Part shown: piece after piece, positions 1 to 64,000 of the stretch
How positions within the stretch are numbered: position 1 is the first letter of the stretch
How the letters are laid out: each line of letters opens with the position of its first letter
Source of the DNA: Fragilariopsis cylindrus CCMP1102
Lineage: Eukaryota; Bacillariophyta; Bacillariophyceae; Bacillariales; Bacillariaceae
DNA length: 64,000 nt
NCBI GenBank assembly: GCA_900095095.1
Contig: FMBT01000361.1
Span: 124,001 to 188,000, forward strand
Direction: 5' to 3'
Made by a program: the position numbers and the translations under genes
Notes under the pieces: generated by a model
The model's database searches: none
What the model was told of the DNA's origin: nothing
What the model saw: the letters and a program-made list of their open reading frames with translations, nothing else

Positions 1-746
1 TACTTGTTTGTGCCCTCACGAAAATTCGAAAAAACTGGTTGTAAAGTGTCAGCGGCGTACTGGTAAACGGTATTAAACGAAAAAGAAAAACGCGTACTAG
101 TACATTTTGTACCATGCTGCTGGTACAATTTTACGAGTTCGACGTACAATAATAATACTGTATAGCCACGAGTAGCTGCCAGCTAACTTACGTTAGTATT
201 ATTCAGAACGAAGAATTAAAAACAGACAGCAAGAAGGAGGTGAAGATTGAAAAAGCGAGCGAGAACCCTCAAAGGAAATACAACACCCAAGATTAACACT
301 AATCCAATTCAAGTCAATTCAACTTGACTGATTGATTCAGCTCGATTCTAATTTGTAGTTCATTTCAATTCTCCTACACGTATTCAATTCTGAACTTGAG
401 TCTATATAATAAATAATAAAGCAAACACTTGATTGTTAGTTATATCACAACATATCAAGTGTTCTTGTGACTGGTGACTGGTCGCATAACACAAATCACA
501 TATACACACACAGTCCGGACTGTCAGTTTGAATTTGGTACGTCTTATTTTCCCTAGTCAATGTACCCGCCACGCCAGAGGTTCAAAGTCAATCAATCTGA
601 ACATTGCCTTTCTGTCACAAGATAACACTCGCTCACTCACTCTACTCGTCCGCTCGTTGTATTTAGATTTTGATTGTGATTCTTCTTCTTCTTATTATTA
701 TTATTATTATTATTACTAACAGTTTTAAAGTCAACCACCACCAACG
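1..746. other. Upstream intergenic region
   Basis: No gene is supported here. The stretch is AT-rich. It ends in a short ATT trinucleotide run (about 688-715) just before the first start codon, so it probably holds the promoter and 5' UTR of the Asn/Gln-rich gene. No clear core promoter motif was identified. Confidence 0.5.
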
Positions 747-3657
747 ATGATGATGGATCATCATAGACAGATATCCGCTGGTGAACAGCACAAAAAGAAG
801 AAAAATAGTACAAATTCAAATATAATAATAGGGACAGATGAAACAAACTGCATCAACGCCAACAGTATTAGCGACAGCAACAATTGTAACAGTAACAGTA
901 ACACTAATCCAGATTCGTCACTCCTTTTTGGTGTTGGTGCTGGAGCTGGAGCTACGTCGTCGACGACGACGGCAAGTGCTCAATCTCCCGCATTATTAGA
1001 CGATGAAGCATTTGACAAGATCGAAATGGATTTTGACGCGATTATGGCAAATGATTTAGAAACCCCGACCATCCCCAGCGGCAGCAATACTAATACTAAC
1101 AATAACAGTAATAATGGCAGCATCCATTCTGGTGCTGGCATTGATATTGGTGGTATGAACAACAGCAACAGCAACAATATGAATACTAACAACAACAACA
1201 ACAACAACATGTTATTTGACAAATTGTTTTCGTCACCAGGATCACAAGGTGGAAGCACGAAGATGGGAATTTCATCAAAATTAGGAGATATCGGAAATGA
1301 ATTAAACATCGAACTAAATCTAGAGGATATCCTACCAAGTCCAACAGAAACATCAGCAACAGGTAATAAAAATATCAATACCACACACCAACATTCAAGT
1401 AGTAGTAACGATTCTATTTCGATTGCATCCTCCTTCGGTGGGGGTAGTCTGATGGGCGGTGGTCTGATGGGTAGTGGAACATCATTAGGATTTGGTGCAT
1501 CATCAGAACACATAACAACAAATAATGCATCATTTTCTTCATCAATTAATAATAAAGGACAAGATTCAGATTCATCGTTGGATAAGTTATTTAATTCCAT
1601 AAAGGGGGGGAATAATTCCGATTCGTCCATCGAAAAACTTTTAATGGGGAATTCAGAATCCACTTTTGATAAGTTATTAAATATGGATATCATCGATATT
1701 GGCAACAATGACGATAACGATAACGATAGTAATTATATCAACACAGGCGCAAAAAATCTTAGTACGCATGGCAGTTACAGCGATAGTAATAACAATAACA
1801 ATAACAATAGCAATAACAACACACACGTTTATCCAACAGAGTGTTCCAGTGGATTTGCTGCTACTGCTATTGGGACGGCTACTGATGTCAACAACAGGAT
1901 TAACAACACGGGAACTGGAACGGCTAATATGCCTAGCAGTAATGGTACTGTACAACAAGATTTGAATCCTACCAAGGTATTATCATCGTCAATTGCTTCG
2001 TCCGTTGATGCTCGACAACAGCAATACTCTATGATGATGCAGCAGCAACCAACAACAACAACAGATGTTTTTGCAACAGCAGCAACAACAACAACAACAA
2101 CAGCATCATCAGCATCAGCAACAACAACAACAACAAGATTCGATACGGTCCATTGTGAACAATCAATTGTCGCAACTACCACAAAACAATCAATTGACAC
2201 AGATGGGTGTTGCTGGATTAGAACGAGAAAAAATGAAATTACTTCGAAGGTTGCAAGAAATAGAACTATCGGGTACGCAGGGTGTTGGTGGTATTGGTGG
2301 CGGAGTGCCGGTGCAGCCAATACATCAACAAAATCAAGAGCAACAGCAATTTCAGTATCAACAACAGCTACAAAGGCAACAACAATCGTTGCTCCAACAA
2401 CAGCAGCAACAGCAACAGCAACAGCAACAACGGGGCATGGCAATATCAGCACCATCATCTATGACGATGACGACACCGTTGAGAACTAATTCTGCAGGGT
2501 CATTTATTACGCAACATCGACAGCGACACCAGCAACACCAGCAGGTTGCTAGCGATTATTTGTCTCCGACACCGATTGGTAGTATGGAACCAACACCTAT
2601 TATGGCCAATAGCAATCTCAATATCAACAGTAACAGTCACAGTAACATGACCATGAATAGTAGCAATAGTAACAGCAACAGCAACAGCAACAATATGACG
2701 AGTAATAATATGTCGATTTCTTCGGTAATGGTGGCCGGGAGAAAGGAAACACCTCTGCAGAGTTTTTTGCGCAACAAGAGAGGACCTGCGGCCAACAACT
2801 CTCAACATGAACAACATCCAAATTCAACAACAACAATGAACAATATGGGCGCCGCGACCTCAATAGACATCCGAAACAAAAGCAGCAGCAAAAGCAGCAT
2901 GTTGGATGCTGCTCCATTGGATTTCAGCTCGACGTCTACCAATCCATTCCTTCGTCGGCAAATGATGTCCAACATTGACAGGAGTGTTAATCGTAACAAT
3001 AGCATTCGTGGTCGACTTGGTGGTCGTGTTAGTGGTAGTGCCCTATCATCGTCGGCGAGACAAAGCATGATGCTTCAAATGTCGTCAGGAAATAACCTAT
3101 CATCTTCTATGCACACCCCATCGTCGTTGTCGTCAACCACGCCGATTAGGGGCAACGTAATAAGACGGAATTCAAGTTACGTTACCGGCCGTGATGGTGC
3201 TGATATTTCGAGCTCGAACATGCCTGGCAGAGGCTCGTCGGATTTTTATCAATCCGCTGGGATTTTATCCAGACACGCGTCGGAAGATCATATAGTTGTC
3301 CCATCAAGACGTACTAGTATCGGCGCAGGTGCAGCGAAGGCACAAAACCGTAGGTTTACATTAAGTAGATCCAATTCGAGCTTCGGGAATTTAACGAAGA
3401 ACAGCAAACATGGTTCCGGGAGGGAACTCCATAAGGGTGGATCCCAAAGAAGTTTGGGCAGTAATGATTCATCGGGATCTCTCATTCCTACCAAACGTGG
3501 TGGAGGACGTGGTAGTAGTAGTGGTGCTAAGTACAAGTTAGGGGGTGGGAAACGATCGAATTCGGTTCCCTACATGATTCCAGGTAAGAACGATCCCAAT
3601 AACAGTCCCGACGGTTCTGCGCATCAGGGGAGTAGACAAAATGATGGGTGGCCATAA
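747..3657 (+). CDS. Asn/Gln/Ser-rich protein, unknown function (reading frame shifts near 2046-2050)
   Basis: No family is recognised. The first part (747 to about 2048) encodes an Asn/Ser-rich region with an acidic start (DDEAFDKIEMDFDAIM) and four spaced short motifs of one type (FDKLF, LDKLF, IEKLL, FDKLL), plus LNIELNLEDILPSP; such acidic-hydrophobic pieces resemble transcription activation or docking motifs (inference). After a poly-Gln stretch the coding frame moves by one base. The downstream frame continues with a short helix (EREKMKLLRRLQEIE), more poly-Gln, and a Ser/Arg-rich C-terminus ending at 3657. The original frame stays open to 2489, but there it gives Thr runs and a Trp cluster typical of non-coding translation, so the other frame is preferred. 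The shift lies in a CAG/CAA repeat, so an indel error, a repeat-length allele or real frameshifting are all possible. The whole protein would be about 970 residues. Confidence 0.6.
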
Positions 3658-4040
3658 TTAAGAAAAGATTACGATTGTAGCGAGAATGCACTTAACAAAA
3701 ATCAATACGGGAGAATACTGTTAATCGATTTTTGAAACAAGCTTCATTGATCTGTTGAGAAAAAAGAAAATAGTATGTTTATGTAATATAAATAAATTTT
3801 GCATGTAGAAGTATTATTCATAGAAAATAAATGAATTCATAGAGAATGAATATAAATAAAACCTAGTCATCTTAGATGTGCGTGGAATTTTTTCTACCTT
3901 CCTTCCTTCTGATTTCTCTTACTGTAACGCAACTTGAACTTCGAAGCTCTTTTCTTCCGATCCCAGTAGTGTAGCAATGCCAACAACAAGGAATATAACA
4001 ATGTTATGTATTATTGTATTATCGTTCTCTACTGTACTGG
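3658..4040. other. Tail-to-tail intergenic spacer
   Basis: AT-rich spacer between two convergent genes. It contains several AATAAA-like stretches (around 3788-3860) that could serve 3' end formation of the left gene. No ORF or RNA gene is supported. Confidence 0.5.
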
Positions 4041-6432
4041 CTAGTCAGCAAACTTGGCGCTGAAGTCTCGATGGTGACTGGCAAATAATTCGATAGCTGG
4101 TATCATCTGTTCATCTGGTGGGAGAAACGTCGTCCGAAAGCCATACCGACCTTCTTTTTGACCAAACCCACTACCGGGTACGACACAAATACCAGTTTCT
4201 TCCAGCAAAGACATACAGTACAATGTGTCCGGCGTCATATCCTGTTCTTCGGCGTATGCGATTGCTTTTTTGGATAGTTCAACCTTAGGAAATACATACA
4301 TGGCGCCTTCCGCAGGATTGCAATTGATTCCGTCCACTTTATTGAGCCCCTCAACTACCGCTTTGGATCGTCTCTTAAGTCCTTCAAAAATACCATTCTC
4401 CTCTTTTTGAAACAATTCATATGAATCATCTCCCGGTTGGGGAGGATTTACCATAAGACTTGTCATTATCTGACCCGAGACCGTAGAACATAACGAACAA
4501 GAGGCGAGCTTAAATAATTGTGACTGGACATATCCATCAATGTTATGCAATTCCATGTATCCGCCACGGCGTCCACATTCACCTGGTCAAAAAGAAGTTG
4601 TTATAACAGTCGTATCATCGTCACAGTATTAGTAAATAATAATTACTTTCCTTTTAATTTTGAAATTACCTAATCGTTCAAATGTACTCACCGATCAATC
4701 CTTTTGAGGTGGAATGAAAACTAATCAATTGCAAGTGTTCGCATCCAGAAGTCTCTAATGCTACTTTTTTGGCGCTCAAAAATTCCTTGTCGGGTGCATA
4801 GACGTTGCGTTGATATACTTCATCTGCTAGGAGCACAATTCCATTGTCGGAACAAAACTGTAGGAAGGGAAAAAAGAAAGAGAAAGTGTCATCAGAGTTG
4901 TGCAAAGTACCAAGAGTGAATAAATGAATGGATCTAATATTGGAAGGCAACGTACCTTACAAATGACTTCAAGCTCTTGACGATTTGATACTTGACCCGT
5001 TGGATTTCCTTTACGAGGGAGAAAAAAATGGAAAACATACGAGAGATAATTAAGTTCTTGTCAAATTAATAATTGAATCAATACATTTTAGGTAGTAGAA
5101 AAATCAATCACACCTTTATCAAATGAGAAAATCGACGTACCTGGATTGATGATTACAAGTGCCTTGACATCTACGCCATCTAGAATAGATTTCTTCAATT
5201 CCTCTTCCAATGTCTGCTTTGAAGCTGCCCAATTATTTTCTTCATCAAGATAGTAGTCAACCTGCGTCCCTGTTAGTTTAGCGATTAATGCAGAGTATAA
5301 CGGGTACTGTGGAATAGGTACCATTACTAAAATTGATGTTTTCGAAGAAGATGAAGGAAGACACAGCTCGAAAAAAGTTAGCGATGGATAAAGTGGGGGA
5401 GTTATAATACCAATCAAGTACGAAAGATTGTGTACGTTTGTGTGTGTGTAATTCGATAATTATAGTGCGTACGTACCACCGTCTAATTCCGTCGACATGA
5501 TTGTCGTCAAGACCGATTCGATTGCACTACTGGCACCGTTTGACAAAAATATATTTCCAGGATCTATGTATCAATATGTCAACAAAAAAGGGGGAACATT
5601 CAAATTGGATCAGTACGAAAGTAAGATAATATTCTCCAGCTCATACCCTGACGTTCACTCACATGCTGGATGGCCATCTCGTTTTTCAAGAAACTCAGCT
5701 ACATCTTTGCGGAAACCTAAGGCTCCCTGGGATCCTGTGTATGCGCCCGTACCAGAATCTCCAAGAATTTCTCGAATTTTTCTTGCCCTTTCCACCACAT
5801 CGACCGGAAACATTGTGTTGACTTCAGGGTGATCTAATCCATAGTCCCCCAGATCTGTAAGTGCGAGTACCTGTCGAAAGTATGTGATAGGTCGCTGCCC
5901 AACTGCTTGAGGATTCCCTATATTTGTTTGAAAAGAAACGACAGAAGAGTTACAGAAAGAAACGGTGGAACGTATTTAGAGAGTGATTGCTTATTGGAAA
6001 TAGTGTCAAGCCAACGAGAAGTCATGTTATTTTACCTTACCAATGTTTGTGAAAATAATGTCTTTACCTTGCGCCTGGAGCTGCACAGAAGATCAGATCC
6101 CAGATGATGGAGAAATCAACTGTCAGTTATGTAATTCTACTTTCTAAAGTACCTTTATAAAGTAGCTAGAAATAGAAATGCGCTTTCGTATAAAACTTAC
6201 CTTATCAGCCATCATCACTATCTGCCCTCGAACTGCGTACTATATTATCATCGTTATTGAGCATCATTATGAAATCCAAGATAATTCGTTTTATCAACCG
6301 CTATTGTGAGCCGTTATTTGTTACGCAGCTTGACTACTAGAGGAAGAAAACAAACACATTATAGTTTCTTACAATAATGTCAAACATAATTTTTATAATC
6401 CTTACCTGCATTTTTCGAACTGCTTGACTCAT
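4041..6432 (-). CDS. Alanine aminotransferase (PLP enzyme), nine exons
   Basis: Transfers the amino group between alanine and 2-oxoglutarate, giving pyruvate and glutamate. Nine exons join in phase with GT-AG borders: 6406-6432, 6201-6239, 6041-6080, 5663-5917, 5477-5563, 5141-5326, 4956-5008, 4692-4857, 4041-4582, giving 464 residues. Family landmarks appear in order: YAVRG, IGNPQAVGQRPITYFRQ, HPAYPGNIFLSNGAS, PIPQYPLYSA, the NPTGQ loop, ADEVYQ, the PLP lysine in SFHSTSKG, GECGRRGGYMEL, and a C-terminal GFRTTFLPP block. The first ATG (6432) leaves only nine residues before YAVRG, short for the family. The same frame is open further upstream and reads DDDYYSLNKTTMSQAVRK, like the usual N-terminal lead-in, so the gene probably begins in the EF-hand ORF at 6893. 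No C-terminal peroxisome signal is present. Confidence 0.93.
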
Positions 6433-6443
6433 AGTTGTTTTGT

Positions 6444-6893
6444 TCAATGAATAGTAGTCGTCGTCTCCATCAATTTTGGCTTTCGATCCCCCACATGCGT
6501 GTAGTTGTCATAGTCCATAGCAAACATGGAATTTTTCTCGGATCCAAACTTCGTTGCGAGAATCAACCAGCTTTTGAATTCTTCCATATCAAGTTCATGA
6601 TCATGTGCAAGTTCGTTCAATATTTTGAAGGCTCGCGGATGTACACCCTTGAAATCTACACTCTCCAAAAACACATGCAGTTCTTTTACCTGAATCGTTT
6701 TATCGTGGTTTGTATCTATCGAGCGAAAGAGATTATCAGACCCTAGACCACTCGATAAGTAGGTCATCCAGTTCCCCTTTTGCCAGGCAGCGAGATGCGT
6801 TGCTTCAGCGTTCGTCGAAAAGATTCGAAAATCATTGGTTATCTTCTGTCTTACGACGGCGGTGGAGCGGGAAGAAAAGCATCGAGTTAACAT
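6444..6893 (-). CDS. EF-hand protein with mitochondrial presequence; probably the N-terminal part of the aminotransferase gene
   Basis: 149-residue ORF from an ATG at 6893. The N-terminus (MLTRCFSSRSTAVVRQK) is rich in Arg/Ser with no acids, as in mitochondrial presequences. A canonical EF-hand loop DTNHDKTIQVKE lies at about residues 60-71, and a second degenerate EF-hand-like helix-loop-helix follows (LAHDHELDMEEFKSWL). The stop lies 11 bp before the aminotransferase ATG on the same strand. A run of five G (minus strand; 6488-6492) sits where one more base would carry the EF-hand frame into the upstream extension of the aminotransferase frame, without an intron. I therefore infer one calcium-regulated mitochondrial aminotransferase with an assembly indel. 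Alternatives are a small separate EF-hand gene, a dicistron, or an unrecognised intron. Confidence 0.65.
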   Translation of the reverse strand: MLTRCFSSRSTAVVRQKITNDFRIFSTNAEATHLAAWQKGNWMTYLSSGLGSDNLFRSIDTNHDKTIQVKELHVFLESVDFKGVHPRAFKILNELAHDHELDMEEFKSWLILATKFGSEKNSMFAMDYDNYTHVGDRKPKLMETTTTIH

Positions 6894-7044
6894 ATTCGCA
6901 AAGATTTATTCGTGATTCTACTTGTCAAACACAGGGGTTACAATTGGCACGGTCTATTGTATGATCTCTGTCTGTACAATGTAGTAGTACTGTACTGTAG
7001 TGCAATTGTAGAGATGACAGAAGACAAAAAAAAGACCACACATA

Positions 7045-7258
7045 CTTCCTCCGTACACCGTTTGATTCGTACGAGCTATGGTGAGGAATTATTAGACGAT
7101 AAGCGCGTTGAACCCTTACAATCTACCCACAAAATGCGAAATGTACGAAAAAATAAAAATAAGCGAAGATTTTACGAATATTTTAAGGGTTCAAAACGCT
7201 TATATTTTGTAATAATCCCTCACAATAGCTCGTACGAATCAACGGTACACGGAGGAAG
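7045..7258. mobile_element. Stowaway-like (Tc1/mariner-type) MITE with long inverted repeats
   Basis: The ends are CTTCCTCCGTACACCG and, inverted, CGGTACACGGAGGAAG. Similarity between the arms continues inward for about 100 bp per side (for example GATTCGTACGAGCTAT against ATAGCTCGTACGAATC, and GCGTTGAACCCTTA against TAAGGGTTCAAAACGC), so the element folds into one long imperfect hairpin. TA precedes the left end and TC follows the right end, consistent with a decayed TA target duplication. The CTTCCTCCGT terminus resembles the Stowaway consensus. It has no coding capacity. It sits about 150 bp upstream of the EF-hand/aminotransferase start and may lie in that promoter. Confidence 0.8.
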
Positions 7259-7758
7259 TCTTCAGGCGGAGGAACGAGGACCCGAAGAAAAGATGAGAGA
7301 TCTTCAGGTGTGACATAATTAATTATTTCTTAAATAAATAATATCTACTGACACTCGCATCGACTCACGTGACACGAATGTTCGAATATGTAAATTGTAA
7401 ATTGACAAACAAAAATCATCGATCACAAAAAATTATAACAAAATTTAAATTTCCTCGGTCCTCCATGGATTCACTATTCACTCTCTATTATTAATACACA
7501 ATTAATACACAATACTGTACAAAATACATGATACATCGTACTGCCTACAATTCGAAAACAACAACGACAGCAGAAAAAGTAGTCGATCAGTGAATATGTT
7601 TAGAATCTTTCTGTACTTTACATCAGTCTTAGCATTATTATTTAGTATTATTCTCACTGTCATATGTCTGGAAAATTTGAAGATAGATCTACTGGTATAA
7701 CGAATTTGATAGCTCAGAACAAGAACAAAAATGATGAATCAACACAACTAACTTCTCA

Positions 7759-7790
<32 letters not shown>
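7759..7790. repeat. GT dinucleotide microsatellite
   Basis: About 13 GT units followed by an imperfect ATGTGT. Simple repeat in intergenic DNA. Confidence 0.9.
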
Positions 7791-7792
<2 letters not shown>

Positions 7793-8000
7793 TATTTATG
7801 TATTAAAGTATTATATATTGAACAAAAATTTACTAGTTATATACAATACAGTAGTATTCATATCATGAGACCCAAATGACATTATTATTAGAGATCTAAA
7901 TCTAAGTGTCCATTTATGATTACTGTTAGTATGAAGTACACAGTACACGTAGGTGCGACTAAATTGACCAAGATTCGGTACAATCGATGTTGCCGCCGTA

Positions 8001-8760
8001 TTATTGGACGTCGTTCGTTGTCGACATGGACAACGGTGGTGCAGCTTTCACAACAACTGATTCTAGGCGTTCTTCAAATTTAGAGAACATTTTTTTAAGA
8101 AGAGGCCGTTCATCGATCAATCCACGTTGTGGATCATAAATGTGCGCTAATGGGAATCTAGTCACAGAAAAATCTTCCTGCAGTTGCTTCGAGTTATCTT
8201 GCGTAACAGGAACCGAAAGAAATTCACGTTCGGTATTATTTGTTTTTGTTCTTCTTCATTTTTCTTTTGGTTACCAATATTGTTGTTGCTATTGTTGCTG
8301 TTACTATTATTACTGTATTGCTTCGCGAGTTCTTCAAAAAGCGGCAAAGATGCTTTACAGGCTTTACAAAAAGGAGCATGGAAAATAACTGCTGTATATG
8401 TGTCTTCTTCCCGTCCTTGTCCTAGGAGATTGCGGATGGAATCTATATCTTTAACTTCTTGTACAACAGATTGCTTTTTATTTTTTATTTGTTTCGAACG
8501 AAGAAATTTTTAACTCTGGACTTGATTCCTTTTTTAACATTTCCGGCGGGGTTGCTATCGTTAGTGTCGACCAGTGCTGCATTTCGTGAGATGGTATTCA
8601 TAGATCGGGACGAACCATGGTTCTGGACAAACGAACTGCTACCAAAAGCTGCAACAGTAACAACCGAATGCGACTGCTGTTGCTGCAAAACGGCTAAGAA
8701 TGCGTAAAAAAGAAACGCCACTCTTCGTTTTTGATTGTTACTAGTAGTAATTCTTGTCAT
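8001..8760 (-). CDS. Plastid-targeted thioredoxin-like protein (CKAC site)
   Basis: The ATG at 8760 begins a hydrophobic signal peptide (RRVAFLFYAFLAVL) followed by VTVAAFGSSS, the kind of site diatoms use to send proteins through the ER into the complex plastid. Downstream, a thioredoxin-like beta-alpha start reads YTAVIFHAPFCKACKASLPL, with a CxxC active site CKAC. Then come an Asn-rich insertion, a Lys/Glu/Gln stretch and a final block SVTRFPLAHIYDP, which fits the later thioredoxin strand with its cis-Pro region, ending at 8001. The three pieces lie in three frames. Each junction falls in an A-rich run on the coding strand (about 8471-8496 and 8231-8252), and each is explained by one missing base. 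Assembly indels or allelic variants are the likely cause; a pseudogene cannot be excluded. The role is inferred to be disulfide exchange in the plastid. Confidence 0.6.
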
Positions 8761-9624
8761 GGTTTTTATTTTAGACTACAGTATGGAAGTATTATTATCT
8801 ATGTCAAGGTGGTACTACGTCCATATGTTCGAATGTATTTATAATTTATATGACTTAGTCATGAATTCAGAACGCTTTTTGTTGGGGATCCGATGGATGA
8901 TTGCCTTCGATTGTTGACGAGGTTCCAGTTGGTTGGTTCTGACTATGTCTTCCGCTGACCAGATGGAAAAGGCAGCATGAAAACAAGTCTAAGTAAGTCC
9001 TCGTCGAAAAAAATCGAAAAATATTTTATCGCTCGGTTCCCCCTCATTTTAAAATAAAATGGGAACTACATTGTACTTTAAAAAAAAGAATAGTCACCTG
9101 AACACCTGCCTAGACTGTTTATTTATTTACTTTTTTTATTCTACGAAATCTGTTCCTATGAATTTCACACACCATCATTCACGTTGATGATGATGATGAT
9201 GATGATGATAATAACCATGCAAAAAAAGTTATGAATGTTAGAAAAGAAAAAACACTAGATGATTTCTTTCTTTTTCAGGAAGAATCTTGTAACGGTAAAC
9301 ATGTCCTTATTTCGTCAAGAAATAGATTCTAATAGGACGATTTGAGTATAACTATCATAGAAATTAAGTTGGAAAATCCACAGTAAGATTTTTCCGGACT
9401 AAATGAGGAATGTGGAATTCTCTTATTGTCTATATTTTGTGTGTATTTTTATATTATTTCATCCAATAACAATTCCATATAAATTGGAAAAAGTAATGGG
9501 TTGAGTTGAACCCGAAAAGTACAGAAAAAGCCCATCGATCTATAGTATTCTTCTATTCGATCGCACGCACACGACTCACACAACATTGTAATGTTGTAGA
9601 ATCAATTTACGTGACGCGATAATG
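8761..9624. other. Intergenic region
   Basis: AT-rich spacer of about 860 bp between two minus-strand genes. It contains a GAT repeat (9186-9209). No gene, RNA or transposon is supported. Confidence 0.5.
9186..9209. repeat. GAT trinucleotide repeat
   Basis: Eight GAT units in intergenic DNA. Confidence 0.85.
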
Positions 9625-10246
9625 TCACAGACGTTGGAGCGGTGGTATTTCTGGTGGTGACGTCGTAAATTGTGGTGGTGACGTTTTTTCGCGTGTTGTT
9701 CTTAAACTTGATAGCCGTGAAGTAGTATTATCGATCTCCGTACTGGTTAAGCCATCTGACGATTTAGTTCGTTGCGGTGGTCTCCGTCGAGCAGGCCGTC
9801 TAGGAGAAACAATATCAGTAGCAGTAAAATTATTAGGATCGTTGTTGCCGTTGGCATCACCTCCGGGTGTCACCAAACCATCACCTGATTTGGTCCTTAA
9901 TGGAGGTTTTCGTCGACGAAAGGCAGCCATACTAGATTGAGACCGTGCGGGGGCACGCATAGTAGCCTGTTGCATGGCCCCTAACATATCGCTTGATTTT
10001 TGACGCCGAGCAGCATTTCGTTTAAGGGCTATTTCTCGGTACTCGTTTTTATCTCGGCGTTCCCTCCTTTGCTTTCCTGATGGAGAACCAACGATATCGG
10101 CCACGTCATCTATATTGTTACTGTTCTTACCATTACTACTAGCACAGTCGTCTGTGCTGTTGTCATCGTTATCATCGTCGGAAGATGGTGGTAGCATGAC
10201 TACGTATTCATCGGGTGCTAAACTTTCTTCTTCTTCTTCTTCTTCC

Positions 10247-10280
<34 letters not shown>

Positions 10281-11388
10281 ACTCGGCATTATCCTCATCA
10301 TTCTCATTATCATTCTCATTATCATCCGTACTACATTTACTACTAGTATTGTCACAACGATTGCTGAAAGATAAACCTTCTCCTGATTTCGTTCTTTGAG
10401 GTGGTCTCCTTTGAATAGGCATAGCAACACAATCTCCTGATTTGGTTCGTTGCGGGGGTCTTCGGCGACGAGGCTGCGTTTTCTGTATTGACTCTTCGCC
10501 ATTGTCATTATCGTTATCGTTATTATTGTCATTATCTTTATTATCCTTAGTTGAAACTCCTTCACCGTTTCTCGTTTTCGTTGCTGCTACTTCCGCAACT
10601 GTTGTGCAATCGTCGTTATTTGTTATACCATCACCGGATTTCGTTCTCTGAGGTGGTCTCCTTCTAAAGCTCCCCTCTCTTTGTGTGCGTCTTGCCGTTG
10701 CTGCTATTGTCGACCCCCGTTGATTCGTATCGATATCGACGATATCATTAACATCCATTATGTCATCACCGTGATCCGATCCTATCTTTAGAGGGACTAC
10801 GATAGGCGGTCCGAGTAGTTTATCTTCCAAGTCTATTGATGATCCACGTCGACGTTTATGATCTCCTGTTAACGTATCCTCCGCTTCTAATAGATCGGAC
10901 AACTCTGCTTGTGCTTCTTCGTCATCACTAATACTACCGCAACTACTATCGTCGCCTTCATTACCGTCGCCCCCAAGGCCTCTCAAAAAACCGTGGTCGT
11001 CATCATCGTCATCGTCATCGGCATCACTGGTGTCACCATCGCCCTCTTTGTCGTCCTGTTTTCCCATTAATTTATTAAATTTTTGAATGACCGCTACTTC
11101 GCCACCACCAACATTATCGTTTCCCTCATCATCACTGTCGTCTTCCTCCTCCTCCTCGTCGTCGTTTTTTGATATAATTTCTTCTGTGTCCATTGTCGTG
11201 GTATCACTAGCGATGGAGACGCTTACCGAACTATCCGAATTGGAATCCGAAACTATCGAAACGCTGGAAGATACATCAGCATCATCATCATCATCGTCGT
11301 CTTTATCACGTTTGTCGTCGTCGTCGTCGTCTTCGTCGTTGGAGTCAACATCGATATCGGATGGATGAAAGTTGTTGTGATTGTCCAT
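9625..11388 (-). CDS. Acidic low-complexity protein with five RRxPPxRTKSxDG repeats
   Basis: 587 residues from the ATG at 11388, one uninterrupted exon. The N-terminal 180 residues are dominated by Asp/Glu/Ser runs. From about residue 235 onward the same basic motif occurs five times: RRRPPQRTKSGDG (near 10670-10625), RRRPPQRTKSGDC (near 10470), QRRPPQRTKSGEG (near 10415), RRKPPLRTKSGDG (near 9915) and RRRPPQRTKSSDG (near 9795). The repeats are separated by acidic or neutral linkers of very different length, including a run of Asp/Glu near 10235-10285. The core R-T-K-S fits basophilic kinase targets, and PPxR could be an SH3- or WW-type ligand; both are inferences. No enzyme domain, signal peptide or membrane segment is visible. 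The alternating acidic and basic composition suggests a disordered nuclear or scaffold protein. Confidence 0.75.
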
Positions 11389-13185
11389 GCTATGCTATTG
11401 AAAATAGGTCGAAATTTTCATGTATCTCTTAATTGCAAATTACGCAAGTAGAAAAGCGTTTAAAAAAAAGACAGTCCGCAATTCCACACACAAATAATAA
11501 GAGACCTAAATTACGCGTACTTGTATTAAGCGAGTGAGTTGTTGTTTCAGAACGATTGGCAATTACAGGAAATTTCGGATCAAAACAGCAAACTCAATAG
11601 AATATGTATAGGCATTCAGCAGCTCAAGAAAGGTGAACCGGTATCATATATGATTCTCTGTTTGTCCCAAATTCAATTTGTATTGTAAGTACACATTAAA
11701 CATTGCATACAGTACAACAACCCTTTTGTTTGAATTTTATTATGAAATAATACCACCGGAAGGGTGCTATTCCATGTACGTTCATACGAAGAAAACAGCA
11801 TAACAGTCTTTATGTAAGTTTCTGGAAGGCAAAATGTCTTGATTATTTAACGCAATTTTTTCTATTACCAGTCAATAATGAAAGCGATGGCACGGGACTG
11901 AACCGAGTTAGTTTGTTAAGAGTGAAACTCTTTTAATCGACGTTAAAAATAACCGTTTAATAACTACCGATTAGGCTGTAATGCCTTGGAGTGAAACGGA
12001 TGGGTGTCCAGTGGTATATTATTTTATTTGAATCCCAATTGCGTCAAATGCTGATCGGTTAAATAAACTTGACAATTATTAAAGATGAAGTTGGTTGCAT
12101 GGTTGACAAATAGTGTTCCTACTACATATTAGTCTAGATGATGATTATTCTAATCCTTTTGTATGTTTCAGTCTCCCTTCCCTTTAATTGACAACATGTA
12201 CTGATCACAGAAGTCTTTGTCCATGCCTGGAGACAACCTTCCACTAAGGCACCTTCTAGATTGTTGTTCTTTGTTTTTGTTGATGAATTGGGAGTCTTGC
12301 CTTCCTTTTTGCTTTGCATATTGGCATGCAACACAGCAGAGATAAAGTTGGGCATGTAGTAGTACTGATTTGCAATGTATGACCATCTGTCATACCTACC
12401 ATTTCAACACCACTTTTGGCTGACTTGTCTTTCAATTCAACTTCTGTTGTGTAGGGGTGTTCTTATGGAGTTGAGGATGTCACTAAGCTTAGTTGCAGTT
12501 ATATTGGGGTTGTTTGTTGGTTGGTTGTTGTTGGTTTGCCCATGGATATTATGATTGATTTGTGATTGTCTTTTTGAAGAAGAGGTATGTTTGTTAATGT
12601 TTATTTTTCTGTTGATTGATTGGCGTCACCAATTATTTATTTGATAAAAGGTCAGGCGGTAAAGGGTATTGTATTGTATCCTCAAATATAGTGATTTTGT
12701 TGTTGATGGCCTCGCTGCGCTGGTGATTGTGTGATTAAACTACTCCTTAAAAGTTGTGTTATTTGTTAAGTTGTTGGCTCAGAAATTGAGCTATTTGGAC
12801 TGCTCATAACTATGAAGAGATCTATTACTACTGCTTTTAGTAAAGTCGTGATAAGTCAAGTGCTGTTAAGTTGTACACTACTAGTATGTCAAATTATGAG
12901 TTTAAGAATAATATTATATTACTGTATGTCATGTACTTCGAAGTCACGTCACGACTGAATTTACTTTGACACGAACGGGTGAATAGAATACGATATTGTT
13001 GTTTGTTAACTTGTTATTTTAATAATATAATAAATTAATAAATAATGAGAAACATGTTAGGCAGACTGCATGGCACGACGCGGTAGACAAAACAAGAATT
13101 TAAAATTCAATCAATAATCAATTTTAAAATTAAATGACAAATATATACAGTGCCTGGTATATCTAGTGAATATAATGGATTGACC
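11389..13185. other. Intergenic region with a retrotransposon fossil
   Basis: 1.8 kb between two head-to-head genes, so it should hold both promoters. Apart from the Copia-like fossil at about 12130-12580 it is AT-rich, with no supported ORF. Confidence 0.5.
12130..12580 (-). mobile_element. Ty1/Copia-like retrotransposon fossil (integrase zinc-binding region)
   Basis: On the minus strand a short stretch reads like the zinc-binding start of a Copia integrase: a Cys-x2-Cys followed by QYAKQK, a Lys/Arg-rich linker and a SPGMDK-type block, which matches the usual CxxCQYAK...PGQ order. Weaker pol-like coding sequence precedes it. Only this fragment is visible. No terminal repeats were seen. It is clearly broken, with several breaks, and looks old. 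Confidence 0.45.
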
Positions 13186-16100
13186 ATGGTGGTGACGACT
13201 ACGACAACTACAACGATGGCGAATGATGACACAGAAGAGATTGTCGTAATTTTGGACACACACTACACCATGGGGGAAGATTTTTTTGGAAACGGAGACG
13301 AGAACAAAAACGAAGAAATCAGCAATAACAATGTTTCAAGTAATCACGGAACGACTAAATTTGATGTCGCGAAATACATCGCACAGGAACTAATTGTCGC
13401 TTCCACTAGCAATTACCAAAGTATTAACTCTAATAGGCAACCCCAGAGAAGACAATGTCAAAATCAAATCGAAGTTGTGGCGCTGATCGTCTTAAAAACT
13501 AAAGGAACGAGTCATCATTTATACGACGAAAACAAAAATACTGACGAACACCGACTAATAGCTTCTTGTAATACTGCACGTGCGAGATCTCTACCTAATT
13601 CATGGCTACAACAATTAGTAGTTTCTCACAATAAACGATCGTCGCGACCTAGTACCACCGGTCTCGATGACATTGAATCCAATGACGACAAGGGCTACGA
13701 CGAGGACAATAATGATACTGAAAATGATAGTTATACTATTTCCGAAAATGATACTGATAATGTCAATTATGATAAAGATATTGACTACTATGAAAAGTTG
13801 CCAAGTCTCATAGAATACAGAATTAATGATAAAAATGATGATCCCAAATCGATGTCGCAGCGTTTACAGAGCATTGTGGTATCGTCGTCAAAATCAAAAT
13901 CGACATCAGTAACATCAACAAGAAGCTGCGAGACGTGTGGAATAAAAAGTAAAGGGGATTTTATCAGTGCAATCGTAGTAGCAGCGGACACCTTAAGTCG
14001 CAGAGCAAAAAAAGGATCAACAATTGCAACCAGTAGTGATCATTATATTACTAATATAACTACCGATACGATCGGAGGAGGAGAAACATCGTTGCAATCG
14101 TCGTCGCCGTCATCGCCATCGAGATCGCCATCGCCGTCATCTAGATCGTTGCGTCGACGAAGAATTGTGTTATTGACTGATGCTCGGCACAAGGTTTTAG
14201 TCAGTAGCGAAAACGAGGGAACCGACAGTGAAAATAATGATGCCGCAAAACAATTGTTGTTTGATTTATTTCTAACCACTTCCAATATAAATTGTCAATT
14301 AGAAGTAGTTGGATTGGGTTTTAGAAACGAAACGGACAACAGCGACGACGACGACGATGACGACGACGACGACGAGGAAGAAGGAGATTCCAATGTTGAC
14401 GATGACGATGACGGCAATGAAGACGACGAAGACGACGATGATTTGGCCGATATCCAGGATAAAAATGAATGTTTGTTGAGGGATTTGGCTCGTAAACTCG
14501 GAGGATGCGTTTTAGAGGTGAAGGGAGGAGGGTATGGCGATGAATATGGTGTAGGACGTGTTTTGGATCACATATTGAAGTTGAAACCAACCAACAACAA
14601 CATTGATGATACTGATGAGATTCTCATTGACGACGATGACGATAAAAAAATCAATACAATATGTGAACTTGATAGTAAACTTGTCGACTGCGCTTCGTCA
14701 ACTGTCCTCACGGAAGCATCTGTATCTGAATCTCATTTAGTCACGAAAACGAAGAAACAGAAACTGTCCCACTATTGTGACGACGATAGAAGTGATACCA
14801 ACGAGAAATGTGATGACAGTAGCGATGCCGGCGACAATGGATTCGATTCCAATATAGTCACCCCCACTGATGATGACAATACCAATACCAATACAACCAA
14901 TACATCAGCATCAAATGATATGATCATCGACCTCACCAACCCGTCCACGTCGGAATGCTCCATGGACAACAATCCCCAGATGAAATCTAATACTCAGCAA
15001 TTGCACCACACTAATTGTGATCCCGAAATATCTATAGTCGAACCATCTACTATTAGAGCGATCAATGATGCAGCAACTGAAAAATGCAATCTCAATGACG
15101 AAAAGGATGGCGACAATAACAGCGAAGACGACGATGAACCCCAAATCTTGTCATCAAATGCAATTAACGCTAATATAACATATCCTCACCGTCGGCCACA
15201 ATGTCACGTATATAATTTTTCTGCCACTGATATTGATGGCAATACTCTTCAGGATCGTTTTTGTGACAAATGTTATTGCGTCGTGTGTGATGTTCCAGCA
15301 AATAATTGTACAAAGTGGAATTATCATTGCCGGGAAGTCTACGTACCTCGATCTCAACCTGATATTATGGACGAAATCTTGTTAGAATCACCCAACACAA
15401 CCAGGCGGAATCATTTTGCCGCGGCCGCTTTTGCTGCTGCCGCCGCCTCTTTATCAAATTCACATCGTAGGGATCTGTTTAGCTCATCACTAACAGCTTC
15501 TGAGACTGTTGGTGTTGCTATCACTAGGTCAACGAAACATCGTCGGAGTTCTGGCGTTGTAGGTGCCGATTTAATCGTAGCCAAGATCCGTGAAGAAAGC
15601 GCAGTTGAATACATAGCACCTTATAAGCTTACAGATGTATTTCGTAGATACTTGGTGAATGTTTCCGCGGATGTAGCTGCTCAACTTGCGATAGATCACG
15701 AAGATTGTATAATCTGTCATCGTCCATTGGTTGTTGATGAAAAAGCTAACGGAATATCGCAGCAATCGAAGAAACCAAAAAAACGAGACACAGTTATTGC
15801 GATAGCATGTGGGCACAAGTTTCATCGTGGTTGTATTCTTGATTTGATGACGAAGTCCAATTTAAGTAATAGATGTCCATTCAAATGTGATGAACTTATA
15901 GGTGAGCCACAGGGTACGTGTCCCTCTGGGAGCATGTCAACAACAAGAGATTCTAGTAGGCATTGCTCTGGCTACGACAACAATCCCCTTTCGGCAGGAA
16001 CGATCATCATTAAATATCACATTCCTAAGTCGCGACAGCTGAAGTACCACGAGAATCCCGAGGTCTTTCAGCTTGGTTTATCTCGTATCTGTTACCTGCC

Positions 16101-16413
16101 TGATGTTCATCAGTCTAATCAACTTCTACTAAGACTACAGTACGCATTCAGTCACGGATTGACCTTCAAAGTCGACAGAAGCAATCAATTAATATGGACT
16201 ACCATCCCTCATAAGACCTCCATGACAGATGAATTTATTGGTTTTAACTACTTTGAAAAATGTAAGCAAGAACTAGATAATTTGTGTGTTCCACAAGCTG
16301 AAGAATTGCCGAAAGTATCAAAAGGCGATGATGTATCAGGGATCGATGATGACATACGCCGTCCATGGGGAAAGGAAGTTGTGGATAAAGATCACCGAAG
16401 AAAGTTTCATTAG
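13186..16413 (+). CDS. Ku-type vWA / zinc / RING / Deltex-C-terminal E3 ubiquitin ligase
   Basis: 1075 residues, no intron. I start at ATG 13186 (ACCATGG context); the frame is open from a GTG at 13150. Residues about 18-400 follow the order of a Ku80-like von Willebrand A fold: EEIVVILDTHYTM, KFDVAKYIAQEL, IEVVALIVLKTKGTSH, GDFISAIVVAADTL, RRRIVLLTDARH, CQLEVVGLGF, with acidic and Ser-rich insertions between. Residues about 665-715 carry a Cys/His module (FCDKCYCVVCDVPANNC) like the CYCYVCD motif of plant proteins. A RING follows at about 840-898 (CIICHRP, CGHKFHRGC, RCPFKC). Then comes a Deltex C-terminal domain at about 900-1045: QGTCPSGSM, GTIIIKYHIP, RICYLPD, LTFKVDRS, PHKTSM and a late QEL. 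Deltex RING-DTC proteins are E3 ligases that bind ADP-ribose and can ubiquitylate it; the HKT histidine is present. The Ku core barrel is absent, so this is not a normal Ku subunit. Nuclear damage signalling is inferred. Confidence 0.85.
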   Translation: MVVTTTTTTTMANDDTEEIVVILDTHYTMGEDFFGNGDENKNEEISNNNVSSNHGTTKFDVAKYIAQELIVASTSNYQSINSNRQPQRRQCQNQIEVVALIVLKTKGTSHHLYDENKNTDEHRLIASCNTARARSLPNSWLQQLVVSHNKRSSRPSTTGLDDIESNDDKGYDEDNNDTENDSYTISENDTDNVNYDKDIDYYEKLPSLIEYRINDKNDDPKSMSQRLQSIVVSSSKSKSTSVTSTRSCETCGIKSKGDFISAIVVAADTLSRRAKKGSTIATSSDHYITNITTDTIGGGETSLQSSSPSSPSRSPSPSSRSLRRRRIVLLTDARHKVLVSSENEGTDSENNDAAKQLLFDLFLTTSNINCQLEVVGLGFRNETDNSDDDDDDDDDDEEEGDSNVDDDDDGNEDDEDDDDLADIQDKNECLLRDLARKLGGCVLEVKGGGYGDEYGVGRVLDHILKLKPTNNNIDDTDEILIDDDDDKKINTICELDSKLVDCASSTVLTEASVSESHLVTKTKKQKLSHYCDDDRSDTNEKCDDSSDAGDNGFDSNIVTPTDDDNTNTNTTNTSASNDMIIDLTNPSTSECSMDNNPQMKSNTQQLHHTNCDPEISIVEPSTIRAINDAATEKCNLNDEKDGDNNSEDDDEPQILSSNAINANITYPHRRPQCHVYNFSATDIDGNTLQDRFCDKCYCVVCDVPANNCTKWNYHCREVYVPRSQPDIMDEILLESPNTTRRNHFAAAAFAAAAASLSNSHRRDLFSSSLTASETVGVAITRSTKHRRSSGVVGADLIVAKIREESAVEYIAPYKLTDVFRRYLVNVSADVAAQLAIDHEDCIICHRPLVVDEKANGISQQSKKPKKRDTVIAIACGHKFHRGCILDLMTKSNLSNRCPFKCDELIGEPQGTCPSGSMSTTRDSSRHCSGYDNNPLSAGTIIIKYHIPKSRQLKYHENPEVFQLGLSRICYLPDVHQSNQLLLRLQYAFSHGLTFKVDRSNQLIWTTIPHKTSMTDEFIGFNYFEKCKQELDNLCVPQAEELPKVSKGDDVSGIDDDIRRPWGKEVVDKDHRRKFH

Positions 16414-17031
16414 TAGACCATTGAGGATCAATATTACGTGTTCATTGTTTTACGATGATATGCAAATGCAAACAACCCTATATAATTAGATTGAAGTTTA
16501 TATAATCATGTTGCCTACAGTCGGGGAAGTTTGTGGGAGTATTTTGGAAGTATGTGAAAGTACTTTTTAGAGAATTTAATATCGAGATGAATATTTTAAT
16601 ATTAATTATTATTTTTTCTAGATGATTAGTATATGGTAGGATGTAATTCGGAAAATTGAATCTGTGTAACTATGACCACATATTAGTCACGCTATCGTGT
16701 CATACGAATGACAGAAGTGTGCTATCAATCCTAGAACATGGTATTTGGAATGTCGTCTCATGACTTATAATAGACCTTGTGATCTGTGTTACTTTTTTAT
16801 TTGTAATACGAGGTCTTTTTTTTCATTTCACTCGGTGACTTCACTGCCGGTAAGGACGTAGAGACGATTCTATTTTTTCTGTTGTTACTTTTACACTGAT
16901 TTGACAAAGTTGCTGTCATACATATATTCTGCAAGGTACAACAAATGAACTTTATGCAACCCTTTTTAGAAAATATCTATTGCAGATGTTATATTATGTT
17001 ACACTTTTATTTTCTGTTGGTAGAAACAATA
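16414..17031. other. Tail-to-tail intergenic spacer
   Basis: AT-rich 3' flanks of two convergent genes. No gene, RNA or repeat is supported. Confidence 0.5.
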
Positions 17032-18143
17032 TTAAGTTGTCATATTTTGCATGCAAAATTTCAAAGCTTCTTCAACGCCATCTCTAGTCAATTCATGTTT
17101 GCCCCAGGCAACATTCATTATTTCTGAAATAGAAGATTCGTCTGCGATCAGCGAATCTCGTTGGGAATACTGTGATAAAATTGCCCTCCAATTGGAATGT
17201 CTAGGATCTTCCATCAATTCATCACTTTCCTTATCTATAAATCCTGCATCTTGTAAAGCTCGAACCATTTGTTCTGACTCCACGATAGAGATCTCGGGAA
17301 TGCGATTGGCAAAGTAGGAGGGAATAATCGAAAGAGGTGGCACTGGAATATGCTTGCACTTAATCTTTTTTGATACAGCCGTATCGGTAGAAATGAAATT
17401 AGTTGATTGATCCTTGCATTCTTTGACGATTTTTTGGCTGCTACGTCAGTACCAACATCCCGATCCATTGTAATATAAACCTTGCACTCTGCAGCTGGAT
17501 CAGATGTTTTGGCAGAAATTTGTGATACATAACCATTCAAGTGAATCTGAAATATTTTTTCTAATTTTGTAGCAATAGCACTGACAAAGTGCCCCCCTGA
17601 ACTTGCGCCAAAAGCATAAATGGGTAGAATTGCCTCCTTCTTATGAAATCGACCAGAAAACTCGTTCAAAACACGAGCCAATGGCTCTATATCATCAGTA
17701 GTACTCCAACACTTGGATCTTCGATTCATCGAAGAGAAAACAATCACCAATAATCCCAAATCCAATGCTATATTGATTATACCACGCTCTTCTGGTAACC
17801 CAATACAGCCATAACAATTGACAAACCAGTCAGTATGAGAATGATGGCATCCATGTGCGACGAAGAAAATTCCCGTGATATCACCATCGTTTTCATTATT
17901 AGGTCGGGTCCATAAAACATCTACACCATGGATTGTTTCGCGATGAACCAATGGATGGGTCGGTATGGTTTTGTCGTTAGTGAGAATTCCAGACAATAAG
18001 GACGATGCCAATATAGGATCTCTTCTTACAAATACCATACCAATTAGGAATATCACAACTATGAAGATGCACATTTGACCTCGGCCAGATCCCTTCAGCA
18101 GTGTGTACACGTTCTTCCTTTTGGGAGTGGCAACTCGGACCAT
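17032..18143 (-). CDS. Membrane-anchored alpha/beta-hydrolase-like protein
   Basis: The ATG at 18143 starts a short basic cytosolic tail, then a single membrane segment (CIFIVVIFLIGMVFV, about residues 25-39), as in a type II membrane protein. The lumenal or external part reads DITGIFFVAHGCHHSHTDW, with the early strand and oxyanion region of an alpha/beta hydrolase. Further on, YAFGASSGGHF gives the nucleophile elbow G-x-S-x-G. The C-terminal half (PPLSIIPSYFANRIPEIS... ending KFCMQNMTT) lies in a second frame. The switch is at a run of six T on the plus strand (17430-17435); one more base would keep AKKIVKEC in frame. About 370 residues in total. The Ser nucleophile is clear; Asp and His partners cannot be placed with certainty. 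Substrate unknown. It resembles an uncharacterised plant and algal hydrolase family. Confidence 0.6.
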
Positions 18144-18448
18144 TGTTGTCGAGTGGCATGTATATATATATATATATATATGTATATTTATTCTAGAAAA
18201 TTAGTCGCCCTAATCCATTTCCTTAACTACTGTAGTATTCATTTATCCGACCAGTATCGATATTCTTTATTCTTATTCTTACTTTTATTTTCCATGATGT
18301 TATGTCCAATACAATGTGTCATGTTCAAAGTTCAATCTACAAGTTCCTAAAAAAATAGCTCTTCGAATGATGATGAGATTGCGCGCGCCAATTTCAAAAA
18401 ATTATGTTTAGCGTCCACCAACTTCAAACTTACCGTAAAAATCGCCAG
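18144..18448. other. Upstream flank of hydrolase gene; (TA)n repeat
   Basis: Short region between the hydrolase start and the DIRS element. It contains a TA repeat (18161-18180). Together with 28777-28888 this was a divergent promoter region of about 417 bp before the element inserted. Confidence 0.6.
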
Positions 18449-18716
18449 CTAAATTTAGTTGCACTAAATTTAGCCGGAGTTGCTATGCGACTAAAGTAAT
18501 TATTGTGAATCATTCTTCTGGCTTACCTCGGTTTTGTTGAACACGTTTTTCTGGATCTATCTAAGTGTATATAGTTTCGTCAAAAGAGGTTGATTGTTGT
18601 CAGTCGTGGCTAACTCGGGACTGAACTGATGTGACCTATTTTTGGTGGATTGTGTATTCCGGACCACTTGTGTTCCGGGGTTCACTAGCCACTAAAGATA
18701 CTAAAAGAGCTTCCTC
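18449..18716 (-). repeat. DIRS element, repeat B2 (outer copy)
   Basis: 268-bp direct repeat, identical by eye to 18917-19184. It forms the 3' outer end of the element in its own orientation. Confidence 0.92.
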
Positions 18717-18737
18717 TAGGAGTGAGGATGGTTGTGG

Positions 18738-18916
18738 AAGAAGAAGCGCTTTCAGCGGTCACGTCAGCTCCGGAGCTGCCTCACAACAAAACACGATGTT
18801 TCCAAAAGAATGAGTCCAGAATAGATTTCTCTTCTGGACTTTGATTTTTCTACTAGCGCGCGCGTTGTATAAAAATAAATCGCTTGATTCCTTTTTACAG
18901 CTTTAACACTCCTTGA
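18738..18916 (-). repeat. DIRS element, repeat A2
   Basis: 179-bp repeat, identical by eye to 28598-28776. It abuts repeat B1 directly and is separated from B2 by 21 bp. It contains a GCGCGCGC stretch. Confidence 0.92.
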
Positions 18917-19184
18917 CTAAATTTAGTTGCACTAAATTTAGCCGGAGTTGCTATGCGACTAAAGTAATTATTGTGAATCATTCTTCTGGCTTACCTCGGT
19001 TTTGTTGAACACGTTTTTCTGGATCTATCTAAGTGTATATAGTTTCGTCAAAAGAGGTTGATTGTTGTCAGTCGTGGCTAACTCGGGACTGAACTGATGT
19101 GACCTATTTTTGGTGGATTGTGTATTCCGGACCACTTGTGTTCCGGGGTTCACTAGCCACTAAAGATACTAAAAGAGCTTCCTC
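18917..19184 (-). repeat. DIRS element, repeat B1 (inner copy)
   Basis: 268-bp repeat, identical by eye to 18449-18716. It lies between the internal region and A2. Confidence 0.92.
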
Positions 19185-19611
19185 CATCAAACCAACTTTA
19201 GTTGGGTATAGTCCCATAAATATGTGGAATGTTGAAATGACTTCCGGTCATAGCGTGGGTGTGTTAGGCCAGGCTATGTGCACGGGAGTGAGACTCTAGT
19301 ATTAGTGTAGCTAATGTGAAAGTTGAGAATGAAATATTGTGTGTTGCAACCTAGTTGTAGCTTCGGTGAAAGTTACGATTATTAGTTAACTACTGATTAT
19401 TCTCTTTTCTTTATATATGTATAGTTAAAAATTTTTGGTTCGATTAGGGGTATAGAACCTTTTAACAAGATGTTCGTTGGATACGTCGTTATTGTATAGG
19501 CGTGATCCTGGTGTCTACGATTTGCTCGGTGTAGATGGATGTCGGAATGGTTGAGTCAGGAGTGCTATTGGGGTAGCACGACTCTGGACATGGTCGAGGT
19601 TGTAGGACTTG

Positions 19612-21372
19612 TTAGTTTTCTACGTTATCATCGAATAATTTGAAGTTGGATTGCTTGTTTGTAATCCAAACTGCACTGTTCAACTTTAGGTTTCGGTTGT
19701 TGTCCTTCTTTGCAGGGAACATGAGTTTTCCGAGGAGTTTGTTGATGCTGCAGTATTCTTTGTGCAATAATGCATAATGGGTGCCTTTTCCTAGTGACCA
19801 CGTGGTTTGTGATGTGTCTGCCTTCGAGGAGGTTGAGACATAGTCGTTGCACGTGATTACGATGTTCATGGTCGGAATATAGATTACCCATTGGTAATGT
19901 TTCTCGGGTTTAGGCGAGACGAGATTCCCCTCGATTTCCATTTGGCAGAGGAGTGGGTTGGTGGTGGTGAAACCCTGTTTGCTAAAATTTCCGCCGTTTT
20001 TTCCTAGAAAACATCCCTGTACGTCACATGGGAGGCCGTGGTTGGTGGCCTCGGACATGTAGTCTTGTAAGTTGAAATAGTCTTCTCCTTTGTGGTTCCG
20101 GAGGATCGTGAACAATGGTTCTTTGTCCTTTGTGTAGTCGTGAGCAGGCGTGAAGAGGCCGTCGAGCCAATCCTGAGGTACACATACACCCATGATTGTG
20201 AACATCGCTTGTAGTGCAGTTCGCGGGTTATCTTCATTCTTGCAGGTTAGGATGAATGGTCGTTCCGTTTCCGCGACCATAGTAGTTGCAAAGTGGATGC
20301 GTAGTGTTGCTCCGACACTTGCGTTGGCGTGGTGTTTGTTTTTCTCCTTGGAAGGTGTGCAATTATGTTTGAATACTTTGGCCTCGGGATCTACCGTGGC
20401 TTCGGTCTCTTCGGTCTGTTCCCTGGCTTCGGCCTCTGCCGCGGTTTCGGGACCAAAAAGAGTTCTGTTTACCGGAGTCGTTGGTTCAGTGGTGTCATCT
20501 CCGATTCCTGGCGCTGCATCCGCTGGTGAACCTGGGGTGATCGGAACCGTTGGGATGACTGGAATGACGGCCAGTATGTTTGCTGGTGGAATGACGGCCG
20601 GAATGTTTGCCGGCGGAGTGGGAACAGGTGCCGTATGGGTGTCGATTGTGAGATCGATTGTTTCGGCAAGTTTACGATGGCGTTGTAGTTCCATGTCCAT
20701 TAACACAAGTGCTGTAGTGTTGATTTCGGGGACGTTGAGGTGGGGGGTGTTGGTGAAAGCCTCGGCGATGGAGGCCATGATGGACTGTGGCAGGGAATCG
20801 TTCTTGCTGCGTTTTGCGTCCGGTTCGGTGGTTGTACCTTTGCGGAGAAGAGTTCGGATGTGACGGGCTTTAGCTAGCTCGTAGTCGGCGTTGTACACTT
20901 GGGCGTCGGTGATTTCGGTGTAAAAGTCGCGGTTGATGAGAGCACTGATCTCGATGTAAGCATCACCTAGGGATTCGAAGCCTGGAATGGTGTGGTTGAG
21001 AGGCATGTTTGCTTTAGTAGGGAGTGTGTTGTTGCAATTTGCGTTTTTGTAATTTAGTGAAAGCGATTTATGGGAGTATTGTGGTGAATTGTACCAGGCT
21101 AAATCCGTGTAACTTTCGATTATAGTTCGTTGAGCAAACTTCGTTTGTGTGATTATTGTCGCATTGTGAGCCGGTGTTGGTTTTGAACCTGTTGGTTTGC
21201 CTAGAGACAGGTGTGAGTTCAGGTTTTTCGTTGTTATTGGAGCCGTTTCGGTCGTGGCGTTCTCCGTGATGGGTGATTGCCGTTCCTGCAACGGATCTAG
21301 CATGGTGGGTAGAGTTGAACCGTTTGTTTCTATTTGTTCCCGCATGAGATTGGTAACGGATTTAGAACTCAA
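19612..21372 (-). CDS. DIRS element, additional ORF of unknown function
   Basis: 586-residue open frame after the recombinase in element orientation. The N-terminal half is rich in Thr, Pro and Ala, with a PPANI repeat near the middle; the C-terminal half looks globular. No domain is recognised. Some Ngaro-type elements carry an extra hydrolase ORF, but no hydrolase motif was seen here. Confidence 0.6.
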   Translation of the reverse strand: MSSKSVTNLMREQIETNGSTLPTMLDPLQERQSPITENATTETAPITTKNLNSHLSLGKPTGSKPTPAHNATIITQTKFAQRTIIESYTDLAWYNSPQYSHKSLSLNYKNANCNNTLPTKANMPLNHTIPGFESLGDAYIEISALINRDFYTEITDAQVYNADYELAKARHIRTLLRKGTTTEPDAKRSKNDSLPQSIMASIAEAFTNTPHLNVPEINTTALVLMDMELQRHRKLAETIDLTIDTHTAPVPTPPANIPAVIPPANILAVIPVIPTVPITPGSPADAAPGIGDDTTEPTTPVNRTLFGPETAAEAEAREQTEETEATVDPEAKVFKHNCTPSKEKNKHHANASVGATLRIHFATTMVAETERPFILTCKNEDNPRTALQAMFTIMGVCVPQDWLDGLFTPAHDYTKDKEPLFTILRNHKGEDYFNLQDYMSEATNHGLPCDVQGCFLGKNGGNFSKQGFTTTNPLLCQMEIEGNLVSPKPEKHYQWVIYIPTMNIVITCNDYVSTSSKADTSQTTWSLGKGTHYALLHKEYCSINKLLGKLMFPAKKDNNRNLKLNSAVWITNKQSNFKLFDDNVEN

Positions 21373-21512
21373 ACAGTAAATTATGTGCGAGAGTAAAACC
21401 GGAATGGCATCAACTCAAAAACGTTGTGAATGCTGTATTCGGTAGCTCAGTGGTTTTGAGCGCGACTAGTTGTGAGCAAATTGGTTAGGGTAAATGTTTG
21501 TTTTTATATTAA

Positions 21513-22619
21513 TTAAGTATCTTCGTTGTCTAAAATAGGGGTCGGGATGGCGCGAAAGCCTATGTTATGGAAGAAAATGTTCTTGCCCATCGCTGTTGAC
21601 AGGCCGGCTGAGAAAACAGCGATCTGTTCGTGGATGTAGTCGAGAAAAGTGTCGCTGCTCCAGCGTCCCATTTTTCGAATCGTGTGCGTTGGGGTGTTGT
21701 GTAGGTGCATCGCCATCGCCCCTCCGGCGCGTAAGCTGTGTGAGCTTATTTGCGCTGCTTCAAACCCGTGTTTTTTCATGTCGAGGTGGAGTACCGCTGC
21801 TTTGAGCGCGGAGTTAATTTCGGTTGCGCGCATTACTTTGCCCTGGTGAGTCGGGTGTTCGAAATACGTGCTAATTATAGCAGTCGGGACTGAAGTGTGA
21901 GCAGTGATGTGCTTGACTCTTCTAATTAGTGCTTTTATTGGGCATGTATCCGTATTTGTTGTAAAATGGTGTATTGCCTGGTTTCGTTTGCCATTTTTCT
22001 GATTCGATATTCGAAGAGTTGCTGCTGTGCATCTGATTAAAAGGGCGTCGATTGGGAGGTTATGGTCGAGGATGGTGTTCTTGTCCCATAATGTGACGTC
22101 CTGGAGTCTGAAAGCTTGTGTTAGCTTTTTGGTTGAGGTCGGAGTGTACGTGTACTCTCCGACTCGGAGGAGATAGTAGAAAGCGATGATGGCTATATCT
22201 GCCACTGCCTTTTGTTTTTCGGTGCCTGTTAACGCGTAGTGGTACATGTATCTTGGGACACTGATTGGTACTGCTAATTTGAATTTGGCAGGGGGGTCGG
22301 TTCGTCGGTAGCCCTCAATAAGTTGGCCGATTTTTTTATAATATTTTCCTTGCGTGTTAACCACCGGACTTTGTTCTCCGTCCATCTCGAAACGCGCTGT
22401 GATGGCCCGAAGCGATACTTGGACTGTTTGCGCACGAACTTGTTGTTTTTGTCGTGAAACGCCTCCGGATCGCACATGTTGGGCGAAACTGACCAGCACT
22501 TCGATTTTGTCCTGTTGAGTAAGTGTACTGAGTTTTTCGTCATAGGTAGGAAAGTAAATGGCGAGGTAGTGGGTCCAAGCTTTCCAAAAACGTATTCTTT
22601 CGTTGGTAGTCGACGCCAC
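21513..22619 (-). CDS. DIRS element, tyrosine recombinase
   Basis: 368-residue ORF. Landmarks of a tyrosine recombinase are HSLRAGG (the H-x-x-R pair) and GRWSSDTFLDYIH, which holds the late W/H position and the likely nucleophilic Tyr. In DIRS elements this enzyme integrates a circular intermediate in place of a DDE integrase. It overlaps the RNase H ORF, as is common in the family. Confidence 0.88.
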   Translation of the reverse strand: MASTTNERIRFWKAWTHYLAIYFPTYDEKLSTLTQQDKIEVLVSFAQHVRSGGVSRQKQQVRAQTVQVSLRAITARFEMDGEQSPVVNTQGKYYKKIGQLIEGYRRTDPPAKFKLAVPISVPRYMYHYALTGTEKQKAVADIAIIAFYYLLRVGEYTYTPTSTKKLTQAFRLQDVTLWDKNTILDHNLPIDALLIRCTAATLRISNQKNGKRNQAIHHFTTNTDTCPIKALIRRVKHITAHTSVPTAIISTYFEHPTHQGKVMRATEINSALKAAVLHLDMKKHGFEAAQISSHSLRAGGAMAMHLHNTPTHTIRKMGRWSSDTFLDYIHEQIAVFSAGLSTAMGKNIFFHNIGFRAIPTPILDNEDT

Positions 22620-23377
22620 GACTCCAAAGTCGATTGCTTCTGTAGCAGCTCCGAAGAGACTTTTGACGTAACTTTGTTGCTGAGGAGGAACAGAGTCCAG
22701 GATTCGTCCTGTGGTGGGGGAAAATGAGCGGAAAAGTCGGTGAGGAATGTAGCATTGTCGAGACTATGTTTGCGGGATGCAACGTCTGCCATTTTGTTGT
22801 AAATGCCGGAGATGTGTTCCACTGAGAGTAATGCTGTTCTGTTGGTGTGCAGGCGTACCGCCATGGCTCGGAGGATTCGTGCTGCGACCAATGATGTGCT
22901 CGTTCTGAATTTGTACATCCACGCTACTGCCGGGAGGTTGTCGCACCAGATTGAAACGCTGACGCCCCGGAGTGTAAATGGGTCCACGCTGTGCTCGAGA
23001 ACAAGCCAGTGCATGAGTATTCCGGTTAGTTCTAAATCTGATATCGTGAGTTGCCCGCTTTTGTTGGATGACGAGCAAAACTGGTCTCGTATTTCTGCGG
23101 CCACTCGAAGAACCATACGATCGGGACGACGGTCGTTGTGCCGCTGAACCAGACTCCACCGACTCCCCATTTGGATGCATCTACGAAGCCTTGATAAGAT
23201 GGTGGATGTTCGATGAGTTCGGAGACATGTGTTGGTCGTCGTCCGACTAGACGGATGAGTGCTGACCAATCCCGGAGGATGTTTGCGAAGTCGTTTGTTA
23301 CTTCGATTTTTCGACCCTGGTTTTTGGCAGCTGCGGCCATGTAACAATTTAGTTGTCCCAGGATTGGTTTGCCACAT
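22274..23377 (-). CDS. DIRS element, RNase H part
   Basis: Contains the RNase H-like landmarks DLELTGILMHWLV, SIWCDNLPAVAWM and IYNKMADVASRKHS, in the order found downstream of DIRS reverse transcriptases. It overlaps both the RT ORF and the recombinase ORF. Confidence 0.75.
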   Translation of the reverse strand: MWQTNPGTTKLLHGRSCQKPGSKNRSNKRLRKHPPGLVSTHPSSRTTTNTCLRTHRTSTILSRLRRCIQMGSRWSLVQRHNDRRPDRMVLRVAAEIRDQFCSSSNKSGQLTISDLELTGILMHWLVLEHSVDPFTLRGVSVSIWCDNLPAVAWMYKFRTSTSLVAARILRAMAVRLHTNRTALLSVEHISGIYNKMADVASRKHSLDNATFLTDFSAHFPPPQDESWTLFLLSNKVTSKVSSELLQKQSTLESWRRLPTKEYVFGKLGPTTSPFTFLPMTKNSVHLLNRTKSKCWSVSPNMCDPEAFHDKNNKFVRKQSKYRFGPSQRVSRWTENKVRWLTRKENIIKKSANLLRATDEPTPLPNSN

Positions 23378-24741
23378 GGTATGGCAATGGTCGCGAATTG
23401 TAGTCGTCCATGAAGTTTTTGGAAACGTTTTACTTCAATCTTGTCTTTGCGGCGTATCGCCTTGAGTTCGGTAAGGAGTTCTTCGCATTTACGTTGTGGC
23501 AGTTCGATGGTGCGTGAGATTCCATCGAAGAGCCAACCTAGGATTTCTTTCCTGGTGTCCCAGATTCCGTCCTCGAAAAGCTTCTTTTCCGAGACCGGAT
23601 GTGCCATCTTGCTTCCGGACAATTCCGGAGGCGGAAATACCTTGGTGATGCCGTCGAGGATGCGACGTGAAAACTGGAGTAGATCGGCTTCGTTGGTGCT
23701 CTGGATTACGCCGATGAAATCGTCGATGTAGACCTCGATGAGTTGAAGGAACGTCCGTTTATCAGTTTCCGAGTCGATTGGAGTGTGAAGTTTGTTGATC
23801 TTGGTCCAATCGATGTCCATCATGATGTTTTCCATTGGTTGCTCGTCGATGATGACGTCATGTCGCATCTTGTCGTTGATGATGTCGCGTGCCGTTTCGG
23901 TTGCGGCGCAGAAGAAAGGCGGGCTTTCGCTCCAGCCCATCTGGAGGGCGTCCGGGATAACGAGTTGTACCGGGTCGTCCGGGCCTGCTCCTGGTAGGAC
24001 GTATGCAAAATTCCATGCATCTTTTTCGCTGACTGCCATTCGCCAGTAGCCATCCTTTAAATCTACTTTTGAGAACATAAAAGGTGTCGTTTTGTCTTTC
24101 GACAGAGCCATTGCCCATATGATTCTGGGGATAACGTTCCCTAGTTCGTACATTGATTCTTGTTTTGCCAATGATTTGTCGGAAGCACTGTTTACTGAGT
24201 CCAGCTTCTTTCCGTTGACGAGGAGCTGGAAGGATAAGTCTAGGATCATCCGATAGACGCGAGACTTGTGCGGTACTGCAGCTAGTGGTGAAATTTTTAG
24301 ATTTGGGGGGAAATCATGTTTGATGTCCTCCCAATTGACGAGGCGACAGGAGCCCTCCGTGACGCGTTCGAGGGCTTCCTTTTTGCATGCGGCTGCTGCT
24401 TCGGGTACGTTTGCACTGGAGTGTGCTCCACTCGCGATTGCTAATTCTAGGCGCTCCAGAGTCCAATCATCGCCGCAGTCGACTGGGCAGCCTTCGAGTG
24501 CGTATTCTAGCAGATCCGGACCTGCTGGGTGATTTAAAACTTCATGACGAGGAAACATTAAACCTTTGAATTGTGGTAACTTACTTTGGGTTGGAGTAAA
24601 CGCATTGTCGTCGGACTGGTTGTCGTCGGGGCGGTGGAGGGATCGGTCGACAATACGGTGTCCTGTACGGAGTGTCTGGACGGCATGGCGAACGAGGTGG
24701 TGGTGGTATACTCGGTAGTGTGAACCGCGGGTGTGGCACAC
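23032..24741 (-). CDS. DIRS element, reverse transcriptase
   Basis: Contains RT blocks in order: YRMILDLSF, FSKVDLKDGYWRM, the catalytic YIDD, and a later KEILGWLFDGI thumb-like block. It ends in the start of the RNase H fold (GFVDASKWGVGGVWF). The YIDD box and its context match DIRS-order RTs. Confidence 0.9.
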   Translation of the reverse strand: MCHTRGSHYRVYHHHLVRHAVQTLRTGHRIVDRSLHRPDDNQSDDNAFTPTQSKLPQFKGLMFPRHEVLNHPAGPDLLEYALEGCPVDCGDDWTLERLELAIASGAHSSANVPEAAAACKKEALERVTEGSCRLVNWEDIKHDFPPNLKISPLAAVPHKSRVYRMILDLSFQLLVNGKKLDSVNSASDKSLAKQESMYELGNVIPRIIWAMALSKDKTTPFMFSKVDLKDGYWRMAVSEKDAWNFAYVLPGAGPDDPVQLVIPDALQMGWSESPPFFCAATETARDIINDKMRHDVIIDEQPMENIMMDIDWTKINKLHTPIDSETDKRTFLQLIEVYIDDFIGVIQSTNEADLLQFSRRILDGITKVFPPPELSGSKMAHPVSEKKLFEDGIWDTRKEILGWLFDGISRTIELPQRKCEELLTELKAIRRKDKIEVKRFQKLHGRLQFATIAIPCGKPILGQLNCYMAAAAKNQGRKIEVTNDFANILRDWSALIRLVGRRPTHVSELIEHPPSYQGFVDASKWGVGGVWFSGTTTVVPIVWFFEWPQKYETSFARHPTKAGNSRYQI

Positions 24742-26125
24742 TCGGGAGTGTGAACCTAGGCGGTACGCTGAAGTCGAAGAAACATTATAGCAGGTGATGG
24801 TAATGAGAAAATTATATATGAAAAGTTAACATAGATTGTTTTATAGTTATTACTTAATTACTGTATACTCGCTACTGGCGGTTATTTGGTTGTTGCTTAC
24901 ATGGTGGTGGCCTTTTTTAACATCTCGATGGCCTTGTCCGGTTTATAAGCGCTGAAATCGACTGGTGGGTGTTCTTGCATTTTCCGTTGCAGTAGCAAAA
25001 GAGCCCATAGTTGAGACAATTACTCGATTTGAGGCCTAGGGCCTCGCACATTTCTTTCGTCGATCCGAACTCGTTGGCAGTCCGGATGTCCGAGAGGCGG
25101 GGGAAGTTGCCGTCATGTGTTGCGCGGTGGTCCGCGATTAGTTTTCTGATGGCGTCGCATCCCGGACCCTTGCGTGTTGTAGGTTTGTCTTCTTTGGTGA
25201 TTTGTCAGCATTTCGCTTCCGGTCTGTATTCCGGTCTGTAGGTGTTGGAGGGCTGGGTCGCGGCGTTGCCGGAGTCTTCGCTGGAAGGAAAATTGGACCG
25301 TAGCTGTGCGACAAGGACAAGTTGTTGTTTTCGATACCCAGGATGAGAAAATCGATGTTGAACTTCGGGGAAACGCTTGGCGGCTACGTCTTCTGCTGTG
25401 CAAAAGACGCCGAAATACCGCTCAAGATGGCGGCACAGTTGGTAAATAATTTCGTTGCTGATTAGAGCCCGGAAGGTGGCTATGGCGGATAGACGACTGT
25501 AGTTGTCGAACAGGGCATCGAGCAGGCGCTGGAGTTGAATTGACGGTGGCGCTCTGTCGCCAATTACCTGTATTAAACCTAGTTGAGTTAATTGCAGGTT
25601 GGTGATTAGGGCATCGATGGTGTCCGGAATCTGTGGCGTTCCTGGGATGCTGCGCTCTATGTCGGCTGACGTTGGTACGCATTGTGCGTTGAGAGCGCGA
25701 ACACTTTCGAGTCTCTCTCTCTCGGCCGTCGACCTGGTGACGTAAGTGAGAGGGCCAAGCCCCCCATGGGGTTTGGTGCCTTCGAAGTTCGTTGGGGCTA
25801 GACGCCAATCCGTGATGGATTTCCGAAATTCGGCCGTGATGATTTGGCGGAAACGGGGGGTTCTTCTTGATCATTGTTGAATGAAGTAGGTGTCAATGAC
25901 GGAGTCCTTTTCGCCTTTGTCAGGAGCCTTGTTGTATTTCAACCCAACCGCTGTTGTTGCACCGGTGCAAAAAATGGAGCTCGTGTGGTTGTAGATGTGC
26001 CCATCCACATAAATTCCACGATCTGGTGCCCATACTGTCCTTTGCCTTTTTTGGTTGGTCCGGCTTGGTCGAGTTTGGGTGACTCTTGGATTCCGCTGCA
26101 AGAAACTTGAGCACTTGAAATCGGT
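24742..26125 (-). other. DIRS element, coding-like segment between gag-like and RT parts
   Basis: Coding-like sequence in several overlapping frames, which I do not assign to a named protein. A short ORF near the 5' end of the element (28354-28599) encodes a peptide similar to part of this segment, so an internal duplication is possible. Confidence 0.4.
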
Positions 26126-27478
26126 TCATGTCCTCGGAGGTGAGGGGAAGGCTGGGCCTCTGTTGAGCATTGCATGTAGGTGATCCCCAATACTTTGGTG
26201 AGGTGATGCACCCGTGTGACCCCCAAAACTGAAAGCCCCATTGCTTGCCGATGCTCCAAAGGTGAAAGCCGGTGCACCATGATACCCTGGGTGACCCGGA
26301 GTGGGTTCACCAAATGGGTTGGTGGCGCCCGGTGTGCCGTACGGATTGTGGGACCTGGCTGCCGGTTGTTGGAACGTTGACGATGAGTCGTTGCTAAAAC
26401 CGTTGCCTTCGAACGGGTTGGCCGCGATGTCAAATGGTAGTCCGGTCCTTTCGGGTCTTTCGGATGAAACTGGGTGCCCGGTTCCATATGGCAGTCCGTC
26501 GCCTTCGAAGGAGACGTTGCCTGTTGCTGTCCTGGTACTTTGATGTTGTCTGGCCAATGCTGCTGCGATGCGTTGCTGTTGCGCTAGTTGCTCCTCGAGT
26601 TGGACATTTCGTTGTAGTACCGCATTGAGATTAGCCTCGTTGGTTGCAGTTTCTCCTGGAGCATTTCCTGTGCGCTGACGATTATTGCGCAGAAGTGTTT
26701 CATCGTCGACGTCAATGACGTCTTCCGGTGCTGGGGTCGGGCGGAACTCCTTGCTGAGGCAGTTCAGGACTCCATTGGCGATGGCGGTGCCAAGTGTATT
26801 GTCGTCTTCGCTGAAACCCGTCTGTAGGTCCTTGTAAATATCCACCGAATGTGCAAGTGTGAACCAACGTGGTTGGTCCGGTTCCAGTTGCATTTGACTG
26901 GTGCTGTCGGCGTTGTTGGGGAGGGTAGTATCCCTGACCATTGCCGCTGCACGAAGCCAGCTATAAACGAATTTGTCATGTTTGTCGGTTCTGCTTTTGA
27001 ACATTGTTATTAAGTCGCGGACGCTTTTGTGAGAATTGTCGGCATTGAAGAAATCCGTGATGGTTTCAGCCCGGATTGGGATTAGTTTCATCATGGGTCG
27101 TTGCTTGATCAGAGCGCTCGTGACATAGTCCAGGCCCTGATTCGCAGTTGAGTCGGCATCTTTCGCAATCCAGACGTCCGATGCCACTAGGTCGTTGGCA
27201 TCGAATATCACTGCCTGTGGGCATGATGTGATTGTGATACCAAAACGTTGTGTTTGGTAAGCTCGTACCCATAAAATGGGGGTGACCTTCTTCGGTTGAG
27301 TGTTTAACACTGCAACTCCCAAGGTTCCGATTCCGCAGAACAACGCTTGGTCCGGTAGGTGAGTGGTCCTGTTGAAAGTGAGTGGGTGGGTGATGAGTTG
27401 GCTTCTGGAGTTCGACTCTTTGGCCCGGGTTGCCTCACCGAGGATTGCTGTTTGAAATCCTCCCTCTGTGAACGCCAT
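26126..27478 (-). CDS. DIRS element, gag-like ORF
   Basis: First long ORF in element orientation, 450 residues. The N-terminal 220 residues look globular. They are followed by a Gln-rich coiled-coil (NAVLQRNVQLEEQLAQQQR) and a Gly/Pro/Phe-rich tail. Position and layout suggest a gag-like protein; no specific sequence match was recognised. Confidence 0.55.
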   Translation of the reverse strand: MAFTEGGFQTAILGEATRAKESNSRSQLITHPLTFNRTTHLPDQALFCGIGTLGVAVLNTQPKKVTPILWVRAYQTQRFGITITSCPQAVIFDANDLVASDVWIAKDADSTANQGLDYVTSALIKQRPMMKLIPIRAETITDFFNADNSHKSVRDLITMFKSRTDKHDKFVYSWLRAAAMVRDTTLPNNADSTSQMQLEPDQPRWFTLAHSVDIYKDLQTGFSEDDNTLGTAIANGVLNCLSKEFRPTPAPEDVIDVDDETLLRNNRQRTGNAPGETATNEANLNAVLQRNVQLEEQLAQQQRIAAALARQHQSTRTATGNVSFEGDGLPYGTGHPVSSERPERTGLPFDIAANPFEGNGFSNDSSSTFQQPAARSHNPYGTPGATNPFGEPTPGHPGYHGAPAFTFGASASNGAFSFGGHTGASPHQSIGDHLHAMLNRGPAFPSPPRT

Positions 27479-28597
27479 CGTGTTGGTGTTTAAATCCTGG
27501 CTGCGAGCGGTTTTGAGTTGCTCGAAGTTGAGATTGTGAGAGTGTTGTGTGCCGAAACAATGTGTTCCGGAATAGTGCCAAATGTGGAAATTTATGTTTT
27601 TTGGGCGTTTGACGTCCGGAACTGACGTTTGGTCAGTGATGTGGTGAGCCTGAATGGCATGCGATTGGCATGGAGTCGCCGTTATTGTTCAGAATCTATG
27701 TTGACAAAGGGTGGAAGTCGTCCTAAACGATGTTGTTTAGTTAGGGTGAGCCCCATTACGTTGGTGAATAATTACGTGAAATATTGTTGAATGTTATTTT
27801 GTTTTTGTCCCAACGAGGGATAAGGCAAATAGGAAGTGTGAATAAATTACTTATGTACCTATGTATTGTGTTCTGGGCTTATGTGTGCCTGAAATCGAAA
27901 AATTCAATTCCGGAGTTGAAAATTTGACAGCTAGGAGTGACGCATGCGAGGGTGCGTGCAGGGGTGCTAACTAGTTTCGTTGAACGGTTGAGTCCTGACA
28001 AAATTTGAATGTATTATGTGATTTAACGTTATATTATATTCTTATATTTGGACTTGTCTATTATTTAAGATGTTTTTCGTTTTTAATGTGTGGGCACGTG
28101 GCATGGTATGCGTGTCGTGCTCCTGACTTTGACCGTTGTACGTTGAGGTCCGGAATCCCTTTTGGATCTAAAACCTGTGGTGTTGCATGCAGTCTGTCTG
28201 TGTGGGTGTATTCGTCTGTCGTGCGACATTGCGTGCGCGGCGAACATTTGGTTGGAAATGGTAAAGATTTAGTTTTGACTTGTGAAATGTAGTTGTCTCT
28301 TTACGAGGCGTTTCGTCGTAACCGGGTGTTTCGTCTAGTTGACGCCATTCCTATTACTCCGGAGTTGGGTAATTGTGTTTTTCATACATGGCCGCAAGCA
28401 GGCGCTTGATTTCGGTGGCCTGTGGCGATTCGTTGCCAAAATTCTGTATCAACACGGCTTGTATTCGTTGCATGTTTGTGATGAGGGCAACGATGTCGTC
28501 CGGAGTGTTTCCGTGGATGCTGCGCTCCATGTCTTTGTTGTTTTCCATGTGGTGGTCTCTGTTGTTGTCTTGTCTCCATTGAGCGGACGGGTAGTCC

Positions 28598-28776
28598 AAG
28601 AAGAAGCGCTTTCAGCGGTCACGTCAGCTCCGGAGCTGCCTCACAACAAAACACGATGTTTCCAAAAGAATGAGTCCAGAATAGATTTCTCTTCTGGACT
28701 TTGATTTTTCTACTAGCGCGCGCGTTGTATAAAAATAAATCGCTTGATTCCTTTTTACAGCTTTAACACTCCTTGA
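28598..28776 (-). repeat. DIRS element, repeat A1 (5' end of the element)
   Basis: 179-bp repeat, identical by eye to 18738-18916. It ends 112 bp before the start codon of the plastid pseudouridine synthase gene. Confidence 0.92.
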
Positions 28777-28888
28777 TTAAAAACTATTATTATTTATCGC
28801 CACATTAAACGCCAGCATCAATAACATCGCATCGCATAACAGTAGGACCTCAAACCACAAATCACATACACCTACGCTACAAGTATCA

Positions 28889-30058
28889 ATGATTCCCATC
28901 GTATCTGGTGCACTATTACTATTGGCAGCTTATTCCATCTTGGCATCAGTTACGTTCGAAAACTGGGTCTCAGCGTTTTCCACAATTCCAACTGCCAGTT
29001 GTTGCCAGAGAAGAAGTAGTATGTCGTCAATAATGATGCATAGATTGAACTCGTCATACTTGCATCGTCGAAATATAGGAAAGGGTCTGGAAAAAACGTG
29101 GCGTATTTCGCAGCTTCATCTATCAACAAATAATAATAGCGTCAACGATAGAAGTTTTCCAGCTCCAGAGAAGAAGAAAATGAAGAAGTCCAAAAAGAAT
29201 GAAAATAATAAATCCCTTTTTCGTGCCGACCGTGTTTTGTCGAATCGGGGGTTCGGCACTAGGTCAGAATGTTTTGAATTGTTAAAGAAAAAGCGTGTCT
29301 TCCAAGAAATAAATTCAGAAATGATATGTATATTAGGTCCGTCAGCTAAGATTCCGATGAATGTATCACTTTTCGTGGATGGAAAAATCGAAGTGCCCAA
29401 GCCTCCGCCAATCCTTCGAATATATAACAAACCAAAATGGGTTCTATCAGTTATGAACGACTCCAAAGGTCGAAAGAATCTTGGTGAACTCGATGAAAAA
29501 TTGTTTTCTAATATGCATCCCGTTGGAAGACTAGACTATGATTCCGAAGGGTTGCTTCTGTGGTCATCGGATGGGAAATTGACACATAAACTTCTACATC
29601 CAAACAACAAAGTTGAAAAGGAGTACGTGGCAATAGTTGTTGGAAACGTCGAGGAAGATAATCTTCGAGAAATATTATCGCAAGGAGTCAAAACTAGTAT
29701 GGGAAGCTTCCCTGCAAATTTGATATGTACCAAATCTATCCCGAAAGATGAGGTGAAAATATTTATAGATAATATAATAAATAATCTTCCGCCAGAGTAC
29801 GACATGGAGCAATTAGAAGAGAAAGGGCATCTTTTTTTTAAAGATGCTGATGAACTCAGCGAGGTTCGTCTCGTAGTGGAAGAAGGTAAACACAGAATGG
29901 TACGCCGTATCTTGGCAAACTCTGGCTATCCTGTGATCGGGTTAAAACGAGAAAGACTGGGAATTATTACCCTAAGTGACCTACATCCTGGATGTGCAAG
30001 AGATTTAACACCAGAGGAAGAGAAATGGGCAAGAAGTTTGCTGAAAAGAAAGACATAG
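28889..30058 (+). CDS. Plastid-targeted rRNA pseudouridine synthase, RsuA/RluB/RluE/RluF family
   Basis: 389 residues, no intron, ATG at 28889. The N-terminus is a signal peptide (GALLLLAAYSILAS) followed by NWVSAFST, a diatom plastid-entry motif. An S4-type RNA-binding segment follows (about residues 110-160, RVLSNRGFGTRSECFELLKK). The catalytic domain has HPVGRLDYDSEGLLLWSSDG, with the Asp that attacks the target uridine, and KLLHPNNKVEKEY. Late motifs are EVRLVVEEGKHRMVRRIL and GLKRERLGIITL. RsuA-type enzymes convert one uridine of small- or large-subunit rRNA to pseudouridine, so plastid ribosome maturation is the likely job. An acidic insertion (about 290-320) extends the family core. 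A DIRS element ends 112 bp upstream, so its promoter may be altered. Confidence 0.9.
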   Translation: MIPIVSGALLLLAAYSILASVTFENWVSAFSTIPTASCCQRRSSMSSIMMHRLNSSYLHRRNIGKGLEKTWRISQLHLSTNNNSVNDRSFPAPEKKKMKKSKKNENNKSLFRADRVLSNRGFGTRSECFELLKKKRVFQEINSEMICILGPSAKIPMNVSLFVDGKIEVPKPPPILRIYNKPKWVLSVMNDSKGRKNLGELDEKLFSNMHPVGRLDYDSEGLLLWSSDGKLTHKLLHPNNKVEKEYVAIVVGNVEEDNLREILSQGVKTSMGSFPANLICTKSIPKDEVKIFIDNIINNLPPEYDMEQLEEKGHLFFKDADELSEVRLVVEEGKHRMVRRILANSGYPVIGLKRERLGIITLSDLHPGCARDLTPEEEKWARSLLKRKT

Positions 30059-31085
30059 CTACTGTATCCAATGAGACAAAAAATTGTGAATCGAATCAGC
30101 AAGAAAACAATCAAAAGATACCTGGTGCGTGCGCTGACAATTCAATTATGGATTATTTATATTTTCATTAAATGGGAATGAACTTGGCTCAGAGTGCTGT
30201 CGAACTGCGCATTGTACTTATCAATTGACTAACTTTTCAAAAAACAGATCTTTTAGTTTATTTATTCTTTCAATTCTTCATATAAAAAACACCTACCTTC
30301 ATTTTCGATCTAACTTACCTAGACAAAGCTGTGTGTGTGTGTGTTTGTGTGTTTCAAAGTCGTTAAGCTGTCTGTAGTATAGTACTCAAACTAGCAGTAA
30401 TGGGTGATGTTGATCATCGACTTTTCTAGGCACTTCGAAAAACCAGGATACAGTAATGTTTCAAAATTATATAATAGATATATTAAAATCAATAGAATTA
30501 GACATTTATTTAATAAAAAACCAACTCACGAACACCACGCACTGCCAGACAACCAGGAAAAATATGATACACGACTCACTTGAAATTTTTCAAGAACAAT
30601 TTTAAACCCTCTCCGGCCACTCTAACCTCTTACTAGGTGAAATAATGAAATTCGTTAATATTTTATGTTACTGTATTTAAAATGACATCATTTGACTTTC
30701 AAGTTGTTGAATGAAGGAACACATGAAAGAAAAAAGGTTACATACGCCAAACGCCATAGATCCCGTTAGTATTAATTGTTAACATAAAATACAATAATGA
30801 AATGCACGGTCCTTGACACAAGAAGACGAATGTAAGGTTTTTCTTCGTCTCAGGGGATCCAAGCTCCTAGTCCAGATAAAAATTGGAACACGTCTCCTTT
30901 AAGGAGTAATATACTGGCGTAATAGTTCTTGATAACAAACACAATCATTGCATCACTGCACATCCAATCAATTGATTCTGATAGATAGCTAATTCACATT
31001 AATATCTGGTGTCTGGCGAGAAGCCCCTTCCTCCCAATAATAGCTTCCGACCAAGAAGAGACAGTAGCATTATTATACTGCTACC
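30059..31085. other. Intergenic region
   Basis: About 1 kb between two plus-strand genes. It has a short GT run near 30332-30350 and is otherwise AT-rich. No supported gene or element. Confidence 0.5.
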
Positions 31086-33686
31086 ATGTTGGATACGATA
31101 AATAGCTATATGTTTTCTGTCGTGACGCACTATTTCGCAAGTTGTGGCGAATCTTTGGAAACGATATTGAATGATAACACTGGAATTAGATCGTCGTCAA
31201 TTGTTACATCATCGGAAAATCAGAATCCAGAACGTAATCGGCATAACACTGATCAACTGACCGCCAATGAAACTAAACGACAACCGTTAGAGACTCAAGA
31301 GATTCATGGCACGGATCTAGTCTTTTTTCCGATTCCTTCTTCTGAAATATCTTCTTCTTCTTTAGCAGTTTCGACTGCGAAGAAATATCGTATACTGGAA
31401 GACCGAACTAACAGGAAGGTTAACGACGGGATGCATCCACCACGAAGGCACAGAGAAATTTCTCGAAACGAGGAAGTCGCATCGAGATGGATCGCTATGG
31501 GATCCAAAGAGAATATTATCTACAAAACGTCTCATTCGGTGCCGCCACTCGAAAACAAATGCTACATATTAGAAGGCCAAACAGTGTTTCCATATGATGA
31601 AATCGAGTCCCGCAAGACTAAAAATCCTTTTATTCAGCAGAACAATAATAACAACAACAACAACAATACAAGTATTCCATCGTCGTCATTATCATCTACT
31701 AGTTCGGCAACAACAAGCGCACCAACACCAAGGATGGCAACCACCGAAAACGTCCAAGAGCCTCATCACTGGATGAGTGCCGAAGATCCTAATACAGGGA
31801 AGCTGTACTATTACCATGAGATTACAAGAGAGACTCAATGGAGGCCTCCTTTGTGCTTAGTTAGTGACGACGAGCGCTTTGCCATGGAAGAAAAAGAGCA
31901 GAAGGAAAAGGATTTCTTTGCAGCCATGGAGGCAAATATTTTGAGCTCCTTATCTCGGGGTGTCATACCAGGAACGCCAAAGGACGGTGCAAGCGAACAA
32001 CGAAAATCCTTAGGAATTGGAAGTCGAAAGAGCCGAAAGTCTTCCCTAATAGGATCAGCAGATGAGAGACCTGAGCTGACGCGGACTATCAGTGCGATGG
32101 ACGAAACGATCTTGATAGATATCATTCGTAGACAACCTTCTTTCAGAAGTGTAAAATCTTCTAGACAATCGCTCCATCTAGAAGACCTCACAACTACTAA
32201 CGGACGGCGTAGTTCGGGCGTCCGCGATGGATTCGATTCATGGTGTAACAGTAGCCAAGAAAACTACTATAGTGAACATCTAGAAACGTTAGAGGAAGAT
32301 TCGGGAGATGCTTATAATGCTGGCAATTTTATGTCTGATTTACTAAGCAAAATTCCAGACGAAGACAGTAGCTTGAACAGTTTATACGACGACGAAAGTT
32401 TTTCATTGCGGAGTGATGGTGGAAAGTTCGAACAATCTAGTTTGACTGGATTTGGTTTGAGCTGGAAGGAGACACAAGCACTGAATAAACTTGTTAGTCT
32501 GACCAAGGAGATGATTGATACCGATAACGAAGAGCTGGATATAGACGATGACTCGTCAATAGTAGTAGACAATGAAATATTCGACGCCACCGCGGGTCTT
32601 GGTAACAAAACAGAAAGACCGAGAAGACGAAAGGAGGACGAACATAGAAATTCCTTGCTTCATGATAGAAAACAAATTCAAAATGCCTGTACAAGTCATA
32701 CCCGTGATCATAAAAGAGCTACAGAAGGAGAGATTCGACGTGTGTTGCCCCGAGAAATGGACTTCGAAGGTTCCGATGGAGAAGATGTGAAACCAAAAAG
32801 TATACCAACACCGAGAAAAGAAAAAGCTGCAAGAATGGTTGCTAACTCTGGAAAAAGTGCAGCAGATCTGTTGGACCTAAGAAAGAAGAAACTTAAGCGT
32901 CGAAACACCTGTGGAACCATGTTTATTCGTACAACGATGTCCGCACCCGATAAAGATGCCACAATCAGATGTGTCTGCGGCGTGTATCGCTCGCACATAT
33001 TATCTTCTGAACACGAGACTATAAATGATAAGGAATCGAATCCCTTTGATGTTTTCAATGATTATAATTTAGACCACGAAGGTTGTGTAGTGACGCGAAA
33101 TAGCATTCCAAGTCTTGACGAGGTTGCCACTTTTTTCCGAGATGTCTTTTTTAAGGCTCAGATGGAGGCAGATTGTATTATTCTTTCCCTGATTTATGTT
33201 GAAAGATTGATTAAAGTAACGCATGGATGTTTGAGGCCAAAGACATGTAATTGGCGCTCGCTTTTGTTCAGCACAATGATTCTGTCTAGTAAAGTTTGGG
33301 ATGACTTATCTATGTGGAATGGAGATTTCAGTCAGTCATGCCCGTCGGGTGTTAATTTTTCGTTGCAACGAACAAACCAGCTCGAACTTGCAGTTCTGAA
33401 TACTCTTCACTTCAAGGTAAAAGTCCCAGCTAGTGAATATGCAAAATATTACTTCCTACTTCGGTCTATGTTAATCAAAAGTGGTCTTGCGGGAGAAAAT
33501 CTTGGCTCGTTAAATCCACTGGATGTCGAAGGGGCACGAAGACTTCAGCAAGTGTCTTCTCAATTTGAATCCACCTCTCTGAAGAAATTTGATACAGCTG
33601 CTGTGATTCAACGGAGCAAAAGTCTGACCACCCGATCAGATTATAATATTACAAAGGTTGGTCTTGAACAAGTTGTGAAGATGTAG
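31086..33686 (+). CDS. WW-domain cyclin Y-like protein (paralogue 1)
   Basis: 866 residues, one exon. A WW domain lies at about residues 226-258 (HHWMSAEDPNTGKLYYYHE then TQWRPP; both Trp present). After a long Ser/Asp-rich linker comes the cyclin Y signature: RRNTCGTMFIRTTMS and ATIRCVCGVYRSHI, then the cyclin box at about 670-800 (ADCIILSLIYVERLIK, CNWRSLLFSTMILSSKVWDD, LSMWNGDFS, VKVPASEYAKYYF). These blocks match animal cyclin Y, which activates CDK14/16-type (PFTAIRE/PCTAIRE) kinases; the wider group includes yeast Pho80-like cyclins. Pro-rich targets of the WW domain are unknown. A paralogue with the same architecture lies tail-to-tail to the right; both end in a similar LEQ(V/L)V motif. 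Confidence 0.88.
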   Translation: MLDTINSYMFSVVTHYFASCGESLETILNDNTGIRSSSIVTSSENQNPERNRHNTDQLTANETKRQPLETQEIHGTDLVFFPIPSSEISSSSLAVSTAKKYRILEDRTNRKVNDGMHPPRRHREISRNEEVASRWIAMGSKENIIYKTSHSVPPLENKCYILEGQTVFPYDEIESRKTKNPFIQQNNNNNNNNNTSIPSSSLSSTSSATTSAPTPRMATTENVQEPHHWMSAEDPNTGKLYYYHEITRETQWRPPLCLVSDDERFAMEEKEQKEKDFFAAMEANILSSLSRGVIPGTPKDGASEQRKSLGIGSRKSRKSSLIGSADERPELTRTISAMDETILIDIIRRQPSFRSVKSSRQSLHLEDLTTTNGRRSSGVRDGFDSWCNSSQENYYSEHLETLEEDSGDAYNAGNFMSDLLSKIPDEDSSLNSLYDDESFSLRSDGGKFEQSSLTGFGLSWKETQALNKLVSLTKEMIDTDNEELDIDDDSSIVVDNEIFDATAGLGNKTERPRRRKEDEHRNSLLHDRKQIQNACTSHTRDHKRATEGEIRRVLPREMDFEGSDGEDVKPKSIPTPRKEKAARMVANSGKSAADLLDLRKKKLKRRNTCGTMFIRTTMSAPDKDATIRCVCGVYRSHILSSEHETINDKESNPFDVFNDYNLDHEGCVVTRNSIPSLDEVATFFRDVFFKAQMEADCIILSLIYVERLIKVTHGCLRPKTCNWRSLLFSTMILSSKVWDDLSMWNGDFSQSCPSGVNFSLQRTNQLELAVLNTLHFKVKVPASEYAKYYFLLRSMLIKSGLAGENLGSLNPLDVEGARRLQQVSSQFESTSLKKFDTAAVIQRSKSLTTRSDYNITKVGLEQVVKM

Positions 33687-34461
33687 GTAAATTGTTGATG
33701 TTGTTCTAGGTAGACGACACTTTATGATCAAGAATGTGTGATATTTTGATTCTTTCTGGGGATTTGTTTTCGAAAATAATATCTCTACATTTCAGAGCTA
33801 AAGTCCAGTAACTTATAGTACAGTAGCTAATTTACTATTTTTCTTCATTAACAGAGATTTTCGTCTTTAAATTACTCTCATCTTGGATTAGAACGTTACT
33901 TACTGAAATACACTATCGAAAGAAGCAAGATAAGTCGAATAGTAGAGTAGACAATTGGTATAGCAGAGTCCGAAGGCAGAGCAAAAGGGAGGACCAAAAT
34001 CACAGAAAAATATTCAAACCAATCACCGGTGAGGATTTACCATAAGCTCTCGTATCAAGGGTGAGCAGAGGTGAAGGGACACATTAACTAAAAAAAACCT
34101 CCCTTTCCATATAAATGTATACACATTCCAAGTCAAAAAAGGAGTAGTTTTGTTAATGATTGCTGGAGCCCACCACTTTTACCCTTCCAAATATCGAGAA
34201 TGATAGAAATGTTATCAAACTGCTTGTCATTTTGGACTCAACGACTACAACAGATTGGTCGATCGCACAAAGTGTGGAATTTTTTTGAATTGGATGGGGA
34301 TGTTGAAGTGATTGTTGGTAGTTCAGTTGTAGCATATTTATAGCTCCCATTAACGTTTCCTTCGAATATAGTTTGAGTCCATCATCAGAGATATGCATAG
34401 AGGACTGAGGCCAGCGCAAGGGGTGAATATGCATACGGATTATTCCGATTTATCACAATTT
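33687..34461. other. Spacer between convergent cyclin paralogues
   Basis: 3' flanks of the two tail-to-tail cyclin genes. A 93-codon minus-strand ORF (34153-34434) lies just after the stop of the right gene. It has no recognisable features and is best read as 3' UTR. Confidence 0.5.
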
Positions 34462-36224
34462 TTAATTGACCAGCTGTTCTAAACAAACGGAATCTTTTAA
34501 AACTGGTTCCCCTGAATAGAGGTCGTCTGTCTGTGGTCCAGTTAAAATACTGCCATCCATACTTTTCGATCGACGATCTCGAGGTTCGTTATTCGAACTG
34601 TGCTCAAAATATGGACTTGTAACTGATTCCAATCTCCGAAATGCATCATTCTTACCTAATGGTTTCTCGTCTTCCTTAACTAATCCACTACGAAGAAGCA
34701 TGGTACGGATCAAGAAGTAGTACTTTGATGACGATGATAGTTTGAAAAAAAGCATTTGTTGAACAAATGAGTGCGATTACTGAAAGCAAAGATTATTCCA
34801 AGTGATTGTGATTTCAGATTCCACGATTCCACCATACTGTATACGTGTATAACGTACCTTTGCGTACTCCGATGCCGGAACTTTAACATTGAATTTCAAA
34901 CACTTCAGCAAGGCTAATTCCAATTCATTAATTCGGGATAACGTAAAGGAAGCTAATCCAGCTGTATGAGCGGTAACATTCGAAAAATCGATATTCCACA
35001 TGCTTAAGTCATCCCAAACCTTAGAAGCTAATACCATACATGCAAAGAGAAATGAACGCCAATTTCCAGTTGTTGGAACTAGAATTGCGTTGGTGTTTTT
35101 TATCACTCTCTCGACATAAATGAGCGATGTAATTATAGTATCGTGTTCCATTTGGGAACGTTGATAAAATCCCTCATAAAACTCCAGTACTTCCATTAGC
35201 GTTGGGACCTTGACTTCTGACGATTTTCTCTTTTTTGATGATCCACATGCATCGTCAAACACGTTATAGTCACGAAGTGACCTAGGTATATCCTTCTGAA
35301 CACTTTGGACAATATGGGCTAGGTAAACACCGCAAACACATTGTATGGTAGCTTTAATGTTTGGGTTTGTCATACTATTTTGTAAATATATCGTACCTCC
35401 TGTGTTACGTCTGGTGTGACCAGTCGTCGATGACATGGAGACTTTTGACTCATTGACGTCTATTCCTTTTTGGGAAATGTTTACATCATCATCAAAGTCC
35501 TTTGTCGTGTTCGATTGGATTTGCTAGAATTGGTCTCGTGTAGAGACCGTGCACCCGGCAATGGAGGTCGTCCTGCGATAAGCGCTGAGTTTCGTTTTGT
35601 ACGTTTCTGACTAATGATTCTCGGAATTGCTGCTTTCTCGTGGTCGTTTGTTATTTGAACACCATGCATACCAGAAATTGTCCTGACATGCAATTTACCG
35701 CCGGCAGGTAGCGGTTCCTTGGGTGGACCGAGCATAGCGGTTTTTTGGAATGGGACCCCTCCCTGACATACTTCTCCTTTAGCCATACTGTTTATAATAT
35801 TCTTCTCCATTTCATTAAAAAACTTTCTAGCTATCTGCATTTGTTCCTTTTTCTTTCTTTTTTCTGTAGCTTTCAGTATGGCTGGCTTCTGCCATTGTGT
35901 CTTTCTTGAAATCGTATCATAGTAGTATGTTCTACCGGATGATGAATCTATTGCCCTCTTCCAAATAGCCTTGGGCATCGATGGCGATTTCTCTCTACTC
36001 CCATTATTCTCTCCCTTCGACATGTCAATTGCTTCTTTCATGGTTGGGATATTTTTTGGCGTATTCGTATTCTCGCAAGTCGCAGAAGACCAAAAACTGA
36101 GGTCGTTTACAAATGATTTCAAGATCGAATTGCATTCTGATGTATCGTTGAATGCCGTTAGTTTCAATTTGCGTAGCTCTTTCTCCATCACTGTTCTGTT
36201 TTGGTGTGAATTTGAGCAGAACAT
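34462..36224 (-). CDS. WW-domain cyclin Y-like protein (paralogue 2)
   Basis: From ATG 36224. A WW domain lies at about residues 85-115 (IWKRAIDSSSGRTYYYDT then TQWQKPA). Next come the cyclin Y lead-in (RRNTGGTIYLQNSMTNPNIK, ATIQCVCGVYLAHIV) and the cyclin box (HDTIITSLIYVERVIK, GNWRSFLFACMVLASKVWDD, VKVPASEYAK). An intron (34723-34857, GTACGT...AAAG border) splits AK from YYFLIRTMLLRSGL; the paralogue has no intron here. The C-terminus ends LEQLVN, like LEQVVKM in the sister. Between the WW part and the cyclin part the frame changes near 35490-35503. One missing A in an AAA run (coding strand) would give continuous RQKDFDDDVNISQKG, so an assembly indel is likely. It is a shorter sister of the left gene and has lost much of the acidic linker. 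Confidence 0.85.
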
Positions 36225-36811
36225 CGAGCCCTGTCGAAAGCTAATAGCTTAACGGCTATGCTACTGCAATACTAGATAGTCCTAGCTAGAGAAAGTGAAT
36301 GGGGTTTTCTAAAGTTTCAGTGCATGGAAGAAATGGGAGGAATGCAATCGCGGACCTTGTATTTTGACGGAATTCTGAATTCCCAGCTTTGGCTTGTTCT
36401 TCTTTATTGTCAATTCGAAGAGATGTTTTGTTTCTTGTTTCGCTTATTTTTAAATTTGCTTTGAATTGTTTGTTTTTACGTTTGTTAGAGAATCTAAAAC
36501 AAGAAAAATTAAACAAAAACAACTACACATTTTTCGTTAAGCGCGTGTTTTAGCTTTAATTTCTATCGTGCATTTTTCCTGCCAAAAGATGCGTGTTTTA
36601 GCGTGCATTAGCGCATTAAATACTCTCCCGTGCACGGAGTACAGAGCAGAGCTCGTAATTTGTCGATGCGCAACATGCAAGAATCTGTAATCTACTAGTA
36701 CAAATATATTGATAACTTTCCTCATTGTAGCATGAACCATGAAACATATTGTTTCCTATCTTGATTTATTGAATTATTGTTACGGTAGATACAATCAAAA
36801 AGCGTTGAAAT
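36225..36811. other. Divergent promoter region
   Basis: Shared upstream region of the cyclin paralogue (minus) and the S1-NKAP gene (plus). It contains a short repeated GCGTGTTTTAGC/GCGTGCATTAGC block at 36541-36617. No ORF is supported. Confidence 0.5.
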
Positions 36812-38401
36812 ATGCCGGAGCTAGTAAAGGATGAATTTGGTCGGGTTAGAAAGGACAATGTCGATGATTCTCATCCTCGCGAGAGTAGTAATAAAGATCA
36901 TTACGGACCAGCTTCACATGAGCGAGAAGAAGATAAAATCGTACATCCTGGTCTGGTTATCAACGGGGAGGTAACTCGTATTGAATCGTATGGGGCATTT
37001 GTTAATTTCCGAGATCGACTACAACGTCATCATAAGGGACTTCTTCATATTTCACAATTAGCGCCCCATCGGGTCGAAAGTGTTGAGGATGTATTGAAAA
37101 TGAATCAACAAGTTCACGCTGTGATTCTTGATGTAGAATACGATCAAAGAATGGGGCAACGAATTCGACTGAGTTTGAAAGATGTCGACCAAAAGACGGG
37201 TGTGTACAGTGGTCGAGATTTGAGTAGTGGTAGCAGTGGTGCGAATGAACATCGTGGAGGAATTAAGCGAGGCCGCTGCGCTACTTCTCCCCATCAACTA
37301 CAAATTAGGGCCAAATTACGTCGCGAGACGCTTCTGACCTTGCACCGTCATTGGAGTGACGTGCAACACAGCTCTTCTTCGATAAGGAAAGAGGGAAGGA
37401 AGAATGACAAAGAAAACGACAACGACAAAGATCCTTCCTATTTACGGAAACTCTGGTCATCCAGTCCTTCTCCACCAAACAAACAGGATTCAAAACTATC
37501 TCTTAAAAAAGAATCTCACCGAAAGACTGCTGTGGAAGGTGAGAAGCGTAATCTCACAAATTCTTCTTCCAAAGATGATAGCAACGATTCGGATTCTTCT
37601 GCTGCAAGTAATTATTCTTCATCAAGTGATAGCTATGACACAGACCGTCGACGAGGAGGTCGAGGAAGACGTTCTAATCGAAATCAAAAGAAACGATCAA
37701 GTAGACGTTCGAACGAACGAGGACGATCAAGAGAATCACGTAGTCATAGACGAGATCGACGGCGAAGAAGTAGTAGTAGCAGTAGTAGTAGTAGCAGTAG
37801 TAGCAGCAGCAGCAGCAGCAGCTCTTCCTCCTCGTCTGTGGGAAGTGTCAAACGACATGACGAAAAGACAATATCAGAAGGTGATCATAATGACGGGAGA
37901 GAAACAAAACCTCTTGGGAGTATGCAAGGGTCGGATTTGCAGGAAGCACAGGAATTTAAGCAGGCGGTCCAAGGTAAACTTGACAATAACGAAGACGAGG
38001 AGGAGGAGGGACCGATGCCTTTACAACATTCGGGTGCTAGTGGAGGAGGTGGCGGTGCTGATGGCAATGCCTCTTATGGAAAAGCTCTTTTGCCAGGAGA
38101 AGGACAGGCTCTTGCTCAGTATGTACAACAGAATTTGAGAATTCCTCGTAGAGGAGAAATTGGGTTCTCGGGAGATGACATTAATCTTTGGGAGAATTCT
38201 GGATATGTGATGAGTGGGTCACGACACACGCGCATGAATGCAGTACGTATCAGGAAGGAGAATCAAGTATATTCTGCCGAGGAACAGCGTGCACTTGCTC
38301 TTCTCACCATGGAAGAGAATCAGCAGAAGGAGGCACAGCTGATGGAGGATTTTCGAATCATGTTAAAAGAAAAAAAGAAAATGCGTGACCAAAGCAAATA
38401 A
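36812..38401 (+). CDS. S1 RNA-binding domain / RS-rich / NKAP C-terminal domain protein
   Basis: 529 residues, single exon. Residues about 45-128 form an S1 OB-fold (HPGLVINGEVTRIESYGAFV, KGLLHISQLAPHRV, GQRIRLSLKDVD). Residues about 270-345 are a Ser/Arg domain with an uninterrupted Ser run near 37770-37830. Residues about 425-525 match the NKAP C-terminal domain: RIPRRGEIGFSGDDI, ENSGYVMSGSRHTRMNAVR, RKENQVYSAEEQRALAL. NKAP proteins bind RNA and the spliceosome and also act in transcriptional repression; plants have an orthologue active in RNA processing. The S1 module in front is not part of the animal NKAP layout as I know it; the S1/RS nucleolar protein ZCCHC17 is another comparison. A nuclear pre-mRNA or rRNA processing role is inferred. 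Confidence 0.85.
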   Translation: MPELVKDEFGRVRKDNVDDSHPRESSNKDHYGPASHEREEDKIVHPGLVINGEVTRIESYGAFVNFRDRLQRHHKGLLHISQLAPHRVESVEDVLKMNQQVHAVILDVEYDQRMGQRIRLSLKDVDQKTGVYSGRDLSSGSSGANEHRGGIKRGRCATSPHQLQIRAKLRRETLLTLHRHWSDVQHSSSSIRKEGRKNDKENDNDKDPSYLRKLWSSSPSPPNKQDSKLSLKKESHRKTAVEGEKRNLTNSSSKDDSNDSDSSAASNYSSSSDSYDTDRRRGGRGRRSNRNQKKRSSRRSNERGRSRESRSHRRDRRRRSSSSSSSSSSSSSSSSSSSSSSSVGSVKRHDEKTISEGDHNDGRETKPLGSMQGSDLQEAQEFKQAVQGKLDNNEDEEEEGPMPLQHSGASGGGGGADGNASYGKALLPGEGQALAQYVQQNLRIPRRGEIGFSGDDINLWENSGYVMSGSRHTRMNAVRIRKENQVYSAEEQRALALLTMEENQQKEAQLMEDFRIMLKEKKKMRDQSK

Positions 38402-39052
38402 GAAAACATACAAAACATATATTGAAATTAAAGACTCAACGACACGATTGTCCATTTATTATAATCAATAATCATAAACTGAATATGGTTGTTTCGTTTT
38501 GAATTCATAATCTCGATCCATGATACTACTATGCATTCAATATGTTTAGTTGCTATCTCCGTAGTTCGAATTAAAAAAACATCTACCTACTGCCACTTTA
38601 TGGTATGGTAGCTAGTGATGATAGAGACAAAAACAGAGGTTAAATCTGACCCTACTATATTGATTGTAGAGCCAGTCAAAAGGTAGTTGATGTATGTGTG
38701 TGTGTTGTCCATTGGGAAGGATATTAGACTGTCGAAAATGAGATCCCACAGGGTAAGAGTTTAAAAAAAGTAGAACATTGTTCTTTTTCTTCAAAATCGG
38801 TCATAATTTAAGAAATTGATAAAACTACCACCATCATGATTGCTCTACTCTTCTCTACTAATACAGGTTCAGTTCAATCTATGTGCATGGTAATGTATCC
38901 ATAATTTTATGTTACTATTTGATAATGCCTGTAAGAATCATTGGGTTTGACTAGGAGAAAAGTGTTTAAAATAGGTGTACACAATTAATAATTGTACAAG
39001 TAGTACAAAAGGGCTGCTTGGTTAACTTTTGACTGAGCAATTGAGATGACTA

Positions 39053-39229
39053 CTTCCTCCATACAACTAAGCTTTTCCACATGTTTTCAAGCAAAAAACT
39101 AAACAATTCACACAATAAAAGATCATGTATACACATCATATATACACATCAAGGTTTTTAAGGAAAAATAAGATAATTTTTAAAATCAAAGCATTTGACA
39201 CAAATCAGTTTTGTGTTGTATGGAGGAAG
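39053..39229. mobile_element. Stowaway-like MITE with TA target duplication
   Basis: 177 bp. The ends are CTTCCTCCATACAAC and GTTGTATGGAGGAAG, perfect inverted repeats for 15 bp, and the element is flanked on both sides by TA (39051-39052 and 39230-39231). The interior is AT-rich and non-coding. It shares the CTTCCTCC terminus with the element at 7045-7258 but has a different interior, so the two are relatives rather than copies. Confidence 0.88.
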
Positions 39230-39239
39230 TATTCTGGAG

Positions 39240-39850
39240 GACAATAATTCTGATGACCACCACATACAAAAACATCCAGGTATATTGCCATATATCCTGA
39301 ACTAAATATCTATTAATTGCTGCATTAATTGTATATTATTTTGTATGATGATGACATTAATTTCTTGAATTAGTCCTCATCAGTAGGAATGTACCCCATA
39401 GATCTAAGGTTCAACGTGTCCTGGTGCTTCTTTTAAGTACATCATACTGCAGGTCGTCCTGTTTGAAAAATAGACCTTGTTACAGTAAATTACAGACCCT
39501 TCATTTCTGAACATATTGTGGTAACACATCATTGGAACATGAAGCTTCATTGTTTGCTGTGCATTGCTTTTTCGATTTCAAGAGAATGATTTGTGATGTT
39601 ACTTGTCTCTTTTTGTGCCCTGTGTGACATTATCCTGTTGGCGCACGGACGATTTTAGCCCTACAACACGCGGTTTGCAGTAAAGTACCATCAATTGGTG
39701 GAATTTTTAACTGTATGGTAGCTCCTCAATACACTCAACCCTTCTCCAGTACCTATCCCTGGCGATTCTATACATTCCAAATTATGTCTGGGGCTAGGTG
39801 ATGTAGGCAATGACTTGGTATTTATCTACGGAGAATTTTCACCAAATGGC
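39240..39850 (-). mobile_element. Possible degenerate mariner-like transposase remnant
   Basis: On the minus strand an interrupted coding-like stretch contains QQDNVTQ, reminiscent of the IQQDNARPH block around the second catalytic Asp of mariner transposases. Preceding and following residues fit only loosely, and many stops interrupt it. Its position next to a Stowaway-like MITE, whose transposase source would be mariner-like, adds slight support. Weak call. Confidence 0.22.
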
Positions 39851-40836
39851 GTACATTGTCAAAGTTGAAAAGTGTGATTTATTGCGCACCTATGCAGTAA
39901 AAGGGTGGAAATTCCTTATTAACACATGACAATGGGAATACATAGAATCAAACCTCCATAGATATCGATCTATTTAACATTATACACTTATGAGACGAAA
40001 TATAGATATCATCTGTACTCTTAAACAAGGATAAAAAATTCTGGTTTAATTTACAAAAGTAATAGCATCTTCTTATTCCTTATACAAATTTGGATTATTA
40101 TTTACCTTACCATATCCTCCTATCATTCTTTAATCAAAAGATATGCGTTATTCCATACAGCCCCAAAATCGATACCCAGTACGAATGTAAGCGTTTCGAC
40201 ATCAAACATCAATTCTAACAGAAAGCCAAAGGACCAAAGCTCTTTTAAAGGCACATAGAAAAACATTATTATATTGATTTATGTGGATCTGACAACTAGA
40301 ACATGCTTTTATTACTGATCAAATAACCACCCATCAAGAGATAAGATTTGATTTTTCTGTGATTTTTTTCTGCGCAGAATTTTATGAAAGATAATATAGA
40401 TTAGATAATTAGCACATTACTAGTCATCCAAAACTAGGTCTTCGAACTCGAACCAAGTACATTATCCTCCTCTCTAAGTACAACACTTTCTACCTATCAT
40501 GTCTGTCCAAAATCTAGCCACCTGTAGTTGGTAATCCATAATCGTCCATTTACACGCATATATGCGTGTACGCGCGCTCCAGTACTTGTGGAAGGGATAG
40601 ATTTTTTGTCTCACTCTTTTCGTTTCGCGCGAATGCGCGATTCGGGGGGACATGAAATAACGACAACACAAAAAACCGAAGTTTAGGCTTTTGCGTGAAA
40701 AAGATGAACATCAGCACTACTTAGTTATTGTGAACTCAAGGATCGAGACGCTACTTTACTGCCTACCGTACCGTACAATCCACCTCTCAAGCTCACAAGA
40801 AATATCGCTTAGCAAAATTAAATTACAGAATTGAAA

Positions 40837-41334
40837 ATGGCAGGTAACGATAAACAAGGAGGCCGTAGAAGGTCCTCGTCCGGTAAAGGCGCCAAAAGCG
40901 GCAAAGGTGGAAGCAACAAGAAAAATGAATCGGAAAAACTCGCTTCAAAAAAGGGTGGTCGCCGTGGCAGTGGAGGAGGTGGTGCAAAGCATGAAGCACC
41001 TGCTAAACGGGAATCATTTAGTAAAAAGAAGAATAACCAGCGCCGGTTAAGTGGAAGTAACAACAACACTAAGGGGAAAGATGGGCGTCGTGGTAGCAGT
41101 GGTGGTAAAAAAGATGCCAACAAAAAAGAGGAAAAGAAGCCGATGACTGCGGAAGAACTTGATGCTGGCATGGATGAATATTGGCAAAAGAGCAAAGACA
41201 AGACAATTGCTTCAAAGAAACTGGATGAAGATATGGATTCTTACTGGGCAAAAAAAGGTGAAGCAGAAACTAACGAGGAATCGACCGCAGACGCAGACAA
41301 AGTAGAAGCTAAAGAAGGAGAGAAACAGGAATAA
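40837..41334 (+). CDS. Small basic RGG/Ser-rich protein with FoP (CHTOP/ALYREF-type) C-terminal duplication
   Basis: 165 residues from ATG 40837; the frame is also open from a TTG two codons earlier. The first 105 residues are Lys/Arg/Gly/Ser-rich with RRGSGGGG, RRSSSGKG and RRGSSGG pieces, suited to RNA binding and Arg methylation. The C-terminal part has two copies of an acidic-aromatic motif: TAEELDAGMDEYWQKSKDK and KKLDEDMDSYWAKK. This matches the FoP duplication at the end of CHTOP and of ALY/REF mRNA-export adaptors (LDxxLDxY). A role in TREX-type mRNA export or another nuclear RNP is inferred; no RRM is present. Expressed-gene features include a compact ORF and an upstream region with few ATGs. 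Confidence 0.7.
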   Translation: MAGNDKQGGRRRSSSGKGAKSGKGGSNKKNESEKLASKKGGRRGSGGGGAKHEAPAKRESFSKKKNNQRRLSGSNNNTKGKDGRRGSSGGKKDANKKEEKKPMTAEELDAGMDEYWQKSKDKTIASKKLDEDMDSYWAKKGEAETNEESTADADKVEAKEGEKQE

Positions 41335-42106
41335 ATTACATGACCGAATCGAATGTAGTTAATATCGAAATATCTAAAAAAATTGATAGTAACAACTTCA
41401 AAATCTCAACTTAAAAGATAAAAACAATATATCCTTTTAAACTTAATTAATGAACCCCATTGCAAGTCTTGTGTAGAATATAGGAAATTTAATACGATAT
41501 ATACAGTATCTTACAACTCTGAGCTTCCAGTCTAAGGCCACTTACGACTATTAATACGGCTTCTTCCAGTTTCACATTTGTCAATTACACTGTATGACCG
41601 ATACTAGAATAGTATTACCATAGATTACAGGACAAACTCCACCCATGAAATAACTGCCATCATAGCATATTTAAGTGAATTTTACCACAAAAAAATTATA
41701 AAACAAATGTGAAGAATAAGAATCAAACATGGATATTTATATTCCAAGAAATTGATGATTGCTGGTACAAGTGTAGCTGTATTAGCTATATACTGCATTT
41801 TAATTTACTTGAGGGACAAAGAGTGGGACGGACACAGAGCATTTTATAATTAATGGGGTGGGTTCTGTTTCGTTTGTTTTTCTGTGCTCAATTTTTTCGC
41901 GTCGAAAAAAAAATTCTTACCAATCTATAGACTTCGCCAAGGAAAGGAAACCGAGAGGCTGTCAAAGGAATACAACACTCGGTAATACATTGTAATATAT
42001 GGTGTGCCTAGTAGCTAGTAGTGTGGTAGGCATATCGATTAGAAAATTTAGACCAACGCAAATAATATAATACTTATTCATGATACAATAAATTTGTTTT
42101 CACCAT
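41335..42106. other. Intergenic spacer
   Basis: AT-rich tail-to-tail spacer of about 770 bp. No gene, RNA or repeat is supported. Confidence 0.5.
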
Positions 42107-43606
42107 TCATAATGACAAATAATCACGAGGTGTTGCTGGAGAAGCAGCATCGTCTCGAGTTTTGGGTGGAGTTGTACCGGTACTGGTCTCTTCCGACTTT
42201 ATTTCTTCACTCTCTACCTCGTCATTTGTGTTCCATTCTTTTGAAGGTCTAGGGGCGTTTTCAAGCTCACCCACACGAGATAACATATCACACCGCAAAG
42301 ACGTTAACGACGGTGGCTGGAAGCCGACCATCGTGTCATCTTCCATCTCCATTGGCTGCAACGCGGAGACTCCGGCTTCAACTCTTAGAAGAGTATCATC
42401 ATTTGGCAACCAAGCTAGACGGCAAATACCTACCGACGATTCTGTAATTATGCGTGGAGCTTGAAGGTGGATCCCGCCTGGTAACCTAAGATTCCAACAG
42501 TCTACAGGAGTAATTCCGTGCCAAGAGTCGACGTCTTCAAGCTCATCCACGGCCCATCCACGGTTCCCACTTTGTGGTCCCCACGTCCAAGATGTACCTG
42601 ACCACTTCTTGTGCCAATTGAATGGTGGGACTGGTCGATAAAAAGTGGGGTTACCATCTACTGGTACTTCTTTAGCTTCGGTTTCGGCCGTGGGAGCTGT
42701 CGTCCTAATCGCTTCTTTAGAAAGAGTAGTTCTAAATAGCTTTAGACCCTGGGGCGGACATGATCCAGGTTCTACGCCCCGGCTCCATACGAACGCATGG
42801 TAAAAGATGACGCGAATTCGGCCGTCTCCGTGTCGTAAAATTAATTCGGTTGCCATGGCACCGGATTTTATAATAGAAGGCCCATTGACCATCGATACTC
42901 CAGCCAGCCGAGATTTTTGCAGTATATTGTCGGGAGTGTATTGGGACACAGGTAAAGTTTTCTGCTCCATTGAATCAAAGCAAGTCTCACAGTCCGATCT
43001 CTTAGCTCCAACGACAATAGTATGCGTATGGTCAACTATATCTTTCCCATCATTATCTTTCTTGGCATTGAGATCGACGCTGGCCACAGTCTCGTCAATG
43101 ACATCACCAATATAGTCGTATGTAGTCCTATATAGATCGAATAGGAGGAATCTAATTTTGTAAGTATTTCGTAACTTTCATTGAATTGAATTGAATTGAA
43201 TTGAATTGAATTGGATTGGATTGAATCGAATCGAATCGAATCGAACAAGCTATCAAACTACCGGTAGAAAATAATCATTGCAAAAACGATTTATGATTCC
43301 TCACCATACTCCTTTCCAGGATCCTTTGGCATGATGCTGATTGAGTAACTCCCACTGAATTGACGGTTCGTCCGTCGGTTCCTGAGATTGAGAAGCTGAG
43401 CTGTGTAGTGATACCCGATGTTTGGTTACTCTGTTCTGAGTCTGCCAGTTGGGATTTCTATGATGATGATGTTGGTGGTGTCGGGATGAAGGTGACGAAA
43501 TGAATCCCGAAACGGTGGTGATCGTCGTTATGAAAGCAACGACGACGATGGTGGCGGTGGTTTTCAAAGGAAGATTCATTGTAATATTTTTCTTTGTCGT
43601 CTTCAA
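42107..43606 (-). CDS. Plastid-targeted DUF3598-like protein, two exons
   Basis: Exon 1 is 43305-43606 and exon 2 is 42107-43127; the junction is in phase (WKGVW then TTYDYIGDVIDETV), giving 440 residues. The N-terminus has a hydrophobic signal (TTATIVVVAFITTITT) followed by VSGFISSPS, a diatom plastid-entry motif. The mature part starts IQWELLNQHHAKGSWKGVW, typical of the DUF3598 family of plastid and cyanobacterial lineages. It continues with beta-rich segments (ELILRHGDGRIRVIFYHAF, DCWNLRLPGGIHLQAP, VGICRLAWLPNDDTLLRVEA), consistent with a calycin-like barrel. Biochemical function is unknown; a soluble stromal or thylakoid ligand-binding role is only a guess. The intron contains an ATTGA repeat array. 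Confidence 0.7.
43180..43244. repeat. Pentanucleotide repeat in intron (ATTGA/ATCGA)
   Basis: Thirteen units grading from ATTGA through ATTGG to ATCGA, lying inside the intron of the DUF3598-like gene. Confidence 0.9.
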
Positions 43607-43859
43607 CTAGCTTCCTCTGAGCTTCGAAGGAATCTGGAAGTGTACAATTTTTCTAAATTTATTGTATGAAATCAACTATTACCGTAATTTCCCATCAGCG
43701 GTGATGATACGTCTAAACCATTGTTAGCGGTTGAGGTCGTACGAGGAACAGACAAAAAAATTTGACAAAAAAAGCTGTTGTAGGACTTACTTCTTCTAAT
43801 TTATGTGTGAACTAATAGCCTGTAGGGTGACTATTGTAAACAACAAAGAATCTGTATTC

Positions 43860-43860
<1 letters not shown>

Positions 43861-43893
<33 letters not shown>

Positions 43894-43919
43894 AGCAACA
43901 GCAACAGCAACAGCAACAA
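43861..43919. repeat. CAA/CAG trinucleotide repeat
   Basis: About 20 units, AACAAC... then AGCAAC..., outside any supported gene. Confidence 0.9.
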
Positions 43920-44698
43920 AACACCTGGCCATTCTATCAACACTGGCCTAGATAAATCGAATTAGAAATGGCATTATTACCCTGACAACTAACAACGTTT
44001 TCAGCATTTGTATCTTCTTCTTCTTTTACTGTTAACCAATTTATCTGGACTTTGTGGAAGATTATTATATGGATATTCTTGTGCTGTATTCAATTTGTAG
44101 TACTAGCTATTACTAGTTAGACTACTATTTAACTTTGTCTTTGTTGTTGTCACTATCATACACTCGCAAAAACGTATTTGTTGTGTGTGTTCTTTTATGA
44201 TGTTTTGATTTTTTCATCAGGATCATTCCGTTAAGAATATGTTGCATGGTTTGATTTGGATTATGTACTGTTAATCGGAGTTATCACTAACATTGATCCA
44301 TCAGTCCCACAAAAGCAATAACAACAACTAACTTCTTCCATTTTGATACCATGAATTTTCATGAATTGTAGGTAGATTGGTTGATTGGAGTTACCTGTAC
44401 AAGTTAACAAAAATAAATTTCCAGAATTCTTTCTAGAAGTGAAATCCTGAGGTTTTCCATAACACTGAAGTCAAAGTTGGAGGTTTTCAAGAAGCTGAAA
44501 AGCCAAACACCATTGAAGTTTTTCTAAATTCTGAAGAGTTTTTTTGGATGCTAAAATAATATGGAATGGGATTTTTAGTAAAGATTTATTGGGCAGAGCT
44601 ATATCCTTGTTAGGTATGAATTGAAACAAGTCTCATGCATGGGGGACTATAACAACTTCCAGAAGATCCAGTACAAATACTTACATTATAAAAGTAAG

Positions 44699-44723
44699 AC
44701 ACTACACTACACTACACTACACT
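44699..44723. repeat. ACTAC pentanucleotide repeat
   Basis: Five tandem units in intergenic DNA. Confidence 0.85.
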
Positions 44724-45205
44724 ATTACAAGTAGAGAGAAACAGCCAGCACACCATTTTAACATACGGTAAAATCACATGAAGACTCATATTATGAGTCA
44801 GGCTGAGAAGTAGTTAATGTACTTATCTGTAAGAAGATTCATTCTCTACTGTATCTGTTGCTTGTCTATCTGTGGGATCATTTCAAAATTATTGACACAA
44901 TGACTGTTGGCGTGTAGACGGGTCATCGTGGTAAGTACTGCTGTTGCGTACTTGAAGTACTTTGACTATTTGTAGACTCTGATACCGGTAAAAATTACAT
45001 GAATTACCGTACGGTAGAGCGAAGGCAATAAGAATCAAATTTGCTTTGTGCTGAGAAAATCATTTTTGAGCTACAATGCTAGTACGAAGTAGACGAAACT
45101 AAAGAAACAAGCCTGTATTGCATTATTCTTTTAAGACTACTGTAGACAATAAGTAGAATTGTGCTCGTATCAATTTCCACACAAATTCAAATAACTGATA
45201 TTACC

Positions 45206-46769
45206 ATGGAAGATGATGAACTAGATGATAGTAGTAACGGTATTATAGAGGTGGAACTGGAGCCCGAGAGACTCCAGGACGGTGCTGGAGGTAATAGACG
45301 CCAATCCATGTCTCACGAAGAGGAAAAGGAAAGACGGGCGAGTATAAAAGCTATTCTTGCGGATGATTCCATAACTCCTCATGAACGGCGACGATCGATC
45401 CAGAACTTAATGGACGGTAGAAGGAGCAGTATCGGAACGAGGAGCAGTATCGGAACAGCTTCTATAGCTTCGATGAGCAGTGGAGGGAGTGTTGATCTAT
45501 ATGGGTATGGTGATGGGAGTCCGGACGGATATCAAGAGGAATTGGACAATAATAACAGCGATGACGAAAACGAGAACGGCAATGGCGCCACATGTTGCAT
45601 TCCTGTTTCCAATGAGAATACGAAGCGTGCAGAACTCACGCGGCCTCCCTGCAACCATTATGATAGAAATTGTACCTTGATTGCACCCTGTTGCGGAGCC
45701 TCGTTTGGATGCCGTATTTGTCACGATGATAGTCCTATTCTACCACCTTTACTTATTGCGAAAAGAGCCTCTCGACGTTCCACAAGAAGCTCTTCTATGC
45801 CGGGTGGATTCACTAGCATGGAGGATAGTACCCACCGTGATACACATCATACCATCGATCGTTTCCTTGTTTCTGACATTATCTGTCGCGAATGTTATAC
45901 CAAACAGAGTTCAAAAACGTACGGTACATACATAAATCTTTTCATTTTCGCTAACAAAAAGATAATGGACATGAAAATGTTTATGGTCACGGTCGGTCAA
46001 TGTCACAAACTTACCTCTTCTTTGTTTTAATTCTTGTCTCCTCTCTTCTGAATCTGAATCGATCTGATTCTTCTTCTTATGAAGAAATAATTGTGTCAAT
46101 TGCGACATTCAGTTCGGGGAATATCACTGCAGTATCTGCAACTTATGGATGGCGAATGACGAAAATCCGTACCATTGTCCGGACTGTGGTTTCTGCCGAG
46201 TTGGTGGTGCGGAAAACTTCCAACATTGTCACGATTGTGGTATGTGTATAGACAAAACCCTTTATTCCAATCACAACTGCAAGAGTGGGAAATACAAGTC
46301 GAACTGCCCGGTTTGTCAAGAGTTCCTTTTCAGCTCTCGGAGCGCTTCTCATGAGATGCCATGTGGTCATGCGATACACTGGGAATGCTTCCGACAGTTA
46401 GCGACTCATGACTCACGTTGCCCCGTTTGCAAGAAAACAGCAGAAACAAAGGATAGGATGATGCCTACGTGGAATGCAATGGCACAGGGAATTACTTTCC
46501 AACCTGTCCCTCCTGAACTAGCCCGAGTTGTTAATGTAAGCTGTATCGACTGCGAAACATCTGAGGACGCTCGGGCCTGGCATTTTATTGGGGTCCAATG
46601 CCGCACTTGCTCATCGTTTAATACTGTGGTGGACAGGATTATTATGTCCGGTGAGGAAGCAAATGAATTCTTGGAAGCCCTTCAGAATAGAAATGACTTG
46701 GCAAATAACGAGGAAGGAAGTGAACGAATCAGTCGGCGAAGAATTAGCAGAAGACGGTCTCATTTCTGA
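45206..46769 (+). CDS. CHY zinc finger / RING E3 ubiquitin ligase, PIRH2 (RCHY1)-like
   Basis: Two exons, 45206-45918 and 46085-46769 (166-bp intron; the join reads QSSKT then NNCVNCD), 465 residues. The start is the ATG at 45206 (ACCATGG). The N-terminal 145 residues are acidic and Ser/Arg-rich, with a short repeat RRSSIGT/RSSIGT. The CHY zinc finger starts at about 146 (CNHYDRNCTLIAPCCGASFGC) and carries a Ser-rich insertion before IICRECYTKQ. It passes into the CTCHY part (CVNCDIQFGEYHCSIC, HCPDCGFCRVGG, HCHDCGMC). A RING-H2 lies at about 313-357 (CPVCQEFLF, MPCGHAIHWECF, CPVCKK), and a zinc ribbon follows (CIDCETSED, CRTCSSFN). This order is that of PIRH2/RCHY1 and plant CHYR/MIEL E3 ligases, which drive target ubiquitylation in stress and DNA-damage control. 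Targets here are unknown. Confidence 0.9.
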
Positions 46770-47533
46770 GATTATTTTTTATTATGGACTACTCATTTTT
46801 TACTGTGGGATTTTCTATTCTGTTCCATCTGTAACACCAGCCTATTATTATTTGATATATTTTATAGATTGACTAATTTTTGTACTAGTAACACCATCCT
46901 AGAATTATTGATCTTTCAATACCAACGTCTCTTCTTTAACTTTTTTAGAAGTTTCCGCCTTCCATTCTGTCAATACCTGATTCAATTATTCAACATAAAG
47001 TGATCAAAAAATTTCTCTGACTTTTTTCTGTTTCTGACATAGTACTTTATACTCAGTGAGTGCATGAGTACGTATTATATGTTTATGTACAGAGTTCTGT
47101 GGTGCTAGTCATGTAATATATGTGATGATAGTGATGGTAATCGAGGGCAACCGAGGGGAAGCGTCGGCAACGATGATAGAAACAATAACAGCATGATACG
47201 CTTGCTACTAGTAGCATGATACGAATACGTAAGATTTTAGATATAGTACAGTAGAAATAGAAGCCAAAAGGTCTAGAAAATCTATTGGTACTAGCTAGCT
47301 AAACAGTAAATGGTGAGGTAGTTTAGTTATATACACACAAATCCATACTTTAATTACCACGCTCCCTTTATATAGATTGACTAGTAAAGAAAATTGCTGT
47401 TCTTGTTTCTATTTTGCCATCGGATTGATCTTGGCTGGACAACGAAAAGATATGTACGATCGAACGGAAACGCGGATATATGTGACTGACGGGAACACGC
47501 ACCGACAATAAAATTGAGTCTTGCGAGTCAGTC
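46770..47533. other. Tail-to-tail intergenic spacer
   Basis: 3' flanks of the CHY/RING and EXO1 genes. AT-rich; no gene, RNA or element is supported. Confidence 0.5.
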
Positions 47534-49996
47534 TCATGGACTACCGTTCCATAAAAATTCATCGTTTGACTGGAAGTGACTTGCATTTGTTTCCAATTGA
47601 GAGAAAGCAATATTCGTTTTCTTGGTACTGCCTGCTCCAAAAAAGAGTGAACAGCTTGTATTAATTTTCTGCTCAGATTTATTCTTTTGTGAAAGTGAAT
47701 TTTTAGTTAGTAATGAAGTTCTCGGTTCTGGTCTGGAATTTCTCTTAACTTGGTTGGCAAATACTTCTTGTTTCTGATTGATAAAGAATGCATGAATTGG
47801 TTGATTTGTCTTCTTGAGGTTCTCTTTCGTTCTTGATTTACACGGTAAGTTAGGAGTTGGTTCATCCGGATCATCAATGCATTCGTCTAGTTCCCAGCTA
47901 TTTCTTTCTATAACGCTGCTTCCTTCCGAACAGTTTAGATTGTCACCATGAGTAGATTGACTCAGATTTGACTTTCTACATACGATGCTGAAATCGAGTG
48001 CGGTACTTGAATCGAGTGTAACTCTGCGGGGATCAGACTTACTCTCGAAGCATCTGCTTCTCGTCTGATCAATTAGTGACGTATCTAGTCGCTCACTTTC
48101 AGTAAGATTGTCTGGACATGTAGACAACAAGGATGATTGATCGAAGTCACGGGAATCAGATGTAGTCAGGTCATAAAAAGAAGAATTCAGCATATTGTTG
48201 TCGGATCCAGTGCATGTGGTGTTTTGTTTGTTGTGAGCACGTCTATCATAATCAGTTTCGCTGGATGATGAATAAGAAAAATCATTTGTATCCTTGGTAT
48301 GCCCTTCATGGTAACGGTCAAATTTGTCTATCTTAAATCTAGCACCAACACTGGATGCGTGCTTATCATCGAAATTTGCAGCACTATTAAGTTTTTTTGA
48401 TTTTTTCGAATCAGATTCATGCGAAATCTGGAAGCTAGAAGATGCACGAGATCGTTTCAAACCTTTCGATCCCGAATCATTACTTGTTGTTGAAGAGGAT
48501 AAATGCCTCCTAGCCATTCTCGGGTCAGGTTTCACAAGATATTTTAAAATGCCGCCATCTTGGTTCTTCTTTTGAGCTTTTGTATGATTTTGTTCTGCGC
48601 CCATATTTCTCTCATTCAGTGGTTTGGGTTTGCGATTTTTGTATGGATCGTTTAATATTTTTGGTTGCGTCGATAATAATTGCAAAAGGTCTCGTTTTTT
48701 CGACAAAACTGGTACTGGTACTGGTACACGTGCATCCTTTTGAACAGATTGCGTATTATCTACTGACCAGATTGGTATCGCATTCGATGTCGATGGCTCC
48801 AGTGATATATTTTTACCACGATTGGCCGATGCCGGACTAACAGTCCCGAGAAAGGACCAATCACCTTGAAATCGAGACATGAATGGAAAATGATCCGTGA
48901 AATGATGGTCGTCAACGTTATCTTCTGATGATATGCGGGCTGGGTTTAATGTTTGAATAGTCCCATCTGTATGGATTACTGGATGATAGAAAAATACAGC
49001 CTCGCTCTTTGCAAGGCGCTCCTCGTATTCGTTGATATCGATTTTCTGCTTGATTTTTTTTGGAAGAGAATTTAATATGTGACGGAATCGGACGGCGTCG
49101 TTGCGAAATGCGTTGTCACGTACTAGCTTGAATGCGCCAATCAAACCAATTCCATCTAATGTGTTAATACTGTAATCAGAGCCAGCAAGAATACAACTCT
49201 GTACGAAAAGACGGACACCGAATCCCTTGCGCTTTGCTTGTCGCACGGCTAAGCGTCGAAGAATGCCTTCTAATGTGGTATTGTTGCTTGTGACTGCTTG
49301 TGTCGCGTTTTCGGCACTGGCCGACAACAGCCAATCCATGGAAATACGATCACAGGCTCCCGTCCCACGATCAAGTTTGAATAGAATTGGAAATGACTTA
49401 TGAGCAGCTGCGCTGTATACCAGTACGTCTGAATCTTCTGTTATTATCGCATCAACCAACCCATCCAAAACAATCTTTACAAGCATTGAATCAGCCTCGT
49501 AAGGCGAAAAAACCACGTGCACAAATCCAAAACTATAATTATTGAACTCATTCTTGACATCCTTTATGACCGCATCTGTAAAGTCTTTCGTAATTCGAAT
49601 TGTTGCCTTATACTTTTCTTCCGCTTTATGTCTCTGACCGCTTCGTTTGAATCTTCTCGCTTCTATCAAATTTTGTTCACGTTTGTTTTCACGATCTTGA
49701 GTTTCATCTGCTTTGAGCGGACATCGTTTACCATCCATCACTAAATATATTCCTTTAATCCCGTATCCCTCGATCAATTCTTTGCACCTCGCAATGATGT
49801 ATCTCGCAGAAACACGAACGCATTGTTCATCAACACGGCCGCTTTCCGTTGTCTCGCACAACTTTTCAGTAATCGAATAAACACTTTTATGCATCCACGA
49901 AGATGTGTCAATCGCGATTGACTTGTTTCTATAACTTCTCAGATTGTCCTTCACAGTGCAGAATTTTAAAGCTTTATGCAGTCCCTTTATCCCCAT
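47534..49996 (-). CDS. EXO1: Exonuclease 1 (XPG/Rad2-family 5'-3' nuclease)
   Basis: 820 residues, no intron. I start at the Met of MGIKGLHKALKF (ATG at 49996, AAGATGG context), because this N-terminus is strictly conserved in FEN1/EXO1 enzymes. The frame is open to an ATG at 50074, but that would add 26 basic residues. Metal-binding residues are visible: IAIDTSSWMHK, LVMDGKRCPLK, SPYEADSML, IITEDSDVLVY and the later GSDYSINTLDGIG, which ends in the helix-two-turn-helix region. The C-terminal half is Ser-rich and disordered, as in other EXO1 proteins, and includes NQPIHAFF, a possible weak PCNA- or MLH1-contact motif (inference). EXO1 resects double-strand break ends and acts in mismatch repair in the nucleus. 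Confidence 0.92.
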   Translation of the reverse strand: MGIKGLHKALKFCTVKDNLRSYRNKSIAIDTSSWMHKSVYSITEKLCETTESGRVDEQCVRVSARYIIARCKELIEGYGIKGIYLVMDGKRCPLKADETQDRENKREQNLIEARRFKRSGQRHKAEEKYKATIRITKDFTDAVIKDVKNEFNNYSFGFVHVVFSPYEADSMLVKIVLDGLVDAIITEDSDVLVYSAAAHKSFPILFKLDRGTGACDRISMDWLLSASAENATQAVTSNNTTLEGILRRLAVRQAKRKGFGVRLFVQSCILAGSDYSINTLDGIGLIGAFKLVRDNAFRNDAVRFRHILNSLPKKIKQKIDINEYEERLAKSEAVFFYHPVIHTDGTIQTLNPARISSEDNVDDHHFTDHFPFMSRFQGDWSFLGTVSPASANRGKNISLEPSTSNAIPIWSVDNTQSVQKDARVPVPVPVLSKKRDLLQLLSTQPKILNDPYKNRKPKPLNERNMGAEQNHTKAQKKNQDGGILKYLVKPDPRMARRHLSSSTTSNDSGSKGLKRSRASSSFQISHESDSKKSKKLNSAANFDDKHASSVGARFKIDKFDRYHEGHTKDTNDFSYSSSSETDYDRRAHNKQNTTCTGSDNNMLNSSFYDLTTSDSRDFDQSSLLSTCPDNLTESERLDTSLIDQTRSRCFESKSDPRRVTLDSSTALDFSIVCRKSNLSQSTHGDNLNCSEGSSVIERNSWELDECIDDPDEPTPNLPCKSRTKENLKKTNQPIHAFFINQKQEVFANQVKRNSRPEPRTSLLTKNSLSQKNKSEQKINTSCSLFFGAGSTKKTNIAFSQLETNASHFQSNDEFLWNGSP

Positions 49997-51690
49997 CTTG
50001 ATGGTACGATATCGAACAAGCTTTTCTTTTTCACGTTGTGTCCTGTCTTGATGCCTCTTCTTCTTTTTGCCCAATAATTTTGTAGTGTTTTGAGTTTGTG
50101 TTTGCTGATTTCCTGATCGTTTGCCGTGGTGTAATAATCTATACTATTATTACCCCTGTTTGCCGTGGCTGTGTGCTTTGCCTGCGCATTTTTGATTATT
50201 TTAAAAAAGTACAGTGGATTATTTTGGCGCGAACTAATTACTAACCGAAAAAAAATCATAAAAGTAAAAATTATTACAAACTACACATTTAAACATTGCA
50301 AGAAATAACTACCTCCATGGCATGATGTCAACGAATAGAAGGAAAACAATAAGTATAGAATGGGTGGATTCAAGAGAAAAACATGCTATGAAGGTACCTG
50401 ATAACTGGTGGGTTAGTCACAATGGTACAAACTTACACAATGGCAAGAAGATAGTATCATTCGATGAAGCCAACCAAAGCTGGAATTAGTTATTGGATAC
50501 TCAAGATGTTGCTGTTGTTGTCATTTGTTTAGCACAATCTCTGGACTACTTTTTTCTCCTTCCTCCCCTACTTCTTCCTTCTTAAAGCAGTGGCAAGCTA
50601 TGCTTGACTGTACGATGGTCTTTCAATTGACACCACTCTTGTATTAAAGGTTCAATTAATTACATTCCAAGCACACAGTTTACTGGCCCATTTCATTTAT
50701 CTTGCAAAGTTTGTACCAGTGGCAATAGCTATACGTTAATAAGTCACTAAATATAAGGTTTCAGAACAAACTACAAGAGAGCTCCTTAAAAGTTTGAACA
50801 AGATGATGTGGTTACAGTAAGAATTTTCTCTGTTCTACTGGAACATGATTTACATATGATTAAGTAGTATTTTTGGCCAAAATTGCATGTGTTTTTCACT
50901 TGTTAAACCTCAATTTTTATAGTTAATTTGGTCTCTACTAAAAAATCAATATCAGTACACTCCTGAAACCAAAGTAAGCACATTATCTTCTTCCTCATAT
51001 GCAATAGAATAGATTGTTATATTTCTGTTAACACTTTGAGCATGATCTCTCCAATTTATCTGACACCCCATGCCATACAGTAGTAGTCTTTTCCAGTAAA
51101 TTCATATTTTTTCCACCTTTTTCTTGTAAAATGCGTGTATTTTATGATTTGATTTGATTTTTGATTTTTAACTGAGACTGACTAGAGTACTACTGTAGTC
51201 CCAGTTTCTCTCGTATGATTATTTTTAATCTTTCATTGTTTAAAAATGTGAGAAACAAATGGCTCGCCTCGTGAAAAATGAGTGAAAATACTGGTTATAA
51301 CGATATCTTTTGGAAGCACCAACTTGGCACATTTTTTTTTGCATACTGAATACTGTACCGACGCTAAAAGTCGGCTAATGTTCTTGTAACGTTATCCAAA
51401 ATACCATTTCTTGTTGTTTCACATATATTTTGTAAGTGTAAATTTGTCGTCGTCGTCTACGAAGATGATAAAGAACTAGCACTATCTTTTGAGAACAACA
51501 TCACAGACACTAAAAGTACGGTACAACCGTAGCATATATAATTATTAACAGTAGCGAATTTTCGCTGCTTTCGTGGGAAGGAAGACAGTCGGTGGAGTAT
51601 CGCATTAGTGCTTCGGAGAGTTGCAGCGTGTAAAGATCTGGTATTTTCTTCCCTTCTACGTGAGAAGATAGTGATCCGAGACCGTAACAA
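49997..51690. other. Divergent intergenic region
   Basis: 1.7 kb between EXO1 (minus) and the IQ protein (plus), both of whose promoters should lie here. It holds one small coding-like ORF (50322-50489); otherwise AT-rich. Confidence 0.5.
50322..50489 (+). CDS. Small ORF, 55 residues, unknown (possible gene remnant)
   Basis: ATG at 50322 to TAG at 50489. The peptide (segments RRKTISIEWVDSREKHAM and VPDNWWVSHNGTNLHNGKK) has balanced composition, three Trp and alternating polar and hydrophobic residues, unlike the low-complexity translations nearby. No family is recognised. It could be an exon or a decayed fragment of a larger gene or transposon. Confidence 0.25.
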   Translation: MMSTNRRKTISIEWVDSREKHAMKVPDNWWVSHNGTNLHNGKKIVSFDEANQSWN

Positions 51691-54600
51691 ATGGTAACGC
51701 CCAGTGACTCGCCCTCCTCCTACCGCAACAGGGACAGTGGAGATTTTTTTTCGTCGTTTGAAAAGAGCAGCGTTAAAAGTGAAATGAAGAGCTCAGGAAA
51801 TAACGATCGAAGCGCTGGTACGTACGATGGAGTGCAACGATCTTCGTGGAACGGTGTTAGTTCGACTAACGAGCATATTGGTAGTGAGGGTCACCGTCGT
51901 GGACCTTCGTTGCAATCTGGTTCGATTAGTATGTCGCCTGGTCGTAACAAACGCGGGACTAAGATCGTAACCAACGTGAATACGACAAATAAAATGGAAT
52001 CAGCCTCGTTCGCATCGCGAAAAAACGATCAATGGAACGTAAAACGAGATATTCCAACTGGTACGGTCCGCAATAATCCATTTTTACCACAACCCAAAAC
52101 GCATTCACCTCAACTAAAGCACCAAAAGAGGCAATGTGATACGTCAAATATAACTCGAGGGTCAGTAGCAGCGCGTATACTAGAGTCCGATTCGCCTAGA
52201 AGCAAGAGTGGAGGAAATACTCCTATTTCACCATCCAAGACTACAAGAGGAAGCAACGGACGGCCATCACCATCATCAACCAGTTTTCCCGGGTTTTCCC
52301 ACGATGGCAATGATGGGCCAGCATCACTCACGAGCGACAGTTCACGCTCTAACGAACGGGGGAAATGCGTCACTAATAATTCTCGTGTTTTTTCTCCTAT
52401 GGGTGGCAGTTCTTCTTGGCAGACTAAATCTTTTTCAGTCTCCCCGGAGAAAAAAATACTGCAACAGCAATCATCACAGCGTTCCAACAGCAACAACGAA
52501 AAAAGAGAAAAAGCCATTATGAATCGATCAGAACCCTCTCGGGAGGTTCCAAATGGAACGGTTAAAGCCCGTGTATCTACCATGTATAAGGAAACTAAGC
52601 CAACGGAGACGGCATCAAAATTGGAATATACGAAGACCAAAACCGTTGCGTACCATCAATCGGTGCGAGGGACTGCCGTGAAAAAGACGATGTCGGTAGA
52701 AGACGTCAAAATCGAAAACGGGACCGATAATGACAACGACGAAGATCCTTGGATCATTCCCGAGCGAAACACGGCAACTGCACAAGTCTTTGCAGGTGAT
52801 TGGGGAGAAGCAGTAGTTCCGGCCAAGAGTACAGGATCGGATGATTGGGAGACACCTGCTAAAGACTGGATCCGTTCCGGAGAATCTCAAACGGCATCTT
52901 TCCTCAACGAAGCGGAACAGAAGTCATCAAAAAGCCAAAAGACAAATTTTCACAATGCATCATTTCATAATCAGCAACAACACAATACCTCTGGTATTCG
53001 AGATGGCGATGAAATAATCCCACAGTCAGCTAAAGGAATCGTACCAGTCTCCGATGAGATGATAGGCGCTCGTGTCCAGCCATTGCAAGCACATCACGTG
53101 ATGGATGGTTTCCAGGATGGGAATTCGCGAAAAGCCTTGGACCGTACCAGAAATAGGTATGTCGCCCCAGTACTAGCTCCTCCTCCCAAGGACGCAAATA
53201 CTTACCATCGAGCTCAGGGACGAGTATCCAAAAATCGAATGAAGGAAGGCGTTGAGGCCATTAGTACAAAATCCAATCCTTCGTCATCCCAAGCATTTGA
53301 TAATTCTTTCGAACATTTTTCAACAAAAACAGGAATGATATCATCGATATCAACAGATAATGCTCAGTTAGGAAGCATCTTTGGTAAAAGTCGCGACCAA
53401 CATGTTCATTCTAGACCTGTCTCTTATACTACTACTACTTCGACAATCCGGGCAAAGCAGACAGACTTGGATACGAAGGTCCAGGAAAGCAAGAAACATC
53501 TCAGATCTTCAGATGCATTTGGATTTCCTCGGTCTTCTCATGAAATGAACGGAAATGAAAAAGTAAAAAAGGACATCTGCGAAGATGAATTTTTCGGAAA
53601 GGCGTCGTCAGATAAGACTTGCGATCATTCAAGAATTAATGAAAGGAATTCTTTGTCTCGTCGACCTTCTTCCACCATGTCGTACAATAGCAGCAAAAAC
53701 GATGAAGATGAAGATGAAGACGAAGAAGGCTGTGATAGTAATGATGAATCGAATACCCCCACAGGAGATTCCAAGAAGAAGAAGAAAGGATTCTTCAAAG
53801 GATTATTCGGTCGGAAGAATAAGGAAAAGGATAACAGCAAGAACAAAGAAACAACTAAAGACAAAAATTATAGTCAGAACCGGACGGGACGCTCTAACAG
53901 TAAAAGTAGTTTCACCGATTCTATGACGATGGACGATCCGCATTTCGTAGGGAATTCCAGATCCTTTAGTAATAGCCAAGCGCAAACCAGCAAATTATCA
54001 AGTCAAACAGGCCTGCAGTCAGGAAATATGACTTTCGACACAATTGTTGATCATTCCACACAAGAAGAGAGCCATTCTGAAGACCTGAAAGGTCGCGAAA
54101 ATCATGTTCTGAAAGGCGACACAACCGTTAGTGACATGGCAAACTCAATTGTCTTTAAGGATGTGTTTTGCCCGCCGTCTATGGCTTTGAAAGAACATAT
54201 AGTCCCGGCACTATCAACAATCGGCGATATTCCAGACGAATCATTTACGCCCACAGCTTCTCCTGTGAAGTCAATCGTGGCTCGAGACAGTAACTTTAAC
54301 GATATCGAACCTGAAAATCCTTCAGGTGTAAGTCTTTCGGAAACAACGGAAGTCGACGCGTGTGTTGATCCAGAGTTAGATCATTTAGATATAGATATGG
54401 AGATCGATAGCGAAGAAGACGAAAAAATGATAGCTCCTCTATCTAAGAGTATGCCGATGACACCACCTCCACCACCTCCGCCACCACAACGAAAGCAGAG
54501 AAAGAGTGCAACCAGCAACGTACAGCAGAGCTCAAATGAGGAGAAAAATTCGTCTCAAAAGGACTTAAATGAAACCTTGCAAAATACTGAAGAGAGAGGT

Positions 54601-57600
54601 GAAGAAATAGCTGTTGAAAGCAAAAAATCCACCTTTGATTCGGAGACGATGGCAGGTACGAAAGAGGATAGCTCTTCTCCAAATGGTATGAACAAATCGG
54701 ATCCACTGCTTCAAGAAATGGCGGAGGGGGGTTATTCCCCTACAGTGATAGCACAAACACAGGAAGATTCGGACAAAATGAATCCTGTACTTTTGCCCGA
54801 TTATTCAGGGGGGAAAGTTCCTTCTCAAACTGGTACAAAAGAGGATAATAATCAAGATAGAACAACCTTAATAGGAAGAACTCCTTCTCGAAATATTCTT
54901 CAACGTGATTCAGGACGACAAAGTAGTATCATGGATACGAGTCCTGTCCAAACGGTTTTGAGAGGGGTAAGTCCTTCTCGAAATGCGGTTAAGCTAGCAG
55001 GCCAAGCAAGAATTAGCAATGTAAGTCCAGAAAACAAAAATTCAGAGATGATTTCTAGAGGAGTGAGTCCAGCCAGAAATGTTGTGAAGTTTACAGGTCG
55101 GATGCGAATTAGGGATACAACAAGCCCGGGAAGCGTAGATACTCAGAAAACGACTACATCAAGAGGAACTAGTCCTGCTAGAAATGCGTTAAAGTCAGCA
55201 GGTCGAGTGAAACTTGGGGATGCTAGCCCAGCTCGCAAAGAAAAAACGCAGGAATCGACTGTGAAGGGAGCCCGAAAAAAATTCTCTAGTCCAGCTTCAA
55301 GAAACCTAAGAGTCTCAAGCCCTGTACGAAAGAATGTCGAACCAACGAAAAATAAATTTTCAAAGAGCTCAATAGTCCCACAGAAGACACAACTTGACAG
55401 ATCTTCACTACAGACAAGGCAAAGCGCTCAAGTTCATTTACAGCAATCCTTGATTATCCCCAAAGGACATCCAGTGGAAGAAACTAATATCCTTAGCAGA
55501 TACAGGAAGAAAACTGTATTTAACAATGTGCAAAGTGTACCTATTGCTACTCATAGCAGCGGACATGTTCGTCAATTGGTATCAAGGAAAGCGCACAATA
55601 TTGTAACTAGATCCCCGCGAAGCAGTTTCAGCTCTCAAACCTCTCAAGATACAACGGATGAAATTGGCAGACAGAGTAAAAAATTCTCAAAGGCTAATCA
55701 TGCTTATCGGAGTATTGTTGTGAAGAAGAACCGGAGTGAAGATATCGAAGATATCGAAGAGAACAGAAGGTATCTTTCAATCCCTGAATCCTCAACAAGT
55801 GCTAGCGACTTGTCATGCTCCTCTTCGAAATACGACACTTACCAAAAAAAGCTAGCAGACAGTCTCAGGAAAGCAAACATTGGAACTCAAAGCTCAGCAG
55901 AATATTCAGTGCATTCACATAGGTCATTGGATGATTCAAGTATAGAATCTGATATTCGTATTCTCAGGTCAATTCTTCGTCGTCCAAGGCTTGACCAGAA
56001 TAATGAAAATGTGATCACGGCTAGCCGAAAGATTGAAGGATTTCCTACCTACGACGAAGAAAGCTCAACTGATCCAATGCAACGAGTCGGGTTACGTCTT
56101 CTGTCTACTGCGATTATTCCTATACAAACCGAGGTCAGAAGATTCCTCGCTATGAGACAAGCTTTGACAAGAATGTGGGCTCTTATAGTTGTTCAGACTT
56201 ATACGAGAAATTTTTTGGCGAAAAAACACTATCGCAAGGCTCTGAATTCCATCACCGTCATTCAGGCAACATTCCGAGGACATCGAGCTCGAAACTATAT
56301 CATTGACAAACATATATGCGCGATTGAAATCCAAAGATTCGTTCGTGGATATCTCGCAACGATGAAAGTTTACGAAGAGATATACAAAGTGACACTTGTA
56401 CAGAGCTTGGTCAGGAAGAGAATTGCGATGGATTACGCAGCTTATCGCATGGCCCTTATCATACAGCTCCAGGCAGCTGCTCGTAGATTTTTGGTACGCA
56501 GACGACGTTCTCGTCTTGATACTTCCGCCACATTGATTCAATCGTGTTGGCGTTGCTTCTATAACCGTCTGACTTATCAGTTCGATCTCCTTGACATAAT
56601 CATCGTTCAGAGTCTATGGAGGAAAAAATTGGGGATTCGTGCTGCTGCGAGAAAAGTTCTTGAGAAACAAAACGCAGCTGCTACTGCTATTGCGGCGGAA
56701 TGGAGAAAATATGACGCAAGGATGGATCTCGTATGTTATCTTGCTACTAGACAAATACAGACAACTTGGAGATGTTATATTACACGAAATCGCTATACTG
56801 TCTACAAAGCTAGTACTAAAATCGCATCAGTAGCAAGGATGTTTTTGTCTCGGTGTCACTACGTTGATTATCAAGCAGCAACTGTTATCACATCAGTAGC
56901 AGGAGATTTTGTGTAGGATTGATTTGTTGAACATCAATCATGCACTAAAATTGCGTCTGTAGCAAGGATGTATATCTGTCGTAATGAGTATGTAAATTAC
57001 CAAGCCGCCGTCATAATCCAATCAGTTGCGCGGAGATTCTTGGTCTATTCAGATTACAAAGAATACAAATCCGCGACGAAAATTGCGTCGATAGCAAGGA
57101 TGTATTTTAGCAAAGTTGCGTATGTTGACTACAAAGCTAGTACTAAAATTGCGTCAGTAGCAAGGATGTTTTTGTCTCGGTGTCACTACGTTGATTATCA
57201 AGCAGCAACTATTATCACATCTGTAGCTCGGAGATTTTTGTGTAGGATTGATTTCGTTGAATATCAATCATGCACCAAAATTGCGTCTGTAGCAAGGATG
57301 TATATCTGTCGTAATGAGTATGTAAATTACCAAGCCGCCGTCATAATCCAATCAGTTGCGCGGAAATTCTTGGTCTATTCAGATTACAAAGAATACAAAT
57401 CCGCGACGAAAATTGCGTCGATAGCAAGGATGTATCTTAGCAAAGCTGTGTATATTGACTACAAAGCTAGTACTAAGATCGCATCAGTAGCAAGGATGTA
57501 CATGATGCGCTCCGACTACATTTGTTACATTGCTGCAAGAAGAATTCAGACACAATTTCGAGCCTCGACCTGTAGGAAAGACTATATTTTTTACATCGCT

Positions 57601-60600
57601 GCAAGACGAATTCAGACAAAATATCGATCCTCGACCTGCAGGAAAGACTATGTTACCTTTATAGCAGATTTGAAAGAGTACAAATCCGCGTCGAAAATTG
57701 CGTCGATAGCAAGGATGTATCTTAGCAAAGCTGCGTATATTGACTACAAAGCTAGTACTAAGATCGCATCAGTAGCAAGGATGTACATATCTCGCTCCAA
57801 CTATATGTTTTACATCGCTGCAAGACGAATTCAGAATAAATATCGAGCGTCGACCTGTAGGAAAGACTATGTAACCTTCATAGCGGCACGAAAAATTCAA
57901 ACGATCGTGAGATCGTATGTGTGCAGGAAGGAATATATTGAAAACTTTGCTGCCACGATGATCCAGACAAAATGGCGATCATACGATTGTTCGTCAATGT
58001 ATCACCGATACTGTGCTGCTAGAGTAATTTCTAAAACTTGGCGCTCGTATGACTGCAAAATGAATTATCTTCACTTTCTGGCAGATATTCTCATTGTGCA
58101 AAGCACCATCAGGCGTTTTTTGGTCCAGAAACAAGTTAAAGCGATGAAAAATCGCGCTGCAACCAAGATTCAACGAATTTATAGAGGCTATGCATGCCTT
58201 GTTTTCTACACCGAGACAGTTGCTGCAACAGCAATCGCGAGGACATGGCGTGGCTATGTATGTTACGCCGACTATGAGGAATTTAAGGCTTCGAGGAAGG
58301 TCCAAAGTATTTGGAGACGATACACTTGTTTTGCGTTTTATAAAGAATACAAGGCATCGAGGAAGATTCAAAGCGCGTGGCGAAGGTATGCGAATAGGAG
58401 TTTTTACACAAGATGCCTTGCAGCAAGGAAGATACAGAGTGCGTTTAGGAGACATGTGACTTACAGTTATTACACAAGATACATCACAGCAAGGAAGATG
58501 CAAAGTGCGTTTAGGATGCATGTGGCTTATAGTTACTACACAAGATATATCGCAGCAAGGAAGATACAAAGTGCGTTTAGGATGCATGTGGATTGCAGCT
58601 ACTACACAAGATACATTGCGGCAAGGAACATTCAAAAATCGTGGCGCGGATTTGTGAACTATGCCGATCATCAGGAGTTTTTGACTGTAAGGAAGATGCA
58701 AACTGCCTGGAGAAAATTCGTTCATTTCAACGCGTACAAGCGTCATGTCTCAGCAATAAAGATCCAAACTTTTTTGAGAGGGAAATTCTATTCTAATGTA
58801 TACAAGAAAAATATTGCAGCAAGGAAGATCCAAAAAATGTGGCGCGGGCTAATATGCTTCATTGATTACCATGAATATCTGACTGTGAGAAGAATCCAGA
58901 CGATTTGGAGAGCTTATTTTCATTTGAATAGATACAAGCGATTTGTTGCGGCAAGAAAAATCCAAAGTATTTATAGAGGCTTTTCGTACAAAAGAAACTA
59001 CAAACGAGAGAAGTCCACCATTGTGATACAATCTTTTTTGAGGGGTACTGTTTGCAAAAGAGAGTACAAACGAGAGAAGTCCGCCATTTTGATACAATCA
59101 GCTTGGCGCGGATTCCTTATATATGCCGATTATATGTTTGAAGTAGCTGATATTGTAGTGGTTCAGAAACAGGTACGTGGTTGGTTGGCAAGACGTGAAG
59201 CCAATAGGAGGCGGCATAGTGAGAGAAATAATGCTGCGATCACCATGCAGAAGAATTGGCGTCGTTTTGTGAATGAGACCGAATTTGTATTGATAAAGTA
59301 CGAAAACCGTGCTGCCACAACTATCCAGAAATGCTGGAGACGGTTTTGGTGCTTTTCAAATTTTATCATTGCGCTTGATTGTTCCATCCAGATTCAGGCA
59401 CAGATGAGATGTTATCTCCAAAAGAAAGAATTTGCATCTCAAAAGACAGCCACCATTGCCATCCAATCTGCTTGGAGAAAGGCGCATGCTAAGCAGTTGA
59501 CAAGTCGGTTGTCCATTATTCATGAAATAACGAAAACTAGTTTTGAAAAAGGAAAAATTCAGTCTGAAGCTGCAGTAAGGATTCAACGAGTATTCCGGGG
59601 CTCCCTTTCCAGAAGTGCACTTAAAGTTTACTTATCTGCAGTCAAAATCCAATCTAGGGTTAGAGGAGCACAAGCACGTGTCGCAATCAAACTGTATCTG
59701 ATGGTAAGAAAGATTCAGACCATTTTTAGAGGCCACACTAAACGCCAAAAGTATGTTTCATACATATCAGCACGCAAGGTTCAGGCGACCTGGAGAGGCT
59801 GCCATTTACGTCAAAAGTATGTCATATATATCGCTGCACGCAAGATCCAGAAAATCTGGAGAGGCTATAGTCCACACCGTAGTTATGTTGCATTTATTGC
59901 TGCACGTTGTATTCAGAATAAATGGCGATACGTTAAGGCCAACCAAGAAGTTTTAATTATGAGAGGGGAGTTCATTGCGGCCTCGTTGATACAGAATTCC
60001 TGGAGAGGATTTGTAGCATACACCGATTTTGTTTTTACTCTATCGGATATAGTCGCTGCCCAAAGGATTGCTAGAGGCTACCTGACACGCAAGAAATACT
60101 CGACGATAATCCGATCCAACATTGTTCGAAAAAAGAACGAATTGAATGGCTCAATTTTGATTCAAAAAATTTGTCGAGGATTTCAAGCCAGACAAAATTA
60201 TTGGTATACTCTCGGGTGCACAATGCAAATTCAAAGCTGGTGGCGTGGACAACTTGTCTCCCGTATTATTAAAAAGAACGACAAAGCAATTTTGATGCTG
60301 CAATGTTTTGCGCGTCGTTGCCTAGCGCGTCAGGAATATATGCAGCGTCGGTTTGTCTTTCTACTGATTCAAACCGCCGAGGCAGAGCGTTCTAAGAAAA
60401 TCAAAGCACTCAGACTTCAGGAGGAAGTGCGAGAGGACATGGAGGAAATACAGCAGGATGCAGCAGCGCGTATAATCCAACGTTTTTTCCTATTTGTCAA
60501 ACATGAGGTCGACCAGCTTTTACTTGTCACCAAGCGGCGTAAGAAGTGGAGGAAACAAATGAAGGTAGAGAAACGCACAGACGATGTAGAGGAAGCCTTA

Positions 60601-61125
60601 TTAGAAGACGTTTGGTTGGGTCTAGTAGCTCGGGGTAATATGGAAGAAGAACCATTTACTCGCCATTATACAAACTTTGGTGCCGGGAGCGTTGGCGAAG
60701 ATAGTATTGCTGGAAGCAGAGTGCGTAAGCAGCAACTGCGTCATCCCACCAGCTCTGCAGTAGTAGGATTACACCAATACGATGACGATGATGACACAAG
60801 TGAATTCAGTCAATTGACAGGATCCACGATGGCATACGCGCCGCACCCTACTACCTCAATACGAATGATTAGGAAGGTCGATGCGATTGACATGGATGAT
60901 GATTTCCAACTGGAGGAAGCCTTCATTGACGCGGAAATACATCACGCAAAGGAACGTAGGCATCTTGCAGGAAACAAGAGTAAGAAGAAAGATCGCCCCT
61001 CCTCCAGGAAGAGTGTAGACTATTCGCAGCTCGACTGGAAACAAGGACAACGCAATATCAATTCTCATAAAGCTAATAATAATGTTTCGACAATGAGCCG
61101 CATTTTGACCATGAGCAATCATTGA
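51691..61125 (+). CDS. Giant IQ-motif (calmodulin-binding) protein
   Basis: About 3140 residues if read through one interrupted spot near 56893-56930. The N-terminal 1400 residues are Ser-rich and disordered. They include a Pro run (TPPPPPPPPQRK) and a repeated motif RGxSPxRNxxKxxGR (near 54870, 54960, 55055, 55155), spaced about 33 residues, with proline-directed SP sites and a basic tail. From about residue 1480 to 2940 there are several dozen IQ-type units of 20-26 residues (for example IQSAWRRYANRSFY, IQTIWRAYFHLNRY), followed by an acidic C-terminus. IQ motifs bind calmodulin or centrin-like light chains, and such arrays resemble ASPM, but no calponin-homology or motor domain is seen. 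A cytoskeletal or spindle scaffold is inferred. Both halves are in the same frame. The interrupted copy has three one-base gaps relative to its tandem copy. Confidence 0.8.
56803..57720 (+). repeat. 330-bp tandem repeats within the IQ array
   Basis: A near-identical 330-bp unit recurs: 57061 matches 57391, and 57141 matches 57471. A further shorter-period copy starts near 57676. The first copy (56814 against 57141) is 327 bp because of three missing bases. Units encode four to five IQ motifs each (for example TKIASVARMYICRNEYVNY). The high identity shows recent in-gene expansion. Confidence 0.88.
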
Positions 61126-61659
61126 ATATCAAGTGAAAAGAGACAGGAGGAGGACGGCTTTCTTTTGTATGTGGAACGTGGAGAAGAGACAAACATTACA
61201 ACATTCTAATAAATAATTGATCTTAGATACTATTCTAGTAATATTAATTTAAAATGAAAAATAGCGAAGTTGACTACTGATATCTTTGAATGTACAGTGT
61301 ATTTCGTTTTTGTGCAAGGCATTTTCATTTGATGAGCGTTGAAAACATTAAGTTCAATGATGTAAAAGTTGGGTAAATGGAATTAATTATAGATATAATA
61401 ATAACAAGTATAATTAACACGATTTAACATTGCACACCTTATGTACACGATTTGTTAAGCTTAGGAAATAACCTTCTTTTTTTTCTCGATGAAAAGTAGA
61501 GCTAGCATATGCGTCCTTTTCATCATTATCTCGTATTCAGTTATATTTGATCTAGACATGATTAATATTTTTTTCATCTACTCCTAAAAGTTCTCGTCAC
61601 AATTTGACGTTATTGTTCACCGTAAACTGCTCCGAAATCAACTTGATTGATACCCACAC
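61126..61659. other. Tail-to-tail intergenic spacer
   Basis: AT-rich 3' flanks of the IQ and E2 genes. Nothing further is supported. Confidence 0.5.
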
Positions 61660-63085
61660 TTATACATCCAATAAAAGCTTGGATGGATCTGAAACTTTTT
61701 CAGCGATACTCTTCAGGAATGTGACGCCTTCTCTTCCATCGATCAATCTATGGTCGTATGTCAAGGCCAAGTACATCATAGGTCGAGCAACGACTTCACC
61801 CTTCTCATTTACCACTGCTCGCATCTTTGTTGCGTGCATACCCAAAACAGCAGACTGGGGCAAATTGATGATTGGAGTTCCCATCAATGATCCGAAAACA
61901 CCACCGTTCGAGATCGTGAAGGTTCCACCAGTCATATCATCCAAAGATAGGGTTCCATTCTTTGCCTTCTGAACATATGCCGCAATATTGTGTTCGACAT
62001 CGGCAAAGGACATAAGTTCCGTATTTCTCAAGATAGGGGTAACCAACCCTTTAGGAGAAGCAACGGCTACCGAAATATCACAATAATCTCTGTAAACAAT
62101 TTCGTTTGTCGCATCATCAATATAGGCATTAACCAAAGGAACTTCCTGCAAAGCAGCCGTGGCAGCCACAACAAAGGCAGACATAAAGCCAAGCTTGATT
62201 CCATGTTTGGCAACGAATACGTCCTGATACTTCTTCCTCATCTCCATGAGATTTCCCATGTCACACTCTTGGAAGGTGGTCAGCATAGCAGCAGTATTTT
62301 GGGCACTCTTCAAACGAGATGCTACGGTCTGGCGCATACGAGACATTTTCGTACGACGTTCGCTGCGTTGTCCCATAAATACTTGAGCCTCTGCCTTGGG
62401 AGGAGGTGCAGGAGAAGACTTAACAGGTGCAGGAGCCGCCGGGGCGGGTGCTGCGGCAGCTTCTGGTGTTGTCTTTTGGGAGGTACCGGTCATGGGTGTT
62501 AATGTTTCTTCTTTCTCTGGCATTGGGTCGCTTGCACTTTCGGGAGCATCAGCATCAGTATCGATTCGATAAAGAGTAGATCCTACTTCGACAACGTCAT
62601 CAATTTCCCCCAATACTTCCACTAAAACCCCACCTTCGGGTGCACGGACATCTACCGAGACTTTGTCTGTTTCTAAAACAACCACGACGTCATCCGGCTG
62701 GACATATTCACCAGGCGCCACTGGCATATCGACGATAGTTCCTTCTGTGATACTATCACCCATCGTTGGAACCTAATCAGGATAAATAGACAGAGACAGC
62801 GGGAGGGGGCTAAATGTAAGAAGAATGCATTATGAAGTAATTCCTTCATACTGAGGGAAGAGAAGAAACAACTGACTGATATCGCTACGACATGATTCAA
62901 TCAAAATTCCTTACTTCGATAGTTTTGATAGGCATAGTCACACTCCAAGAGGGTGTAACGAAAGTGCGCATGGAATTTGGACGGAATCGACTGGATAGAG
63001 TTGGCTTTATGCTAGCTGAAACGGCCCTTGCGGATTGGCGTGATGCTACAGAAAGATACACACGGCATGCTTGTGCAGAAAACAT
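61660..63085 (-). CDS. DLST: Dihydrolipoamide succinyltransferase, E2 of mitochondrial 2-oxoglutarate dehydrogenase
   Basis: Two exons, 62915-63085 and 61660-62772 (142-bp intron; the join reads PIKTIE then [12 protein letters not shown]), 427 residues. Exon 1 encodes an Arg/Ser-rich mitochondrial presequence ([20 protein letters not shown]). The lipoyl domain carries the lipoylated Lys in [11 protein letters not shown] Pro/Ala linker follows. The catalytic domain has [31 protein letters not shown] and the active-site [12 protein letters not shown]. No peripheral E1/E3-binding domain is evident, as in most eukaryotic E2o proteins. The enzyme moves the succinyl group from lipoate to CoA in the citric acid cycle. 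Reading frame and splice sites are clean. Confidence 0.95.
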
Positions 63086-64000
63086 AATGATTTATTGGAA
63101 ATGTATTCAACGACAAAAATAAAGATAAAAAAATCAGTACAGAAGTAAATTGTATTGGCTCGAATACAATGCAAACTACTAAAACGGTTGGCTTTCAATC
63201 GAGCTCAATTTGAATGTTAATGGTGTTCTGGTGAAGAGTCTTGTGTCTTTGTTTATTAGATATCACACAGTTTAGTACTAGTGCTACTAGAACTAGCAGC
63301 TACAGTAGTACATCTTGTACAACGTTCGTTATTCGTGCTAGTAGTACGGTATGATACAAATAATTGTATTCTTTCGCCATTAATAGCAGATGTCGTGAAA
63401 AGAGTCGAGTCGAGTCGAGTCAGTCAAATTAACCCTAACCCAAAAGCGTAAGTAACCACATGTTTTCCACTTAAAGTAAATTGATTGACAATCATTTTGA
63501 ATGAATCAATGATATCAAGATCTTGTGGGAGGAAATACAGCGAAGGTAGAATAGTAGGGTTATATCCAGCAGCAAAGAGGCAGATGCTGCAATACTACAC
63601 TGTATACTTAACTTCTTATTGATACGGCCGGTCCAGTTCTGAGCAACTAACTTGTTGAAGCAGTGTCAGGACATTTCAAACAAACACTAAAAAAACGAGC
63701 TATCACAAGACACAAAAAGACGTACTTTTTTGTGCAAGCTCTACAGCCAATAATAAATGGGAATACCAGCCTTCCAATGAGCTACTACATGATGTGAGAC
63801 TTTACTATGACCAATCATAATAATACCTTAGTGTGGTTTGATATTATGCTGTAATCTCTGGTAAAATAATGAAAGTAAGTATACTACAATAAACTGAAAT
63901 TTGAAGGTACTTCCCACATACAATACAATACAATACAATACAACACATTGTTGCAGATTTTTCATCTTTGAGGGAACCTGAATGATTATCAATGTTTGCT
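63086..64000. other. Right-end intergenic region with simple repeats
   Basis: Upstream flank of the E2 gene. It contains a GAGTC run (63401-63424), two CCCTAA units (63431-63442), and an AATAC run (63920-63943). No gene is supported before the window ends. Confidence 0.5.

Follow-up and report, generated by a model that had tools for sequence, protein, structure and literature searches.

The gene described here, which lies on the forward strand of the analyzed window (the whole 64,000-nucleotide stretch of DNA), encodes a protein that, to judge from its sequence, appears to be a Deltex-family RING ligase with a recognizable Deltex C-terminal domain (DTC), and the explanation that is somewhat favored for its unusual layout is that of a ligase aimed by a vWA adaptor at protein lysines, the ubiquitylation of ADP-ribose having probably been lost (Table 1). 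It is the histidine of the DTC that attaches ubiquitin to ADP-ribose in Deltex ligases, which is also the reason for the interest in this family. If the explanation is true, a natural Deltex protein with that histidine replaced and with another targeting domain in front would show what the DTC fold does in the absence of this chemistry, as a natural separation of functions, and would add a Ku80-like vWA that is used outside Ku.

Table 1. Features of the gene and its product, with positions counted in the 64,000-nucleotide window.
Feature	Position	Strand	Basis
Complete gene in one open frame (1,075 aa)	13186..16413	+	ORF translation, codon usage, stop statistics
Probable vWA, residues 19-332 (its first two thirds, which run colinear with Ku80): IVVILDTHYTM, TKFDVAKYIAQELI, EVVALIVLKTKGT, KGDFISAIVVAADTL, RRIVLLTD, with long inserts between	13240..14181	+	PDB search, Pfam, alignment
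Probable vWA, last third (residues 342-470): NDAAKQLL, LEVVGLGF, LLRDLARKLGGCVLEV	14209..14595	+	Integrin alpha-L blocks 321-358, 372-388; 389-470 by eye
Acidic insert in the vWA domain, consisting in part of a 3-base repeat (residues 384-424)	14335..14457	+	Composition/repeat
D-, N-, S-, and T-rich linker of low complexity (residues 475-660)	14608..15165	+	Composition
IIDLT (residues 580-584), SUMO-interacting-motif-like	14923..14937	+	Pattern search
Cys-rich module C693-x2-C-x-C-x2-C-x6-C-x5-H-C715	15262..15330	+	Pattern, Pfam
RING finger (residues 841-901), last pair C-x3-C	15706..15888	+	Ligand pattern, phmmer
Deltex C-terminal domain (residues 909-1031)	15910..16278	+	Pfam PF18102, phmmer, alignment
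Gap near residues 999-1001, where DTX2 has the 6-residue loop that bears S568	16180..16188	+	Alignment
CCT, Pro1008, at catalytic His582 (DTX2)/His707 (DTX3L)	16207..16209	+	Alignment
TTT, Phe1020, at His594 (DTX2)/Tyr719 (DTX3L)	16243..16245	+	Alignment
GAA, Glu1029, at catalytic Glu733 (DTX3L; E608 in DTX2)	16270..16272	+	Alignment

The frame comprises 1,075 residues and one stop, is preceded immediately upstream by an in-frame stop, and most likely represents a single-exon gene. At the stop frequency of 5.6% of trinucleotides found at 10-20 kb, the chance of so long an open run has a log10 P of about -27; codon-usage scores, trained on eight long ORFs found elsewhere in the window, are above zero in 17 of the 17 sixty-codon windows that cover the first 1,020 codons, while they average below zero in both alternative frames and in the 600 bases on each side of the gene, and no GTRAGK donor is found within the ORF. 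The uninterrupted 1075-codon frame reported in the first-pass annotation is thus borne out. Although the approximately 185 low-complexity residues linking the vWA to the part containing the Cys-rich module, RING, and DTC might be taken to favor an assembly or frame accident that has fused two genes, the codon-usage score remains positive across this linker, which is crossed without a stop or a GTRAGK donor, making such an accident highly improbable. Apart from the gene itself, a tblastn search of the window with the protein yielded no match better than E 0.94, and neither a tRNA nor an Rfam family reaching its gathering score was found in the window; a sigma-70 promoter scan was set aside as being without meaning in a eukaryote.

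At the catalytic end, Pfam PF18102 matches the DTC with an E of 1.5e-18 (67.7 bits vs. a cut-off of 25), the RING stands directly before it, as in the Deltex family, and all eight RING ligands are present (C841, C844, C875, H877, H880, C883, C897, and C901). The PDB sequences closest to this end are those of DTX2, DTX1, and DTX3L, and the chains of DTX2 (phmmer E 9.6e-17) and DTX1 (2.7e-13) align the RING and the DTC jointly, so that the claim of a RING followed by Deltex C-terminal landmarks, made initially from the letters, holds. No RING model in Pfam, however, reaches its cut-off, and the last pair of ligands is spaced C-x3-C, where DTX1 and DTX2 have C-x2-C, because of which the activation of an E2 is not assured. 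DTX2 and DTX1 are the best PDB matches over the RING and the DTC taken together, and their RING is of a similar length, with about 30 residues between the second and third ligands, as in the Fragilariopsis protein; DTX3L shares the aligned RING-DTC arrangement, and DTX3 resembles it by description only, but both are without this RING insertion according to the available part of PMC11460948. DTX2 and DTX1 differ from the Fragilariopsis protein in having WWE domains (PMC7615817, in part) and an intact pocket, and neither a WWE nor a macrodomain is found among the Pfam matches of the whole protein.

The ADP-ribose pocket of the DTC seems to be altered. The catalytic residues are H582 and E608 in DTX2 and H707 and E733 in DTX3L (excerpts of PMC10810221, PMC7615817, and PMC11460948), with H594/Y719 being pocket residues (PMC11460948, excerpt); for an isoform of DTX2, S521, H535, and H547 are given as the ADP-ribose-binding residues (PMC11345397, excerpt). 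Adding 47 to these isoform numbers results in S568, H582, and H594, and a single offset puts S, H, and H on the DTX2 chain, just as a single offset puts H, Y, and E on the DTX3L chain. The S568 numbering, which we took to be that of DTX2, agrees with the shift by 47. The catalytic histidine, which DTX1, DTX2, DTX3L, and a bacterial protein all have in the alignment, is replaced by Pro1008 (codon CCT) in the Fragilariopsis protein, and the loop carrying S568 in DTX2 falls into a six-residue gap; where DTX3L keeps both His707 and Tyr719, the Fragilariopsis protein has Pro1008 and Phe1020. The latter change may be harmless, since the bacterial DTC has a Phe at the 594 position and keeps the catalytic histidine. 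The next histidine after Pro1008 (H1009, of HKT) is retained, and so is the catalytic glutamate, Glu1029 being aligned to E733 of DTX3L with an alignment gap just before it; the A-R letters that DTX1 and DTX2 have close to the DTC pocket are missing, as they are in DTX3L (motif from the available part of PMC11460948).

According to the accessible portion of PMC7615817, the DTX proteins show strict conservation of His582 and Glu608, and every substitution tried impaired NAD+ ubiquitylation, and the H707A change in DTX3L abolished the ubiquitylation of DNA (PMC11460948, excerpt). Given these published mutants of DTX2 and DTX3L, the ubiquitylation of ADP-ribose and nucleic acids would probably be absent or much reduced in the Fragilariopsis protein, and the RING-driven ubiquitylation of lysines may be retained. 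The coupling to ADP-ribosylated targets that had been proposed in the first-pass annotation consequently loses its footing, as the pocket residues, whose absence had been named there as speaking against it, were looked for and found missing apart from Glu1029 (His to Pro1008, the Ser-bearing loop gone, and the second pocket His to Phe1020). CCT differs from CAT by a single base, and Pro1008 may also be a sequencing error.

At the other end of the protein, residues 17-470 most likely adopt a vWA fold that long inserts interrupt, even though its recognition takes some effort. Residues 1-505, when left untrimmed, match no vWA or Ku model in Pfam, and two fragments of the region produced weak unrelated matches, the strongest of which (Orthopox_B11R, E 0.0019, below the cut-off) calls for caution regarding single weak E-values here. 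After five internal low-complexity stretches had been removed by eye, which left 240 residues, Ku_N was matched at E 1.3e-4, its 22.2 bits exceeding the cut-off of 20.6, and VWA_2 with 19.5 bits, below its cut-off of 27. As these cuts were chosen knowing the fold, the trims were tested with shifted boundaries and controls: among ten trims in which each boundary was moved randomly by up to 8 residues, either Ku_N or VWA_2 was listed in seven, Ku_N in four, and Ku_N above the cut-off in one, with unrelated families also listed, every one of them below its cut-off, and neither model was listed for any of the four controls (three shuffles and one reordering) or for either of two trims made automatically by hydrophobicity, in which more of the inserts remains. 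The vWA call, thus, depends on the inserts being removed or discounted, as the automatic trims do not match and ordinary gap costs (see below) give no clear answer. In a PDB search with the trimmed domain, the top three of the five matches were to Ku80 (E 0.55 to 0.61) and the other two to Dishevelled-2 (E 0.84 and 1.1), none of them significant; for scale, the vWA of human Ku80 as a query results in nine matches up to E 10, all of them Ku80, and a Ku70 query finds Ku80 at E 0.18. Two AlphaFold runs on single sequences without relatives returned low-confidence models (mean pLDDT of 33 and 36). By eye, the last third of the domain (residues 342-470) has the appearance of an ordinary vWA.

For an alignment tolerant of inserts, residues 1-480 were aligned to a 155-residue piece of human Ku80, each long insert being charged the same fixed cost, and five vWA templates (Ku80, Ku70, p44, Rpn10, and integrin alpha-L) were compared. 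Ku80 scored 85 at an insert cost of 16, vs. 43.6 +/- 7.4 in local shuffles (reached by 0/1,000), 73 at a cost of 18 (0/300), 63 at 20 (2/1,000), and 51 at 25 (3/300); with ordinary gap costs, its score was reached by 31 of 400 shuffles, which is no clear signal. The alignment spans residues 19-332, with 39 of the 126 aligned residues identical, and, at a cost of 16, nine control pieces of 480 residues (eight taken from other proteins of the window and one from the protein's own C-terminal part) scored 27 to 44; the reversed Ku80 template scored 34. Integrin alpha-L, however, scored 79 at a cost of 16 (0/1,000), 73 at 18, 67 at 20, and 59 at 25, i.e., Ku80 is ahead at 16, the two tie at 18, and integrin alpha-L is ahead at 20 and 25, and p44 scored 70 at 16 (13/1,000) and 53 at 20. 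Inspection by eye places the integrin alpha-L match mainly in residues 342-388, its first blocks being out of step with the fold. Ku70 (score 44, reached by 148/250 shuffles) and Rpn10 (score 54, 66/250) behaved just as the shuffles did and were rejected as templates, and residues 322-480 alone matched none of Ku80, Ku70, p44, and Rpn10 well beyond shuffles (the best being p44, 49/400).

Whether residues 19-332 descended from Ku80 is, judging by these alignments, about an even call, not a secure one, because integrin alpha-L ties or leads at three of the four insert costs. What had been annotated initially as a Ku80-like vWA, then, can be kept as a probable vWA with a likeness to Ku80 over residues 19-332 (and Ku_N matched after hand trimming), whereas its identity as Ku80 is insecure. 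Besides the colinearity with Ku80 (XRCC5), a degenerate metal site can be compared, which reads DVGFT in Ku80, DTHYT in the Fragilariopsis protein, and DGSMS in integrin alpha-L; Ku80 differs, on the other hand, in possessing a barrel and a C-terminal arm, neither of which is found here, in its fragment not being matched by the last third of the vWA, and in lacking the long inserts. The Ku core beta-barrel is absent from the 11 Pfam matches that the whole protein has at an E of 10 or better, the stretch following the vWA is of low complexity, and a DNA-encircling ring is not to be expected since no Ku core was found. The DNA-end receptor evoked in the first-pass annotation is therefore not supported, and a Ku-like complex of vWA domains in Integrator has another purpose (PMC7347597, in part).

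Between these two ends lie the linker and the Cys-rich module. When residues 481-660 were shuffled 20,000 times, the pattern of the single IIDLT turned up in 0.46% of the cases, and, under the motif definition that we assume, it hints at a SUMO-interacting motif; a looser SUMO-interacting pattern is not in excess in the linker, its count being reached by 27% of shuffles. The CYCVVCD zinc module read initially from the sequence is present as the Cys cluster C693-C715, for which Pfam lists only DUF3295 (E 0.18, below the cut-off), i.e., no model at its cut-off. A presumed link of this module to plant RIN13-like proteins was dropped, the literature search having given it no support.

vWA domains are protein-binding modules. 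Plant RGLG ligases, RING E3s that we take to carry a vWA and no DTC, resemble the Fragilariopsis protein by description only, in joining a vWA and a RING in one ligase. Two Ku-like cases from outside end joining, INTS13-INTS14 and Treslin, are to our knowledge not ligases. Their likeness is likewise by description only and consists of the vWA domains of the former (PMC7347597, excerpt) and the Ku70-like N-terminus of the latter (PMC8807876, excerpt). In the explanation preferred here, the vWA domain would bind a partner protein, by analogy with INTS14, the vWA of which alone binds INTS10 in a complex resembling Ku70-Ku80 (PMC7347597, excerpt); the flexible acidic linker, with its possible SUMO-interacting motif, and the Cys-rich module would separate the vWA from the catalytic end; the RING, by homology, would recruit an E2 charged with ubiquitin; and the lysines that receive ubiquitin would be those of the bound partner or of its neighbors. 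The target would then be chosen by the vWA rather than by ADP-ribose, the DTC having lost the histidine that activates the 3' hydroxyl of ADP-ribose.

Several other explanations draw on the same observations. A damage-response ligase combining a Ku-like surface with an ADP-ribose-reading DTC and ubiquitylating ADP-ribosylated proteins at DNA breaks could appeal to the likeness of the vWA to Ku80, to the recruitment of human DTX2 to damage and its effect on break repair (PMC11345397, excerpt), and to DTX3 binding Ku80/XRCC5 and promoting its ubiquitination in human cells (PMC7778541, excerpt), yet the proline in place of the catalytic histidine, the missing S568 loop, the Phe at H594, and Pfam matches that include neither a Ku barrel nor a WWE nor a macrodomain make it decidedly improbable. 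A vWA derived from Ku80 might, alternatively, act as a decoy, still binding the partners of the Ku80 vWA and bringing the ligase to the end-joining machinery without any contact with DNA; the colinear stretch with its identities, the shuffles at a cost of 16, and the lack of signal for Ku70 favor this reading, but it is an unlikely one, integrin alpha-L matching or beating Ku80 at the higher costs.

Doubtful, too, is a role in signalling during the sexual cycle of diatoms, the ligase then belonging to the Deltex members that rise at mating: Deltex E3 family members were upregulated in all four diatoms studied, along with replication and meiosis genes, but the accessible part of that paper (PMC12618581) names neither the Deltex genes nor the architectures concerned. 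Neither this rise at mating nor the binding of DTX3 to Ku80 bears directly on the Fragilariopsis protein. A Deltex ligase with a captured Ku80 vWA that, as a Ku80 mimic, would dock on the Ku/DNA-break machinery and ubiquitylate it, its ADP-ribose chemistry having been traded away (His to Pro), perhaps in mating and meiosis, is quite unlikely.

Searches for relatives returned none among viral contigs (with the protein, its parts, the alignments, and the Cys motif), among genome contigs (with the whole protein), or among phages, plasmids, PHROGs, and NCBIfam, which is uninformative as regards algae, because none of these collections contains eukaryote genomes. In a literature search limited to titles and abstract openings, no description of a vWA combined with RING-DTC was found, although each of the parts is known. 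The RING-DTC alignment found one match among the genome contigs, an Endozoicomonas protein of a different architecture.

The protein of L001, an Endozoicomonas locus found by a RING-DTC alignment search of genome contigs, matches the Macro domain in two stretches and carries the DTC at its C-terminus (E 7.3e-53), the latter having retained the IHHKT motif, and it is a prokaryotic Macro-DTC protein, the target of which is, perhaps, the ADP-ribose signalling of the host.

Coordinates of the L001 protein and of further features of the window
Feature	Sequence	Position	Strand
L001 protein, 1,040 residues	contig OODV01000002.1, titled uncultured Endozoicomonas sp. strain Endozoicomonas cretensis	2331-5453	+
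Acidic protein, 587 residues	window	9625-11388	-
G+C-rich block	window	19612-27478	-
Convergent neighbour gene	window	31086-33686	+
Convergent neighbour, two ORFs	window	34777-36224	-
RING + zinc_ribbon_6 protein	window	46149-46769	+
XPG-family nuclease domains, then long tail	window	47534-50074	-
Two long ORFs side by side, 1,741 and 1,385 aa	window	51691-61125	+

Within the window, G+C is about 0.50 across 20-28 kb, and the ORFs of the G+C-rich block resemble, by eye, a retroelement with a reverse transcriptase and a tyrosine recombinase; a Pfam scan of three of its six minus-strand ORFs of at least 180 aa returned no match at 1e-3. Nor did Pfam match the acidic protein at that threshold; several near-repeats of RRPPQRTKSGDG can be seen in it by eye. 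IQ calmodulin-binding motifs are abundant throughout the 1,385-aa ORF, the second of the long pair, and by eye the end of the first seemingly has them as well; the two are perhaps one giant gene with a break near 56917-56967.

The zinc_ribbon_6 product is a second RING protein in the window, its layout being that of RCHY1/Pirh2-type ubiquitin ligases; the tail of the XPG-family protein looks unstructured by eye. As for the convergent neighbours, the plus-strand one combines WW and cyclin in a single protein, and its minus-strand neighbour consists of two ORFs, one a cyclin and the other WW-like by eye, which are perhaps a single intron-containing gene.
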